From: Blattamonas nauphoetae
Taxonomy: Eukaryota; Preaxostyla; Oxymonadida
NCBI GenBank assembly: GCA_033064195.1
Contig: JARBJD010000158.1
Location: 101,261-165,260, forward strand
Length of the DNA stretch: 64,000 nucleotides
Direction: 5' to 3'
Below the pieces are notes generated by a model that saw nothing but the letters and a program-made list of their open reading frames with translations, searched no databases and was not told where the DNA came from. Numbering within the stretch: position 1 is the first letter of the stretch; every line of letters begins with the position of its first letter. This document shows positions 1-64,000 of this stretch, piece after piece. A program made the translations under genes and the position numbers.

Positions 1-2239
1 TTCGAACATTTTTCTTTCTTCTCGTTTTCTTGTTCCGAGAGACGTGTTGTTTGTGTCATGTGGGGAACGTGAGGAGCGTGGAGTGCAGACACGAAACGAG
101 CGAGGGAGGGAGCACAGTTGTACCGAGCGACCAGAAATTCACCGGAGTGGAACTGAGCTTGCCAGGAAGCGAGCGACAGCGTCGAAGTGGCTCGATGTCG
201 TGTGAAGGAGGAAATAGGAGAATGGCCAGTGAGGAGTGTGGTCTAGCCATCGTTGAGAGAAAGCACAATTGTTTAAAGAGGGCTGGATGGGAGGAAGCTG
301 AAATTGGGGTTGACGCGGGACAGCATCGAAAGATAATCGAGCAGGTGCAGTCCCAGCCGAGGGAGGATCTTCGCGTGTGACGTGTGGGTGTACTCCAAAT
401 CGGAGAGTGTCGAGAGCGTTGGATGTGATCCTGATGACAGAATCTCGTTCAGCACGTTCAGTCGGACTGAGGGCGCCTGGTCACGGGACAGGTTCGGTTG
501 ATGTTTCGGCATTTTCTGACACATCTGCTCTGACAGGCATTCTGGAGCAGCGAAGTAGTTCGTAGAGAGTAGAGAGCGTGGAGAGGGGGAGCGGCGATGC
601 TGGGACAGGAGCAAGACGTGGGGTGTTTGTAGCGGGTGGAATGATGATTGGAGCGAGTTATTGAGGCGACGAGGCACGCGGCGTGAGAAGGAGAGAGTTT
701 GACTTCTCTTGTTCCTTGGACGACGAAGGTGATTGTTCGTTTGGCTCATCATCTCCATTTAAGGACATGTTCGTCGGATTAATGATGATTGGGGGTGCAT
801 GAATCGGAGGGAGTGCACAGGAGGTGGATGGAGGAAGGATCGTAATATCTTGCGCTGTTTTCGACTTGTGAGTGTGTAACGTCTTCAAAAGCAGTGAAGG
901 AGATGTTGATTGGGATTTTCCAGGTGTGGTGAATGTTGGAGGTCGAATAGCGAGTGAAGTCGCGAAAGACGGACTCGCTGTAAACATGATTGGTTTTTGT
1001 TCAGATTTCTACGAATTCATGACCGGAATAGGCTCTTCATGTCAAAAGGCCCATTTCTAGCGACCATACTTGCTTATTCCAACAAAAGTGAGCATGGTGA
1101 AGCCACCAAATGACAGTCCTCCTTTGGACACACAGAGCTTCAATTAGCCATGTTTGGGACGCTTCCAGGAAAGACCAGATCTTTCAAAGTGGTGGAAAGC
1201 GGCGATAACACATTGAATCGTGAACAGCAAAACATTCGCGTCGCGTTGTGATACCGAATATGAAAAGTGGCAAAGAATGCGAATCCGGCCAACATGGCAC
1301 ACCCAGTAATGCGGAGACACTGTGCGTAGTTCATCAGAAAGAGAATGATGAGACTAGATTGAGAGGAAAAGACGTCTCTTTCCAGGCGTTGACCAGAAAC
1401 AGGAAAAAGCGGATGAGGGAGAACACTTGGTTGAGGCAGTTGGCTGATGGGTGGAGAAATTGCATCCGATAAATCTTGTGAAGATGGGAGATGTTGTCAG
1501 GCTGGAATTAGAGATGAAGACAAAGAATGAGAAAAGAAATGATATCACACATTATTCGTGCACTGTTTAATCTCTAAAAGTGTGAAAAGGATGATTATCA
1601 ACAGATCTTAACATAGGAAGAGCTGTATTTCTGGTTTGAACGACATCTTCCGCGTCCCGATGTTGACATGCGCTTTCGATATCAGCAGGGATTCCAGCTG
1701 TGTATCATGCTTGACCAAGTTTAGTAGTGTTTCCATTGTCTTGAAATCACTATTGATCAACCTTCATCTCTCCGACACTGAGTCGTTCTCTTCGATGCAC
1801 ATCCCGAACATCTGCTACAGATTGCCTCCCTTCAGGCAGTTCAGCACTTGAGTGAAGGATCAATATTGCGTTGAGAAGACTCGAGGGGAGGCTGTTAGTT
1901 TTGGTCGAGGTTGTTAGCGTAGATGAAGTCTTGAGCGACTTGGTACGCGTTCGTATCCGCATTCAGTCCGAGTTGGCTGGGAGAGGGAGGGAGAGGGAAT
2001 GCAGCGATGTAGATGGAATATAGTGATGGTGAACACAATGAAGAAGGGGAGAGAAGACGAGGAGAAAGCGGGAGGGCGGATAGATCGACAAGACCCCTTT
2101 ATTCTCTATTCACAAATCTCATTTTTTATTAAACTCTCACTTTCGCTTTTTCAAGTTGGTTAAATGTGGTAATATTGTATCACCAAAGTCAAATGCTTAA
2201 ATCTCGCATTTTTACTTAATCCAAGGTATCCAGAAAATT
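1..2239. other. Region without an assignable gene; minus-strand exon-like pieces
   Basis: No long conserved reading frame is visible. On the minus strand several pieces look like exons. One around 1143-1508 encodes a hydrophobic stretch containing LRITGCAMLAGFAFFATF, possibly a membrane segment. One around 1890-1966 reads LGLNADTNAYQVAQDFIYAN and faintly resembles a PFU-type ubiquitin-binding motif. Ser/Pro-rich frames occur at 273-987. In-frame stops and frame changes separate the pieces, so this may be a multi-intron minus-strand gene or a decayed one. I cannot assign a function. Confidence 0.3.
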
Positions 2240-3240
2240 ATGGGTATTTTTGGAAAGCCCTGGTCGTATCGCTTCACTTGCTCATCGCTGGATTCAGGAT
2301 ATCGCTTAGCAGAGACGAACGAGTTTGAGGAAGTTCAGACGCAGGCGAACTCGGAATTGCTGAAAACGATGCGAATAACACATGAAGAGGTGATTCAGTC
2401 GCATTCGGAGGCTGAAATTCGGACGATCACTCAGAAGAGCGATGCTGGGATCGATGTGAATGCTGAAGGGAAGACAGCAACACTGAAGCACATGATCTTT
2501 AAGCTGGTCCCAGCGACGACGATGAAAACATTCGTGTCTGTGGAAACTGGTGTCCTGTCGCTGGGAAAAGTGACACATTGGAACAGACACAGACACGGAG
2601 CTGGGAGATTCTCTCCACTGAATGATATGGATCAAGGAAGGGAGCACACTGACGCTGGTGGACACACCATTCAAAAAGCTGAGTTTCACTCACGAGACTC
2701 TCAGAACAGTGCTCTACATCGAAGCATGGGGAGTTCTGTCGACAACACAAGGCTCACCATTCATGGAAATCAACTCGAACGCGACCGGATCACTTGTGTT
2801 CCTGGAATCAGATGATTTGGAACGAGACTCGAAGCTGGAGCCTCTGACGTTTTTCTCGTGCGCAACGGAATCTGTTCTTTGGGGAGATGGACGGGGTGGC
2901 AGGAAGTCTGGTGTATTATTGGTATCCCCCACGTCGACAGAAGAGAAGCTGACAGTGAACGACGATGGGGATGATAATGATGTGTGTGGACTGGTGGAGT
3001 TGCCGTGTTCTTCGCTGGACTTTGGATTTGAACATCTGAAGAAAGAAGAGAAGACACTGGAAACAAGTTTCAAAGTGGAGACGATTCAGGAGAAGGCCAG
3101 ACGAGCACAATGGACAATCTGAAGATGGAGGTTGTGGAAGGAACACGAGAAAAGGCGGTTCTGACACTGCAGCTGCATCGACAATCGCGTTCACTGTGAA
3201 GAATGAGGAAAAGCTGAAGATTGGATACAAAATCTGAACG
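2240..3240 (+). pseudogene. Decayed fragment of a beta-helix surface protein
   Basis: Two overlapping plus frames (2240-2815 and 2622-3122) together give the family pattern, but with a frame change near 2580-2625 and no intact start or end. The segment HMIFKLVPATTMKTFVSVE is followed in the other frame by STLTLVDTPFKKLSFTHETL, which reads like a rung of the parallel beta-helix in this surface-protein family. Near 3000 the motif CGLVELPCSSLDFGFEHLK matches the C-G-x-x-x-x-P-C-x-S-I motif at about 8788 and in the minus-strand gene near 23500. This is therefore a broken relict of the same family as the gene at 4535. Minus-strand frames here are shadows. Confidence 0.6.
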
Positions 3241-3419
3241 AGCGTTCTATCAGTTTTGGAAGACAGCACATCGCCATGGCTTGCCAGAATCTCCGTGAAG
3301 ATCTGTGCACTGGATCCTCCCTCGGTGAGGGAGATCAACTCTGATTTCAATTTACTGCAACAATTGCAAAAAATGAGAGGTCACCAACACATTCTTCGTT
3401 TTCCACGTCACTTATTTTG

Positions 3420-3973
3420 ATATGTGGAAAAATTTTTGAAAACTTGGGAGCGTACCCCAGCTCGTAAAAACGAAGTATCTCAAATTTTTTGACAACTTTG
3501 AGAATGAGGAGTACTCTGACTGCATAAATTTGCATTTTTTGTCGGATAGATCATAGATCACAAAATCAGATGAAAATCCGATCTAGGCTACAAAAATGAT
3601 TTCCATTTGGCAAATTCTCTATAATGATCCTTCTTATTCAGAATAAAACCATCAGTCGCTCAATATGATGACTAGAGAGTGAGAAAATGAACAGATGAAA
3701 AAAGTATGTTGTTTGCTCCAGAGAGACAAAATCAAGTCATTAACAACCGAATGATGCTCATCCACAACTATTTGTCCACCAGACGAAAGTTTTTCAAAAG
3801 TGGTACAGGGGCTTGCTCTTACAAGTTTTCAAAAATTTTTCCACATATTAGATGTTTTATAGTGAAAAATTGAGACAATAATGACAGATCTGCGTGTAGA
3901 CTTTCAGATCTGCGTCTAGACGGATCTGCAGATCTGCGTCTAGACTTTTTCGGATCTGAGCCTAGACCTACCC
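3420..3973. mobile_element. Remnant of a long-TIR DNA transposon
   Basis: Bases 3877-3973 contain four direct copies of a roughly 16-bp module, GTCTAGGCGCAGATCT and variants, and end in CTAGACCTACCC. This is the same terminal structure as both ends of the element at 55339-57454. A perfect 27-bp inverted repeat links 3420-3446 with 3822-3848. The matching outer left end is absent, so the copy is truncated. No coding capacity is seen inside. Confidence 0.6.
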
Positions 3974-4534
3974 GAAAGAAGAGGAGAGAATGAAGGAAGA
4001 GAAAAGAAGGCAGAGGTGGTCTTTTTGGAAAATACTTTGGAAGGGAGAAGAAAATGGTATGAATGTCCGGAATTTCTTTTTTGACAAACTTTGATCCGCA
4101 TTTGATGTTGGTTCTTGACATCGCAAGATTTTATGGGAAACCCTCAACAAACAGACAACAATGAATATTCCATCATTTCGATGGAGTGAGACCCCAATCG
4201 TCTCGAATCATCAATGACTTCCATTTTCTTTCCTAATTCGAGACAGAAGTCCGGATTGAAGTTCAAAAGCCCATTCAGCTCTCATCAACTCTAGTGGAAG
4301 TTAGACCTGAATGACTCACTCGCTCAAGCTGATATCAAGAACCCTTTTCTGTTTTCAGATGTCATTCTCTCCGAAGACTCACTTTAGCCGTGCGTTCAGT
4401 CCTCGTGGTTCGGAACGATTTCTCCTGCTCAACAAGAATCTCCACGCGAATATTCTATCTTTAATGAAATAAGACTTGAAGTCGGCTCAAAATGCAATGA
4501 TATTGGGCCCGCCGGAACATGGATTAGTCCGAGC
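3974..4534. other. Intergenic, nothing recognised
   Basis: This spacer leads into the surface-protein gene at 4535. No conserved reading frame, repeat or RNA gene was recognised. Any promoter elements cannot be identified from sequence alone. Confidence 0.5.
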
Positions 4535-7500
4535 ATGTCAATGAACTGTTTTCTCGTCATTCTCGCTCTCCTCCTCTCCACCCAATCTCACCTCCCAAAT
4601 ACCCCCACCTCTTTTCTATCACTTCTCAACAACCTAAATGACAAGAGAAATGAACCTGGTCTTCCCACATCGAAGATCTTGAGGCTCAACAAGGATGTCG
4701 TGATCTTCTCGACCATCCCAATCCGATCGGAAGATGTGTCGCTGATTGGAAATCGCACCACATTCCTGTTCCAGGAACACCACTGGCCAAATTCGGAACA
4801 TCCCGTGTCGTCTCCGAATCAGCAGTCAACATCAAGAACGTCGCCCAGATCTCCACAATCGAGTGATGATGAAACAACAGCCACGATGTTCATGTTTGAT
4901 GTTCGGAACAGCACGTTTTGTGTTGAAGGAGTGGACGCGCTGGTGAATTCGGACTCGAAATCAATCTGCTCTTTGGCTGGCTCTTTTGTGCGGTTTTCGT
5001 GGAGCTCAATCACATCGAGCAGCGATATCTGCCCGTTCGTGATCATGTCATCAGAAAATGGGGAGACATCTTTGGGATCGACTGTGATGCTGTGTGACGT
5101 GACACATCACTCGAGATCGGACTCGATTGCACCGTTTGTTGGTCTGGTCCATCCACACTCATCGCTGGTCTCCTCTGCATCATCCGACTTGTCTGATTTG
5201 CACAACGCTGAAATGGAGGTGATTTCAGTGATTGGAACAGGCCTCCGGTTGGAATCTCAAGATCTGTTTTTTGGAACTGGCCCTCTGTTCTCGTTTGGGA
5301 TGATTGAACACGGATCCTATTTGGGAGCCTCTGGCTGCCCACTCCGAATGGAAACTCATCTGCTCTCGAGCACTCTTGTGAATGTTTCATCGTCTTCTGC
5401 ATTCTCGCCTGGCAAGCAGCTGTTGGGAAGTGAAGTGAGTCAACTCGTGATTGGGAGTTTCGTTCGGAAGTGCATGAACCACGACAGCGGGACAGGAATG
5501 ATATCGCCGAACTTGGGAGGGAACTTGATGTGCCTAAACACCTCCTTCTCGTTGTGCATCCGCCAAACCAACGCCGTGAAAGTCTTTCAGAACAGGAATT
5601 TCACTCAAGGCTCTCGTCTAAACGCCGTGACATCAGATGTGACCTCCGTCTCGTTCACTCTCTGCACATTCAAAGACATGACAGTCTCAACTGCATCTTA
5701 TCATGATGGCGGTGCTGCGATCAACCTCTACGAGACGTCATCCTCGCTCACCATTCGCACGTGCTTCTTCCACAAATGCACCTGCACTGGATTTGAGGAT
5801 GATGCGGGCGCTGTGTTCTTTTGGGGTTTGTCCTCCGGCGTGCCACCTCCATTTTCAATGTCTGCCTCATCATTCACGGAATGCTCGTCACTGAGTGTTG
5901 GGGGAAGCCTCTTTGTTGCCATCACATCCTCGGCATCGATGGACTGTTGCTTCATCGAACGATCAAAAGCAGTGGCTGATGGAGTTATGTACGTCAACTC
6001 AGATGCCATCGCATTTTCAAACAGTTCCTTCGTCGAGTGCTCTGCCACCAAGCGTGCTGGTTGCATCTACTTTGGTCGTCTGACCTCTTTTTCTCTCTCC
6101 TTCCTCCGATTCAGAGGGTGCTCCTCTGAGAACATGCCAGACGCCAGGGACCTCATTCTCCCATTGACATCGACAGAGGTCACGTCAGACATAATCCAAT
6201 CTTGCGACTCCACATCAGGTGCACCAAATATTTTGTTCGGTAATGATGGCCTTGCAGACGGCACACTCGTCCCGCAACTCGATCCATCCACCATCCCCAC
6301 AGTCAAGTCCGTCACAGTTTCATACAACGGAAATGAAGCAACAGTGAGAGTGGAAACCACAAAGCCGATCAAAGGGACGATGGCTGTGCTGCTGAATGGG
6401 TCGAATGTTCCTCGCCTCGTCCATGTCGTGTTCGGAGATGCCAAAACTTTGTCCAACTTGGGAACTGCAGTCGTTTCGTCTGGAGCGAATGGGATCCTTC
6501 CCAGCGCAACATACTCGCATCGCAAATCGACACTCGCCCCATTCCCAGTCCCAACAGTTCGGACAGCAGACGCCACTCTGAAAGATTGGAACACGACAGA
6601 GATTGTATTGAAGGGAGATCGTTTGGAGGAAGGGAGTTATTGGATGCTGGTTGAGAATGGAGAGAATGAATGGAACATCACGCTGACTCGCTCAGACTCG
6701 ACAACACTGATTGGAACAGCAACTCTCGATCCATCGACAGCAGAAGACAGACTGGAATGGTCGACAGAATACGAGGTGACGAAAGTGATGTGTCTTCCTG
6801 AAGGTGAGGAACCTGAACAAGACATTGCGCTCGCAGACTCAGTCGTATTCACAACACCCGCAGAACCACCTCGCACACATCGGTTGGCTGTTCTCTGAAT
6901 GGAAAGAAAGATATTGTGATTGTTCAACTGACTGGAACGAAGCTGACATCAGATGGACAGACGCTTACAGTTGTTGTGAAAGGAACATCAAACGAGCTGA
7001 CATCGAGTGGAGAGCTGTTCAATGTGACATCGACGAAGTGTTTTGTGAACTTTTCGATTGGATCGAGTGACGACAGCACGCATGTTGTGTTTGGAGGAAC
7101 ATACGATTTGAAGTCATTTGGATCAGAATCGTCGTCGGTTGCTGTGAACTCTGGTCTCTTCTTCGAAGTGCCTCATCCACCCCGAATCACCTCACTCACT
7201 GCTCCACTCGAGGTCAGCTCGTCCACTTTCGTTCTTTCGGTTTCTGGTGAGAATCTGCCGTCTGGGAAGACATTCACAGTGACATTGACTTCAGGTCATT
7301 CTTTCGCTGTGTCGTTCAGCTCTCCAAGTGCTGGAACATCAACAGTGACAATTGGAAGAAGTGGAGAGGTGGAATACAACACGGATTACACAATCAAATC
7401 GGTGATCCGAACTGTGGATGGAGAGGAAGACCACATCCTCCTCTCTGCCTCATTATTCTTAACTCCCCTCGGTCCAACTCTCTCCTCAGTTTCGAGCAAG

Positions 7501-10500
7501 CTTTCGTCATCCGATCCTAACTTTTTGAATCTGACTCTCTCAACACAACGAATGCCACCAGAAACGTTCACACTCACTCTGAAACAAACTGAATCGGCAT
7601 CTGAAACTATTTCTCTGTCCATCATTTCCTCTGACCTCTCGGCTGGGTTCGTTCTTGTGGAAGTGTACAACAAGACAGGCACTCTGAAATATGGAACAGA
7701 ATATTCGATTGATGGAATGACAAGTTCATCAGTTGTGGCTGTTGTCACTGCTCTTCCTTTCTCCACTCCACCTGAACCGATTCGGATCACATCAGCTGGC
7801 TGCTCACTGAGAGACGACAAACAGAAATCAGCAGTGGTGACACTGACTGGAGTGAAGTTGGGAGGAGGGAAGACATTCAGTGTTGGAGTTCGGGAGATGA
7901 AAGGGTTGACATTGATTGGCGATGAGATTGAGCTGTCTGGAACGCTCTCTGGTGAATCTTCATCGGCAAATCACATCCACACTGAACTGATCTTCGGGGA
8001 TGTCGAACCTCTCCTCTCATTTGGGACGAAGTATGCGATCACAAAGTTCGACGTTGATGGAGCGATTTCGGTTGTGGATGCCGACGTCACATTCTCTGTT
8101 CCTGCTGAACCTGCTCGAATTGTCGGTCTCGAAAAGAGAGAACTGAACAGTGATCGAACTAAGATGATGATATCACTGGAAGGACGTGCTCTGCTCTCTC
8201 GAACAGGAAAGGTGAGTTTAACGAATGGAACCACAAGTTGGGAATCGTTGTCGGATGTGACCATCGTGGACGACACACACTGCACAGCTGAGTTCGCAGT
8301 TGGAGAGGAAGAAACATCCGATGAGCTGAAATATGGAGAAGAATACACGCTGAAAGGGAGCTGGAAAGAATCGAGTGGATTTCATGTGGAAGAAGGAATC
8401 CAACTCGTTCTTCCATTCCCTCCAACGATCACCCAGATGGAGTTCGTCTTCTCGAACACTCTCCACACTGGCTGTTTTGTGATTCTGAATGGATCAGATC
8501 TGATTGTTGGAGAATCGCTGAATGTGACGCTGAACGACTCGCTCTCATTCATCGCCACGATCATCTCAGACAGTGAAGCGAAATCGACAGAACTGGTGAT
8601 TGGATGGCCAACGACACTCCAACACAACACTCAATACACAATCACATCGATCGAAGCCACAGATGTAGCGAATGGCAAAACTTTGTACAGTTCTTCGATT
8701 TCAGACACCACCGGCTCTGCATCAGATCCTTTCGTGATTTTTGTGGATTCTGGATTGTCTTCGGATTCGACGTTGTTCTGTGGGGGGAAAACAAGACCAT
8801 GCAAATCGATTGAGGATGGATGGAAGATTGTGGAAGGAATTGGGATTTCGTCGTTGTCGATGTCGATTGTTCACAACACGACACAGAATGAGCAAGTGAG
8901 AATGGAGAGTGATCATGAAGTTGTGATCGAATCACTGCCGACAACCAAACCTGAACTGTTTGTATCTACTTCGTCGTCGTCTGAACTGGAAGGAGAGGGA
9001 ATGGTTGAAGTGATTAGAGGTCGATTGCGACTTCGTGACGTTGATGTTGTTCTGTCCGACTCGCCTTCGCTGATCTTCGTTCGAATGGTTGGAGGACATT
9101 TGACGATGGAAACATGCACTCTCGCTTCGGCATCATCCTCACTCTCGAATTCCGATGCCTCGTTGTGTTTGTGGAGTGGAGGAGCGATTGTTCTTGAACA
9201 GACAATCACGAACATCACATCATCGACATTCTCGGAGTTGTCGTTTGGTGCGATCAACATGAAAGGCGGCAGTTTGACCGTCCAAGGATCGATCTTCGAA
9301 AGCAACAATCCACATTCTTCTTCGTTTCCTTCTTTTCGCCGCAACATTCGGTGTTCTGGGGAGGGACAAGTGAAGATTGGGAGTTTGAATGGAGGAGATG
9401 GGAAGGCCGACCATCCTCATCTTTGGCTGTCTCACGAAGATTGTGTGTTGAGTGGGGAGGATGTGAATGCGAATGCTCCGTTCTTCATCCCAACACTCTC
9501 TTCATCGTCGACGAGCACGTTGAACAAGACATCACAAGCATTCGATTTGACAATCAAAGGATCGACACTGATTCCTTGCTCTCTGATTCTGGAAGTGTTT
9601 GAGAAGAAGAAAGATGGGAGTGTGGGAAAGACCGTTCGGATTCCACTTTCTGTCGACTCAGTGAGATCTTTCAACGAGACTGAAATTGAAACGAGTCTGG
9701 CTGTGTCGTCGATGTCAGGATTCGAGAAAAATCTGGAATGGCGTGGTCGTATTGTGTTTGGACTGAACGAAAGGACATAATCGTTTGTGATTCAGAAGAA
9801 TTCTGTGGATCGAGCAGCTCAAGCTGTGATTGAGAACATGAAATGGTGGATTCCTCTCCTCGTCTCTCTCGTGTGCCTCCTCATTCTCATCGTGATCGTG
9901 GTGTTGGTCTGCCTGCGTCGACGAAAGCAGACGACTCAGAAAGCTGAACAAAGAGTCAAAACACAAGAACTGGACGATGAAAACGAAGGTCGGATGGAAG
10001 TGGATGAGAAAATGGAGGAACCGCTTGCTGGGAACAGTGTTGATTATCTGATCAAGTCACAACAAACAGTGACACCCAAAATGAACCATCGCGATCCAAC
10101 ATCAACCTCAGTTCGGATGGAGTCGCAGGAGTTTGTGGAAGTGATGGGAGAGTCGGGAGAAGTGAGAATGGTTGATTGGACGAAGGCAGAAACGCTGTTT
10201 GATGTTCTGCACCGACCAGAGAAGAAGCGAGAGATTGAGAAGAAAGTGGTGAGTCGTTCGATGACGAAGGGTCTGATTGGAGTTTTGGGAAGATTCAAAA
10301 CGAGTGAGATCATCTCGTACTTCTCTCCTCACTTTGTGATTGTGAACAACAATGTGGTTCAGCTTCGATTGGGGACGATTGCTGAAGACCCGCCTGAAAT
10401 GGAACAAGGAACACAGAATGACAGCAAACAAGAGATAACGATGGTTGGAGAACAGGACAAGTCTTTTTTCGGGGGAAGGCTCTCAGGTGTGAAGAACGGG

Positions 10501-10869
10501 ACAACTGAGGGCCAGCGCTGGAGAGCACCAGAAGTGAGTCGATCGAATGTTGAGAAGATTGATGTTGAGTCAGCGTTGGTGTTCAGCTTGGGATTGGTTC
10601 TGTGGGAGGTGTGGACGGGAGAAGTGCCTTGGAAAGAGATGGACGAAGCGAATGCGTGTCGTCAGAACGAGGGAGGAGTTCAGTCGAACCTGAAACTGGT
10701 TTTGGACACATCGATTCGTGAGTTGATCTCTCGATGCCTTTCGTTCGATCCGAAAGAGCGTCCGAGCCTTCAAGATGTGCTTGATGGATTGGGAGATTCA
10801 GAAGATAAGGTGGCTGAAGAGCCATCGCGTGTTGGGAAAGCGAGTGATGCACTCGACGTCCACTCCTGA
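4535..10869 (+). pseudogene. Giant beta-helix/Ig-like membrane protein with pseudokinase tail, frameshifted
   Basis: The start at 4535 gives a signal peptide (MSMNCFLVILALLLSTQS). A right-handed parallel beta-helix with Ser/Cys-rich rungs follows (residues about 340-560), then several Ig-like repeats of about 85-90 residues, each starting near PPRI and containing G-x-L-x-x-G, then a second beta-helix-like region with the CGGKTRPCKSI motif (about 8790). One membrane helix lies at 9841-9915, then a cytoplasmic kinase-like tail. The tail has RWRAPEV, SLGLVLWEVWTGEVPW and FDPKERPS but no Lys of VAIK, no HRD and no DFG, so it is a pseudokinase. Two lesions break it. A 1-bp deletion near 6875 shows against the paralogue at 30106-33882, causing a stop at 6896. 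An in-frame TAA sits at 9778-9780, after which the same frame continues into the membrane helix. Role inferred: surface receptor or adhesin. Confidence 0.8.
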
Positions 10870-11508
10870 TTTCTCGATTTTCGTTCTTTCTTAGTCATCA
10901 CTTCTTCTTTTCTCATCATCCCACATTCTTCTTCATTTTGTTCTTCCTTTCCTTCTTCATTCTTCTTTCTTTCTCAATCATCCCCTCACTATGAACACCA
11001 CACAAACGAACATTCTGCTCCTGTCTGGTGATTGGAGAAGTGTTGTGTGGTTCTTCTTTTGGATGATTGTGTTTGCTTTCCTCACTCTGTCATCTCTCTC
11101 ATCTCACACACTCTCCTCACTCTGAATGAGGACCAGTTCTTGTTTGATCGCATCACACCACATTCCTCTCTCCATCCATTTCTTCCTTCGTCATTTCCGA
11201 GTTTTGGTTCATTCTTGTTCGTTGTCAGTGTTTTGTGTTTTGTTTGTTCGATTTGTTTGTTGTTTGGTTTCTCAAACAAGCGAGGAGCTGCCCTCGCTGA
11301 ATCTGTCACAACACGTCACACATCATCGGTTTTTTATTGTATGTCCTCGTAGAAGTCACAACTCAGGAATGATGGGAGTCGTGTTCTTGAAATAAGAAAA
11401 AAGTCAGATCGTTGAGAGACTCACTTAACATCGGACCTTGCTTTTTCGAAAAGGTCACCAACCATAATTCATTCAGTTTCCGTCGATCAAACCATTCCTT
11501 GTTTATCA
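10870..11508. other. Intergenic; pyrimidine-rich 3' flank
   Basis: The spacer begins with a long T/C-rich stretch (10870-11000) after the stop at 10869, likely 3' UTR. Short frames here have no resemblance to neighbouring families and I treat them as chance. No RNA gene was recognised. Confidence 0.5.
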
Positions 11509-14022
11509 ATGATCCTCCATCCTTTATTTTGCGTCAATGTGCTTCTAGGTGTGATACAGACTAACCTACCGTTATTTGACCATTATTCGACGGTGTCTCT
11601 GTCGTCTGTCTGCAACGAACAGCTCAGAAATGGACGCACAATTGAAGATAATCGTTCCATCAGCTTTTCTCGGAATGAGATAATTCATGGAGAACAAGTT
11701 CGTATCGAATCACAACATCTTAATCTTGAAGGAAACACCACCCCATTCATCCATTCACACAATCTGGAAGTTGCAGGCCAATCGATTCAACACGACAAAC
11801 GGGAACGTTCCTCAAATTCGCTCGAAGAATCCGCCTTCGTTGCATGCCTTTTTAATACGACTCTTTGCATGGAGAAGTTCGTTTTCCATGTTATTGGACG
11901 GACGCATGGGATGATTGAAGTTGACTCGTCTTCACTTCGGGTGTCAGAATGCACGGTGCTGTCAGAAGGGTCGCTGTCGCCATTTGGGATTTCGGGAGGA
12001 GGAGGATGCAGCGGGTCGTCGATTTCAATTCTGTCGTCGAAGTACTCAGGCTCGAATGAAAGAGTGATGTCTCTGCCTCCTCTGATAAGCCTCACTCTGC
12101 CGTCCAAACATGAGCCGACACATCAGGACATCTCGACGAACACTTTTGACACATCGATGAATGCTGTGCATGGTTCAGGAGTGTGTCTGTCGTCGACTGA
12201 TCTTGGATTCGGAACAGGCCCGCTGTTTGACTTTGGGGTGCTCAACTCGCTTTCTGCTGCTGTTCCCCAAACAACGATCTCGCTGACTCACTCCTCGCTC
12301 CGAAATGTGTCCAGCGTCGCTCCCAAAACAACACGCCAACTGTTCGCTCAGACTCGTCAGATTTTGGAGTCGTGTGTTGTGGAAGACAGCACAAACCACT
12401 TTTCAGGGACAGCCACTGCGGATGTGAACATGTGCGGGTCGTTCCTTGCCTCGAATTCGTCATTCTCGAAATGCTCTTCAAATCTCGCTCCATCCCACTC
12501 TCATCCAACCTACACCCTTTCCCATCGAACGGGAGCGGATGTCATCACTGTTGCAACTGGCACACAGATCGAGGAAGTCAAAATCACTCGCTGCTCATTC
12601 AAAAGCATGACAAGCTCAACAACAGCTTCATCTGTTCATTTTGTCACTTCGGTGGGGAACACAGAGATCGCTGAATGTTCCTTTTTCGATTGCTACGGCA
12701 CGTCAAGCTTGGGTGGAACTGTTTTCGTCAAACTTGATCGCTCCATCGCATATTCAGCCAAATGCTCGTCGTGCGTCTTTGTTCGCTGTCGGGGACAACC
12801 CACCAACGGAGCGGCACTTGAATTCGACAGAGCGATGCCGTACACAGTGTCGGATTGTGTGTTCTACCAAACGGAAAGCACTGATAAGGGAGCGGCGCTC
12901 ATTCTCTCCAACACTCAACACTGCCAATCACTGTCAACTGTCTTCAACTCGATCTTCGAAAGCTCTTTCTCAGGGAACGTGTACTCGGGGGCAGCTCTGT
13001 ACATGTCACTCTGTGATAATTTCCTCTTTTCATCGCTGCGATTTGTGGACACTCATGCAGATACTCCGCGCGAGATCGTTCACTCTCATTTTAGTTTAAA
13101 ATTCAGTGCAACGAATCTCCAGAACTGCCAGTCTTCTCGATCGTCTCTCACGTGCGGGATACTTTGGATATACTCTGGAACGCCCACTTCTCAAGAAGGT
13201 CTGATCTCCCCAATCACAAAGGAGACATTTGTGAAGGCGTTTTCGGGGAAAGCAAGTCAGGCTGGCAAAGCAACATTCGAAATCGAAGTTGGGGATGCAG
13301 TGACAGGAGAGATGGTTGTTGTGGTGGAGAATTTGGAGAGCACACGCTCCTCCTCTCCTCCAACCATCCCTCGCTCGCTCACCTTCTCCTTCCCAACATC
13401 AGCGAAGACAGCGTCATGCACAGTTGATGTGGGAGACACTGAACTGATCCAATCACCAGCAACTGAGTACCAATTGAGAAGAGCTGCGGTTACTGACTGG
13501 CTTGTGCACACGCTGCGAGTGAAGTCCAGAACTGTCTCGTTTACAGACCAGACGAAGACGCAGATCGTCCTTTCACTCGATTGCGATGGGCTTGTTCGAG
13601 ATGGATACTCGATTCTGGTGAAGACAGGAAGCACCGAACGAAACATCTCACTGACACTTCAAAGCGATCAGAAGACTTACACAGCAACTGGCTCAATATC
13701 CACAAATGCTGAGTCTGTTTTCATGTATGCCACAGACTATGAAATTGTTGCAGTGAAGGATGAGTGGGGACGCGCCCTCATTGTGCCCTCGGCTGCCAAC
13801 ACTCGCTCTCAGACTTCGGCGAACACCACGTTACCATCCGCCACAACCATCACTCAAACAGAAGATGGAATCTCTGCTGAACGAGTCGTCACGTCAGACT
13901 CGATCCACGGACATTCTTCTCTCACGTCACTGTCACTTTTGGATGTCTGTTGGGTTCGAACTGGATTCATCCACTCTCCGCAATTTGGAATTGTTCGAAT
14001 TGTTTGGAAGGACGATGAATGA
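11509..14022 (+). CDS. Beta-helix surface protein, shortened at the C-terminus
   Basis: 837 codons from an ATG followed by a hydrophobic leader (MILHPLFCVNVLLGVIQ), so probably exported. Residues about 340-560 are beta-helix rungs of the type IAECSFFDCYGTSSLGG. Ig-like modules follow from about residue 570, with the family phrases TDYEIVAV and MVVVVENLE. Compared with the gene at 4535 it lacks most Ig-like repeats, the membrane helix and the kinase-like tail. The last 60-70 residues do not resemble the repeats. The reading frame may therefore have slipped near 13780, or the gene is truncated by a downstream rearrangement. It could be a secreted product or an early pseudogene. Confidence 0.65.
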   Translation: MILHPLFCVNVLLGVIQTNLPLFDHYSTVSLSSVCNEQLRNGRTIEDNRSISFSRNEIIHGEQVRIESQHLNLEGNTTPFIHSHNLEVAGQSIQHDKRERSSNSLEESAFVACLFNTTLCMEKFVFHVIGRTHGMIEVDSSSLRVSECTVLSEGSLSPFGISGGGGCSGSSISILSSKYSGSNERVMSLPPLISLTLPSKHEPTHQDISTNTFDTSMNAVHGSGVCLSSTDLGFGTGPLFDFGVLNSLSAAVPQTTISLTHSSLRNVSSVAPKTTRQLFAQTRQILESCVVEDSTNHFSGTATADVNMCGSFLASNSSFSKCSSNLAPSHSHPTYTLSHRTGADVITVATGTQIEEVKITRCSFKSMTSSTTASSVHFVTSVGNTEIAECSFFDCYGTSSLGGTVFVKLDRSIAYSAKCSSCVFVRCRGQPTNGAALEFDRAMPYTVSDCVFYQTESTDKGAALILSNTQHCQSLSTVFNSIFESSFSGNVYSGAALYMSLCDNFLFSSLRFVDTHADTPREIVHSHFSLKFSATNLQNCQSSRSSLTCGILWIYSGTPTSQEGLISPITKETFVKAFSGKASQAGKATFEIEVGDAVTGEMVVVVENLESTRSSSPPTIPRSLTFSFPTSAKTASCTVDVGDTELIQSPATEYQLRRAAVTDWLVHTLRVKSRTVSFTDQTKTQIVLSLDCDGLVRDGYSILVKTGSTERNISLTLQSDQKTYTATGSISTNAESVFMYATDYEIVAVKDEWGRALIVPSAANTRSQTSANTTLPSATTITQTEDGISAERVVTSDSIHGHSSLTSLSLLDVCWVRTGFIHSPQFGIVRIVWKDDE

Positions 14023-14898
14023 ACTCCACTCTGACGTTCTCTCGTTCATCCAACACATTTCACACCCTTCCAACGCCAACACAAAACACCAATCTTACCA
14101 TGTCATCGTCCACTCGTGCTTGCCTGCTCCTCTTTTCCGTCTCTCTCCTTCCGAGCACTCATTACCCATTTGAATTCTTCAAAACGGAATAGAACACGAC
14201 CGCTTGTCAGTTTCGAGGACAGATACACTTATAGACTGAAGTTTTTTAAATCTTCTTTTTGTCCCCTCTTCCTTCTCTCATCATGTTTTGGACACTCTTT
14301 CTTCAACTCGTCACTATTTTCGGCTTATCAGAGGCTGATGGCTCTTATCATCTTCATTTTTCATCTTTCCTCGATTTTACCCACTCATTCCATTTTTTCT
14401 TCACAATCACCGCTTTTTGTTGTCTTCGACACTTTGTGCTGCACAAATCGGAATCTGTTTCCTTTCTCATCAACCGAACGTTTCATGACATATCACACAT
14501 TTCGCATCTCATCATCGATTAAGTTGTCGGAGCATGCATACCGACACGGCACAACGATCCTCTCACCACTTTTTGAGACGCAGAAATACTGCATGAACAT
14601 TTCACACTTTCGAATTCTTTGCTTTTTCATTCTGAGAATGAGGTTGAATGCTGCTCGATCAGGAAGGGAGAGAAATCTCCCCATCCTCGACAAACTGTTC
14701 TTTGGAGATTCTTCCTTCCTCCTTCCCAAAAACGAGCATTTCAGATGATGGTATTGTGTGGTGGGATCGTCACAAAGAATGAAAGAAAGAGTGAGTGATC
14801 GTGAAGTGAAATAGAATTGGACGAGAAGAGAGACCAATTCAATTAGTTCGTCTAACATCGCATAAACAAAGTGGTCAGACTCGATCTTGCAGGAGTCG
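14023..14898. other. Spacer between convergent genes
   Basis: This separates a plus-strand and a minus-strand gene that converge. The last 130 bases (about 14760-14898) resemble 40280-40412. Both lie just 3' of a SPRY-repeat gene on the minus strand, so this is a shared 3' flank from duplication. No independent gene is supported. Confidence 0.5.
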
Positions 14899-17800
14899 TT
14901 AGGATCGGAGTCGTTTGAGCCAGATAATGTCTAAGTATTGATGAGCATATAGAAATCGAGTTGAGATTCCGAGGCAGAGAGAAGAGGGGATGTTGGTGAA
15001 GATCCCAGGCTGTTCCTCATCGTCCACGAACAGTCGAGCTTCCCTCGTCCTCATGTTCACTCGAATCGCTGCTGTGTGTCCGATACAATCGATTGTCCTG
15101 TTTGTTCCTGCTGGCTTGACTTCTTCATTTGATCTCCACATTCGTCCATCTACAAGAATGAAATCACCACCAATCCCATTTCGATGATATCCACAAGTGT
15201 TTTGTGTGGCATTTTCAGGAAGTGGATGTTTGACATAGCCAATACCTGAAAAGATGAGAATAAAGATGAACACACTCACATTCCAGAAAGTGTTTTGTTT
15301 TCCTCCGATTTTGAATTCCCATTCTCCATCCACGATCGGAAGAGTGAATGCTGTCCTCCAGCCACCCGAGTCCAGTTTGATGACTTGTGTGAGAGTGGTC
15401 GGAGTGAGTGCATGAACAGTTCTGTCGAGTGTTTGGAGTGATTCAGTTCCAACCCAAATCGGGAGATTAGCCAGTTGCCGTTTCAGTGTCTCAGTTTGTT
15501 GCAACAGCTGGATGTTCTCTTTTCTCACACGACATCTGTCTGCTTCAATGTTCTTCTTCTCTTCTTCCATCTTCATTCGATCAGCTTCCGCTTTCTTCTT
15601 CTCTTCTTCCATCTTCATTCGATCTGCTTCCGCTTTCTTCTTCTCTTCTTCCATCTTCGCTCGTTCTGCTTCCGCTTTCTTCTTCTCTTCTTCCATCTTC
15701 ACTCGATCTGCTTCTGCTTTCTTCTTCTCTTCTTCCATCTTCGCTCGTTCTGCTTCCGCTTTCTTCTTCTCTTCTTCCATCTTCGCTCGTTCTGCTTCTG
15801 CTTTCTTCTTCTCTTCTTCCATCTTCGCTCGTTCTGCTTCCGCTTTCTTCTTCTCTTCTTCCATCTTCGCTCGTTCTGCTTCTGCTTTCTTCTTCTCTTC
15901 TTCCATCTTCTCTCTTTCTGCTTCTGCTTTCTTCTTCTCTTCTTCCATCTTCACTCGATCTGCTTCTGCTTTCTTCTTCTCTTCTTCCATCTTCGCTCGT
16001 TCTGCTTCCGCTTTCTTCTTCTCTTTTTCCATCTTCGCTCGATCTGCTTCTGCTCTCGTCTTTTCTTCATTTCTCGTTTTATGAGACAGTCCCAGTTCAT
16101 CATTTCCTCGGAGTCGTTTCAACCACAGCACTTCAACAGATTGACTTGCAACATCGAAGCCAGTTGTGATTCCGAGGCAGAGAGGAGAAGGAATGTCGTT
16201 GAAGATCCCAGGCTGTTCCGAATTGTCCACAACCAATCGAGCTTCTTTTGTCCTCATGTTAACTCGAATCGCTGCTGTCTGTCCAACTCTTTCCCACTTC
16301 TTGTTTGTTCCTTCTGGATTGACTTCTCGATTTGTTTTCAACATACGACCATCCAAAAGATTGAATTCACCCCCATTCCTGTCGTTCCATTGTCCACACT
16401 GAAAATGTGTTGCTTCTTTAGGAAGTGGGTGTCTGAGGAAGCCAAGAGCTAAAAAGATGAGAATGGGGATGAACATACCAACTGAGAAGAAACTGTTTTC
16501 AATTGCTCTGATTTTGAGTTCCCACTCTCCCTCAACGATCGGAACAGTGAATGCTGTTCTCCATCCCTTTTTGAGCTTGATAATTTGTGTGAGAGTGTTT
16601 GGAGTGAGAGAGTGAGCAGTTCGGTCGAGTGTTTGGAGAGATTCTGTTCCAACCCAAATCGGAAGATCCGCCAATTGGAGTTTCAAAATGTCAAAACCCG
16701 ATTTTAGAGTTCTACTCTCCATTAGTACTGATCTTTCGAGTTCCTCGTTTCCTCGAAGTCGTTTCAGCCATAGCACTTCAACCGATTTTTCATCAAGAGT
16801 GGATCCAGTTGCGATTCCGAGGCAGAGAGGAGAAGGGATGTCGGTGAAGATCCCAGGCTGTTCCTCATCGTCCACAAACAGTCGAGCTTCTCGATTCCTC
16901 ATGTTCACGCGAATCGCTGATGTCTGTCCAATTCGATCACACGGCTTGTTTGTTCCTTCTGGCTTGAATTCCTTCCCTTCCTTCCACATTCTTCCTTTCC
17001 AGAGATTGAAACGACCTCCAATCTCATTTTCATTCCATCCATACGCAAATTGTGTGGCATCTTCAGGAAGTGGATGTCGGAGGAAGACAAGATCTGAGAA
17101 GATGAGCTGATAAAATTACATACCAACGGCCAAGAAACTGGTCTCACTTGCTTTGATTTCGAGTTCCCACTCTCCCTCGATGATTGGATGAGTGAAAGCT
17201 GTTCTCCAACCATCTGCGAGTTGTTTGATTTGTGTGAGTGTGGTCGGTGTGAGTGAGTGCACAGCTCCATCGAGTGTTTGGAGAGATTCAGTTCCAACCC
17301 AAATCGGAAGATCGGCCAGTTGGCGTTTCTTCTCGTCCAAAACTAGTCGCAACTGTTGATTTTCAGCTTCTCTCTTCCTCTTCTCTTCCTCCATCTTTTC
17401 TTTATCGGCTTCTGCTTTCTTCTTTTCCTCATTTCTCGTTTTAAGAGACAGTTCGAGTTCATCATTTCCTCGAAGTCTTTTTAGCCACAGAACTTCAACT
17501 GATTGATTCGCAACAGTGAATCCAGTTGAGATTCCGAGGCAGAGAGGGGAAGGGATGTCGGGGAAGATCCCAGGCTGTTCCTCATCGTCCACAAACAGTC
17601 GAGCTTCTCGATTCCTCATGTTCACGCGAATCGCTGATGTCTGCCCAATTTCTTCACACGATTTGTTAGTTCCAACTGGTTTGAATTCTTTCGCCGATCT
17701 CCACATTCCTCCATCCCAAAGAATGAAATCACCACCAAACCCATATGGCCAGCCTCCACACAAATTTTGAGTGGCATCTTCAGGATGTGGATGTCGGATG

Positions 17801-20800
17801 AAGGAAAGGACTGAAAGGATGAGAAGAGGATAAAACACACGCAATTTTTTACCACTTTGTTCTGTGTATCTTATTTTGAGTTCCCATTCGCCGTCGTTGA
17901 TAGGACCAGTGAACGCTGTTCTCCAGTCATCTTCTACTTCTTTGATTTGTGTGAGAGTGGTTGGAGTGAGTGCATGAACAGTTCTGTCGAATGTTTGGAG
18001 AGAGTCTGTTCCAACCCAAATCGGGAGATGAGCCAGCTGGAGTGTCTCTTCATATACATCTGATTTCAGACTTCGTCTTTCATCAAGAGCCGCTCGTTCA
18101 AGTTCCTCATTTCCTCGAAGTCGTTTCAGCCACATCACTTCAACCGATTGATTATCAACGATAAATCCAGTTGTGATTCCGAGGCAGAGAGGAGAAGGGA
18201 TGTCGGTGAAGATCCCAGGCTGTTCCTCATCGTCCACAAACAATCGAGCTTCTCGAGTCCACATGTTCACTCGAATCGCGGCTGTCTTGGTACTCCACCC
18301 GCCACTCTCGTTTGTTCCTTCTGGCTTGAATTCATCTCCTTCTTTCCACATGCTTCCATCTCCAAGAAAGAAATCACCACCAATCCCACTGTCATGTAAT
18401 CCACAGTGTGTTTGTGTAGCATCGTCAGGAAGTGGATGTTTGAGGAATCCAAGCACTGAAAAGATGAGAAGAGAGAAGAACATACTCACATCCCAGGGAA
18501 TGTGTTCACGATCTCTGATTTTCAGTTCCCATTCTCCCTCTTCGATCGGAAGAGTGAATGCTGTTCTGCATTCATTGTTGGTAAATTTTAGGATTTGCGT
18601 GAGAGTGGTTGGAGTGAGCGAGTGAGCTGTTCTGTCGAGTGTTTGGAGGGATTCGGTTCCAACCCAAATCGGAAGATCGGTCATTTGTAGTTTCAAGTCC
18701 TCATTTTCTGATTTCAGAGTTCGTCTCTCCTCAAGAGCATCTCGCACGAGTTCATCGTTTCCTCGGAGTCTTTTCAGCCAGAGCACTTCCAACGACTGAT
18801 TCTCAAGATAGGAATCGGTTGAAATGCCAAGACAAAGAGGAGAAGGGATGTCGGTGAAGATCCCAGGCTGTTCCTCATCGTCCACGAACAGTCGAGCTTC
18901 TCTCGTCGTCACATTCACTCGAATCGCTGCTGTCTGACTAACTCTCTCCCAAATCTTGTTGGTTCCTTCTGGCTTGAAGTCATCCCCTGATTTCCACATA
19001 CTTCCATCATCAAGATCGAAACCACCACTCATTCCTTTGTCGTGCCATCCACACGAATGCTGTGTGGCATCTTCAGGAAGTGGATGTCTGAGAAAGCCCA
19101 GACCTGAAAAGATGAAAAGAGAGAAGAACAAACTCAAAAATCTGAAGTTGTCATGATTTTTGTTTATTTTGAGTTCCCACTCTCCCTCGTCAATCGGAGT
19201 AGTGAATGCTGTTGTCCATCTCTTTTCGAGTTTGATGAATTGTGTCAGAGTGGTTGGAGTGAGTGTGGGAGCAGTTTGGTCGAGTGTCTGGAGTGACGCA
19301 GTCTCATCCAAAATCTGAACATCGGCCAATTGATTGTTCGATTCCTCGAGTTCCGATTTCAGAGGTCTCCGTTCCTCAAGAGCTGCTCGTTCGAGTTCAT
19401 CATTTTCACGAAGTCGCTTCAGCCACAGCACTTCAATAGATTGATTCTGATAGCGAGTTGTGATTGCGAGGCAAAGAAGAGAAGGGATGTCGGGGAAGAT
19501 CCCAGGCTGTTCCTCATCGTCCACAAACAGTCGAGCTTCTCGAGTCCTCATGTTCACTCGAATCGCTGCTGTCTGCCCAACTCGATCGCACCTCTTGTTG
19601 GTTCCATTTGGCTTGAATTCCTTCCCTCCTGTCCACATTCTTCCATCCCAAAGAATGGAGTGTCCGCCAATTCCGCCGAGATAGCCTCCACACAGTGTTT
19701 GTGTGGCATTTTCAGGAAGTGGATGTCTGAGGAAGCCAAGCACTGAAAAGATGAGAAGAGAAAAGAACACCCTCACATTTGTACCACTTCGTTCTGTGTA
19801 TCTGATTTTGAGTTCCCACTCACCTTCGTCGATCGGGACTGTGAAGGCAGTTCTCCAATCGTTCGTCTTTCCGAGTTTGGCAAATTGTGTGAGAGTGGTC
19901 GGAGTGAGTGTGTGAGCAGATCTGTCGAGTGTTTGAAGAGATTCAGTTCCAATCCTGGTCGAAAGATCGTCGAGGTGCAGTTTCTCTTGTTCCACAACCC
20001 ACATCTGTGTCTCCTGGTCTTCGCTTTGTAGTTCTTGGAGATTGGGGATGGACTGGCTGAGCTTGTCGATCTCTTCTTTCAGGTTTGAAGGCGTTTCCGG
20101 TGTGTGAAGTGTGCCTTCGTCCATTTGGTCGTCGTCACCCCCATCCTCGAATCGACCAGAGGGTGGATTCATGTTGTTCGGAGGAATTGTGTCAACTTGT
20201 TTAGAATTCAGACTTTCGACCAGTTTGCGATATTCCGCGTTTGCGGCTTGAAGTGTCTTATTTTCTTCTTTGAGTCGAGCAAGCTCTTTTTTGAGATCTT
20301 GAAGTTGATTGTTTTGCATTTTCGAGAGTGGTGTCTCTGGTCCCAACATCCTTTCCAGCAGTCGTTCCTTGAATAGTTCGGTTGACGTCGGTCGAGATTC
20401 AGCATTCTGAGAAGTCGCGAAAGATACCACAAACAACGATAAAAGGAAGATGAAGGAAGAAGGAAGATGAAAGGAGGATAAATGAGAATTGTTTGATGTA
20501 AAGGAGAGAAAAAGAGTGTGGAAGTGGCAGACAGGGTCAAGAAGCCGCACAAGAACAGTTCGCACGGCTGGAGCAAGTGAAGTCGGGATTTTGGATGTTT
20601 TGAATTTAGAAATCGTTTGAATCATCTTCGACAACGATTCACCAACAAACAGTGGTCTCCCTGTCACCATCCGATGCACAATCACGCCCAACGACCAGAT
20701 GTCACTTTCAGGCGTTCCACGGTGCGTTTTGTCGTTTAGCCGTTCTAACAAGGAGTATTCAGATGGTTCAACGTCTTGTACGGATTGTGATGTGTTCATT

Positions 20801-21535
20801 CCGGACGCTTCCGCTGCTCCGAAATCACCTGCAGCAGAAAATGAAGTGACAATCAAAATAAGAGTGAAGAAGGATCAATATGGTTTAAATAATTATAAAA
20901 TAGTTGTGAAAAAATGACAGAACCGCACACAGAGCATAGCACGGTTGTCGTCTGTCAGAAGAACATTTTCAGGCTTCAGATCTCCATGAGCCATCGGATG
21001 CGTCGTATGGGTGTGCATCACACACAGCCCTTCAGCAATGTCAATCAAAATCTGCACTGCCACCTGCAATCCAGATCAAAAAACGATAGTTGTCATCCAT
21101 TCAGAGAAGAAGAGGTGAAGAAAAATTTGATCAAGAAAAATTGAAAAAAACCTCAAGTGGAATCAGTTCCTTCCGAGATTCAAAATCTGTCATCAAGTCC
21201 TTCAAATTCCATCTTCCAAGCTCCATCACAATCGAATGATATGTTTTCATCGCCATCGATTCGTGCAATCCAACAATTCGAGCATGTCGGAATCGTTCCA
21301 GAAGCGACACTTCACGCTCTCCCCGTTTCCGATCCGCTTCCGTCAATCGAGGAATCAATTTCAGCGCATACGACTTTCCTGTCGATGTTTCTTTGATTTC
21401 CAAAATCAGATCAAAACGACCTTCGTTGATTGGACGTACCGGTGTGTCTGCACAAAAACACAGAAAATAATGATCGAACCGAAGAGTAGAACACATACAG
21501 CCTGACGGAATCAGTCTGTCCACATCGGTTATCAT
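14899..21535 (-). CDS. Ser/Thr protein kinase with coiled coil and seven SPRY-like repeats
   Basis: The N-terminus is a kinase spread over several exons: YALKLIPR (VAIK Lys), EREVSLLERF (helix C Glu), HGDLKPEN (catalytic loop, HGD variant), then DFGAAEASG, DIWSLGV and ESRPTSTELF. All catalytic residues are present, so it is probably active. Introns interrupt it near 21450-21497, 21062-21149, 20829-20930 and 20411-20540. A coiled coil follows (LKKELARLKEENKTLQ), then seven SPRY-like repeats, most beginning LPIWVGTESLQTLDR and ending EVLWLKRLRG. Between repeats six and seven lies a 14-residue repeat coiled coil (15545-16075). Each SPRY repeat holds a 30- or 42-nt intron. The fifth has TAA at 17115-17117 inside its intron, so the frame is open only after splicing. 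Start chosen at 21535; an in-frame stop lies a little upstream. Role inferred: signalling scaffold kinase. Confidence 0.8.
15545..16075 (-). repeat. 42-bp tandem repeat encoding a charged coiled coil
   Basis: About 12-13 copies of a 42-bp unit encode the 14-residue unit AERAKMEEEKKKAE inside the kinase gene. Copies differ by single substitutions (A/V/M/E in the third or fourth position). The long plus-strand frames across this region are shadows of the repeat. Confidence 0.9.
17094..17123 (-). other. 30-nt intron containing an in-frame stop (SPRY repeat 5)
   Basis: On the minus strand the segment begins GTATGT and ends TCTCAG. Removing its 30 nt keeps the frame and joins FLAV to LVFLRHPLP, the conserved SPRY strand. 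Left in, TAA would stop the protein. Equivalent segments, minus strand, lie at 15246-15275, 16449-16478, 18456-18485, 19104-19133, 36493-36522, 37144-37173 and 40760-40789 (30 nt), and at 17811-17852 and 19743-19784 (42 nt). Confidence 0.7.
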
Positions 21536-22306
21536 CAGGAGGTCGATCAGATGACCCTTTCTTCCTCCATTGAGGTCTGTCTTTTCTGAAAGTGTCTGTT
21601 ATGTCTTCATCTCGACAGAAAAGATGCTTTTTTATTCTTCTTTCTTCTCAGAAGGTGTCCCCTCAGAAATAAGCGATGAGGGAGAAGAAACCACAGAGAC
21701 TCAAGACATATGATGAAGTGAGCACAAAATAAACAAACACAGTTGACAAGAGCAGATTATGCTCCGAGAGTGCGTTGTGACTCTGATAGACCGATCTCTG
21801 AAGGTTTTGTTTTAACTTGCGTTGAGAGAGAGCGAGACAGGTGATTCCATCGACTGGTGAGAGAAGAGATTGTGTGCGATCTGATCCATCCGAAGAGAAT
21901 GACGGCAGAGGCTGAATGAAGAGAGAAGAGAGAGATGGATTCGGTGATTATGATGGAAGAAAACAACAGACATTTTCAAACAATGGACAGAATTGGGTTG
22001 ATTCGGGATTGTTGGGAGGGATGAAGTGAGGGAAGGGAGTGGCAGGGAAAGATGAGTCACCAGTCGCAGAGAGAGCGAGGCAGATGTTTCCATTGACGGG
22101 TTGTTCGAAGTGATTGTGTGCGATCTGATCCATCCGAAGAATGCTGAATGAAGAGATTCGAATGAAGAGTCAACAATGAGAGGTTTCTGAGAACATGATG
22201 AAAGAAAACGACAGACAAGTCAAAACTGGGTGAGTGCTTTGTTCGATGTCTGGTGTATCGAGGGGGAGTTGGAGGAAAAGAAGAGTCGTCCGTTGCAGAG
22301 TGCTGA
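21536..22306. repeat. Spacer with a degenerate tandem duplication of about 250 bp
   Basis: Bases about 21800-22075 and 22076-22330 are imperfect direct copies. Both contain GTGTGCGATCTGATCCATCCGA, followed by similar G/A-rich text. They lie 3' of the minus-strand surface-protein fragment that ends at 22307 and upstream of the kinase gene at 21535. No coding function is supported. Confidence 0.55.
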
Positions 22307-23561
22307 TCAGAGTTCGTCGTTGTTCTGCCGAGTTGCTGTTTCTGTCTGCCTTCTCTCCACGCGAAGTGAGCATCCGCTGAACGACGATCCACGACGCGCA
22401 ATCACAGGCACACAACCACCTCCACCAACAACAAGTCCTGCGGGCACATCAGACGACAACGAATGCACAATCTTCCGCTTCGGCGACACAATCGGCATTC
22501 CCAACGAATCGCGCTCCAATTCTTGTTTCGAAAAGGCAGTCTCTTCAAACCAGCTTCCACCAACATCAACCACAACCACGCCCTTCCCCGAACTCCACAC
22601 AACAACACCCCCACTCATCTCCTCTCCTTCCGACTCTCTCAACGGCGAGCTGTTCATCACAATGCAGTCAACAATTCTCACTTCCTTCCGATCCAAAATT
22701 GACTCTCTCCTGATCTCCACAATCAGAACTCCTCCCCTCTTCCTTCCTCCGCTCTCCGTTAACAGTGTCCCACAATCCGAGAACTTACATTTCCTGATTT
22801 CTGTTCTTTCTTGTCCTGTCGAAATCTTAATCAGTCCAGTTCGCTCTCCTCCTCTTGTCTCACTTCGATTCGTCGAAAGGAACACACATCCATCCATCTC
22901 AAATCGAGACGACGCCAGTGTCGACGAGAACGCCACAAGTTCAGCGTTTCGAGTCTCCACTTCGACAAACATGCAATCCGACATTTCCAGTGTCACTTCA
23001 GTCGAGCTCGAACTGCACTTCACAAGTGTCACGTTCGACTCCATCCAAATCGACTTCATCTCAATCTTTGTCAGTCGAAGTGATCCTCCCGACCACAACA
23101 CCATCCCCATCCCAACTCCCTCTCCCTCCCAACTCTCCACCACTCTCACTCCATCCAAGACACACTCCCCAAACCCACTCACAACAACGCTTGCTGTCTT
23201 CGTCTCTCCAACCAGCGACGGGCGTGGAAGTCGAAGTGTCAGTCCGGTCATCTGCAGCGATCCTCCAGCGACCACCACAACTCCTTCCTCCTTCCCTTCC
23301 CTTCCCGCCTCTTCCTCCACATCCACTCGACTCTCTCCTTCAAACAGACCTCTCATTTCGAGTGTCTTCCGTCCAACATGGACCTGAGATCCAAATCGCG
23401 CGGACTTGTGAATCAGCAGAATCACCTCGTTCAATCCTTCTTCTTCTGTCCCTGTCTTCCATCCAATCGCAATCGAGCTGCACGGAGTTGAGAACGATCC
23501 ACATTCCTCTGTTCTGTTCGATCCTCCTTCCGACACAATCACTTCCACAATCGTGGAGTCT
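22307..23561 (-). pseudogene. Surface-protein gene, 3' piece (second beta-helix region)
   Basis: Reads from RDSTIVEVIVSEGGSNRTEE into CGSFSTPCSSIAIGWK, the motif that in the gene at 4535 starts the second beta-helix region. Rungs such as LEMSDCMFVEVETRNAELVA follow, ending at a stop at 22307. No membrane helix or kinase tail follows, unlike the 4535 gene. Its missing 5' half is the fragment at 28140-29180 on the same strand, displaced by a 4.6-kb insertion. The apparent start codon of this frame lies inside the inserted sequence and is not a real start. The long plus-strand frame here is a shadow. Confidence 0.75.
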
Positions 23562-23755
23562 CTTTTAACCAAACCAGTGCCCATCAACTGTTGAGTCTAA
23601 CAACGGGGAAGTGGAAGAATGGGTGGCCCGATCCACCCGAACAAACAAACGAATAAACCATTTTGTCTGTCCTGTTAAAACAAGCTAAAGATTCCCGACA
23701 AGGGGCTCAAGGGCCACAGTGTCAGTTCTGCCCAAGTGGGGGCCGTTGATGGGTC

Positions 23756-23784
<29 letters not shown>
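23756..23784 (+). repeat. Poly(A) tract
   Basis: 29 consecutive A within the small inverted-repeat element. It could be a slippage tract or the trace of a retrocopied RNA; the sequence does not decide. Confidence 0.8.
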
Positions 23785-23786
<2 letters not shown>

Positions 23787-24448
23787 TGGGTATCTTTCCC
23801 CACTTCTCCAGAAAAGCCCCACCGGGGAAGAAAAACTGGAGAAAATAGGAGAGGTTCAAAAGAACGATTGAAATGAAAACACCAAAGGGTTTCAAATAAA
23901 TGCGCCTCTACTGCGCAAGCTCGATTCCGCTGACGGAAGAGCGGGCTGCCTCTACCGCAGCACAAGCCGAGATGTCCTCGAGGCTTGTCCCTCAACAGTT
24001 GTGTGGCAGATGCCCATGTTGATGGGCACTGGTTTGGTTAAAAGGTGTTCCCTCCGCTCACACCATAACCAAACCAGGGCCATCAACTGTTGAGTATTGA
24101 AAGGAGATCTGCTAAAACAGGATTCGAAGAATGAGAAAAGAAAAGAGAGGTCCTTGATCTGTCCTTTAGTCAATATGGCCGTGCCCCCGAAGGGGCTGTC
24201 ACCAGCTGTTGTAGTTTTAGGGAGACTGTTGTTCCGCTCATCTTGAAGCGAACAGCAACAATTTGTTGCTTCCTGTCTTCCATCCCCTACCTTGTTCCTC
24301 TTGTCACAAACTCAAACCCCCCGCTGATGAGGAGGCGAACAGGGTGAATACTCTGATGCCTCGCTTGACACAACTGGATGCCCTTTCTTATCCCTCTGTT
24401 CGACGTCCACCCTCCGTGTGACGCACTCCAGCCATTCTTAAACAGAAG

Positions 24449-24774
24449 GCGAATCTGGTGAACACTCTGCCGCTTATCTTGAAGCGAATCTGGTGAACAC
24501 TCTGCCGCTTATCTTGAAGCGAATCTGGTGAACACTCTGCCGCTTATCTTGAAGCGAATCTGGTGAACACTCTGCCGCTTATCTTGAAGCGAATCTGGTG
24601 AACACTCTGCCGCTTATCTTGAAGCGAATCTGGTGAACACTCTGCCGCTTATCTTGAAGCGAATCTGGTGAACACTCTGCCGCTTATCTTGAAGCGAATC
24701 TGGTGAACACTCTACCGCTTATCTTGAAGCGAATCTGGTGAACACTCTGCCGCTTATCTTGAAGCGAATCTGGT
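24449..24774. repeat. 35-bp tandem repeat, about 9 copies
   Basis: The unit contains GCGAATCTGGTGAACACTCT and CTTATCTTGAA. Copies are almost identical, with one G-to-A change near 24713. Degenerate half-units occur upstream (24240-24440). It lies inside the 4.6-kb insertion and may be a subterminal array of that element. Confidence 0.9.
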
Positions 24775-24779
24775 CATCT

Positions 24780-27700
24780 CTTTCGGACCTGGTTCCAACT
24801 TCATCCATCACCGAGGTGAATGTCTTTCCTTCTTTCCTCACCTGTCCATCCACCGCAACCTCTGCTTCAAACACTTTCTGATGAACACATGAGATGCATC
24901 ACCGCCCGACTGTACGATGATCATTTCAGCATTGATGCCTCTTCCATCTCCTTCTCGTCTTGATGAACATTTGATTGTCGAACGAACAATCGATGGGATC
25001 GCGATGGACTCGTTGCAACGATCTCTTGATTCGAACGCTTCACGACTACCGGGTTGTCGTCTGAGTTAAGCCATTCGTGTGGGATACAAATGAACATATT
25101 GTGCCTAATATTCATCCTGAATGCGATGATATTCACCTCTTCTTCATGCTTCACGAAGAATGATCTTCTTTCTCTCCTCCCACCACGCCTGGTTTTGAAA
25201 TTGAGCCGTTGCGTACAGTTGAGAAGTGTCTAGCTGATTGAATAGTCGATGACTGCCTCGAAGTTAGACGACGCCTTGCTTTTGTATTCTTTCAATCGAT
25301 GTGACTTATGATCAATCACCGTCTGTCGTTGGTGTGGAGTGTTCTTCTCCATTTCAGGTGCGTAATTGTAGAGGACGAGAGATGGCACAGTTGCTTGGTC
25401 AATTCTGAGACTGTCCATCATCCGCCTGAGGCGACGGAATCTTATTCATCAGCAGTGGAGTCAGCAGCTGTTCATGCCTCATGTCTGTGGTTGAATTAGG
25501 TGTGCGCGAAGCCTTGTTCCTCTTCATACTCGATTCAGCTATCGAAAGCGGAAGGAGCAACCATGAAGGGAAAGAATGTGTTCAGCTCAGACACATCACC
25601 AATGAGATTGCTGCCCACTAACTGTTACTTGGTGGACGACTACTTCTCATCATTTGATTTGATCTCGACTTTGACGCTACTGAATTGGAGATTGAGTGAT
25701 CCAAACGTATCCGTTGAGTCCGTTGTTGGGGTGGCAACAATCATACTTGGTCAACTCCCCCGTATCTGGAGGAGTCGAAGCTGAACTTTTGAATCTGAAT
25801 AGGGTGCTTCCACTCGTCGTATTGATGTGGTTGTGGCTGACTCTCACAATCGTTCTGCTCTTGGTCTGGTCCTCCTCCCATCATTGAGCATGGTTGAGAG
25901 GTGATTTGCGCAGCTGTCGGAAGCGCAAGTCGCCGTGAAAGGCAATCAGGCAACTCCAATATATCCATCTCTGCCGTTTCCAACTGTGATGTGGATGTCC
26001 ATCACTTTCGTGCTCATTGTTTCATGCTATTCATTGGTGAATGTCTTGTGCCAATTCCTTTGATGGTGTAGTGGCTCAGAGAAACCATATCTTGACACTT
26101 GCCCATTCCGATGCCAGAGACGACAAATGATCGTCGTCGACGATTTCTGAACTTGAGGTGTTAATCTCCCAGCCGTGAGCGATCTACACATCTTTTCCAC
26201 TCAGGACATCGTCTTAACAATTCAGAGTTACGAGCGTTTTGCCTCGGTTCTTCGACAATGCGCCCAAACCCAGATCTCACCTGCTGAATGAACCGTCCAA
26301 TTGCACTACGGGTGGCTTGAGACCGTCATTGTGAGATTCTTTCGGAGATCGAAGGCCTTGTTGTGGCCAAGGAGGATGTCAACAATCTCCACATTTTCTA
26401 TTCGTATTGGGAACAAGAGTTCACAAGTGATAACGCTTGAACAACAAGATATGCTCTCGAAAACTGCGATAATTCATGGGTCAAACTCAGTACGTTCTTG
26501 ATCTGGCAAGAAGGCTGAAGTACAGCGTATGAGAATGTGGTGAGACTGAACTGAGTGATATGTGCACTTCAAATAGACCCTTCCGTCGAGACTGAACTTT
26601 TCGACGTATCGCACCAAATATTTGTTCGAATAATGTGCAACCATTCGAGTTTATTGATTGTTTCGCTGGATGTTTGGAAGACGCGAATTGTGGAACGGGT
26701 ATGGAATGATTGACAGTGTTCCGTCATTTTTAGTCATTACAACGAATTCTGACATGACATTTTGGTATTGGAACGAACACTATCCATTTCATGAGGCGGT
26801 AGTTTTGTCCCTTGACAGTTTCTTGATGAGCCCACTCTTCGATCGGGCACTGGGATATTCCGACACCAACGATGCTTGTATTGAGAAATGATGCTGTGAA
26901 AGTGTGGGGAATTGTGAGTTAATCGAGGTAACTCGGAAATGGAGCTCCCAGGGTGTTCGCCTGACTTCATCGCCGTTTGGACGATTTCTGTACAATATCT
27001 TGATATATGATAACCTGTTCGAGATGATTGCAGCTTTTCGAGGAGAGTATTGATGTGATCTTAAGCTTTCTGGATCTGACTGGCAAACACTTGTGTTGTC
27101 GTGTCGTAGAGAAACTATCACGTCTGTGCGTTGTTAACTGTATATCAATTGCTCTTGTTCGAAAGAAGGATGCTGCTGCACGTTTCCGGAATCCTGTAAG
27201 GTTCTTCAACCCAAATTGGATGGATCGAAAGGACGTCATCATGTGGTGACTGAACCCTGCCGAATCGGGATATTTGTGACGTACTCCACTTTACTGGATG
27301 GAGGTGACTTCACCCTAAGTCAACTGTGTCTGGAAGACACATTGCTTCGCGTCGGCGGATGCGTCGTCTGGAATCTGATATCAGTCGATCCCCTCGTCAT
27401 ATACACTCGCTGCGGTCTGTTTGCTGCTGTAGATATGTTTTCCTTCAAATTCCTTGTACAATCTGAGGTTGACGCTGTTGTTGTTGATCGCATCCGGACG
27501 AGTCTGTATTCATTTACCCCGTCGTTGTTGTCATATGAACATGATTGAACTAATGAATTGAATCGTCATTGATTTGTTCTTCATCTTTTGTTGCTCCGAG
27601 TAGTATTTTCGTCCATCTTCGTTGCATCATTTGTTCGTGGTTGTGATGCGTTGTTCCTTTCGTCCCAAAAACAGTAGTACTTGTTGAGATGTTGTTGGCA

Positions 27701-28050
27701 CTATCTTGAGTGCACTTGAAGCCTGTTGTATAACATGATCGATCCAGTGACTTCTGAAGAATGGTCACTGGTGTTTTTGTCGAGGCTCAAATTGATGACT
27801 TCCGTGATGAATTCTACAATTTTGATTCTTGTCACTAGCACTGTCTTGAGTGCTGACAAAGTTAGTTTTGTCTTTCTCCTGGAGGACTCGTTTCTTGTCG
27901 GCTGTCATCGGGACAATTGGTGAATCAAAACGATGGATTCAACCACGCATTCGTTGAAAATACAGGAACTAGAAGCTTATTTTTGAGGAAGGACGAAAAT
28001 AGTCTCGGTAAACTTGCTGTAAAAATCTTAGTAGTTTGTTTGTGTAGTTT
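24780..28050. other. Interior of the insertion; no gene recognised
   Basis: About 3.3 kb without a convincing gene. Short frames on both strands carry no motif I recognise. The text may be an old transposase region beyond recognition, but nothing supports that directly. Confidence 0.4.
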
Positions 28051-28139
28051 GATCGGGCCACCCATTCTTCCACTTCCCCGTTGTTAGACTCAACAGTTGA
28101 TGGCCCTGGTTTGGTTATGGTGTGAGCGGAGGGAACACC

Positions 28140-29180
28140 CTGTCGTGAACGAGAGAGAGGGATCGAACAGAATGCTTCCATCTTCCGCATTCGTCGGTTC
28201 GAGAGAGGCGATTGTGTATGTCGAACTGTATTTCACAATTCCATTCGCTCCAATCGACACCTCGTTTGATCTTCCTTCCGTTGTCGATGTGAATGTCACG
28301 TGGAGTGTCACAATCGGATTCAGTGTCAGTTCACAACTCGTCCCTTGCTCAAGATCTGTTCCTGTCAGGCGAACAAAACACGATCCGCGTCGTCTTTCCA
28401 CCAACACAATCTCCATTTTAGTGATCTTTGGAGGGAATGGGACTTTGACTGCGATTCCATCTTCGACATGAAAACCACTCGATTCTGTCCAACTTCCTTT
28501 CAGCGTGTATGTTTCTCCATATTTCAGCTGATTTGATGTTTCTTCTTCTCCAACTCCGAACTCAGCTTTGCTGTGTGTGTCGTTCACGATGGTCACATCC
28601 GACAACGATTCCCAACTTGTGCTTCCATTCGTCAGACTCACCTTTCCTGTTCGAGCGACGAGAGCACGTCCTTCCATCAACACAATCATTCTTGTTCGAT
28701 CGGTGTTCAGTTGTCTCTTTTCGATCCGCAAAATGCGAGCTGGTTCCTTCGGCGTCTGGATTCGTGTTGTGCTGTCTTCAAAATGGATTGTTGTGTCCCC
28801 TCTTTTGAAGCTCAACACTTTGTATTCCGTGCCGTATTCCAGTTGTCCTTTCTTCTTTTCTGTTTCGGTCTCAAACGGATACAACTGAGCGTTATGAATT
28901 TTGAGCTGACCAGAGGGATCTGTTTCGAGATTGATCACTTTCTGGTGAGGTGTCGTCCCATCAGAGTGCACAGATTCCAATGTCAGCGTGAAGGTGGCTT
29001 CGTTCGGAAGAGCAACAGAACCGGATGAGAGTTCCACGAAGTCCAGTGCAACTGTGTATTCACCCACGCTGATGGAGAGCAGACGAGGAGGGACAGGCAT
29101 TGTGGTGAAGACCAATCCACTCTCGAAGAGAACTGGAAGGGAGTCTTTAGTCGCACCAACCACTTCGTACCGCGTGTTGT
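28140..29180 (-). pseudogene. Surface-protein gene, middle piece (Ig-like repeats)
   Basis: Encodes Ig-like modules from YNTRYEVVGATKDSLPVLFE through PKEPARILRIEKRQLNTDRT and KVSLTNGSTSWESLSDVTIV to DGSILFDPSLSFTTG. It closely matches the repeats just before the second beta-helix region of the 4535 gene. Both ends are cut by insertions: the C-terminal side at 28139 by the 4.6-kb insertion, the N-terminal side near 29185 by a 0.95-kb insertion. The last residues (CSLRSHHNQTRAINC) are read from transposon sequence. Confidence 0.8.
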
Positions 29181-29185
29181 AACTG

Positions 29186-30141
29186 GCGCACGTAACCCGA
29201 AATTGGCACGAAACCCGAAATTGTCAACACCTTCTTAACCCATACTTCATTTTTCTCCGAACCCCTATTTTTGTGGGTCCCACTTTTTTTATGGGTCATC
29301 ATCTCGACCCCATAAATCACTTGAGGCAGAAATCGAACCTCCAAAATAGGATCCCTTGTTCAGGGTGCCTATTTAAGAGCCTTTTTGGTCCCCAAAAATG
29401 TTGTCCTTAACATTTTAGCTTAGTGAATCCTAACTTCACGACCACTTTCAAGATTTTTCTTTCTCGTTTGATTTATGGTGGTTTAGGATTGTTTTCTCTC
29501 GAAATGACAATTTTTTGAAAATGAAAAATCCTGGGGAGCTGGACGAAAAATGGGGAAAAACTGACTTCCCTGTATAATAAGCTTAAGAGCTCGAAAACTT
29601 GTTTTGATCATATCTCCACAACCAGACATAGTTCCGACATGAAGTTTTCACCAATATGGATGTTTTGTTGGATATTAATTTTTTCTGAAAATTTTGAGAA
29701 TTTTCGATGACCTCCTATTTCGGACTTTTCAGATATTTTCATTTTATTCGCACAGTCTTAACATTATTCCAATTATCATCACTGAGAACAACAAAATGAT
29801 GGATTTAGGTGATTTCAGGTCATGACTGTGTCAAATCAACTGAATCTGAAGAAGAAACTCCTCTCAGATAGAATGTGAGAAATCGATTTTGCTGACAATG
29901 GCAAAAGTCCGAAATAGGAGGTCATCGAAAATTCTCAAAATTTTCAGAAATATCCATATTGGTGCTTCGTTACTTCAAAACAAGTTTGCTCAAATCGGTT
30001 TTCCCCATTCGTCCAATTATCATTCCATCCAATCCAACACTAAATGTAAGGAGTGTATTCACTAAGCTGAAGGGACTGCACCCAATGGAAAATTCCCTGA
30101 ATCATTTAAGATGATGTATGACAAATTTGAAGTATGGGTAA
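29186..30141. mobile_element. 0.95-kb fold-back insertion
   Basis: Lies between two pieces of one surface-protein gene. Near the edges are inverted copies of TTAACCCATACTTC (about 29239-29252 and 30129-30141). Internally a perfect 46-bp inverted repeat (29684-29729 and 29903-29948), with weaker pairing further out (about 29590-29680 and 29950-29990), would form a long hairpin. No coding capacity. It has the look of a MITE or fold-back element. Confidence 0.55.
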
Positions 30142-33100
30142 GTTCAATGTCGACGGCTTATGATCTGATGAAGAGAACAGGACAGCTGTCAATGAGCCTC
30201 GTCCATCGTCGTCAAATGGTGCCAACAGAGTGACGTTGTTCGACGAACTCGAGTTCACGGAGAGTGTCAGATTGTAGTCTCCTTCCATCCCAATCCCCGA
30301 AAGAGAGATCGTCGCTTTCTTTTCGTCTGATGAATACTGAACAACAGAAACGAGAAATGTCAGACGAGCTGGTTCAGCAGGAACAGAGAATGTGACATTG
30401 GCATCCACAACACAAACTGATCCAGAAACTTCGAGTCGAGTGATTTGATATTTCGTCCCGAATGAAAGGAGAGCATTGGTATTCCCGAAGATGAGCTCAG
30501 TGTGGATGTGAGTTGTCGATGAAGAGTCACCAGAGAGTGTTCCAGTCAGCTCAATCTCATCACCAATTAACGTCGATCCTTCCATCTTCCGAACTCCAAC
30601 AGCAAATCCCTTCTCTCCACCCAACTTCACTCCATTCAGTGTCACCACTGCTGACTTCTGTTTGTCGTCTCCCAGTGAGCAGCCAGCTGATGTGATCCGA
30701 ATCGGTTCAGATGGAGTCCAGAAAGCAGGAGCAGCGACAACAACCACAACTGATGAACTGTTCATTCCATCAATCGAATATGTTGTTCCATATTTCAGAG
30801 TGCCTGTCTTGTTGTACACTTCCACAAGAACGAACCCAGTTGAAATCTCAGAGGAAGTGATGGTCAGAAAAATCGTTTCCGACGGCGATTCAGTCGACTT
30901 CAGAGTGAGTGTGAACGTTTCTGGTGGCATTCGTTGTGTTGAGAGAGTCAGATTCAAAAAGTTTGGATTGGATGACGAAAGCTGAGACGAAATCAACGAA
31001 AGAGTCGGTCCGAGTGGGGTTTTGAACGATGAGGCAGAGAGGAGGATGTGGTCGTCCTCTCCATCCACTGTTCGGATCACCGATTTGATTGTGTAGTCTG
31101 TGTTGTATTGCAGTTGTCCACTTCCTCCAATGTTGATCGTCGATGTTCCACCACTCGTCGAGCTGAATGTAACTGAGAAAGAATGACCTGAAATCAATGT
31201 CACTGTGAACGTCTTTCCAGATGGCAGATTCTCACCAGAAACCGAAAGAACGAAAGTGGACGAGCTGACCTCGGTTTCAGGAGTGAGTGAGGTGATTCGG
31301 GGTGGATGAGGCACTTCGAAGAAGAGACCAGATTTCACAGCAATCGACGACAGTTCTGATTCAAACGACTTCAAATCGTATGTTCCTCCAAACACAACAT
31401 GCGTGCTCGACTCACTTGACCCAATCGAAAAGTTCACAAAACACTTCGTCGATGTCACGTTGAACAGTTCTCCACTCGATGTCAGCTCGTTTGATGTTCG
31501 AGACACAACAGCAAGTGTCTGTCCATCTGATGTCAGCTTCCTTCCAGTCAGCTCAACAATCACCACATCTTTCTTTCCATTCAGAGCACAGTCAACTGAC
31601 GTGATTCGAGGTGGTTCGGCTGGTGTTGTCAATGTCAGCGATTCTCGGAGTGGAATGGCTTGTTCAAGTTCCACACCATTTCCATCCCATGTCACTTTCG
31701 TCACATCGTATTCTGTCGACCATTCCAGTCCGTCTTCTGGTGTTGAATCCAGTTGTGCTGTTCCTGTAAGTGTTGTTGAGTTCGACAGAGTCAGTGGGAT
31801 GTTCCTTTCAAATTCTTCCTTCCTAATCACCATCCAATAACTCCCTTCCTCCAAGTTCGCCCCTTTCACAACAATCTCCGCTGTGCTCAATCCATCCAGC
31901 GTTGAAGATGCTTCGAAAATGAAAGGCCCGACGAAGATTCGATATCCTGTCACTGCCGCTGATCGGAAGACATAGTCAGCACGAGGCAGAATTCCATTCT
32001 CTCCAGACGAAACGACTGCTGTTCCCAAGTTGGACGTTGTTGTGTCATCTCCGAACACGACATGGACGAGTCGAGGAACATTCGATCCATCCAGCAGCAC
32101 AGCCATCGTCCCTTTGATCGGCTTTGTTGTTGTCACACTCACCGTTGCTTCATTTTCATCGAACGCAACATCGAATGACATGATGGTGACGTTTGTTGAG
32201 GGATCTATTTGTGGAACGAGTGTACTGCTAATTTTGGAATCTTTTTGGAAATACACATTTGGTTCCCCTGACGTGGAATCGCAAGATTGGATCATGTCAG
32301 ATGTGATTTGAGTGGAAGAATTTTCGGAGAAATAGATGTCTTTCCCGTTCGGATCTTTTGTTGAGGCACATCCTCTGAATGGGATGAAGGATAGAGACAG
32401 AGTTGTCACTTGGTGAACGTAGATGGTACCAGCACGAGACGATGCAGAGCAATCAACGAAGGCAGTGTTTGAGACTGTCATTGCATCTGATCGGATGAAC
32501 ACAGCTCCATCTTTGTCTGCTTTTGACCATTCGAAGATACATTTGTCGATCAGAGAAGAGGATGCATTCAGAGCAAGGATGCTTCCTCCACAATCATTGG
32601 CAGAACAGTCAGCGAAAGACGAGGCAGAGATTGAGATTGGTTTCTTCGAAGTTAATGAATATTTGAAGCATATTGCTCCCCCATCATCGTTATCCGCTGT
32701 GCAGGTGCATTTGTGGAAGTAGCAGGTTGTGATTGTGAGTGAGGATGATGTCTGGAAGAGCAGGATTGCAGCTCCGCCACCTAAATTTCCATCTGCGACA
32801 GTCATCTCGTTGAATGTGCAGAGAGTGAACGAGACAGATGTCACATCTGATGTCACGTTGTTCAGACGAGCAGGATCAGAGGAGTTCGTTCGGTTTTCGA
32901 ATGAGAATGATAATTCAGTGTTTCGTTGGCGGACGCACGATGAGAAGGAGGTGTTCAGGCATTTCAAGTTCCCTCCAAAGTTCGGCGACATCATTCCTGT
33001 CCCGCTGTCGTGGTTCGTGCTCTTCCGAACGCAACTTCCAACAACGAGCTGACGAACCTCACTTCCGAAGTGCTGCTTGCCTGGCGAGGATGGAGACGAC

Positions 33101-33882
33101 GATGTAACATTCACAAGACTGCTTTCCACCAGATTCGTTCCAACTGCTATGGCAGAGTCGAAAGCATGATGAGATTGGAACGTGAAAAGAGGCCCAGTTC
33201 CAAGTGGAAAGTGCTGATTCGTCATCGAGAGGCCAACTCCACCAATCGAAAGAGATTGAGGTGATGCAGGATGTAGTGCCATTTCATTCATCAGTTCCGT
33301 TCCAAGATCAATCCCACGTTGGTCTTGAGACGTGGCCACGAGTGGAAGAACCGTATTCGACGTTGATTTGTGAGAGCTTCGGATAATCTGGATTTGGTTT
33401 CCGCAGCCATCCAAATCACCAGACACAATGAATGGCGAACAGTCCATGTTAGAAATGATCTCGCTTCCTTCGATTGTCAAATCTGACGACGAAAGCAGAC
33501 ACGCAGAACATCCGGACTCTTGCACATCCAGGCACCATGAGATCATGCGGAGCGTGCTGTTCTGCACATCTAACAACCACGACTTCGGAGTGTTGGTAAG
33601 AGAGTCACGTTGTTTCGCATTTGTGTCCAGATTTCCGAAGGGCGATTTGGTTGTTGTTTCAGTCCCAGATAGTCGAGTCATGTTTCCACGTAATTCAATC
33701 CATGTTGATGTAATCGGAAATGATTCTGTCGAAAACCATCCTGATTCGAACTGTATCACGGTTTTTTCTGAGTTCCAGGTATTGGAGTTTCGCTTCGATT
33801 TCTCAGCAAATACGGTTTTAAAATCCCTGGCAATAGCATCCATTGAGTTAAGGAATTGTAACAGCGAGAGGAAGATGATCAT
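30106..33882 (-). pseudogene. Beta-helix/Ig-like surface protein, 5' piece
   Basis: 1258 codons. Starts MIIFLSLLQFLNSMDAIARD (hydrophobic leader), then a beta-helix (rungs such as SLTITTCYFHKCTCTADNDDGG), then six or more Ig-like modules (PPRITSVDCALNGKKDVVIV and so on). It is the closest paralogue of the gene at 4535 and is unbroken where that gene has its frameshift. The frame enters the 0.95-kb insertion at about 30141 and stops at 30106, so the last residues (about ILQICHTSS) are foreign. The natural continuation is the fragment at 28140-29180 and then 22307-23561. Without the insertions it would be one gene of about 2000 residues. Exported or membrane surface role inferred. Confidence 0.8.
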
Positions 33883-33957
33883 CGAAATCTAGACGGTTCT
33901 CGAACGATGATGAAGAACTGATCGAGAGATTGAGAACCCTTAGTTCGTGTCCAGCCG

Positions 33958-34139
33958 ATGTGGCTGTTTTCTTTTTCGGCTTCTACGTCGAGTCAGTATT
34001 ACAGTCTGCTCCTCCACTTCTTTTTATATTCTCAATACTCCCTTTTTCTTCAAGATGCATCGTTCAGAATCGACAGAATCGTCGAACAAACACAACCAAC
34101 TCCAATTGCCCCAGCAATAAAAGAAATCAAGTGGGAATA
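33958..34139 (+). pseudogene. C-terminal exon of a plus-strand SPRY gene
   Basis: The last part reads ASFRIDRIVEQTQPTPIAPA then IKEIKWE and a stop, matching the final exons of the intact genes ending at 51728, 53808 and 57619. A TTCTTCAAG-type acceptor precedes it. The upstream SPRY domain is missing, so this is a 5'-truncated copy. Confidence 0.7.
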
Positions 34140-34189
34140 AGAAGCGAAAACGAACAATCAATCTGACTGCTTCTTGTTTTCTTCCACAG

Positions 34190-36142
34190 AAGCGTCTTCT
34201 GTTGTCGCTGCCCGTCCAAGCATTCCAACATTCTCCAACTTCCTCTTCCGCGAAGTCCAATCCTGACACTCTCCATCATTCCAATCACTATCTGCTCTCC
34301 CCTTTTCAAGATGATGCACGATTGATCTGTTCACTTGATGCAGCAGGTGTGAATGGGATGACACGAATGACGAAAGTGGAATTCGGACCGACTAGGGATA
34401 TTGCGCTTGTCATCCCACACATCAGCACAACGTAATTTTAGATGATCGGTGTCCAACACTACGTTTGCATGAAACACATCATTCTGCTCTCCCGACGAAA
34501 TGAGCAATATTCTATACATTGCTCCAGGTCCCTCCGCATCGCCAATCGGAAATTATTGAGTGCTGGCCCATCACCAAGACAGCATTCACTGCACTGTTCA
34601 TGTTGGACTTGTTTTCCATTTCTGCAATAAAGCCAAAACAGCCCGCGGAATTGGGTGATTCTAAATGAAATGTTACTTGTCACTATGGTGCGTCTCAAAA
34701 AATCAAAAATTGCACAATTTGCATTCAGCTGCTTTCAGGACTGAAAAGTGCTAAATTTAGTAGATTTTGCTTTGATCGCGTTCGATTGAGCTCTTTTTTG
34801 ATCAGGACATTTTTTCACATTTATTTCTTCGTAACGTTTCAGAAATCAAAGAGGTGGTGGTAAACGACATAAAAAATCGGATTTGTGAGAGAAATGCGAA
34901 TTGAAAACATCTATCATCAAAAAAGCCTTGAAAAGCCTCTCTTGTCCATCTCTCTTCAAACATTGAGAATCTCTATGCAATTTCTTGTGTGTGTCGGAAT
35001 GGCGTATTTGTGACATGGATGTGAAGGAACGACACGTTTAATGGTTTGCTACAGAGGAGGGAGGCAGATCAGAAAAAGCGAGTTCACTGTGAGAAGAGAA
35101 GAACGGGATCACCAGATCTGAATGAGACACCTGTTGGAAAAGAGTTGAAAAAACTCGAAATCACACTAAAACATTGAGATGTCAAGTGTTGTAGTTGGAT
35201 CTGAGTTGTTGGAAAGAATGACCTGGACATTAAGATGAGAATATATTTACTGTTCAAACGATGGGGGTCGGCTTCAAATGATGTGTAAGAACGAGGTACT
35301 TGTACAATTTTGGGGTAATATGCAAGTTTGAGCGAAGGAGGATAGCTGAAAGAAGAAATCAGAAGAAAAAGATGGGATGAAGACTCAGAAAAACTGAAAA
35401 CACCTTAATCATGTCGAAGGAAGGAGAATATGAGCGCTCTGAAAATTACATAGAGTTTCTGCTCGTGTGGCAGAAGAAAATACGCGGGTAACAATTCATT
35501 TAGAATCACCCAATTGTCGTCGATTCCTGAAGAGAGTGAAGAGATCTAAACCACATCCAACCGAAGTAAAACAATCAAAAATGAAAGAAAAAGAGGGGAT
35601 GGACAGAATCAGCCCTCACAAACACGGGCAAGCCATTATGGACGATTAACACAAACCGTCTCTGCACTTTCCTGACAACGGCATTTCACGATCGTTCTCG
35701 ACTGTTTATGCGTTTGCGGGACAACTAGGGTTCCGACGCAGGCAGTACGTCGTTTAGGATGGCGTGGTGACAGAACAGAAGAGGAAAGACGAACATTGCT
35801 GCTTCTGTTGTCGCCAGAATATGAACAGAGAAATGGACATCAAACAACACACACGATTCCCACAATCGACGTCTAACTCGTCCCAAACCGGCAGTCGGAC
35901 AGAAAAGACGACATCCCCAGAATGACGAACGAATCACGAAGCAAGTTGTCATGTTTCATTTCCCTTCTCTCCTCTCTTGATGTTGATTTCCGGACCTTCG
36001 ATTTCTTTGAAAACCGGGGGAATGGGAAACAACTTAAAGAAAGAGTGAACAATGGTGAAGTGGAACAGATTTTGATGCCAAGAAAGAGACCAAACTCACT
36101 GATTATTCGAACATCCCGAAAAGAAAGTGGTCGGTCTGGATC
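34190..36142 (+). repeat. Duplicated flank of the plus-strand SPRY genes, decayed
   Basis: Several blocks recur downstream of the gene ending at 51728. 34310-34440 (SLDAAGVNGMTRMTKVEF) matches 51905-52030. 34450-34640 matches 52030-52215. 35500-35640 (PHPTEV...MDRISPHK) matches 52250-52375 and 57730-57830. 35750-35950 matches 52480-52610 and contains a C-x2-C...H-type motif (CCFC...). The frames are broken, so this looks like a decayed neighbour gene duplicated with the SPRY gene. Bases 34700-35450 hold nothing I recognise. Confidence 0.55.
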
Positions 36143-37212
36143 TCAAATGATTGGGCATGATCGCAGACGTTTGAGCCACAGCACCTCAACTGAGCGATGA
36201 AGAGCATCCGTTGAAACTGCGAGGCAGAGAGGAGAAGGGATGTCGGTGAAGATCCCAGGCTGTTCCTCATCGTCCACAAACAGTCGAGCTTCTCTCGTCA
36301 TCATGTTCACTCGAATCGCTGCTGTCTGCCCAACTCGGTCGCATTTCTGATTTGTTCCGAGTTGCTTTTTTTCTCCATTTTTCCACATGCCTCCATCCCT
36401 AAGAATGAAATCCCCACCAATACCATTCAGCCACGATCCACACAGGTATTGTGTGGCATTTTGAGGAAGAGGATATCCGATGAAGCCAAGACCTGAAAAG
36501 ATGAGAAGAGAGACGAACACACTCACACTCCAGAAAGTGTTTTCACTTGCTCTGACTTTGAGTTCCCACGCTCCCTCTTCGACTGGAACAGTGAATGCCG
36601 TTCTCCACGGATTGTCTGTTGGAGTGACGATGATTTGTGTGAGAGTGGTTGGAGTGAGTGCATGAACTGCTCTGTCGAGTGTTCTTATCGATTTTGTTCC
36701 AACCCAAATCGGAAGATCAGCCAGTTGCTGGTTCAATGTCTCGTTCTCCAATTCCAGAGTTCTCCACTCATCAATCCCTGCTCGTTCGAGTTCATCGAAT
36801 CCTCGGAGTCGTTTCAGCCACATTACTTCAACAGATCGATTCTCAGCTGTGAATCCAGTTGTGATTGCGAGGCAGAGAGGAGAAGGGATGTCGGTGAAGA
36901 TCCCAGGCTGTTCCTCATCGTCCACAAACAGTCGAGCTTCTCTTGTTGTCATATTCACTCGAATCGCTGCGGTCTGCCCAACTCGGTCGCATTTCCTGTT
37001 TTGTCTTGCTGACTTGAATTCTTCATTTGATTTCCGCATTTTTCCAGTGGAAAGATTGAAATGTCCACCAATCACATTGGCGTGAAATCCACAGTGTTGG
37101 GCAGTCGCATTCTCAGGAAGTGGATGTCTGAGGAAGCCAAGCACTGAGAAGATGAGAAGAGAGAATAACAGACTCAAATTCACGACACTGTTTGCATTCG
37201 TTCTGATTTTTA

Positions 37213-39328
37213 TTGTGCCGTGTAATACCCGAACATGTTGTTAAAACCGAACCAATGTCATTTCTGATTTCACTTCGAATGATTCATCATATCTTCGGTC
37301 TCTGAGTCATCTGATTGTTTGAGTGAATAAATGTCATGGAATATGGGATTAATTTCAAAATAAAATGTTCCCACACCTTCCTCGAACGTTGTCTGAGCTT
37401 CATTCATTCATTAGTACCGATCCGTCCTCTCAATCTCCTCGATCTCCGCATGTTGTTCTTCTCGACGGAACAGTTGTTCAGTTGTCACAGTTCAAATTAC
37501 CCTTTCTCAACGGTCTCCCGAGAGCCTCCAAACAACGCCATCTACTAGCATTCTTACGGGGCGAACCTAGAGGGAAAATCGGGAAGAGAAACTATCTTGA
37601 AGAGGACGAATCGCGTGTCCTGGAACGTGAACTGATCGAATTGATTTCCAATGGCTTAACTCCAACTTTCAAGGATGTTGCTGCGATGGTGTGATTTTCC
37701 CCTTTCTTTTTGATGCAAAAATCTAGGCAAGAGCGATTAAAGACAGAAGGACGGTCTTCATCGAAACGAGTCACATAGATCCAAGTCGGACGTGGGTATC
37801 AAGGTGGGTCCTCGCTCATCCCAAGTTCAGGGCTTTCAAACCAATTTTGATGGAACTTCGAAGGCAGAATTGTCTCACAAAAAGTCACGTCGCTCCGTTT
37901 TTCGCCAATCTCCAAAAGTTGGTGGATGAAAACCACTATTCGCCGTCTCTCATGTTTAACTTTGACGAGACATCGCTTATAAGCACGCAGTACGTGTATG
38001 AAAAGAAAGTAGGATTCAGTTCAGATCTTGTAGCGTACACAGTTCCCCTTCCTTGGTATTCAGCTGCACCATGTTGTTTTCATCGCAGCGGACGGTGAAG
38101 CCCTGCCTTCACATCTGATTTTACCTGCCAAGATTGACAAACAGCACTATTCTGAATATTTCCCTTCCCGACTGACAATACACAATTCTGCGAAGGGATG
38201 GATGAATAAACAGATATTGGAGGACATCCTACTGAACTATACCCTCAAAGACATACAAAGAAGAAAAGAAGAAATTCATCGACCAAACGATCGGGCATTG
38301 CTAATCTTTGATGGGCATTCAAGTCGTGTTCAGCCCGATCTGTGGAAGTCCTTGTCCACCCAGGGTGTCGACTCAATATGTCTCCCCTTCAAACTGTTCA
38401 TCAATACTACAACCATGCGATCAAGGGATAAATGCGATCTTCAAACGCAACCTCCAAAACTTCCACCGATCCCCTCGAAGACAAAACAATCAACAGAACT
38501 GATCCCTTGGCTAAAGGTTGTTCAGTCAGCTGCTCTGAACGCCCTGGTAAATGCTCAGGCTGTGCAAGAATCTTTTCGGACAACAGGCATCTATCCCATG
38601 AACCCGGCCACCGTCACAAACAAACTCCGAGAAGGCAATGACACCGAGGAGAGGAGACGCGGTTTCCACTAGGATCCAACATCCTTTCAGAAGAGTCTTT
38701 TCAGCAAGCATGGAGGCGATACCTTCGAATGCCGACGAATGAAACAGCTGAGGAAGTGGAACCGGCTGCTTCGATCTCGATTTCTTCCGAAATCGATGAG
38801 TCAGATCGAGAACTTGACATCTTTCAAATCAATCTCAGAAAGCGTCTCCAGTTTCCGTTTGGACAAGTCGACCAAATTGACAGTTCGGATCACGATCAAC
38901 CAATCACTGATCTTGATTCTCAACTCGAACTTCCGCAAGAACCTGTCTCACCCCTTTCTCCAAGTCACGTCTTTGTCAAGCGAGAACTAATCCACGACGA
39001 CATTGAAGATGATCTGGCCATCGACACCATACAGCCACAAAAACGAAAAACCTCCACCAAACCGCCTCATCGGATTCGCACAGCTCCCAAATGGATGCTT
39101 GATTTCGAATAATGCACTTCATGACACTGTAAGTTATCAACAAGAGTTTCCATAATCTTGGAGTGAACTGTAAAGGATAAGACGAACCAATGGTCAGATC
39201 TCTCAGAAGTCGTCAAAATTGACAAATTTATGAGCTGAAGGACACCAGACAAGTGAAGGGTCGCCATTGTGATGGACCAGCACATTTGTTCGGTTTGAAC
39301 AACAAGTCCGGTTTTCACACGCGACTAT
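37213..39328 (+). mobile_element. pogo-like (Tc1/mariner superfamily) DNA transposon
   Basis: Flanked on both sides by TA (37211-37212 and 39329-39330). Imperfect terminal inverted repeats of about 45 bp: the left reads TGCCGTGTAATACCCGAAC, with TTGTTAAAACCGAACCAATG further in; the right, inverted, reads CGCGTGTGAAAACCGGAC with TTGTTCAAACCGAACAAATG. It carries a DDE transposase on the plus strand. It sits precisely inside a SPRY repeat, so the original empty site can be read from paralogues. Confidence 0.85.
37365..39112 (+). pseudogene. pogo-like DDE transposase with intron, frameshifted
   Basis: N-terminal part KIGKRNYLEEDESRVLEREL followed by a helix-turn-helix-like region; a 38-nt intron at 37689-37726 (GTGTGATT...ATCTAG) joins FKDVAAM to ARAIKDRRTVF. 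The catalytic triad is visible: FNFDETSL (about 37955), LLIFDGHSSR (about 38300) and LQPCDQGINAIFK (about 38410). The frame changes near 38045, 38385, 38480 and 38645, so the copy is dead. The acidic tail at 38729-39112 ends APKWMLDFE. It acted as the transposase of the surrounding element. Confidence 0.8.
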
Positions 39329-39692
39329 TAGTTCCCACTCTCCCTCGTTGATCGAATGAGTGAAGGCCGTTCGCCAACATTTCCCTTCGAGCTTGATGAT
39401 TTGAGTGAGAGTAGTCGGAGTGAGTGTGTGAGCTGTTTGGTCGAGTGTCTGGAGTGATGTTGTTCCAACCCAAATCGGAAGAACGAACAGCTGCCGTTTC
39501 AGGTCCTCTTTAATTCGGATCAACACGCTGATCTCCGTCTCACGTTTCTTCCTCTCCTCGTTCACTTCATCCCATTCTTTCTTCATCTGATCCAGTTCAC
39601 CAATTGTTAAAACAGTCAAAGGTCCTTCCTCGACAGATTCCAAACGTGTGATACAGTTTTGAACACGTCCGCGAATCTGGTCGGAATGATCA

Positions 39693-40161
39693 GGAGTTTG
39701 GGACAATGCGGAGAGAGTTGAGTGGAGATGTCGTTTGTTCGACAGAGGATGCTCCGAATCCGAAAGAACAAGCAAAATTCGGAACATCTCATCCAGCAGT
39801 CGCAGCATCGTTGCTTCATCTGAACCGTCCCATTCCCGAATCAGAAGTGGAATCGCATTCCAGTCTCGTGTGTTCACAATCGCTGAAACATTTGAGCCCG
39901 ATCGTGTCAATTCAGTCAACACCGAGTCAATCGACAGTGGTGTCTGTGAAGAATCAAAAAGACATCATGACATCGTGAAAGAGAAGGAAACAGACATTCG
40001 AAGTTGGTGAATCGAATGAGAAGTCTTGCTAAAGAGATGGGATATGAAGATGAGAGAAATGGAAAGAAGATCATGGGAGGATGTTGAATCAAGGCAGAGA
40101 ATACCTGATCAAAAGATGTAAACATTTCAACCGTCTCGGATCTACTCACAACTTTTTACCT
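39693..40161. repeat. Recent direct duplication, copy 1
   Basis: About 465 bp nearly identical to 41203-41666. It covers exon 1, intron 1 and the start of exon 2 of two neighbouring SPRY-repeat genes. The few differences suggest a recent tandem duplication or gene conversion. Confidence 0.85.
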
Positions 40162-40412
40162 TGCGACTAAGTTGAGAATACTGAAGGCTCGTGAGGTGTG
40201 AATTCATTCTGTTGTTGATTAAAGTGTCATTCCTGCATCCCAACAAAATGATCTCAGATGTTTGCGGTGTGTGGTTGAATAGTCACAAAGAATGAAAAGA
40301 AAGAGTGAATGACAGTGAAGTGAAACAGAATCGGACGACAAGAGAGACCAATTGGACTCTTTTGTCAAACAGCACAGAAACAAAGTGGACAGTCGTGATC
40401 GTGCAGGAGTCG

Positions 40413-41630
40413 TTAGGATCGGAGTCTCTTGAGCCACAACACTTCAACTGATTGAAGATCGACAAGGAAGAATGGCATTGAGATTCCGAGGCAGAGAGGA
40501 GAAGGGATGTCGGTGAAGATCCCAGGTTGTTCCGAATCGTTCACAAACAGTCGAGCTTCTCTCTTCCACATGTTCACTCGAATCGCTGCTGTCTGCCCAA
40601 TTCGATCACACTTCTTGTTTGTTCCCTCTGGCTTGAATTCTCTTTCTTTCCACATTCTTCCATCCCAAAGAGTGAAATCACCACCAATCCCATTTAACCA
40701 CCACCCACAATGACGTCGTGTGGCATTTTCAGGAAGTGGATGTTTTAGGAAGCCAAGTACTGAAAAGTTGAGAAGAGAGAAGAACACACTCACACTGGAA
40801 CCACTTTCACGCTTTCTTGTTCTGATTTTGAGTTCCCACTCTCCCTCGTCGATCGGAACAGTGAAGGATGTTATCCACGGATTATTGTTTGGAGTGGCGA
40901 TGATTTGTGTGAGAGTGGTTGGAGTGAGTCTGAATTGAGTTCGGTCGAGTGTTTGGATGGATTCAGTTCCAACCCAAATCGGAAGATCAGCCAGTTGCTG
41001 GTTCTGTTCCTCCACAATCCGTATGAACAGTTGATTCTCTTTCTCACTCGTCTCCTTGTCCTCTCTCGCCTTTTTCAGTTTCCTTTTTCAGCTCATCGAT
41101 CTCAGTTGTTGTCACAATTATCAAAGACTCATCATGCACTGATTCCAGAAGAGTGACGCAAAGTCGGACGCGGGTAAGAATCTTTTTGGTGAGAGAAGGA
41201 GTTTGGGACAATGCGGAGAGAGTTGAGTGGAGATGTCGTTTGTTCGACAGAGGATGCTCCGAATCCGAAAGAACAAGCAAAATTCGGAACATCTCATCCA
41301 GCAGTCGCAGCATCGTTGCTTCATCTGAACCGTCCCATTCCCGAATCAGAAGTGGAATCGCATTCCAGTCTCGTGTGTTCACAATCGCTGAAACATTTGA
41401 GCCCGATCGTGTCAATTCAGTCAACACCGAGTCAATCGACAGTGGTGTCTGTGAAGAATCAAAAAGACATCATGACATCGTGAAAGAGAAGGAAACAGAC
41501 ATTCGAAATTGGTGAATCGAATGAGAAGTCATGCTAAAGAGATGGGATATGAAGATGAGAGAAATGGAAAGAAGATCATGGGAGGATGTTGAATCAAGGC
41601 AGAGAATACCTGATCAAAAGATGAAAACAT
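40413..41630 (-). pseudogene. Single-repeat SPRY protein, frameshifted by microduplication
   Basis: Tandem duplicate of the gene at 36143-40125. Exon 1 is MFSSFDQ (ATG at 41628-41630), then an intron, then the same helical N-terminus (VLTELTRSGSNVSAIVNTRD). Near 41069-41091 a 13-bp unit (CTGAAAAAGGAAA on the minus strand) is followed by a second copy of its first ten bases, and this shifts the frame. The upstream frame stops shortly after, while the SPRY repeat (LPIWVGTESIQTLDRTQFRL) continues in another frame to the stop at 40413. Its 30-nt intron is at 40760-40789. Unless the duplication is an assembly error, the gene is inactive. Confidence 0.7.
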
Positions 41631-41666
41631 TTCAACCGTCTCGGATCAACTCACAACTTTTTATGG
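41203..41666. repeat. Recent direct duplication, copy 2
   Basis: Partner of 39693-40161. The text diverges just upstream of the start codon (after about 41666). Confidence 0.85.
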
Positions 41667-41863
41667 AGAATTCCTTCATGAAATGGAGTGGAAAATTAAC
41701 GTCCAGATACACTGAAGCGATCGGACATGTACTCCGGAAGGTGATATATCCATCAGAAGTCGACGAAATATGTTATAATCTCTTCGAACAAATATCTTTT
41801 GTCATTCACAAAATGACTTCGATCTCATCGTCAAGTGAAACATCGGACAATGACTCTGAGTAA
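41640..41863 (+). CDS. Possible small protein or exon
   Basis: The frame from about 41640 reads SQLFMENSFMKWSGKLTSRY then EAIGHVLRKVIYPSEVDEIC and ends in a Ser-rich tail (SISSSSETSDNDSE). It looks more protein-like than the surrounding text and has an amphipathic helical character, but I recognise no family. The upstream part of the frame lies in duplicated promoter sequence. It could be the last exon of an unseen gene. Confidence 0.3.
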
Positions 41864-42007
41864 ACTTCGACCCTCATATTGGTCGAGGTTCGCAGACAGA
41901 TTCTAATAATGAGATCGTAAATCGAAATGAAGAGAAAGATAAAAGAGAGAGAAAGTCGAACTCATTAGCCATTGCCGATTCCCAGCGATGCCTGTTCGGA
42001 GGCTGGG

Positions 42008-45000
42008 TCACCCCCGTCCCTTCCCATACCACCGCCCCAACTCCACTCGCCCATCCCGCACTCTCTCATTGCAACACCCCTCCGCCTCCATCGCAGCGAT
42101 CACAGCATCGAGGGCAGAGAGAGGAACAGCGTGGATGAGGAGGGAGTGTTCGTGGGGGGAGGAGTGGGGGAGGATGGCGAGGAGGAGAGAGAGGAAGAAG
42201 GGGAGAGTGGAGGGGGTGAGGAGACTGTATGGATGGGGAGGAGAGGAGAGAAGGAAGAAGTGAATGAAGAAGAGGTGAAGAACAAAAGAAGAACGAATTG
42301 CAGACAAAACCACAAACAAAGGGGAGAGAACGAAGGAAGAGAAATGAGAAAATGAGAATTCATCGAGTGGTGACATACTGTTCCCCAATCCATTTCATCC
42401 ATCGCACTCTCTCGAATCGCGAGTACAGCACACAATTGTCCACATTCACCACAATCTTCCCAAGACACTCCAACACCCCACACGCCACTCTCTCGTTCTT
42501 CAGCACAAGCAGATGGTGCAGATTGTTGAACACTGAACAGAACTCCATCGAGATTTGCAGAGGAGCAAGCAGCGTGCCCAGCGTCAGTGTCGATGAAGCG
42601 AACAATGTCAGCACCAGCGAGTGCACGTGCTCCAAACGCACAATCCTGCTCTGTGTGTGCACACTCACAGGCGACCACGGCAACAAAACAAACGACTTCG
42701 ACACTTTCCCTAACTCTTCCTTGTACTCCGACACTCCACCATCTCGTCGGAAGTCCCCACGCTCCTTCTCCCCCTTCAACACAAACGAAAACACTGATGA
42801 CTTCACTTCCCCAAGTCGCCCAATCGACCACTTCCCCATCCAGTCAAGCAGAGGAACAACCCGCGACAGCTGCGACCCACTCCCCATCAGCCGAGTCCCA
42901 TTCACCACCCATCCCACTCTTCCCGACGAAACCTCCTTCAATTCCACTGACCGACCGTGCGTCTCGCACACCAACAGCGAGTGCAGAAGAGACACGTGGT
43001 GCGACAGCGAGCTCAGCGGCACAGTCACGTCCAAACCGTACTCTGATAACAACGATGCCTCAATCCCCGATTCTTCTGATATAATCTCGTCCTTCTCCTT
43101 CCCTCCACCCGACTCACCCCGTCCATTCATTCGACTCAATCCACTCCGTCCACTTTCCAAATTTTGTGAATTCGGAGAATTCTGTTCTTTCCATCCCAGT
43201 GTCTCAGAAACCCTGTTCCAGCATCTTTCCGCTTCTCCCACTGTCACGTGAAGCCAACTGAACAGAACTCCAAGTTGACGAAAGTGGCCTTCCACAACTC
43301 GCCACAATGTGTCGCCAGGGTTGGACTGATTGGAGGGATTGGAGGGATTGGGGAGATTTGGGGGATTGGAGAGAGAGGAGAGATTGGAGTGGGTGAGAGT
43401 GGTGTTTGGGAGGGACAGCTGGAGGTTGAGGAAGGACGACGGGAGAGTGACGAAGGGAGAGATGGAGTGGACGAGGGCGTGGAGGAGAGAGAAGGAGATG
43501 GAGAGGATGGTGTTGAAGAGCTGGATTGTGTGTGGTTGGAGCGTGTGTCGGAAGTGTTGCAGACAGCTCATGATGTGCACACTCAGCGACAGAAGAAACG
43601 TGAGCAGAGGCGACGAGAGGAAGAGCGAGGGAAGAGTGGTGGCAGCTGAAGGCACACGCGCCAGAGACGAGAAGAACGACGCGAGATTCGACAGAAACGG
43701 GAGGATAGCAGAGAGGAGGAGGGTGGGAGGGAGTGTGATGGAGAACGAGGGAGGCACAACCTCTCCAAGCGCCACGGCCGAGCTCGTCGATCCAACTGAT
43801 TGAGCGAAGGACTGGCCGGGTGTTGGAATCGACTGGGTGAAAGATCGAGGGAGTGTTTGTGGAAGTGATTGTGGAATCGATTGAGTGAATGATTGAGGCA
43901 GGGGTTGTGTGAAGGAGTGTGGGAGTGATTGTGGTTGAGATGATGGAAGAGAGGATTGGCGAAAAGAAGGAGATTGCGGATGCATTGGAGAGTGTGGGGT
44001 GTGTGGCTGAGAGGAAGGGAGTGGGTGTTGGGAATACGGCTGAGTCTGCTGAACTGGCATGAACGACGAAGTGGGAGTGATTTGGGGATGGATGGGATGG
44101 AGTGGTTGAGGGAAGGATTGGATGTTTGGAGATGGGTGATTCATCGCGTTCATCGGAAATGGCTGTGGATGAGGCTGTGGCGTTCCCATCTGCAAATGGA
44201 ATTGGCCACTTCCTGATATCGCTGGCGACATCAATCCAGTCGTCGCTGGCGACATCAATCCAGTCGTCGCTGGTGTCATCACTCCTGTCGACGCTGGTGT
44301 CATGATTCCTGTCGGTGTCGGGGTCATTGACGACGAGAACTGTTGTTGAGTGAAGTTTCCGAATTGTGTCGGAGCAGGCTGGATGGAATTCGGATTCTGG
44401 TTCGGATTGGGAATGGAGAACGATCGAGGAGGTGGATGGATTGGTTTTCGAGCGTCGGGCGAGGCAACACTCGCACTCATCCGAGCTGAGTGGGGAGTCG
44501 ACGGAGAATCGACAGCTGAGAGCGACGGGAGACTCGCCTGCTTCTTTGGAGGCGGATAGAACACTCTCCGCTTCGGCTGCACAGAGTTCGGGGGAGATGG
44601 TGTTGGCGATGTGAACGGGAGTGTCGCCGGATTGAACGATGCTGAAACTGTCTGAGATCCGAAGTCTGGACTCTGGAACGACGGCGAGCTGGGCATGGCT
44701 GACGCGGACAGTGGTGTCGTGAGAGGCAGACCGGACATCGTGTGGGAGAACGGAGGAGTGTTTCGCGAGAATGGCATCGCAGGAGATGGAGCTTGGGGAG
44801 CTTGCGGAGAGAATGTCTGTCCTCCAGCGAACGACCCAGGAGACGACGGAAGCACGCTGCTCGACTCCACAAACGAGGAAGGCGGGGGAGACGCGGGGGG
44901 CGAGTGGGGAGGAGCGAGGAACGTCGGCGAGTTGTTCGATGCAACTCCATCCGCTCCCAATTGTGCTCCGAATGAGGTGTTAGTTCCAGACGACCACATT

Positions 45001-48000
45001 CCTTGCCCCGTGCTGCCAGTCAATCCTTCTGCTGTCCCCAACACACTCCCCATCACACTCCCCGATCCGAACGACCCAATCGAAGGCAGTCGAGACCGAG
45101 ATCCGAACACCCCACTCTCCCAATCACCCCTCTCCTCCCGAGACATCCCGTTCATCACTGATGTCAACAGCCCAATCACAAGATACTCCAGTTCCTCCAC
45201 CAACCCTTTCGACATCTCCCCCTCCACTTCACTTTTCGACATGTGCAGAAGATCCGACGCGAACGACGACAACTCTCCAGATATCAGCGTCGAGTAATCC
45301 GCTGCTTCGTCCACACTCAATCCACACCAGAAGTTCCGTTCCCGCGGAAGGTTCGTCGCCATCGACAGCGTCGTCTGGTCGCTCGTCGAGCTTAGACCGA
45401 AGGGGAGTGAAGACGGATGTGCATTCGGAGTCAGTGTCGATTGGAGGTCGTCGGCAGCGTCAACTCCAACCATCTCGCGCTGTTGCAGATTCCGACGCTT
45501 CACAAGCCACTCTTCTTTCTCTTTCAGCGTCCATCCAATCACTCGAAGCGTGAACAGCAGGTTGATCTCTGCGCACGCATGTCTGTTCTCCGACAACACC
45601 AACAGCAGACTGTGGAATCCTGTCGTCGCTCCATTCACAAACGAATCTGCTGTTCCCACAAATTCTGCCATCTCCAGCGCTCCTTTCTTCTTTTCCGCTT
45701 GTTTTGACGATTCTACGTTGCTTTGCTTCTTCTCCTCCAGCACTTCGTTCACCATGTTCACCAGACTTGTGAAATGTTGCTCGATCGCTCGCTTCCGATT
45801 TTGGATCTGTTCCATTTCTGTCTTCCACACTCCACTCGTCTCTTTCTTCTTCTCCATCATCTGCTCCAGCTGTCGCTGCGTCAGCTCCGTCTCCACGAAA
45901 AGCGACATCACACACACTTCCACCACTTCCTCCCAAAGAACTGCTGCGTCTTCGTTCACAAGGCACGCTTGACGAACTTCGCCCAAATCCTTCAGCGGCT
46001 CCTTCCAATGCGCTGACAGCGCTGCCATCATTCCATCCAGCGTCCGCTCTCCCCACGTCAGCATCGTCTCGTCCTCACTCAATTTCGTCGCCTTCGTTCC
46101 TTCTTTCGGACTCGGAAATTCTTTCTTTTGAGGTGTCGGCTGTTCGCTCATCAATTTTCGATTTCGCAGCAAGACTCGAATTTTGGAATTCACTTCAAAT
46201 CCAATCGTCAGCACACTTCCCAACACTTCCCGGTTTTTCCGCATCCACGGAGTGCTTCGCGTCCGCAGGAACAGTCGGAAACACGTGATGAATTGGATGT
46301 CGTGCAGAATCGGCAGGAGAGTGGCCAGGGGGAGGGCGGAGAGATGGTGGAAGGGTAACACGTGGTTGGGCTTCAATTTCAGCGATTTCGTGATCAGAGA
46401 CATGTTGTGCACGGTTGTGACAACTGAGAAATGGCAAGGCGAAAAATGACGAAGATATTGGTAAATAAATTGTATTCGAACAATTATAATATAATTGAAC
46501 AAAAATAGAGTCAAAAATGTCACACCTGATGTCAATGCATTTTTACCCGAGAAGCTGTCACCAGCGCGAGAGATCTCTTTCATCAAACTCTTTAATACTT
46601 CTGTTCCCGTCATACCAAACTGCGTCGCCACTTCAGTCTGGCTCTGTGATGTCAGTGAACGAACTGTGCTGTTCTTAGCGGGAGATACGATGAAGGATGT
46701 GGTCAACAAGTTGTGGATGAATTGGAATGAGGTCGCACGGAACCCAGTCGAGAAAATCTCCGGAAATGATGGTGGAGAGGAGGAAAGGTACGAGAAGGCA
46801 AGGGCGGTTCGGAAAAGACTCTCAGGCGAGGCAAAAATCGGAAAGATGGATTTCGGTCGAGATTGTTGGTAAATATCACGATATCGAGAAATAAGAAACG
46901 GATTGCTGGACGTCGAGCGAGTGGGCTGGATTTTGAATGTGGTCGAGAGAGTCTGGGAGAGTGATGAGAGGGGGCCAAGCAAGAGCGGAGAAACGATGAG
47001 ATGAAGTGAGGAGGGAGCTGCCACCGGAGAGACGGGAAGGGAGGGAACAAATGAATGGGAATAGTTCAGAGATTTGGGAGGGCGGGATGGCATAAAGAAT
47101 GACGATGTGTTGAGATACGAGAAGATGAGGGAGAGGATGTTGGAAACCAAGTCAATATGAATAATCGAGAACTCAGAGTGGAGAAACACCTGAAATGAGG
47201 AAAATATGTTGGTGATTCTGTCGCTCATGAGAGTGCTCAAAATCGTAAGCATCACATCGTGACTTTCGTTCTTCATCGAGAACACCAAGTTATAAAACAG
47301 AAACTGCAGTGCTGGAAGTGCTGGCAGACTCCCTTTCGCGAGGATTGCCAGTATCCCCACAATTGTTGCAAACGGTTCAGACATTTTGGGGTTTGTTTGG
47401 AGTGTCGTCTGTCGAAAAACGGTTTCGAACAGGGAATCTGTTTTGTAGAATTTGAGGAGGACGTGATTGAAGCGTGGGATGAGGTCCAGAACTCGAGGAT
47501 AGAGGACAATGTCTTGTGTGGTGGGCCGTGTTTTATCGTTCTGAGAGATGGAGGGAGAAGTCGATAAGAAGGAAATTGAAAAACGACATAATCAAAATTC
47601 CAGATGGAGAGAAATAGTATGATGAGTTCGGAGGAAGCAATCAACAAATAGATCTCGCTTGAGCGAGGAAGACAAACCGGATCCATGATCCAATGAACCA
47701 GCCGCCGCAGCTCCTCCGACGCCTTGTCTTGGGGAATCAACGGAACATCAGCATGGGAGGTGATTTTGGTCATCATATGAGCACGTGGAAAAGGCGGGGC
47801 ACCGGACAAACAGAAGAAGACGGTGACACCCAACGCCCAAACGTCATCAGCAAGGTTAAATCTGAAGTAAGAGATGAAAGAAGTTAGAAATTGATTGTTT
47901 GAAGAGAATAATGTGATATTTTCCAAAGAGAGAAATAAAAGAGAGAACAGACGTGAGCGAGTTGTGTCGATCTGTGGATTGAGAGATGCGCTGAGGTGAA

Positions 48001-48727
48001 TAGAATTGACTGAAGATGGGAGATGGAGAAAAAATGATCGTAAAGATTAGTGATACAGTGTTCCTGTGATTGCTACATTGATATTTGCCATTGTTTGGAG
48101 GAGATCTTGTTTTGTTCCAAAGTCAGCTGAAAAGAAGAGATAAATGAGATGGGAAATGATTGAGAAAAAAGGGTCGGATATTGGATGAAATGAGAACAAA
48201 CCTATTCGACATTCGAGATTCTCAGTCAGGAAGACATTTTGTGGTTTGAAATCAAAGTGAGCAATTCGACTTTTATGCAAATAGTCAAGTCCGAGTGCCA
48301 TTTGAAGGATAAACTCCCACATTTTCTGCGAATAGAGAGTCATACAGTTGAATATGAGACACACCGATTCTGGGATTTCAAATTCGCGTTTTTCGTTATT
48401 GTACAGCTTATCGAGATCCTTTTGGGAGCAGTACTCGGTTAAAATATAGAAACTGTCGGCCTCTTCGAATTGGGTGTGATAGTGGAGAATGAAAGGATGA
48501 TGAAGCTGTTTTAGTGCTCGTGCTTCTTCATACACGCTGTCACGATCAATTTGATTCCTGATTGGGATGATTTTCCAGACAAAATCTCGTTGAAGGCCTC
48601 CTTTCTCACGAACGTGTTGAGCTTCACCATGAGCTCCTTTCGCGAGGTTTTCCAGGAACACATCTATCAGAAAATTAGAGAAAACTAAGGACATACAGTC
48701 TGATCGTTTGCTTTGCTCACCTCCCAT
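42008..48727 (-). CDS. Kinase fused to a very large helical and low-complexity region
   Basis: Exon 1 starts MGGEQSKRSD at 48727; a 33-nt intron (GTATGT...GATAG) leads to YVFLENLAKGAHGEAQ. Kinase motifs in order: VWKIIP, EEARALKQL, HFDFKPQN (HRD with Phe for Arg), DFGTKQDLL, YSPQRI, DVWALGVTVFFCLSG and, after the intron ending at 47540, DPNDKTRPTTQDIVLYPRV. That last exon runs without a stop into the long frame that has an internal ATG at 47384, so kinase and giant C-terminus appear to be one gene. The C-terminus holds helical segments, a probable intron near 46400-46530, a coiled coil (TQRQLEQMMEKKKE), a Gln/Pro/Ser-rich stretch (43800-44900) and more helices. A 154-nt intron (42225-42378) joins WIGE to LLTPSTLPFF, ending at 42008. 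About 2100 residues. Family of the C-terminus not recognised. Confidence 0.7.
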
Positions 48728-48819
48728 CAGGGATGGCGGATTGAAGAAAGTGAGGAAGTGAACCCTTTACAAAATGATTTTGAGGGTTTTGATAAGACTA
48801 TCGCTTTTGAAGCGTATAT

Positions 48820-49095
48820 CACCGACAGAGAACATTCAAAAATGCTTCATCACGAAATTCAGGTTTTGAATCTCTATGAAACAGAGTTGTTTCTTCGGAT
48901 AATGTAATGGGCAGTTTGAAGTCTGAATGTCTGCACGCCAATTCTGTGATCTTTGTTCGGATCGAACCGATGTTTCCTTCTGTGTCTTCGACATTCCCAG
49001 CGAATGGATGTCAAGCTCAAGATTTTCAGAGACTTCTGTTCTCTGCAGACAATGCCTTCGTGGAATTCAAACTGACCGAAGTGTGTCAATTCTAA
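48820..49095 (+). CDS. Possible small Cys-rich exon
   Basis: One plus frame reads SARQFCDLCSDRTDVSFCVF then FSETSVLCRQCLRGIQTDR, giving two C-x2-C pairs about 30 residues apart, as in zinc-ribbon or FYVE-like folds. It would be followed by an intron starting GTGTGT near 49080. No start is certain. It could be an upstream exon of the gene at 49270 or an independent gene. Confidence 0.3.
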
Positions 49096-49269
49096 CCTCA
49101 TTTCTGATCATATTCTCTTTCTTTTGTTGTCATTTAAGACTCTTTTCCAAAGATAGCTCCATTCCCGAACACAATCTCTTTCACATCACCCATCCCACTC
49201 GTCACTCCCGATATTCTGTGCAATGTGTCCATTTCTTTCCACTTTCACAACCCTCTTTAGTTGTATCAG

Positions 49270-50796
49270 ATGAATCTAATTCGAAATACCTCTCCAGACG
49301 TCATATTCTCGAGATTCGGATTCACTGGTCTCTCGTCTCGTCAAAAATTGAATGAGGCCCACTCAATTTATCAAAAATCGCAATTATCCCGCAACGGGGT
49401 TGTTGAAGGGAAACTAAAGAGCCTCGACGTGATCCAGACACCGCCTCGCGAATATCAACCACATAAATTCAGCCAAATCGTGATGGACGATGAAGATGAC
49501 GGTTGGAGGCAACAATCCTACACGACTGCTTCGTCGGCAGCATATGGCGCGAGATTGGGGAAGAAGCCAGCCTCCCAACAGCGAGTCGAAACCAGTCCCC
49601 AAAAATCAACGCCTATTCGGGACCCGCCCATCATCATTCGACCACCGCTGGAGCCACTCCAACCTGAGCTCGATGATGCCCCACTTTTGACCGAAGATTC
49701 GCCAGTTCGCAGTTTTCACTCGTCGCCGCAGAAGAGCGGCCTTGAAAGCTCAGTCTCGATTCAGAATCCTCTCCTTTTGACAATAACCTCTGACACATTC
49801 GCAGGGCCTCTTCCGAATTCAAACTGGGTGATTCCAGGTCACTTGTTGATTGGCGGGCATCCGGGATCAAACGCGTCGCGACTTCTGCAGCACGGCGTGG
49901 ATATGTTTGTGAACACGATGACACCGAGCGAAGCAAAGCATGTCCGGACGAATGTGGGGCAGTATTTTGAGAGTGCAGTGCGGATTATTCGAGAGGACCA
50001 GATCGAAGTTGTGAAGGCTCAGATGGAGTACGAACGAGCAGTGCAGCTCAACGCAGTGAAGAAATCGAAGCTCCCCGCATCAGCATTTGCGATGAAGAAG
50101 GGGAAGAACTTTTTGAATGACGCACAGACTGCGAAAGCGCCATCTGAAGTGATCATACCATCACGAAAATACAAACAGGGTTTGGATGAACTCGCCTATC
50201 TGCCGTTCCCGATAGCCGATGGGTCTGCCCCAACGGAGAGAGATTGCTGTGATCTTGTGGAATGGCTGTGCAACGCGATTGTGGAACAAAAGAAGTGTGT
50301 GTTCCTCCACTCTTTGGAAGGACACGGGCGAGTGGGTCTCCTTGCTGGTCTTGTGCTTGGTTTGCTTCTTTTCCGTTCATTCTTCTCAGCACGTCTGTTT
50401 CACGCTGCCCCAACACGAATTCTGTCGTTCCTCCAACGCGCACACAAATGCCGTGTTGATTCACCAGAAGTTGCGTGTCCAAGCACACACGAACAGAAGA
50501 TGCTCTTGTACAGATTGGCATCGGTGTTTGACCAGCCCATCACAGAAACTCAGCGTCTGCAGAGTTGCGACAGAATCTCCGCTCGGATCACCGAAACTGG
50601 ACTGTCAGTGGCGAAGAAACTGACTGCACAACAAACAAGACCTCAATCGGCTGCCGTTTCTTCGAAATCTTCATCACGCGGGAATCGCTTGTCTGAAACG
50701 ATGAACTCGAACGTGTCGATTGTGTCTGCGCGGAATTTCCCTTTTTCTGCGTCTACTCTGAGTGGATCAAGGCCTCAGACCGCCTCACGACACTAA
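49270..50796 (+). CDS. Dual-specificity-phosphatase-like protein, catalytic Cys replaced
   Basis: 508 codons from the ATG at 49270. The N-terminal 180 residues are disordered and Ser/Pro-rich (SPQKS motifs). The phosphatase-like fold starts at WVIPGHLLIGGHPGSNASRL, continues with FVNTMTPSE, and after a Lys-rich insert has AYLPFPIADGSAPTERDC, the loop that carries the general acid Asp in CDKN3-type and related phosphatases. The P-loop reads HSLEGHGRVG where active enzymes have H-C-x5-R: the Cys is Ser, the Arg is kept. It is therefore predicted inactive, perhaps a phosphate-binding regulator. A Ser-rich tail ends at 50796. The codons of this tail are duplicated at 52820-52875. Confidence 0.75.
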   Translation: MNLIRNTSPDVIFSRFGFTGLSSRQKLNEAHSIYQKSQLSRNGVVEGKLKSLDVIQTPPREYQPHKFSQIVMDDEDDGWRQQSYTTASSAAYGARLGKKPASQQRVETSPQKSTPIRDPPIIIRPPLEPLQPELDDAPLLTEDSPVRSFHSSPQKSGLESSVSIQNPLLLTITSDTFAGPLPNSNWVIPGHLLIGGHPGSNASRLLQHGVDMFVNTMTPSEAKHVRTNVGQYFESAVRIIREDQIEVVKAQMEYERAVQLNAVKKSKLPASAFAMKKGKNFLNDAQTAKAPSEVIIPSRKYKQGLDELAYLPFPIADGSAPTERDCCDLVEWLCNAIVEQKKCVFLHSLEGHGRVGLLAGLVLGLLLFRSFFSARLFHAAPTRILSFLQRAHKCRVDSPEVACPSTHEQKMLLYRLASVFDQPITETQRLQSCDRISARITETGLSVAKKLTAQQTRPQSAAVSSKSSSRGNRLSETMNSNVSIVSARNFPFSASTLSGSRPQTASRH

Positions 50797-50943
50797 GTCA
50801 TCATTTTGCTTCACTTCACACGAAACTCTTGATTTCTTATCAATGCTGGGTCGATCAAGTTCATTTCGTTCTGTTTTCAGAGCACGTTTTCAAAACCGTC
50901 ATAATCCACCCTCTGAGTATCGAGCCCAATCGTCTTCTGAACG

Positions 50944-51728
50944 AATGGGCCATTCATCTTCTTCATTGAGCGAACCGAAGACAAAATCGAATCCAACCAT
51001 CGCTGTGCAGACGCTGAATGAGATGAGACCAACACAACTACTCGCATTGCCTCCGCTCCTGTTCGCATTTCGTTCTCATTTTGCAATCGAGAACACCACA
51101 GTCACTCGTCCAAGCGAAAACGTGGATTCTAAAGGCTCTTTCAGCAACAGCTCTGTTCTCCTGAATACTCCAATCTCACAAGGAATTGTGTCGGTCACTC
51201 TGACGATTCTCACCCTTCCCAGAAAAGGTCGCAATTTTTTCTTTTTAATCATCGTCAGCTTCTTTCGGAGTTCTTAGATTTTGTCTTCTCGACTCAACAG
51301 CTCCTGTCCCCAAATTGCGTGAAACTGTTGGTTGTGATGTTCAGGGTGTGTTTCCCTCAATTTCATATCTTCAGATTCTGTTTCTCTATCTTCCATCAAT
51401 GGCAAGCTCTATTCCCTCACCCCATCCAGGCCATTCCAGCATTCAGCTAAGGTCCACCACTACAAACCGAAAGAAGGGGATTGTGTGCGGATGGAGGTGG
51501 ACATGGACTCAACACCTCGGAGACTCCAATTCTTTGTGAATGGACAACAGGGCCGCTTTCTCGTTTCTGGTCTTCCCCCATCTGTCAAAATCGGAGTATG
51601 TTCCTCTTTTTTTCTTCTCTTTTCAGTTCACCGTGTGGATTGCTGGAACATCAATTCGAATCGACAGAATCGTCAAACTAACTCAGCCAACCCCAATCAC
51701 ACCAGAAATGAGAGAACTGTGGTGGTAG
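50944..51728 (+). CDS. B30.2/SPRY-domain protein, four exons
   Basis: Starts MGHSSSSLSEPKTKSN. Three tiny introns are required: 51228-51258 (31 nt), 51346-51374 (29 nt) and 51596-51626 (31 nt), all GT...AG. Spliced, it reads ASFGVLRFCLLDSTAPVPKL, then DSVSLSSINGKLYS, then GDCVRMEVDMDSTPRRLQFF and FTVWIAGTSIRIDRIV, ending LWW with TAG. These are the SPRY strands, with the W/G-rich core and RMEVDMDS near the ligand face. Paralogues follow at 53023 and 54703. No kinase domain. Role inferred: protein-protein interaction module. Confidence 0.75.
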
Positions 51729-51739
51729 TCAGACTGAAA

Positions 51740-52740
51740 CACGGACGTTCCATCTGACAGCTTCTTGTGGTCTTCCACACAAGCATAATCTGTTGCCGAT
51801 GCCTGTCGCAACACTCCAACATTCTCCACAATCATCATCGGTGTCCAGTCCGAAGGCTCTCCATCATTCCACACACTCTCTCTGCTCTCCCTTTTCAGGG
51901 TGATGCATGAATGATCTATTCACTTGATGCAGCATGTGTGAATGGAATGACAAGAATGACAAAAGTGGAATTCGAACCGGCCAGGGACATCGCACTGGTC
52001 AGCCCACACATCAGCACAACATCATTTCGGATGATCAGTGTCCGACATTGCGTTTGCATGAAGCACATCATTCTGCTCTCCCAACGAAACGAGACATCGA
52101 CATCACATCGCAACTAGTCCCTCCGCATCGCCAGTCGGGGTGATTATGTACTGGCTCATCACCAAAACAGCATTCGTTGCATTTTTCTCGTTGGACTTGT
52201 TCTCCATTTCTGCGACAAAGCCAAAACAGACCGCGGAATTGTCGTCGATGCCTGAAGTCAGTGAAATTGTGCAAACCACATCCAGACGAAGTTGAGCATG
52301 CAAAAATGAAGTACAAAGTTGGGATGGCCCGAATCAGCCCTTACAAACGCGAACAAGGAACAATGGACGATCGGCTCAAACAGATCCTGGACAATCCAGA
52401 CAACAACATTTACCGAGCCATCTCGACCATTTTTGTATTTGTGGGGCAGCTGCGGTTCCCAAAACATGAAGAAAGTCGTTTTGGATAACTTGACAACAGA
52501 ACAGAAGAAGAAAGACGAACAGTGCTGTTTCTGTGGTCACCAGAATATGAACAGAGAAATGGAAATCAGCCAACACACATAATTCCCACAATCGACGTCT
52601 GACTCGTCTAACACAGGCAAGCGACCAGAAAGAGGACCAACTTCGAAAAGCGTGTCGACTCCACAGAGCATCCCGTGATCATCTCTCCAGAATGAAAAAA
52701 CGAGTCACAGAACCTGTTTTCGTGTGTCGTTTCCCTTTTT
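51740..52740 (+). pseudogene. Decayed gene shared with 34.2-36.0 kb
   Basis: Broken frames containing YSLDAACVNGMTRMTKVEFE, HPDEVEHAKMKYKVGMARIS and a C-x2-C...H-like stretch (EQCCFCGHQNMNREMEISQH). The same order of blocks occurs after the SPRY exon at 34139 and, in part, after 57619. Frame changes near 52040, 52250 and 52480 prevent a product. The ancestral protein may have had a zinc-binding segment; I do not recognise it. Confidence 0.5.
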
Positions 52741-52814
52741 GTTGCCAGGGTTGCCTCACTCTGCAACGAGGATGACAACCAGATTCTGACTGAGTTGCTG
52801 TGTGTCAGAGCTGG

Positions 52815-52910
52815 ATGTTCCTTTTTCTGTGTCTGCTCTGAGTGGATCAAGGCCTCAGATCGCCTCACGACACTAAGTCATCATTTAACTTCACTTCACA
52901 CCACACACTT
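52815..52910 (+). repeat. Duplicated 3' end of the phosphatase-like gene
   Basis: Nearly repeats 50735-50830, including the codons for STLSGSRPQTASRH (with Thr changed) and the stop. The next SPRY gene follows at the same distance. It marks the boundary of a tandem segmental duplication of about 2.1 kb. Confidence 0.8.
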
Positions 52911-53022
52911 TTCTTTCTTTTATGTTGGGTCGATCAAATTGTGTTCGTTCTGATTTCAGAACGCATTTCAAAACCATATCAATTCGTCCTCTGAGCATCA
53001 ACCCCAATCATCTTCTGATCGA

Positions 53023-53808
53023 ATGGGTCATTCATCTTCATCATTGAGGAAAACGAAGACAAAATCGAATCCAGCCATCGCTGAACAGACGCAGAGTAGG
53101 AATGCACCAGCCCAACAATTCACTCTACCTCCTCTCCTGTTCTCATCTCGTTCTCTTTTTGCAATCGAGAACACCACAATCACTCGTTCAACGAAACCTC
53201 CAGATCGACCTAGATATACGAACAACTGCCCTCTTCTCCTGAAAACTCCAATTTCCCAAGGAATCCTGTCAGTCACCATCACCGTTCTCTCCCTTCCTCG
53301 CCGCCGTAGTTTGTCATTTTCTTCGTCATCGTCATCAGATCATTTCGGAGTTGTCTGGTTTGGTCTTCTAGACTCAATTGCTGCTGTCCCCAAATTTCGT
53401 GAAGCCCTTGGATATAATGTGAAGGGTGTGTTTCCCTCATTTTCATATCTTCAGATTCTGTCTCACTCACTTCATCGATCGGAGATCTCTATCGCAACGC
53501 ACCATCAACGGGACACGAGGAACAATTTGCAGCCTGCCACTCCGACTTAAGAGAAGGAGATTGTGTGCGGATGGAGGTGGACATGGAATCGACACCTCGA
53601 ACAGTCCAATTCTTTGTGAATGGACAAAGTGGTTACTCTTTCGTGTCTGGTCTTCCGCCATCTGTAAGAATCGGAGTATGCTTCTCTTACTTCTTTCTCT
53701 TTCAAGTTCACCCTTTCTGGTCAAGGAACATCTTTCAGAATCGACAGAATCACCCGACAGCGAAGACCAACTCCAATCTCCCGAACAATGAGAGAACTGA
53801 GGTGGTAA
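53023..53808 (+). CDS. B30.2/SPRY-domain protein, paralogue 2
   Basis: Starts MGHSSSSLRKTKTKSN. Introns at 53426-53454 (29 nt) and 53676-53706 (31 nt), and a possible 33-nt intron at 53306-53338 whose removal keeps the frame. Spliced it reads FGVVWFGLLDSIAAVPKFRE, DSVSLTSSIGDLYRN, GDCVRMEVDMESTPRTVQFF, SFVSGLPPSVRIG and FTLSGQGTSFRIDRIT, ending LRW with TAA. No lesion is seen, so this is probably a functional copy. The region downstream to 54700 contains no clear gene. Confidence 0.75.
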
Positions 53809-54702
53809 AGAAGTTATCCTCTTCAAGATTCGTACGGACCTTTGCAGTGTGTGTGATGCAGTTGAGTCTTCGGAACTTGCAGGGCTCTAATGCTCACACT
53901 GAACGGACATCGTTCTTTCTCAGCAAAACTGCTATTTCGCGGAAGATTGTGCCCCGAGTGAGATGGACCCACTTGAGCTTGGATTGTACAGTGCGAGTGA
54001 GAAAACCAACAGAAGATTCAAGATGGCAAAACAACAACTCCGATTTCTCTTCTATCTCTTCCAATTATCGGTTAAATCGGTGTGTGTGTTGTTCTCTCCG
54101 CTATTGCCATCGATTTCTCGATTCTGCACTTTTGTGTGTCATTCCTGCCTTTCTTCATCTTGTCTCTCCGATTCTTCTTTCCCGTCAGATTCGATGGATC
54201 TTGCAGTGATTTCGCCACGTGTGTCCATTCTCTGTTGATTGAGGTGACGGAGATGACATGGAAGGCGAGAGAACAGATTGTGTGAAGGACTGAGAAAGAG
54301 TGGAGCAGTGCTCGCGTGGACGAAGTGTGAAGTGGGGATTGCAGCTCGGAAGTGTGGGAGTGCCATTTGGGAGCACATTCACACCGACAGTTTTGATGAG
54401 ATGCCCGACATGCGACGGACAGGCCTCGCTTTGACGTCTCGTCCATCTCCGAAGACACCAACCGACTCGTCTGCTCTTCACCCGACGTCAACACTCACTT
54501 GGAATTGTGAGACTCGACATTCAAGATTAACGCTGTTCCCGCCAGCGATACCCCACTCGCACCATGTTTTCATTCCACTTTGTTCCTAATCATTCACACT
54601 CCCACATCCAACCTCATTCTTCATTCCAATCATGAGTGAGTCTCAAGAAAATGAGAATATCATCATATAATCATCCCACCTCACCATCAGTTGTCGATCC
54701 TG
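53809..54702. other. Spacer, nothing firm
   Basis: Short frames on both strands overlap here without recognisable motifs. There is one Cys pair (RCPTCDGQ, near 54400) but no convincing exon structure. Treated as intergenic. Confidence 0.4.
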
Positions 54703-55338
54703 ATGGGCATGATCTGTCCATTGTTCTTCTTTCGGCGAATAACACTTCAACAACAACCTGAAATCACTGAACCATCCATGAGTGTGAGTTCACCGGCACA
54801 TCTGATTAGATTACCTCCTCTCCTGTTCACATCTCGATCTCATTTTGCAGTCGAGAACACCACAATCACTCGTTCAAGCACTAACGTGGATTCTCAAAGA
54901 TATCTCGACAACAGCTCTGTTCTCCTGGAAACTCCAATCACAAACGGAATACTGTCAGTCACTCTGACGATTCTCTCTCTTCCCGAAATCGTTTGTTTGT
55001 CATTTTCATCGTCGTCAGTCTACGCTGGTGTTGTCTGTTTTGGTGTTCTCGACTCAACAAAACCCGTTCCCAAATTTGGTGATGCCCTTGGATGGGATGT
55101 TGAGAGTGTCTTTTTTTCTTCCTCATTTCTTCAGATTCTGTTTCTCTCTTTTCCAATACTGGAGATCTCTTTTGCAACACACCATCCACGGGAGACGAAT
55201 CTCGATTTGATCACTGCCACTTCTTGTTGAGGGAAAGGGATTGTGTGCGGATGGAGGTGGACATGGACTCAACATCTCGAACAGTCCAATTCTTTGTGAA
55301 TGGAAGAGCTGGCCGCTGTTTCGTGTCTGGTCTTCCAC

Positions 55339-57454
55339 GGGTAAGTCTAGGCTCAGATCTAGAAAAGTCTAGGCGCAGATCTGCAGATCGGTCTAGGCGC
55401 AGATCTGAAAGTCTACACGCAGATCCGTCATTCTTCGCCTTGCTTTTGCTTCCATATCACATTTTCGACATCCGACATCTAAATTTCGATATCATTTCTT
55501 CTTTTTCGTTCACTTCTCACCTTATCCCGTTTTTTAGACTGTTCTCACAATGTTCAAACACTCCTTGGGTTGATCAAGTCTTCTCACCGACTCAACGAAG
55601 AATAACGCCTGGATGATGGTTCACTAGCAAATGTATGTCATCTAAATCCTATTTCATTCTCATTTTCTGCCTTATCGATCCCACAGCTCTATGATACGTT
55701 TGACGTTCCGCACACCGTCTACGAAGACATGTGCGTTGATACACATTTTCTCCCATATCAACTGATTGCAAGAACTAATGGGTTTGCTTTTTCGTCTTTT
55801 CTTCCCTTTTTGTTGGTTCTTCATCGATGTCAGCTCAAACTCTTTTCACAAAAGTGCCAACCCTTCATCCTCGTTCTTCTCGCCCTTCACGAATCTTCAA
55901 TTTTGTATTCGTTCCCTTCTGGACATTATCAGGGGACGAAAGTGTGTGAAAATTACCTATAGTTTTCAGGAGATCACTTCCGTCTCGATCTCGATTCATT
56001 CTCCTCGCTGTATGACTTCCCTCTGTTCATCTCCTCTCTGTTCTGTTGTCTTCATAGATCAGGAAACTTCAGATCCATTGTTGGTTCATTGGAGCCTTCG
56101 ATGATCACGAAACACCGTTGTTCACCTCGCTCCGTATTAAGTGGGGATCCTCACTCGAATTCGCATCTACATCTCCCACACGATTCATCTCCCCGTTCTG
56201 ACGGCCGACGAACCAAATCCTTCCTGAATTTGTCCATTTCACATCACTCAACATTGTGATCCCATTACAACGTCTAACATCACGTTCACAATTGTAACAC
56301 CATGCGCAACGAATTTGTCCAACTTATCAATTAAAAGAACCACAAGACGAGTCAATTACTTCGGAATTGTCTTCAGATTTGCCGTTCGATCTCGACATTG
56401 GACTACAACCATCATCACCATCAAGATCACAGTTCCTCTCCAATCAGTACGATCCCCGAATGGTCTCAGAGGGAAAAACGGAGCAGGACATGTTGAACAA
56501 TCATTATTATTTGCAGAAATTCGACTAACATCGCCACTGTTGAGACGGAGGAATGGAATAGCAGATACGAAGATAAGAGGTGAATTTCCATGTATGCACT
56601 TAGAATCGTCAACAAAGACCACTTTTCATTTTTTGTGCTTTTTGTTATCTTCTTCAAGTTCTTACAGCCTTTGATCTTTCTTTTTCTCAGTTTCGCCCAA
56701 TTCCGTTGATGTACCAAATTATTGTTATTCGGATCATCCGCACAGTAACGTGGAGTCTGCAAACACTACTCAAACCGCTAGTAGATGCCATTCTGATTCA
56801 GAAGAAGTCAGGACAAAGCATGGAAGAAAAATTGAAAGACAAGAAGAGAGAAGAAGAAACAAGTAAGAAAGGGAACAGAAAATGAGTGCGTCGCTCGATT
56901 CTGGCTGACTATGACCAACCGATTGACGAGTATGACAGCTTCCACAACAATCTTCAATTCTCCCTTCATCAGTATTCTCCTCGTCTCTCCTCCCTCCCAG
57001 TAGCATTAAATTCCTTCTCACCACCTCCTCCTCCCATCATCTCGCTCAATTTTCCCACTATGCCTTCTCCCTCCTCTCAATCACCTCTCTCCGCATCCTC
57101 TGCTCATATGGATGAGACCAGACACCTCTAAGTTGTTCGTTCATTTCCAGCCTTCTTACACGTCACGACAAACCAACGTGATTGAACAAATTGCTTCAAA
57201 TGACCACTTCCTCCTTGATCAACCCAGGACATGTTTGAACATTGGGAAAACAGATGGAAGAATGTCAAAAAGTGAGAAATGAGCAAAAAAAGTGGAAATG
57301 ATGTCGAAATTTAGATGTAGGATGTCGAAAATGTGATATGGAAGCAAAAGCAAGGCGAAGAATGACGGATCTGCGTGTAGACTTTCAGATCTGCGCCTAG
57401 ACCGATCTGCAGATCTGCGCCTAGACTTTTCTAGATCTGAGCCTAGACCTACCC
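55339..57454. mobile_element. Mutator-like element with 240-bp inverted ends and captured exons
   Basis: Inverted terminal repeats 55339-55578 and 57214-57454: the outer 150 bp are almost identical, the inner part about 80%. Each begins GGGTAAGT or GGGTAGGT and contains four copies of GTCTAGGCGCAGATCT or variants, perhaps transposase binding sites. The 9 bases GTCTTCCAC flank both sides (55330-55338, 57455-57463), as expected for Mutator-like elements. No transposase is recognisable. The interior instead carries plus-strand exon-like text, so it resembles a Pack-MULE. Strand is not defined. Confidence 0.8.
55579..57213 (+). pseudogene. Gene-like exons inside the Mutator-like element
   Basis: Segments that look like exons: LYDTFDVPHTVYEDMCVDTH (about 55690), ending at a good GT donor near 55781 with an acceptor at about 55832; a segment near 55980 (FRLDLDSFSSLYDFPLF) after a 28-nt intron-like GTGTGTG...TTTTCAG; LPFDLDIGLQPSSPSRSQFL (about 56380); and 56700-57131, including PIDEYDSFHNNLQFSL and a Pro/Ser-rich end. 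I do not recognise the parent protein. Frames do not join cleanly, as expected for a captured, decaying fragment. A real nested gene cannot be excluded. Confidence 0.4.
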
Positions 57455-57639
57455 GTCTTCCACCATCTGTCAGAATCGCAGTATTGCTTCTCTTTTTCTG
57501 CATTCTCCTTTCAGTTCTCTGTTTCTGGTCAGGGAACTCGTTTCCGAATCGACCGAGTTGCTGAACAAGAAATATCAACTCCAATCTCCCGGTCAATGAG
57601 AGAAATCAAGTGGAATTGAAAACGGGACATGGATGCTCA

Positions 57640-57876
57640 TTCTGACTCCTCCATTTGTCCGTTTCTTCTCTCAACTATGCCCAATCCACGATGTCACTCG
57701 ACTTTTCTGAATGACGTCCCTGAATACTCACAAACCCAATCCAACCGAAGTGGAGCATGCAACAATGAAAGACAAAGACAGAATGGACAGAACCAGCCCT
57801 CACAAACACAAACACGCAACAATCGACGGGAAACACAAAAGCCGATTCTGATCCGTCCAGACCACAACATGGGTCA
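57640..57876 (+). repeat. Third copy of the SPRY-gene downstream flank
   Basis: 57730-57860 resembles 35540-35650 and 52260-52410, with shared text encoding NPTEVEHATMKDK-like and MDRTSPHK-like pieces. It is cut off at 57876, exactly where the 240-bp inverted repeat begins. Confidence 0.6.
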
Positions 57877-60800
57877 TAGTGGTGTCACCAATCGGTGTCT
57901 TGTCACCAATTGGTGCTTTTCTCATATTTGATAGAAGAGATAGTGAATATGAACTGTGTGAAGTGATAGAGTTAATTGATACCCCCTTCACGAGAAAAAC
58001 ACGAAATACTAGTTGTGTGTCCAGATCATGGGTTAGATCATCTTTCGACATGAAAAAGAGGACAGATTAGACTTTATTCACATCATATTTTGCTTCTTTC
58101 ACTTTATTTAGCAATCTTTAGACGTATATTGACATGATTCTTATTGATTGAAATGATGAAATGAAAAGATGGGCAGATCGATTTCTGTTCCTCGTCGGAT
58201 GTGCTGTTGTCAGCTTTGAACGTGAAGACTGGGTACGTGTCAAGACTGAGCACGAACAGCTGTCTCATCAGGCGAAGGATGTCAGAAATGTAAGGACGAA
58301 AGGCGACGATGTTGCCGAGGAGGAGATTGAGGGAGAGGATCCCAGCTGCCTCTTCGCCCTCATCCAGCTCTGATTTCACTTCATCTTCGAGAGCCTTCGA
58401 GACCGGTTTGGAGATGGCTGAGACAAGTTGAAGGATGACGTGGACGAGTCGTTGGAGGAGCAACTGTCCACAGATGTCTGCGAGGCGATGTGTCGTTGGT
58501 TTGCTCATCGTTCGGATGAGGATGGAGAGGAGCGAGTGCACTGCCTCGGAGAACTAGGATTGGACAGCAAACGGCTTGTCTGATATGGGGCTGCTGGAAG
58601 ACGGGTAGCTTGTGAGGTGGACGGAGGGATGAGGGTGCTGATGTAGGAGAGCGAGGGAGGGACGAACTGGGAGTTGGGAGTGCTCAGGTTGGAGGTGTTA
58701 TTCGCCAAAGATTTCTCCACTCTGCTCAGAAGCTGGTTGGATTGCGATTGGATGAACATGCTCCATGTACTCTTCGTGTCTGCGTCTTCGAAGAATCTGG
58801 ATTCGCCCAGAATGTTGAAGAGGGAGAGGCAGAAGAAGCTGAGAATGGACGAGAGAGCCCTTGTGTGTGTGAACGCCCTCATTCCAGCAGAAGCGATTGG
58901 GAGAGTGAGACGAGCGAGAGAAGCGTCGTTCCAAGTGTCTCGTTGTCATCAAGCGAAGAATTCACAGCCAACCTGAACTGCGTCTCGAAGTCCTAGAGCA
59001 GCGGTCACGCGGTGGCTGCGATGGGAGAGTGAGAGGAAGTCAGCGAGCATTTCCAACATCATGTCGACTGTGATGACCACTGTGGGGAGACTCAACTGCT
59101 CAGTGAAGTTGTATGCGGGAAGGATGAAATGGAGTGAGTGTGATGTCGGGTTTGTGTGGAAAACATGAAATAACTCCGAACATAGCATCTTTGGCTGTCA
59201 GTTGTGGTTGTACTGTGTCTTCTTTCCATCGTCTGCCACAAGACCGTCTCCAGACTGTACCCAATCTGCTCTCTCGTTCACAACATCTCGATGTTCATGA
59301 GTGGTGGAAGAACCGACGAGATCACATCCCTGTTCAGCGCGGCGTTGGGCAACCCGATGTCAGCGGGAACATTTGGTGTGGGTGGATGAGAGAAGGGAGA
59401 GGTGACGGACCGGACCTGTCGATAACTGTCGCGCAATTCGCTAGATATTCGTTGAACAACGTCTGTCACATATTGTTGTCGAGTGCAGGAAGTTAATAAC
59501 ACACGAACAGTCAAACGAGGTTTGGATTTGCAGCGAGGATCCTGATGTCGTCGCTGTGATTGAACTGAAATTTCTCGAAAGTGTCTGCAGTCGCTAGAGG
59601 TGTAAGAAAGGTGTATCAACTGAGGAGATGAATGATTGGCGAATGAAGGCTCCAGTGGATTGAGGAGAGGAGAGTGGACTGAGCGGGGAGGACGTGTTCG
59701 GCACGAGAAGAGTGAGAGGGAGAAGATCAGGGGCGAAAGTGAAGGGATGATGTCGAGAGAGGAAGCAAGACGAGAAATATGTGTTGAAGAATATGCTGTC
59801 GTAAAACAGATGTCCATGCGTGTCGACAAACACTGTCTGGTGTTTGGGTGCTGGGGGCGAAGAAAGGAGCATGTTCTCAAACTGGACCGAAGTGGAATCG
59901 TTGAGAAGATGTTGTGAGAGAGGTGTGGATGAACACTGATTTCTGCGCTTTTCTCTCGTCTCTCACATCGATGATCTTATCTGTCGTCGAAGCAAGGTCA
60001 TTCATGATCTGCAGGGGAATCTATTTGAGCGGCTTCTTCGGGCAGGCTTTGGCTGACGAGATCACGTCGACAAGTGACACTATTCAATCGTCCTTCGCTT
60101 TGCTTCGCACGACGTGGTTGTTGCTGTGCTGTTTGTCGTGCAATTTCTTCTCGCTCCGCGTGATGAGCACAAAGGGAACAAAAAACTTCCGATGAAGATC
60201 AAACTGTCTCCGAGTTTCATCGTTCTTCACTAACAACGTTTCGACTTGAAAATCGTCGAGTGAAGGAACAGAGAAGGACGTGATTGGTGATGAGTGTGCA
60301 GTTGAGGTGAAGGTGAGGATGGAAACAGGACCCAGTCACATTCGAATGAACACGTTGTTTTGTGACGTCACAACAACATGGGTAGAGAGTGTTGGGGGGA
60401 CAGGATACTCACCTGTCATGATAAGATGAGAGAAGGTGTGAGGATGTAGATTTCCAGAACAGCGGTGGATGTGACATTAATGAAAGCTGGCAGATAAGGA
60501 GGGGAACATGGAAGAACGAAGCAAAAGCGAGTTTAGGGTGTTTTGGATGGATGGTGAAGAGTGAGACCAGTAATGGATGTGATTGAGAGGGCGGATTGCT
60601 TCAACCAGAAGAGCAAGATCATTCCTTCAAAACAGGAGTCTGTCTGTTTGAGTTGATGTGAGTGTCGGAGAGTTGTGAGATACGTGATTGGAACTCATCG
60701 ACAGGAAAGTCGACGGGAATTTTTAGCTCTGGGGTTCCGTGGAGAGAGAGGGAGATGATCATTGAGTTGAACAAACACAACGCGGGTTGCCGCAATTGTG

Positions 60801-61190
60801 ATGATGATGAGAACGGTTCGAATGATGAGGTGAAATGGAGGTTTGACAAAATGTCACCTTTCTGGAAATGGTGATATGATGATCCCATTATATGACAATG
60901 AGAGAAATTAGACAGGAAAATCACGAGAATAGGCAGTATTTTAGTCTCATGATTGCAAAATAAAGTGAAAGAAGCAAAATATGATGTGAATAAAGTCTAA
61001 TCTGTCCTCTTTTTCATGTCGAAAGATGATCTAACCCATGATCTGGACACACAACTAGTATTTCGTGTTTTTCTCGTGAAGGGGGTATCAATTAACTCTA
61101 TCACTTCACACAGTTCATATTCACTATCTCTTCTATCAAATATGAGAAAAGCACCAATTGGTGACAAGACACCGATTGGTGACACCACTA
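57877..61190. mobile_element. 3.3-kb block bounded by 240-bp inverted repeats
   Basis: 57877-58116 and 60951-61190 are essentially perfect inverted copies. Outer ends read TAGTGGTGTCACCAATCGGT and its complement. The flanking bases are TCA on both sides (57874-57876 and 61191-61193), a possible 3-bp target duplication. Within each arm, GGTGTC/TTGTCACCAATTGGTG forms short subrepeats. The interior carries minus-strand gene-like exons and no recognisable transposase. Near-identity of the arms suggests recent movement. Confidence 0.65.
58104..60600 (-). pseudogene. Minus-strand multi-exon helical gene or fragment
   Basis: Helical exon-like pieces in order on the minus strand: FDLHRKFFVPFVLITRSEKK (about 60190), QYVTDVVQRISSELRDSYRQ (about 59460), LPTVVITVDMMLEMLADFLS (about 59085), FEDADTKSTWSMFIQSQSNQ (about 58790) and ICGQLLLQRLVHVILQLVSA then LLLGNIVAFRPYISDILRLM, ending in frame at 58104 inside the left arm. 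The style suggests the C-terminal part of a large alpha-solenoid protein, perhaps nucleoporin-like, but I cannot name it. It lies wholly inside the inverted-repeat block, so it may be a captured gene. Confidence 0.4.
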
Positions 61191-61860
61191 TCAATATTTT
61201 TGACATCATAGAAAAGTTCGAGATCACCCCTTCAAAACCTCCTCTCCGCATTCTTTTTTTCAAATTTGCTGTTAAATCTCAAATAGCTCTTTCTCACCTC
61301 CATGAACTGATTACATGTGTTTTTTTCGATCTATTCATACCAGTAGACAAATTGGAGGTGGATTACAAAACAATATGGGTTGATCGTCATTTGGTGGACT
61401 ATGTACCGTCTACCATCTTCCTCACTGCACTGGATGTGGTGTTCCGGGCGAATGTCTCCTTCACCACCATCTTACCTCTTCTCTCATTCTCTCTCTCTTC
61501 TGTTTTCCCTCTCTTCGCACGATTTTGAAGCTTGGATGAATGATTTCAGTTTTATTCACTTTTGGTGGTGTATTATCTCAAACAAGTGATTTTTCTTTAG
61601 TTTGTTTTCTCAAGAAAGTGTTAATTGTGAGTTGAAAACAACAAGATTCATGGAAGACACAATTAAGATGGAAAGTGCTGATGAAAGAAAGAGTGGAGGG
61701 AGGCGGAGGCTCGAGGAGGTGAGTTTGGATGTCGCAGAAGGAAAAAGGGAGTCTATCGGAAGGAGGTGAGTGGAGGACGAGGGAGGTGAGTGGAGGGCGA
61801 GGGAGGTGAGTGGAGGATTAGAGAGGGGAGGGGAGAAGTGCAGAGGACGAGGGAGGCAAG
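61191..61860. other. Spacer before the minisatellite
   Basis: Contains a plus frame (about 61190-61528) reading FDIIEKFEITPSKPPLRILF and DKLEVDYKTIWVDRHLVDYV, which may be a gene remnant continuing from the sequence left of the inserted block. From 61640 the text becomes G/A-rich and imperfectly repetitive (GTGAGTGGAGGACGAGGGAG). No product assigned. Confidence 0.35.
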
Positions 61861-61867
61861 TAGAGGT

Positions 61868-64000
61868 GAGTGGAGTGTGTGGTGACGATGGGGAGCGAAG
61901 TGGAGTGTTTGGTGGCGATGAGGAGCGAAATGGAGTGTTTGGTGGCGATAGGGAGCGAACTGGAGTGTTTGGTGGCGATGGAGAGCGAACTGGAGTGTTT
62001 GGTGGCGATGAGGAGCGAAATGGAATGTTTGGTGGCGATAGGGAGCGAAGTGGAGTGTTTGGTGGCGATGGGGAGCGAAGTGGAGTGTTTGGTGGCGATG
62101 GGGAGCGAAGTGGAGTGTTTGGTGGCGATGGGGAGCGAACTGGAGTGTTTGGTGGCGATGAGGAGCGAAGCGGAATGTTTGGTGGCGATGAGGAGCGAAA
62201 TGGAGTGTTTGGTGGCGATGGGGAGCTAAGTGGAGTGTTTGGTGGCGATAGGGAGCGAAGCGGAGTGTTTGGTGGCGATGGGGAGCGAAGTGGAGTGTTT
62301 GGTGGCGATGAGGAGCGAAATGGAGTGTTTGGTGGCGATAGGGAGCGAACTGGAGTGTTTGGTGGCGATAGAGAGCGAACTGGAGTGTTTGGTGGCGATG
62401 AGGAGCGAAGTGGAGTGTTTGGTGGCGATAGGGAGCGAACTGGAGTGTTTGGTGGCGATGAGGAGCGAAATGGAATGTTTGGTGGCGATAGGGAGCGAAG
62501 TGGAGTGTTTGGTGGCGATAGGGAGCGAACCGGAGTGTTTGGTGGCGATGAGGAGCGAAATGGAGTGTTTGGTGGCGATGGGGAGCGAAATGGAGTGTTT
62601 GGTGGCGATGGGGAGCGAAATGGAATGTTTGGTGGCGATGGGGAGCGAAGTGGAGTGTTTGGTGGCGATGGGGAGCGAAGTGGAGTGTTTGGTGGCGATG
62701 GGGAGCTAAGTGGAGTGTTTGGTGGCGATGAGGAGCGAAATGGAGTGTTTGGTGGCGATGGGGAGCTAAGTGGAGTGTTTGGTGGCGATAGGGAGCGAAC
62801 CGGAGTGTTTGGTGGCGATGAGGAGCGAAATGGAGTGTTTGGTGGCGATGGGGAGCGAAATGGAGTGTTTGGTGGCGATGGGGAGCTAAGTGGAGTGTTT
62901 GGTGGCGATAGGGAGCGAACCGGAGTGTTTGGTGGCGATAGGGAGCGAAGCGGAGTGTTTGGTGGCGAGGAGGAGCGAATCGGAGTGTTTGGCGGCGATG
63001 GGGAGCGAAGTGGAGTGTTTGGTGGCGATAGGGAGCGAACCGGAGTGTTTGGTGGCGATGGGGAGCGAAGCGGAATGTTTGGTGGCGACGGGGAGCGAAG
63101 TGGAGTGTTTGGTGGCGATAGGGAGCGAAGAGGAATGTTTGGTGGCGATGGGGAGCGACGCGGAGTGTTTGGTGGCGATGGGGAGCGAAGCGGAATGTTT
63201 GGTGGCGATGGGGAGCGAAGCGGAATGTTTGGTGGCGATGGGGGAGCGAAGTGGAATGTTTGGTGGCGATGAGGCGAAGTGGAGGTGTTTGGTGGCGATG
63301 GGGAGCGAAGTGGAGTGTTTGGTGGCGATGAGGAGCGAAGCGGAGTGTTTGGTGGCGATGGGGAGCGAAGTGGAGTGTTTGGTGGCGATGGGGAGCGAAG
63401 TGGAGTGTTTGGTGGCGATGAGGAGCGAAGTGGAGTGTTTGGTGGCGATGGGGAGCGAAGTGGAGTGTTTGGTGGCGATAGGGAGCGAAGCGGAATGTTT
63501 GGTGGCGATGGGGAGCGAAGTGGAGTGTTTGGTGGCGATGGGAGCGAAGTGGAGTGTTTGGTGGCGATGGGGAGCGAACCGGAGTGTTTGGTGGCGATGG
63601 GGAGCGAAGTGGAGTGTTTGGTGGCGATGAGGAGCGAACCGGAGTGTTTGGTGGCGATGGGGAGCGAAGTGGAGTGTTTGGTGGCGATGGGGAGCGAAGC
63701 GGAATGTTTGGTGGCGATGGGGAGCGAAGCGGAATGTTTGGTGGCGATGGGGAGCGAAGTGGAGTGTTTGGTGGCGATGAGGAGCGAAGCGGAGTGTTTG
63801 GTGGCGATGGGGAGCGAAGTGGAGTGTTTGGTGGCGATGGGGAGCGAACCGGAGTGTTTGGTGGCGATGGGGAGCGAAGCGGAATGTTTGAGTGGCGATG
63901 GGGAGCCGAAGTGGAGTGTTTGGTGGCGATAGGGAGCGAAGCGGGAATGTTTGGTGGCGATGGGGAGCGAAGCGGAGTGTTTGGTGGCGATGGGGCGAAG
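61868..64000 (+). repeat. 30-bp minisatellite, about 70 copies, continues past the window
   Basis: The unit is GGAGCGAAGTGGAGTGTTTG plus GTGGCGATGG. Variation is confined to a few positions: AAG/AAT/AAC before TGG or CGG, GTG/ATG before TTT, and ATG/ATA plus GGG/AGG/GAG. In one frame it encodes GERSGVFGGD repeats, in another MECLVAMGSE; both stay open for hundreds of codons because the unit lacks stops in them. Single-base indels near 63245, 63280, 63540 and 63890 shift the frame. I treat it as a minisatellite; a repetitive surface protein is possible but not supported by a start region. Confidence 0.85.

Follow-up and report, generated by a model that had tools for sequence, protein, structure and literature searches.

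What interrupts the last of three tandemly repeated genes at this locus, and what kind of mobile DNA could have placed it there? The window, by which we mean the whole stretch of 64,000 nucleotides that was analysed, contains three tandem paralogues, and the third of these is the host gene of an element of 2116 bp. The element occupies positions 55339–57454, lies within an exon, begins with GGGTAAGTCTAGGC and ends with GCCTAGACCTACCC. Both of its ends are abutted by exact copies of a 9-bp target site duplication on the forward strand, GTCTTCCAC, located at 55330–55338 on the left and at 57455–57463 on the right. The same nine letters were found two further times in the window, at the unrelated positions 45820 and 51770. 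The other two paralogues preserve the empty site. Paralogue 1 reads GTCTTCCCC at 51570–51578 and paralogue 2 reads GTCTTCCGC at 53650–53658, both on the forward strand and both uninterrupted. Together they give GTCTTCC(C or G)C at the insertion point, and an alignment of the joined flanks of the host gene with the paralogues passes straight across it. The first-pass annotation had placed the insertion with its duplications at 55330–57463, which is exact to the base. It had also reported the 9 bp repeated on each side and an empty site fixed by two intact paralogues, and both claims hold. A transposon has thus inserted at this locus: its inverted ends are long and modular, the 9 bp that it duplicated are mapped, and two paralogues retain the empty site.

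The host gene can be read through once the element is removed. Its 5' part, as read from 54851, occupies 54851–55338, and its 3' part, at 57464–57619, contains a 34-bp intron and is open to the stop codon, both on the forward strand. After removal of two short introns, the reading across the joined flanks, starting at 54851, stays open to the stop at 57619. It shares 65% identity with paralogue 2, and as in that paralogue the frame is kept where the flanks meet. In paralogue 1, a stop remained under the introns chosen. Left unspliced, the host frame continues for about 92 codons into the element before it reaches a stop. Over the part that was read, from 54851, the host gene therefore looks undamaged except for the insert, which suggests that the insertion is recent. 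Throughout 50721–57619, the introns of the paralogues appear very short (29–34 bp as marked) with pyrimidine-rich 3' ends. The host had initially been called a SPRY gene, a label that we could not confirm. A spliced paralogue matched 0 Pfam families, a phmmer search of the PDB returned 0 matches, and a profile built from two sequences gave four weak matches in the PDB (best E 0.027), none of which we take as real. By eye, the C-terminal strands of the host protein do fit SPRY.

The element is bounded by a left terminal inverted repeat of 240 bp (55339–55578, forward strand), which starts with GGGTAAG, and a right terminal inverted repeat of 241 bp (57214–57454, reverse strand), which mirrors the left and ends on the forward strand in CCTACCC. 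Aligned by blastn, the two ends share 89.6% identity over 241 columns (E 1.6e-88), in line with the 240-bp inverted repeats described at first pass. This identity is unevenly distributed. In the outer part of the ends, 157 of 160 positions are identical. Counted in successive 40-bp segments from the outside inward, the ends agree at 39/40, 40/40, 40/40, 38/40, 25/41 and 34/40 positions, the last two values marking an inner portion of about 80 bp that is poorly matched.

Each end also carries four 16-bp modules. On the left these start at 55345, 55367, 55391 and 55411 (55345–55426, forward strand), with a spacing of 22, 24 and 20 bp; on the right they form a mirror image, starting at 57367, 57387, 57411 and 57433 (57367–57448, reverse strand). 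When up to three mismatches are allowed, the module has 12 matches in the window, as compared to a mean of 0.24 and a maximum of 2 in 100 shuffles, and the earlier count of four modules per end is thereby substantiated at a level far above the shuffles. These 12 matches consist of four in the left end, four in the right end and four at 3877–3973. The CCTACCC heptamer has two occurrences in the window, one at the right terminus (57448–57454) and one at 3967–3973. The predicted DNA fold of the module array is unremarkable (z −1.56).

The modules at 3877–3973 belong to a third, unpaired relative of the element ends, which lies on the reverse strand, has its CCTACCC terminus at 3967–3973 and is absent from the first-pass annotation. 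Over 97 bp, its identity is 90.7% with the left end and 91.8% with the right; it then diverges, and its inner side is unrelated. The module-bearing outer 97 bp is conserved between elements, and the inside is variable. An unrelated inner side behind a common end suggests a group whose members have different interiors, and the same pattern of common ends and heterogeneous interiors is described for the MULE derivatives of Aedes (PMC5225508). No partner of the unpaired end was detected in 1–3876, either by a module search with up to three mismatches or by blastn, so the end is either truncated or has its counterpart beyond the window. Of this group, a single complete copy is known in the window, together with the unpaired end.

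The surroundings of the unpaired end contain further repeats. At 3420–3848, beside it, lies a 27-bp perfect inverted repeat with 375 bp between its arms and possible TA borders, which resembles a small MITE. This repeat (3420–3446/3822–3848) was considered as the missing partner and rejected, as it contains no module; it is a separate small repeat. In the region to its left, 60 open stretches were listed; the 10 of these that were scanned gave only weak Pfam matches under the cut-off, the best being ANGEL2_N (E 0.0072). By eye, 2201–3240 resembles a broken fragment of a large protein family that is also found at 4535–10869 and 22307–23587; the two stretches of 2201–3240 that were scanned gave no Pfam match.

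Which class of transposon do these features indicate? We interpret the insertion as a DNA transposon of the cut-and-paste, non-autonomous kind and, with a probability of about 0.7, as a Mutator-like element (MULE) with composite, Foldback-like ends such as those of Tm1 and Muta1. MULEs are characterised by duplications of 8–11 bp and by unusually long ends (PMC6446971). The exact 9-bp duplication falls within this range, the ends of 240/241 bp show the second feature, which is typical rather than universal in MULEs, and the four 16-bp modules in each terminal inverted repeat constitute the short tandem repeats of a composite end. In the structural features tested, the element therefore appears to behave as a composite-end non-autonomous MULE, one that falls outside strict Tm1 membership and has candidate status only as a Pack-type element.

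As no transposase was recognised inside the element, movement in trans is most likely. A transposase supplied from another locus of the genome would bind the four modules of each end, pair the ends, cut at GGG...CCC and insert the element with a 9-bp stagger. The module spacing of 20–24 bp, about two helix turns, would suit several protein subunits side by side. At the host gene itself, the element entered an exon of the third tandem paralogue and duplicated 9 bp of its target. Module recognition by a transposase may find its best precedent in Galileo, in which the THAP domain of the transposase binds to sites that lie in some tandem repeats of the long ends; for Foldback and Phantom elements, the same source states that transposase binding to the tandem repeats is untested (PMC3688188).

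The Mutator-like assignment had already been proposed at first pass, and the length of the duplication, the length of the ends and their modular build all fit it, but they do not single it out, because Merlin fits too. A non-autonomous Merlin element would have the same anatomy and the same movement in trans, driven by an IS1595-type transposase. Merlin ends start with 5'-GG and measure 24–462 bp, with duplications of 8 or 9 bp (PMC8101967), and an element that starts with GGG, ends with CCC and has 240-bp ends and a 9-bp duplication fits this description. Moreover, among 24 metamonad genomes Merlin was found solely in Preaxostyla, with more than 100 copies in the oxymonad Monocercomonoides, and tandem repeats are also present in some Symbiodinium Merlin copies (PMC8101967). 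We nevertheless regard a Merlin origin as improbable. The Merlin elements of Monocercomonoides, which comprise at least seven families, all have 8-bp duplications and mostly ends of 23–29 bp (PMC8101967), as opposed to 9 bp and 240 bp here, and tandem-repeat ends of the present kind are the rule in the MULE families of Aedes (PMC5225508). Composite ends arose in several superfamilies (PMC3169594), and Galileo belongs to the P superfamily (PMC3573991, PMC4168063), which raises the alternative of a Galileo-like Foldback element with a P-type transposase, or of a member of another superfamily with long modular ends. This alternative seems very unlikely to us, as Tm1, a Mutator/Foldback family, has the same terminus as the right end here and in most cases also duplicates 9 bp (PMC3169594).

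Parts of the window were also searched for a transposase. Seven of its long frames gave kinase and phosphatase matches in Pfam and no transposase. Ten further open stretches were scanned from a list of 55 that have at least 110 aa and lie outside the assigned frames, a list that includes stretches of the element, of a second element described below and of the left end of the window. These ten yielded one DDE_1 fragment, one kinase and no MULE or Merlin transposase. The DDE_1 fragment is an open stretch at 38034–38669 that matches PF03184 above the cut-off (E 2.4e-6) and is likely a transposase remnant. We take it to be of the pogo/Tigger type. In a collection of viral contigs, the module, written as a 17-base pattern, had one lone match, in contig L001. 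We consider this match to be due to chance, because no module array with up to three mismatches was present in 13,694 bases of this 84,606-base contig and because 14 of 200 shuffles also reached one match. Rfam models returned 0 matches in the window at gathering scores, and no tRNAs were found in it.

For the interior of the element (55579–57213, 1635 bp), no relative was found in the window. When searched with Pfam in all six frames at E up to 1, it gave 0 families, which agrees with the earlier statement that it holds no transposase. When the element was masked and the remaining sequence of the window was compared with the interior in six frames, no match was obtained at E up to 0.01, and the sole DNA match to the rest of the window with E < 0.01 was a pyrimidine-rich stretch of 31 columns. 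We then turned to coding potential. As training set for a codon model we used 14 long open frames that were assumed to be coding (AUC 0.85; 52% of their windows recovered at 5% false positives). One of 20 interior windows scored above the threshold, which 1.2% of the interior's own shuffles also pass, and the median score of the interior (−0.201) is slightly higher than the mean of the shuffle null (−0.268). The test is weak, since it passes just 1/6, 1/6 and 1/5 windows of the three host paralogues, the last value being that of the interrupted gene. A hexamer model was set aside because it separated the training genes from shuffles too poorly. The longest stop-free stretch of the interior, at 148 aa, is not unusual (p 0.16). 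Given these results of the codon test and the open-stretch analysis, the exon-like text that had been read into the interior is not established.

The same holds for the proposal that the element is a Pack-MULE, carrying captured host exons. The working definition of a Pack-MULE requires an interior that matches coding genes (PMC8903248), and an interior for which neither Pfam nor the remainder of the window provides such a match gives it no support. A strict Pack-type element, in which one or more pieces of host genes would have been captured between the ends and carried about, overlaps with our preferred reading, and we hold it to be possible, if on balance unlikely. The interior with 0 Pfam families in 6/6 frames lacks a recognisable transposase, as expected of the Pack type; the unrelated inner side behind the shared end at 3877–3973 suggests differing interiors; the codon-score median lies slightly above the interior's own shuffles; and some interior stretches resemble spliced exons by eye. 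Weighed against this are the absence of any Pfam family in the six frames and of any relative elsewhere in the window, the single window in 20 that passes the codon threshold (in a weak test that passes 1/5 for the interrupted gene) and the ordinary length of the longest open stretch. Remains of a parent element, filler and a piece of a host gene are all candidate sources of the interior, and we leave the choice between them undecided. A more far-reaching scenario, which we consider doubtful, is a gene-capturing Pack-type Mutator-like family in an oxymonad-like flagellate. Here a common module-bearing end of about 97 bp would mobilise a variety of unrelated interiors, host exons among them, and insert into tandem gene families, and the left terminus could even be a splice donor for chimeric transcripts. 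A related suggestion, that the element acts as a large intron and leaves the host protein nearly normal, is compatible with any of the other readings and has, in our view, very little likelihood. The left terminus does contain the splice-donor-like sequence G|GTAAGT, with the donor GT at 55341, and the right end offers 21 AG acceptors, four of which keep the frame by length, three of these four leading into the host exon without a stop. Yet about 7 of the 21 would be expected to keep the frame by chance, the introns marked in these genes measure 29–34 bp, and the donor looks accidental because GGGTAGGT stands in its place in both the right end and the unpaired end. As the frame is lost at those acceptors that are richer in pyrimidines (57388, 57434), intron-like use is possible and not indicated.

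Other repeats lie close to the element or elsewhere in the window. A second, unrelated inverted-repeat element directly adjoins at 57876–61191. Its arms (57876–58123 and 60944–61191) are 98.8% identical over 248 bp, and both of its outer borders show TA, as left by a TA-targeting element. Of its 47 listed open stretches of at least 45 aa, 20 were scanned, and their Pfam matches were all weak, with none above the cut-off. From 61869 to 63995, nearly to the end of the window, a 30-bp unit is repeated about 71 times (91% matches) as a minisatellite that is open in more than one frame, and 24449–24774 contains 9.3 near-identical copies (99%) of a 35-bp unit.

As it stands, the locus presents an ordinary insertion of a known element type, precisely mapped. 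Its value lies in a non-autonomous transposon, apparently of recent arrival, whose ends, duplication and empty site are fixed to the base, in what appears to be a protist genome rich in gene families. From the mapped ends, the rest of the family, its transposase and the sequences it carries could be sought throughout the genome. Should the interiors turn out to be host exons, this lineage would be added to those in which such elements capture genes.

Gene capture by elements of this kind is known from plants, as the first-pass annotation had remarked, but it is not confined to them. About 20% of the Muta1 derivatives of the mosquito Aedes hold sequence that aligns with host genes (PMC5225508). 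A survey of 100 animal reference genomes reports 370 Pack-TIR cases and no Pack-MULE (PMC8277862). In the relevant passage of PMC12477816, Pack-MULE is used merely as an analogy. Plant Pack-MULEs resemble the present element in being non-autonomous, in lacking a transposase and in their Mutator-type ends; they differ in that captured gene fragments are demonstrated in plants and not in this element (PMC8903248).

Among oxymonads, DNA transposons make up 4.52% of the Monocercomonoides assembly, where they are counted as a class (PMC8767320). The word 'Mutator' does not appear in the main texts of two oxymonad genome papers (PMC8767320, PMC10703272), the second of which makes no mention of DNA transposons in its main text. 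The Merlin elements of Monocercomonoides share with the element described here a 5'-GG terminus and, if the window is from an oxymonad such as Blattamonas, as its gene style suggests, also an oxymonad host (PMC8101967). In Trichomonas vaginalis, the TvMULEs are likewise Mutator-like elements of a metamonad (PMC2725143, PMC6446971). Unlike our element, they have ends of 20–38 bp and carry a transposase, and their duplications are given as 9–11 bp (PMC6446971) or as 10–14 bp (PMC2725143, in part of its Table 2). Closer in dimensions is EMULE-Ei1 of Entamoeba invadens, a protist MULE with 187-bp ends and a 9-bp duplication, which differs in carrying an ORF for a putative transposase (PMC2725143).

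The overall design of the element is reminiscent of Tm1 from root-knot nematodes (PMC3169594), whose transposase is of the Phantom/Mutator type. Tm1 produces mostly 9-bp duplications (8–10 bp in 45 of 53 elements), has ends built of short tandem units (13–15 bp) and consists mostly of non-autonomous copies with differing interiors. Its authors likened Tm1 copies with a histone hairpin to Pack-MULEs. The highly conserved Tm1 motif A2, CCTACCC, is identical to the right terminus of the element and to that of the unpaired end; as a match of 7 bp it is short, and the left terminus GGGTAAG is one base off. Motif A1 (CGGTTAA/CGGATAA) is absent, the other terminus being GGGTAAG, and by the strict Tm1 criterion the element thus falls outside the family. 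There are also differences in the construction of the ends (PMC3169594). Whereas the two 7-bp terminal motifs of Tm1 differ from each other and lie outside the inverted repeat, the termini here are part of it. Unit sequence and spacing are distinct as well, Tm1 having mostly 14-bp units and our element 16-bp modules every 20–24 bp. An autonomous Tm1-A is known, in contrast to the element here, for which no autonomous relative is known (PMC3169594).

A comparable picture emerges from the 14 MULE families of Aedes aegypti, which include Muta1 (PMC5225508). The transposases of these families are known, unlike that of our element, Muta1 being active in yeast and Muta5 not, and Muta1 and Muta5 carry nine repeats of 12 or 15 bp as opposed to four 16-bp modules here. 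In their general architecture, the mosquito families and the present element agree. All 14 have 8–9 bp duplications, 12 have ends longer than 100 bp, 10 of those 12 contain tandem repeats of 9–15 bp, and their derivatives have the ends in common and not the interior. The element type is therefore already known, with an architecture as in the mosquito and nematode elements and a design that matches elements of insects, worms, plants and protists.
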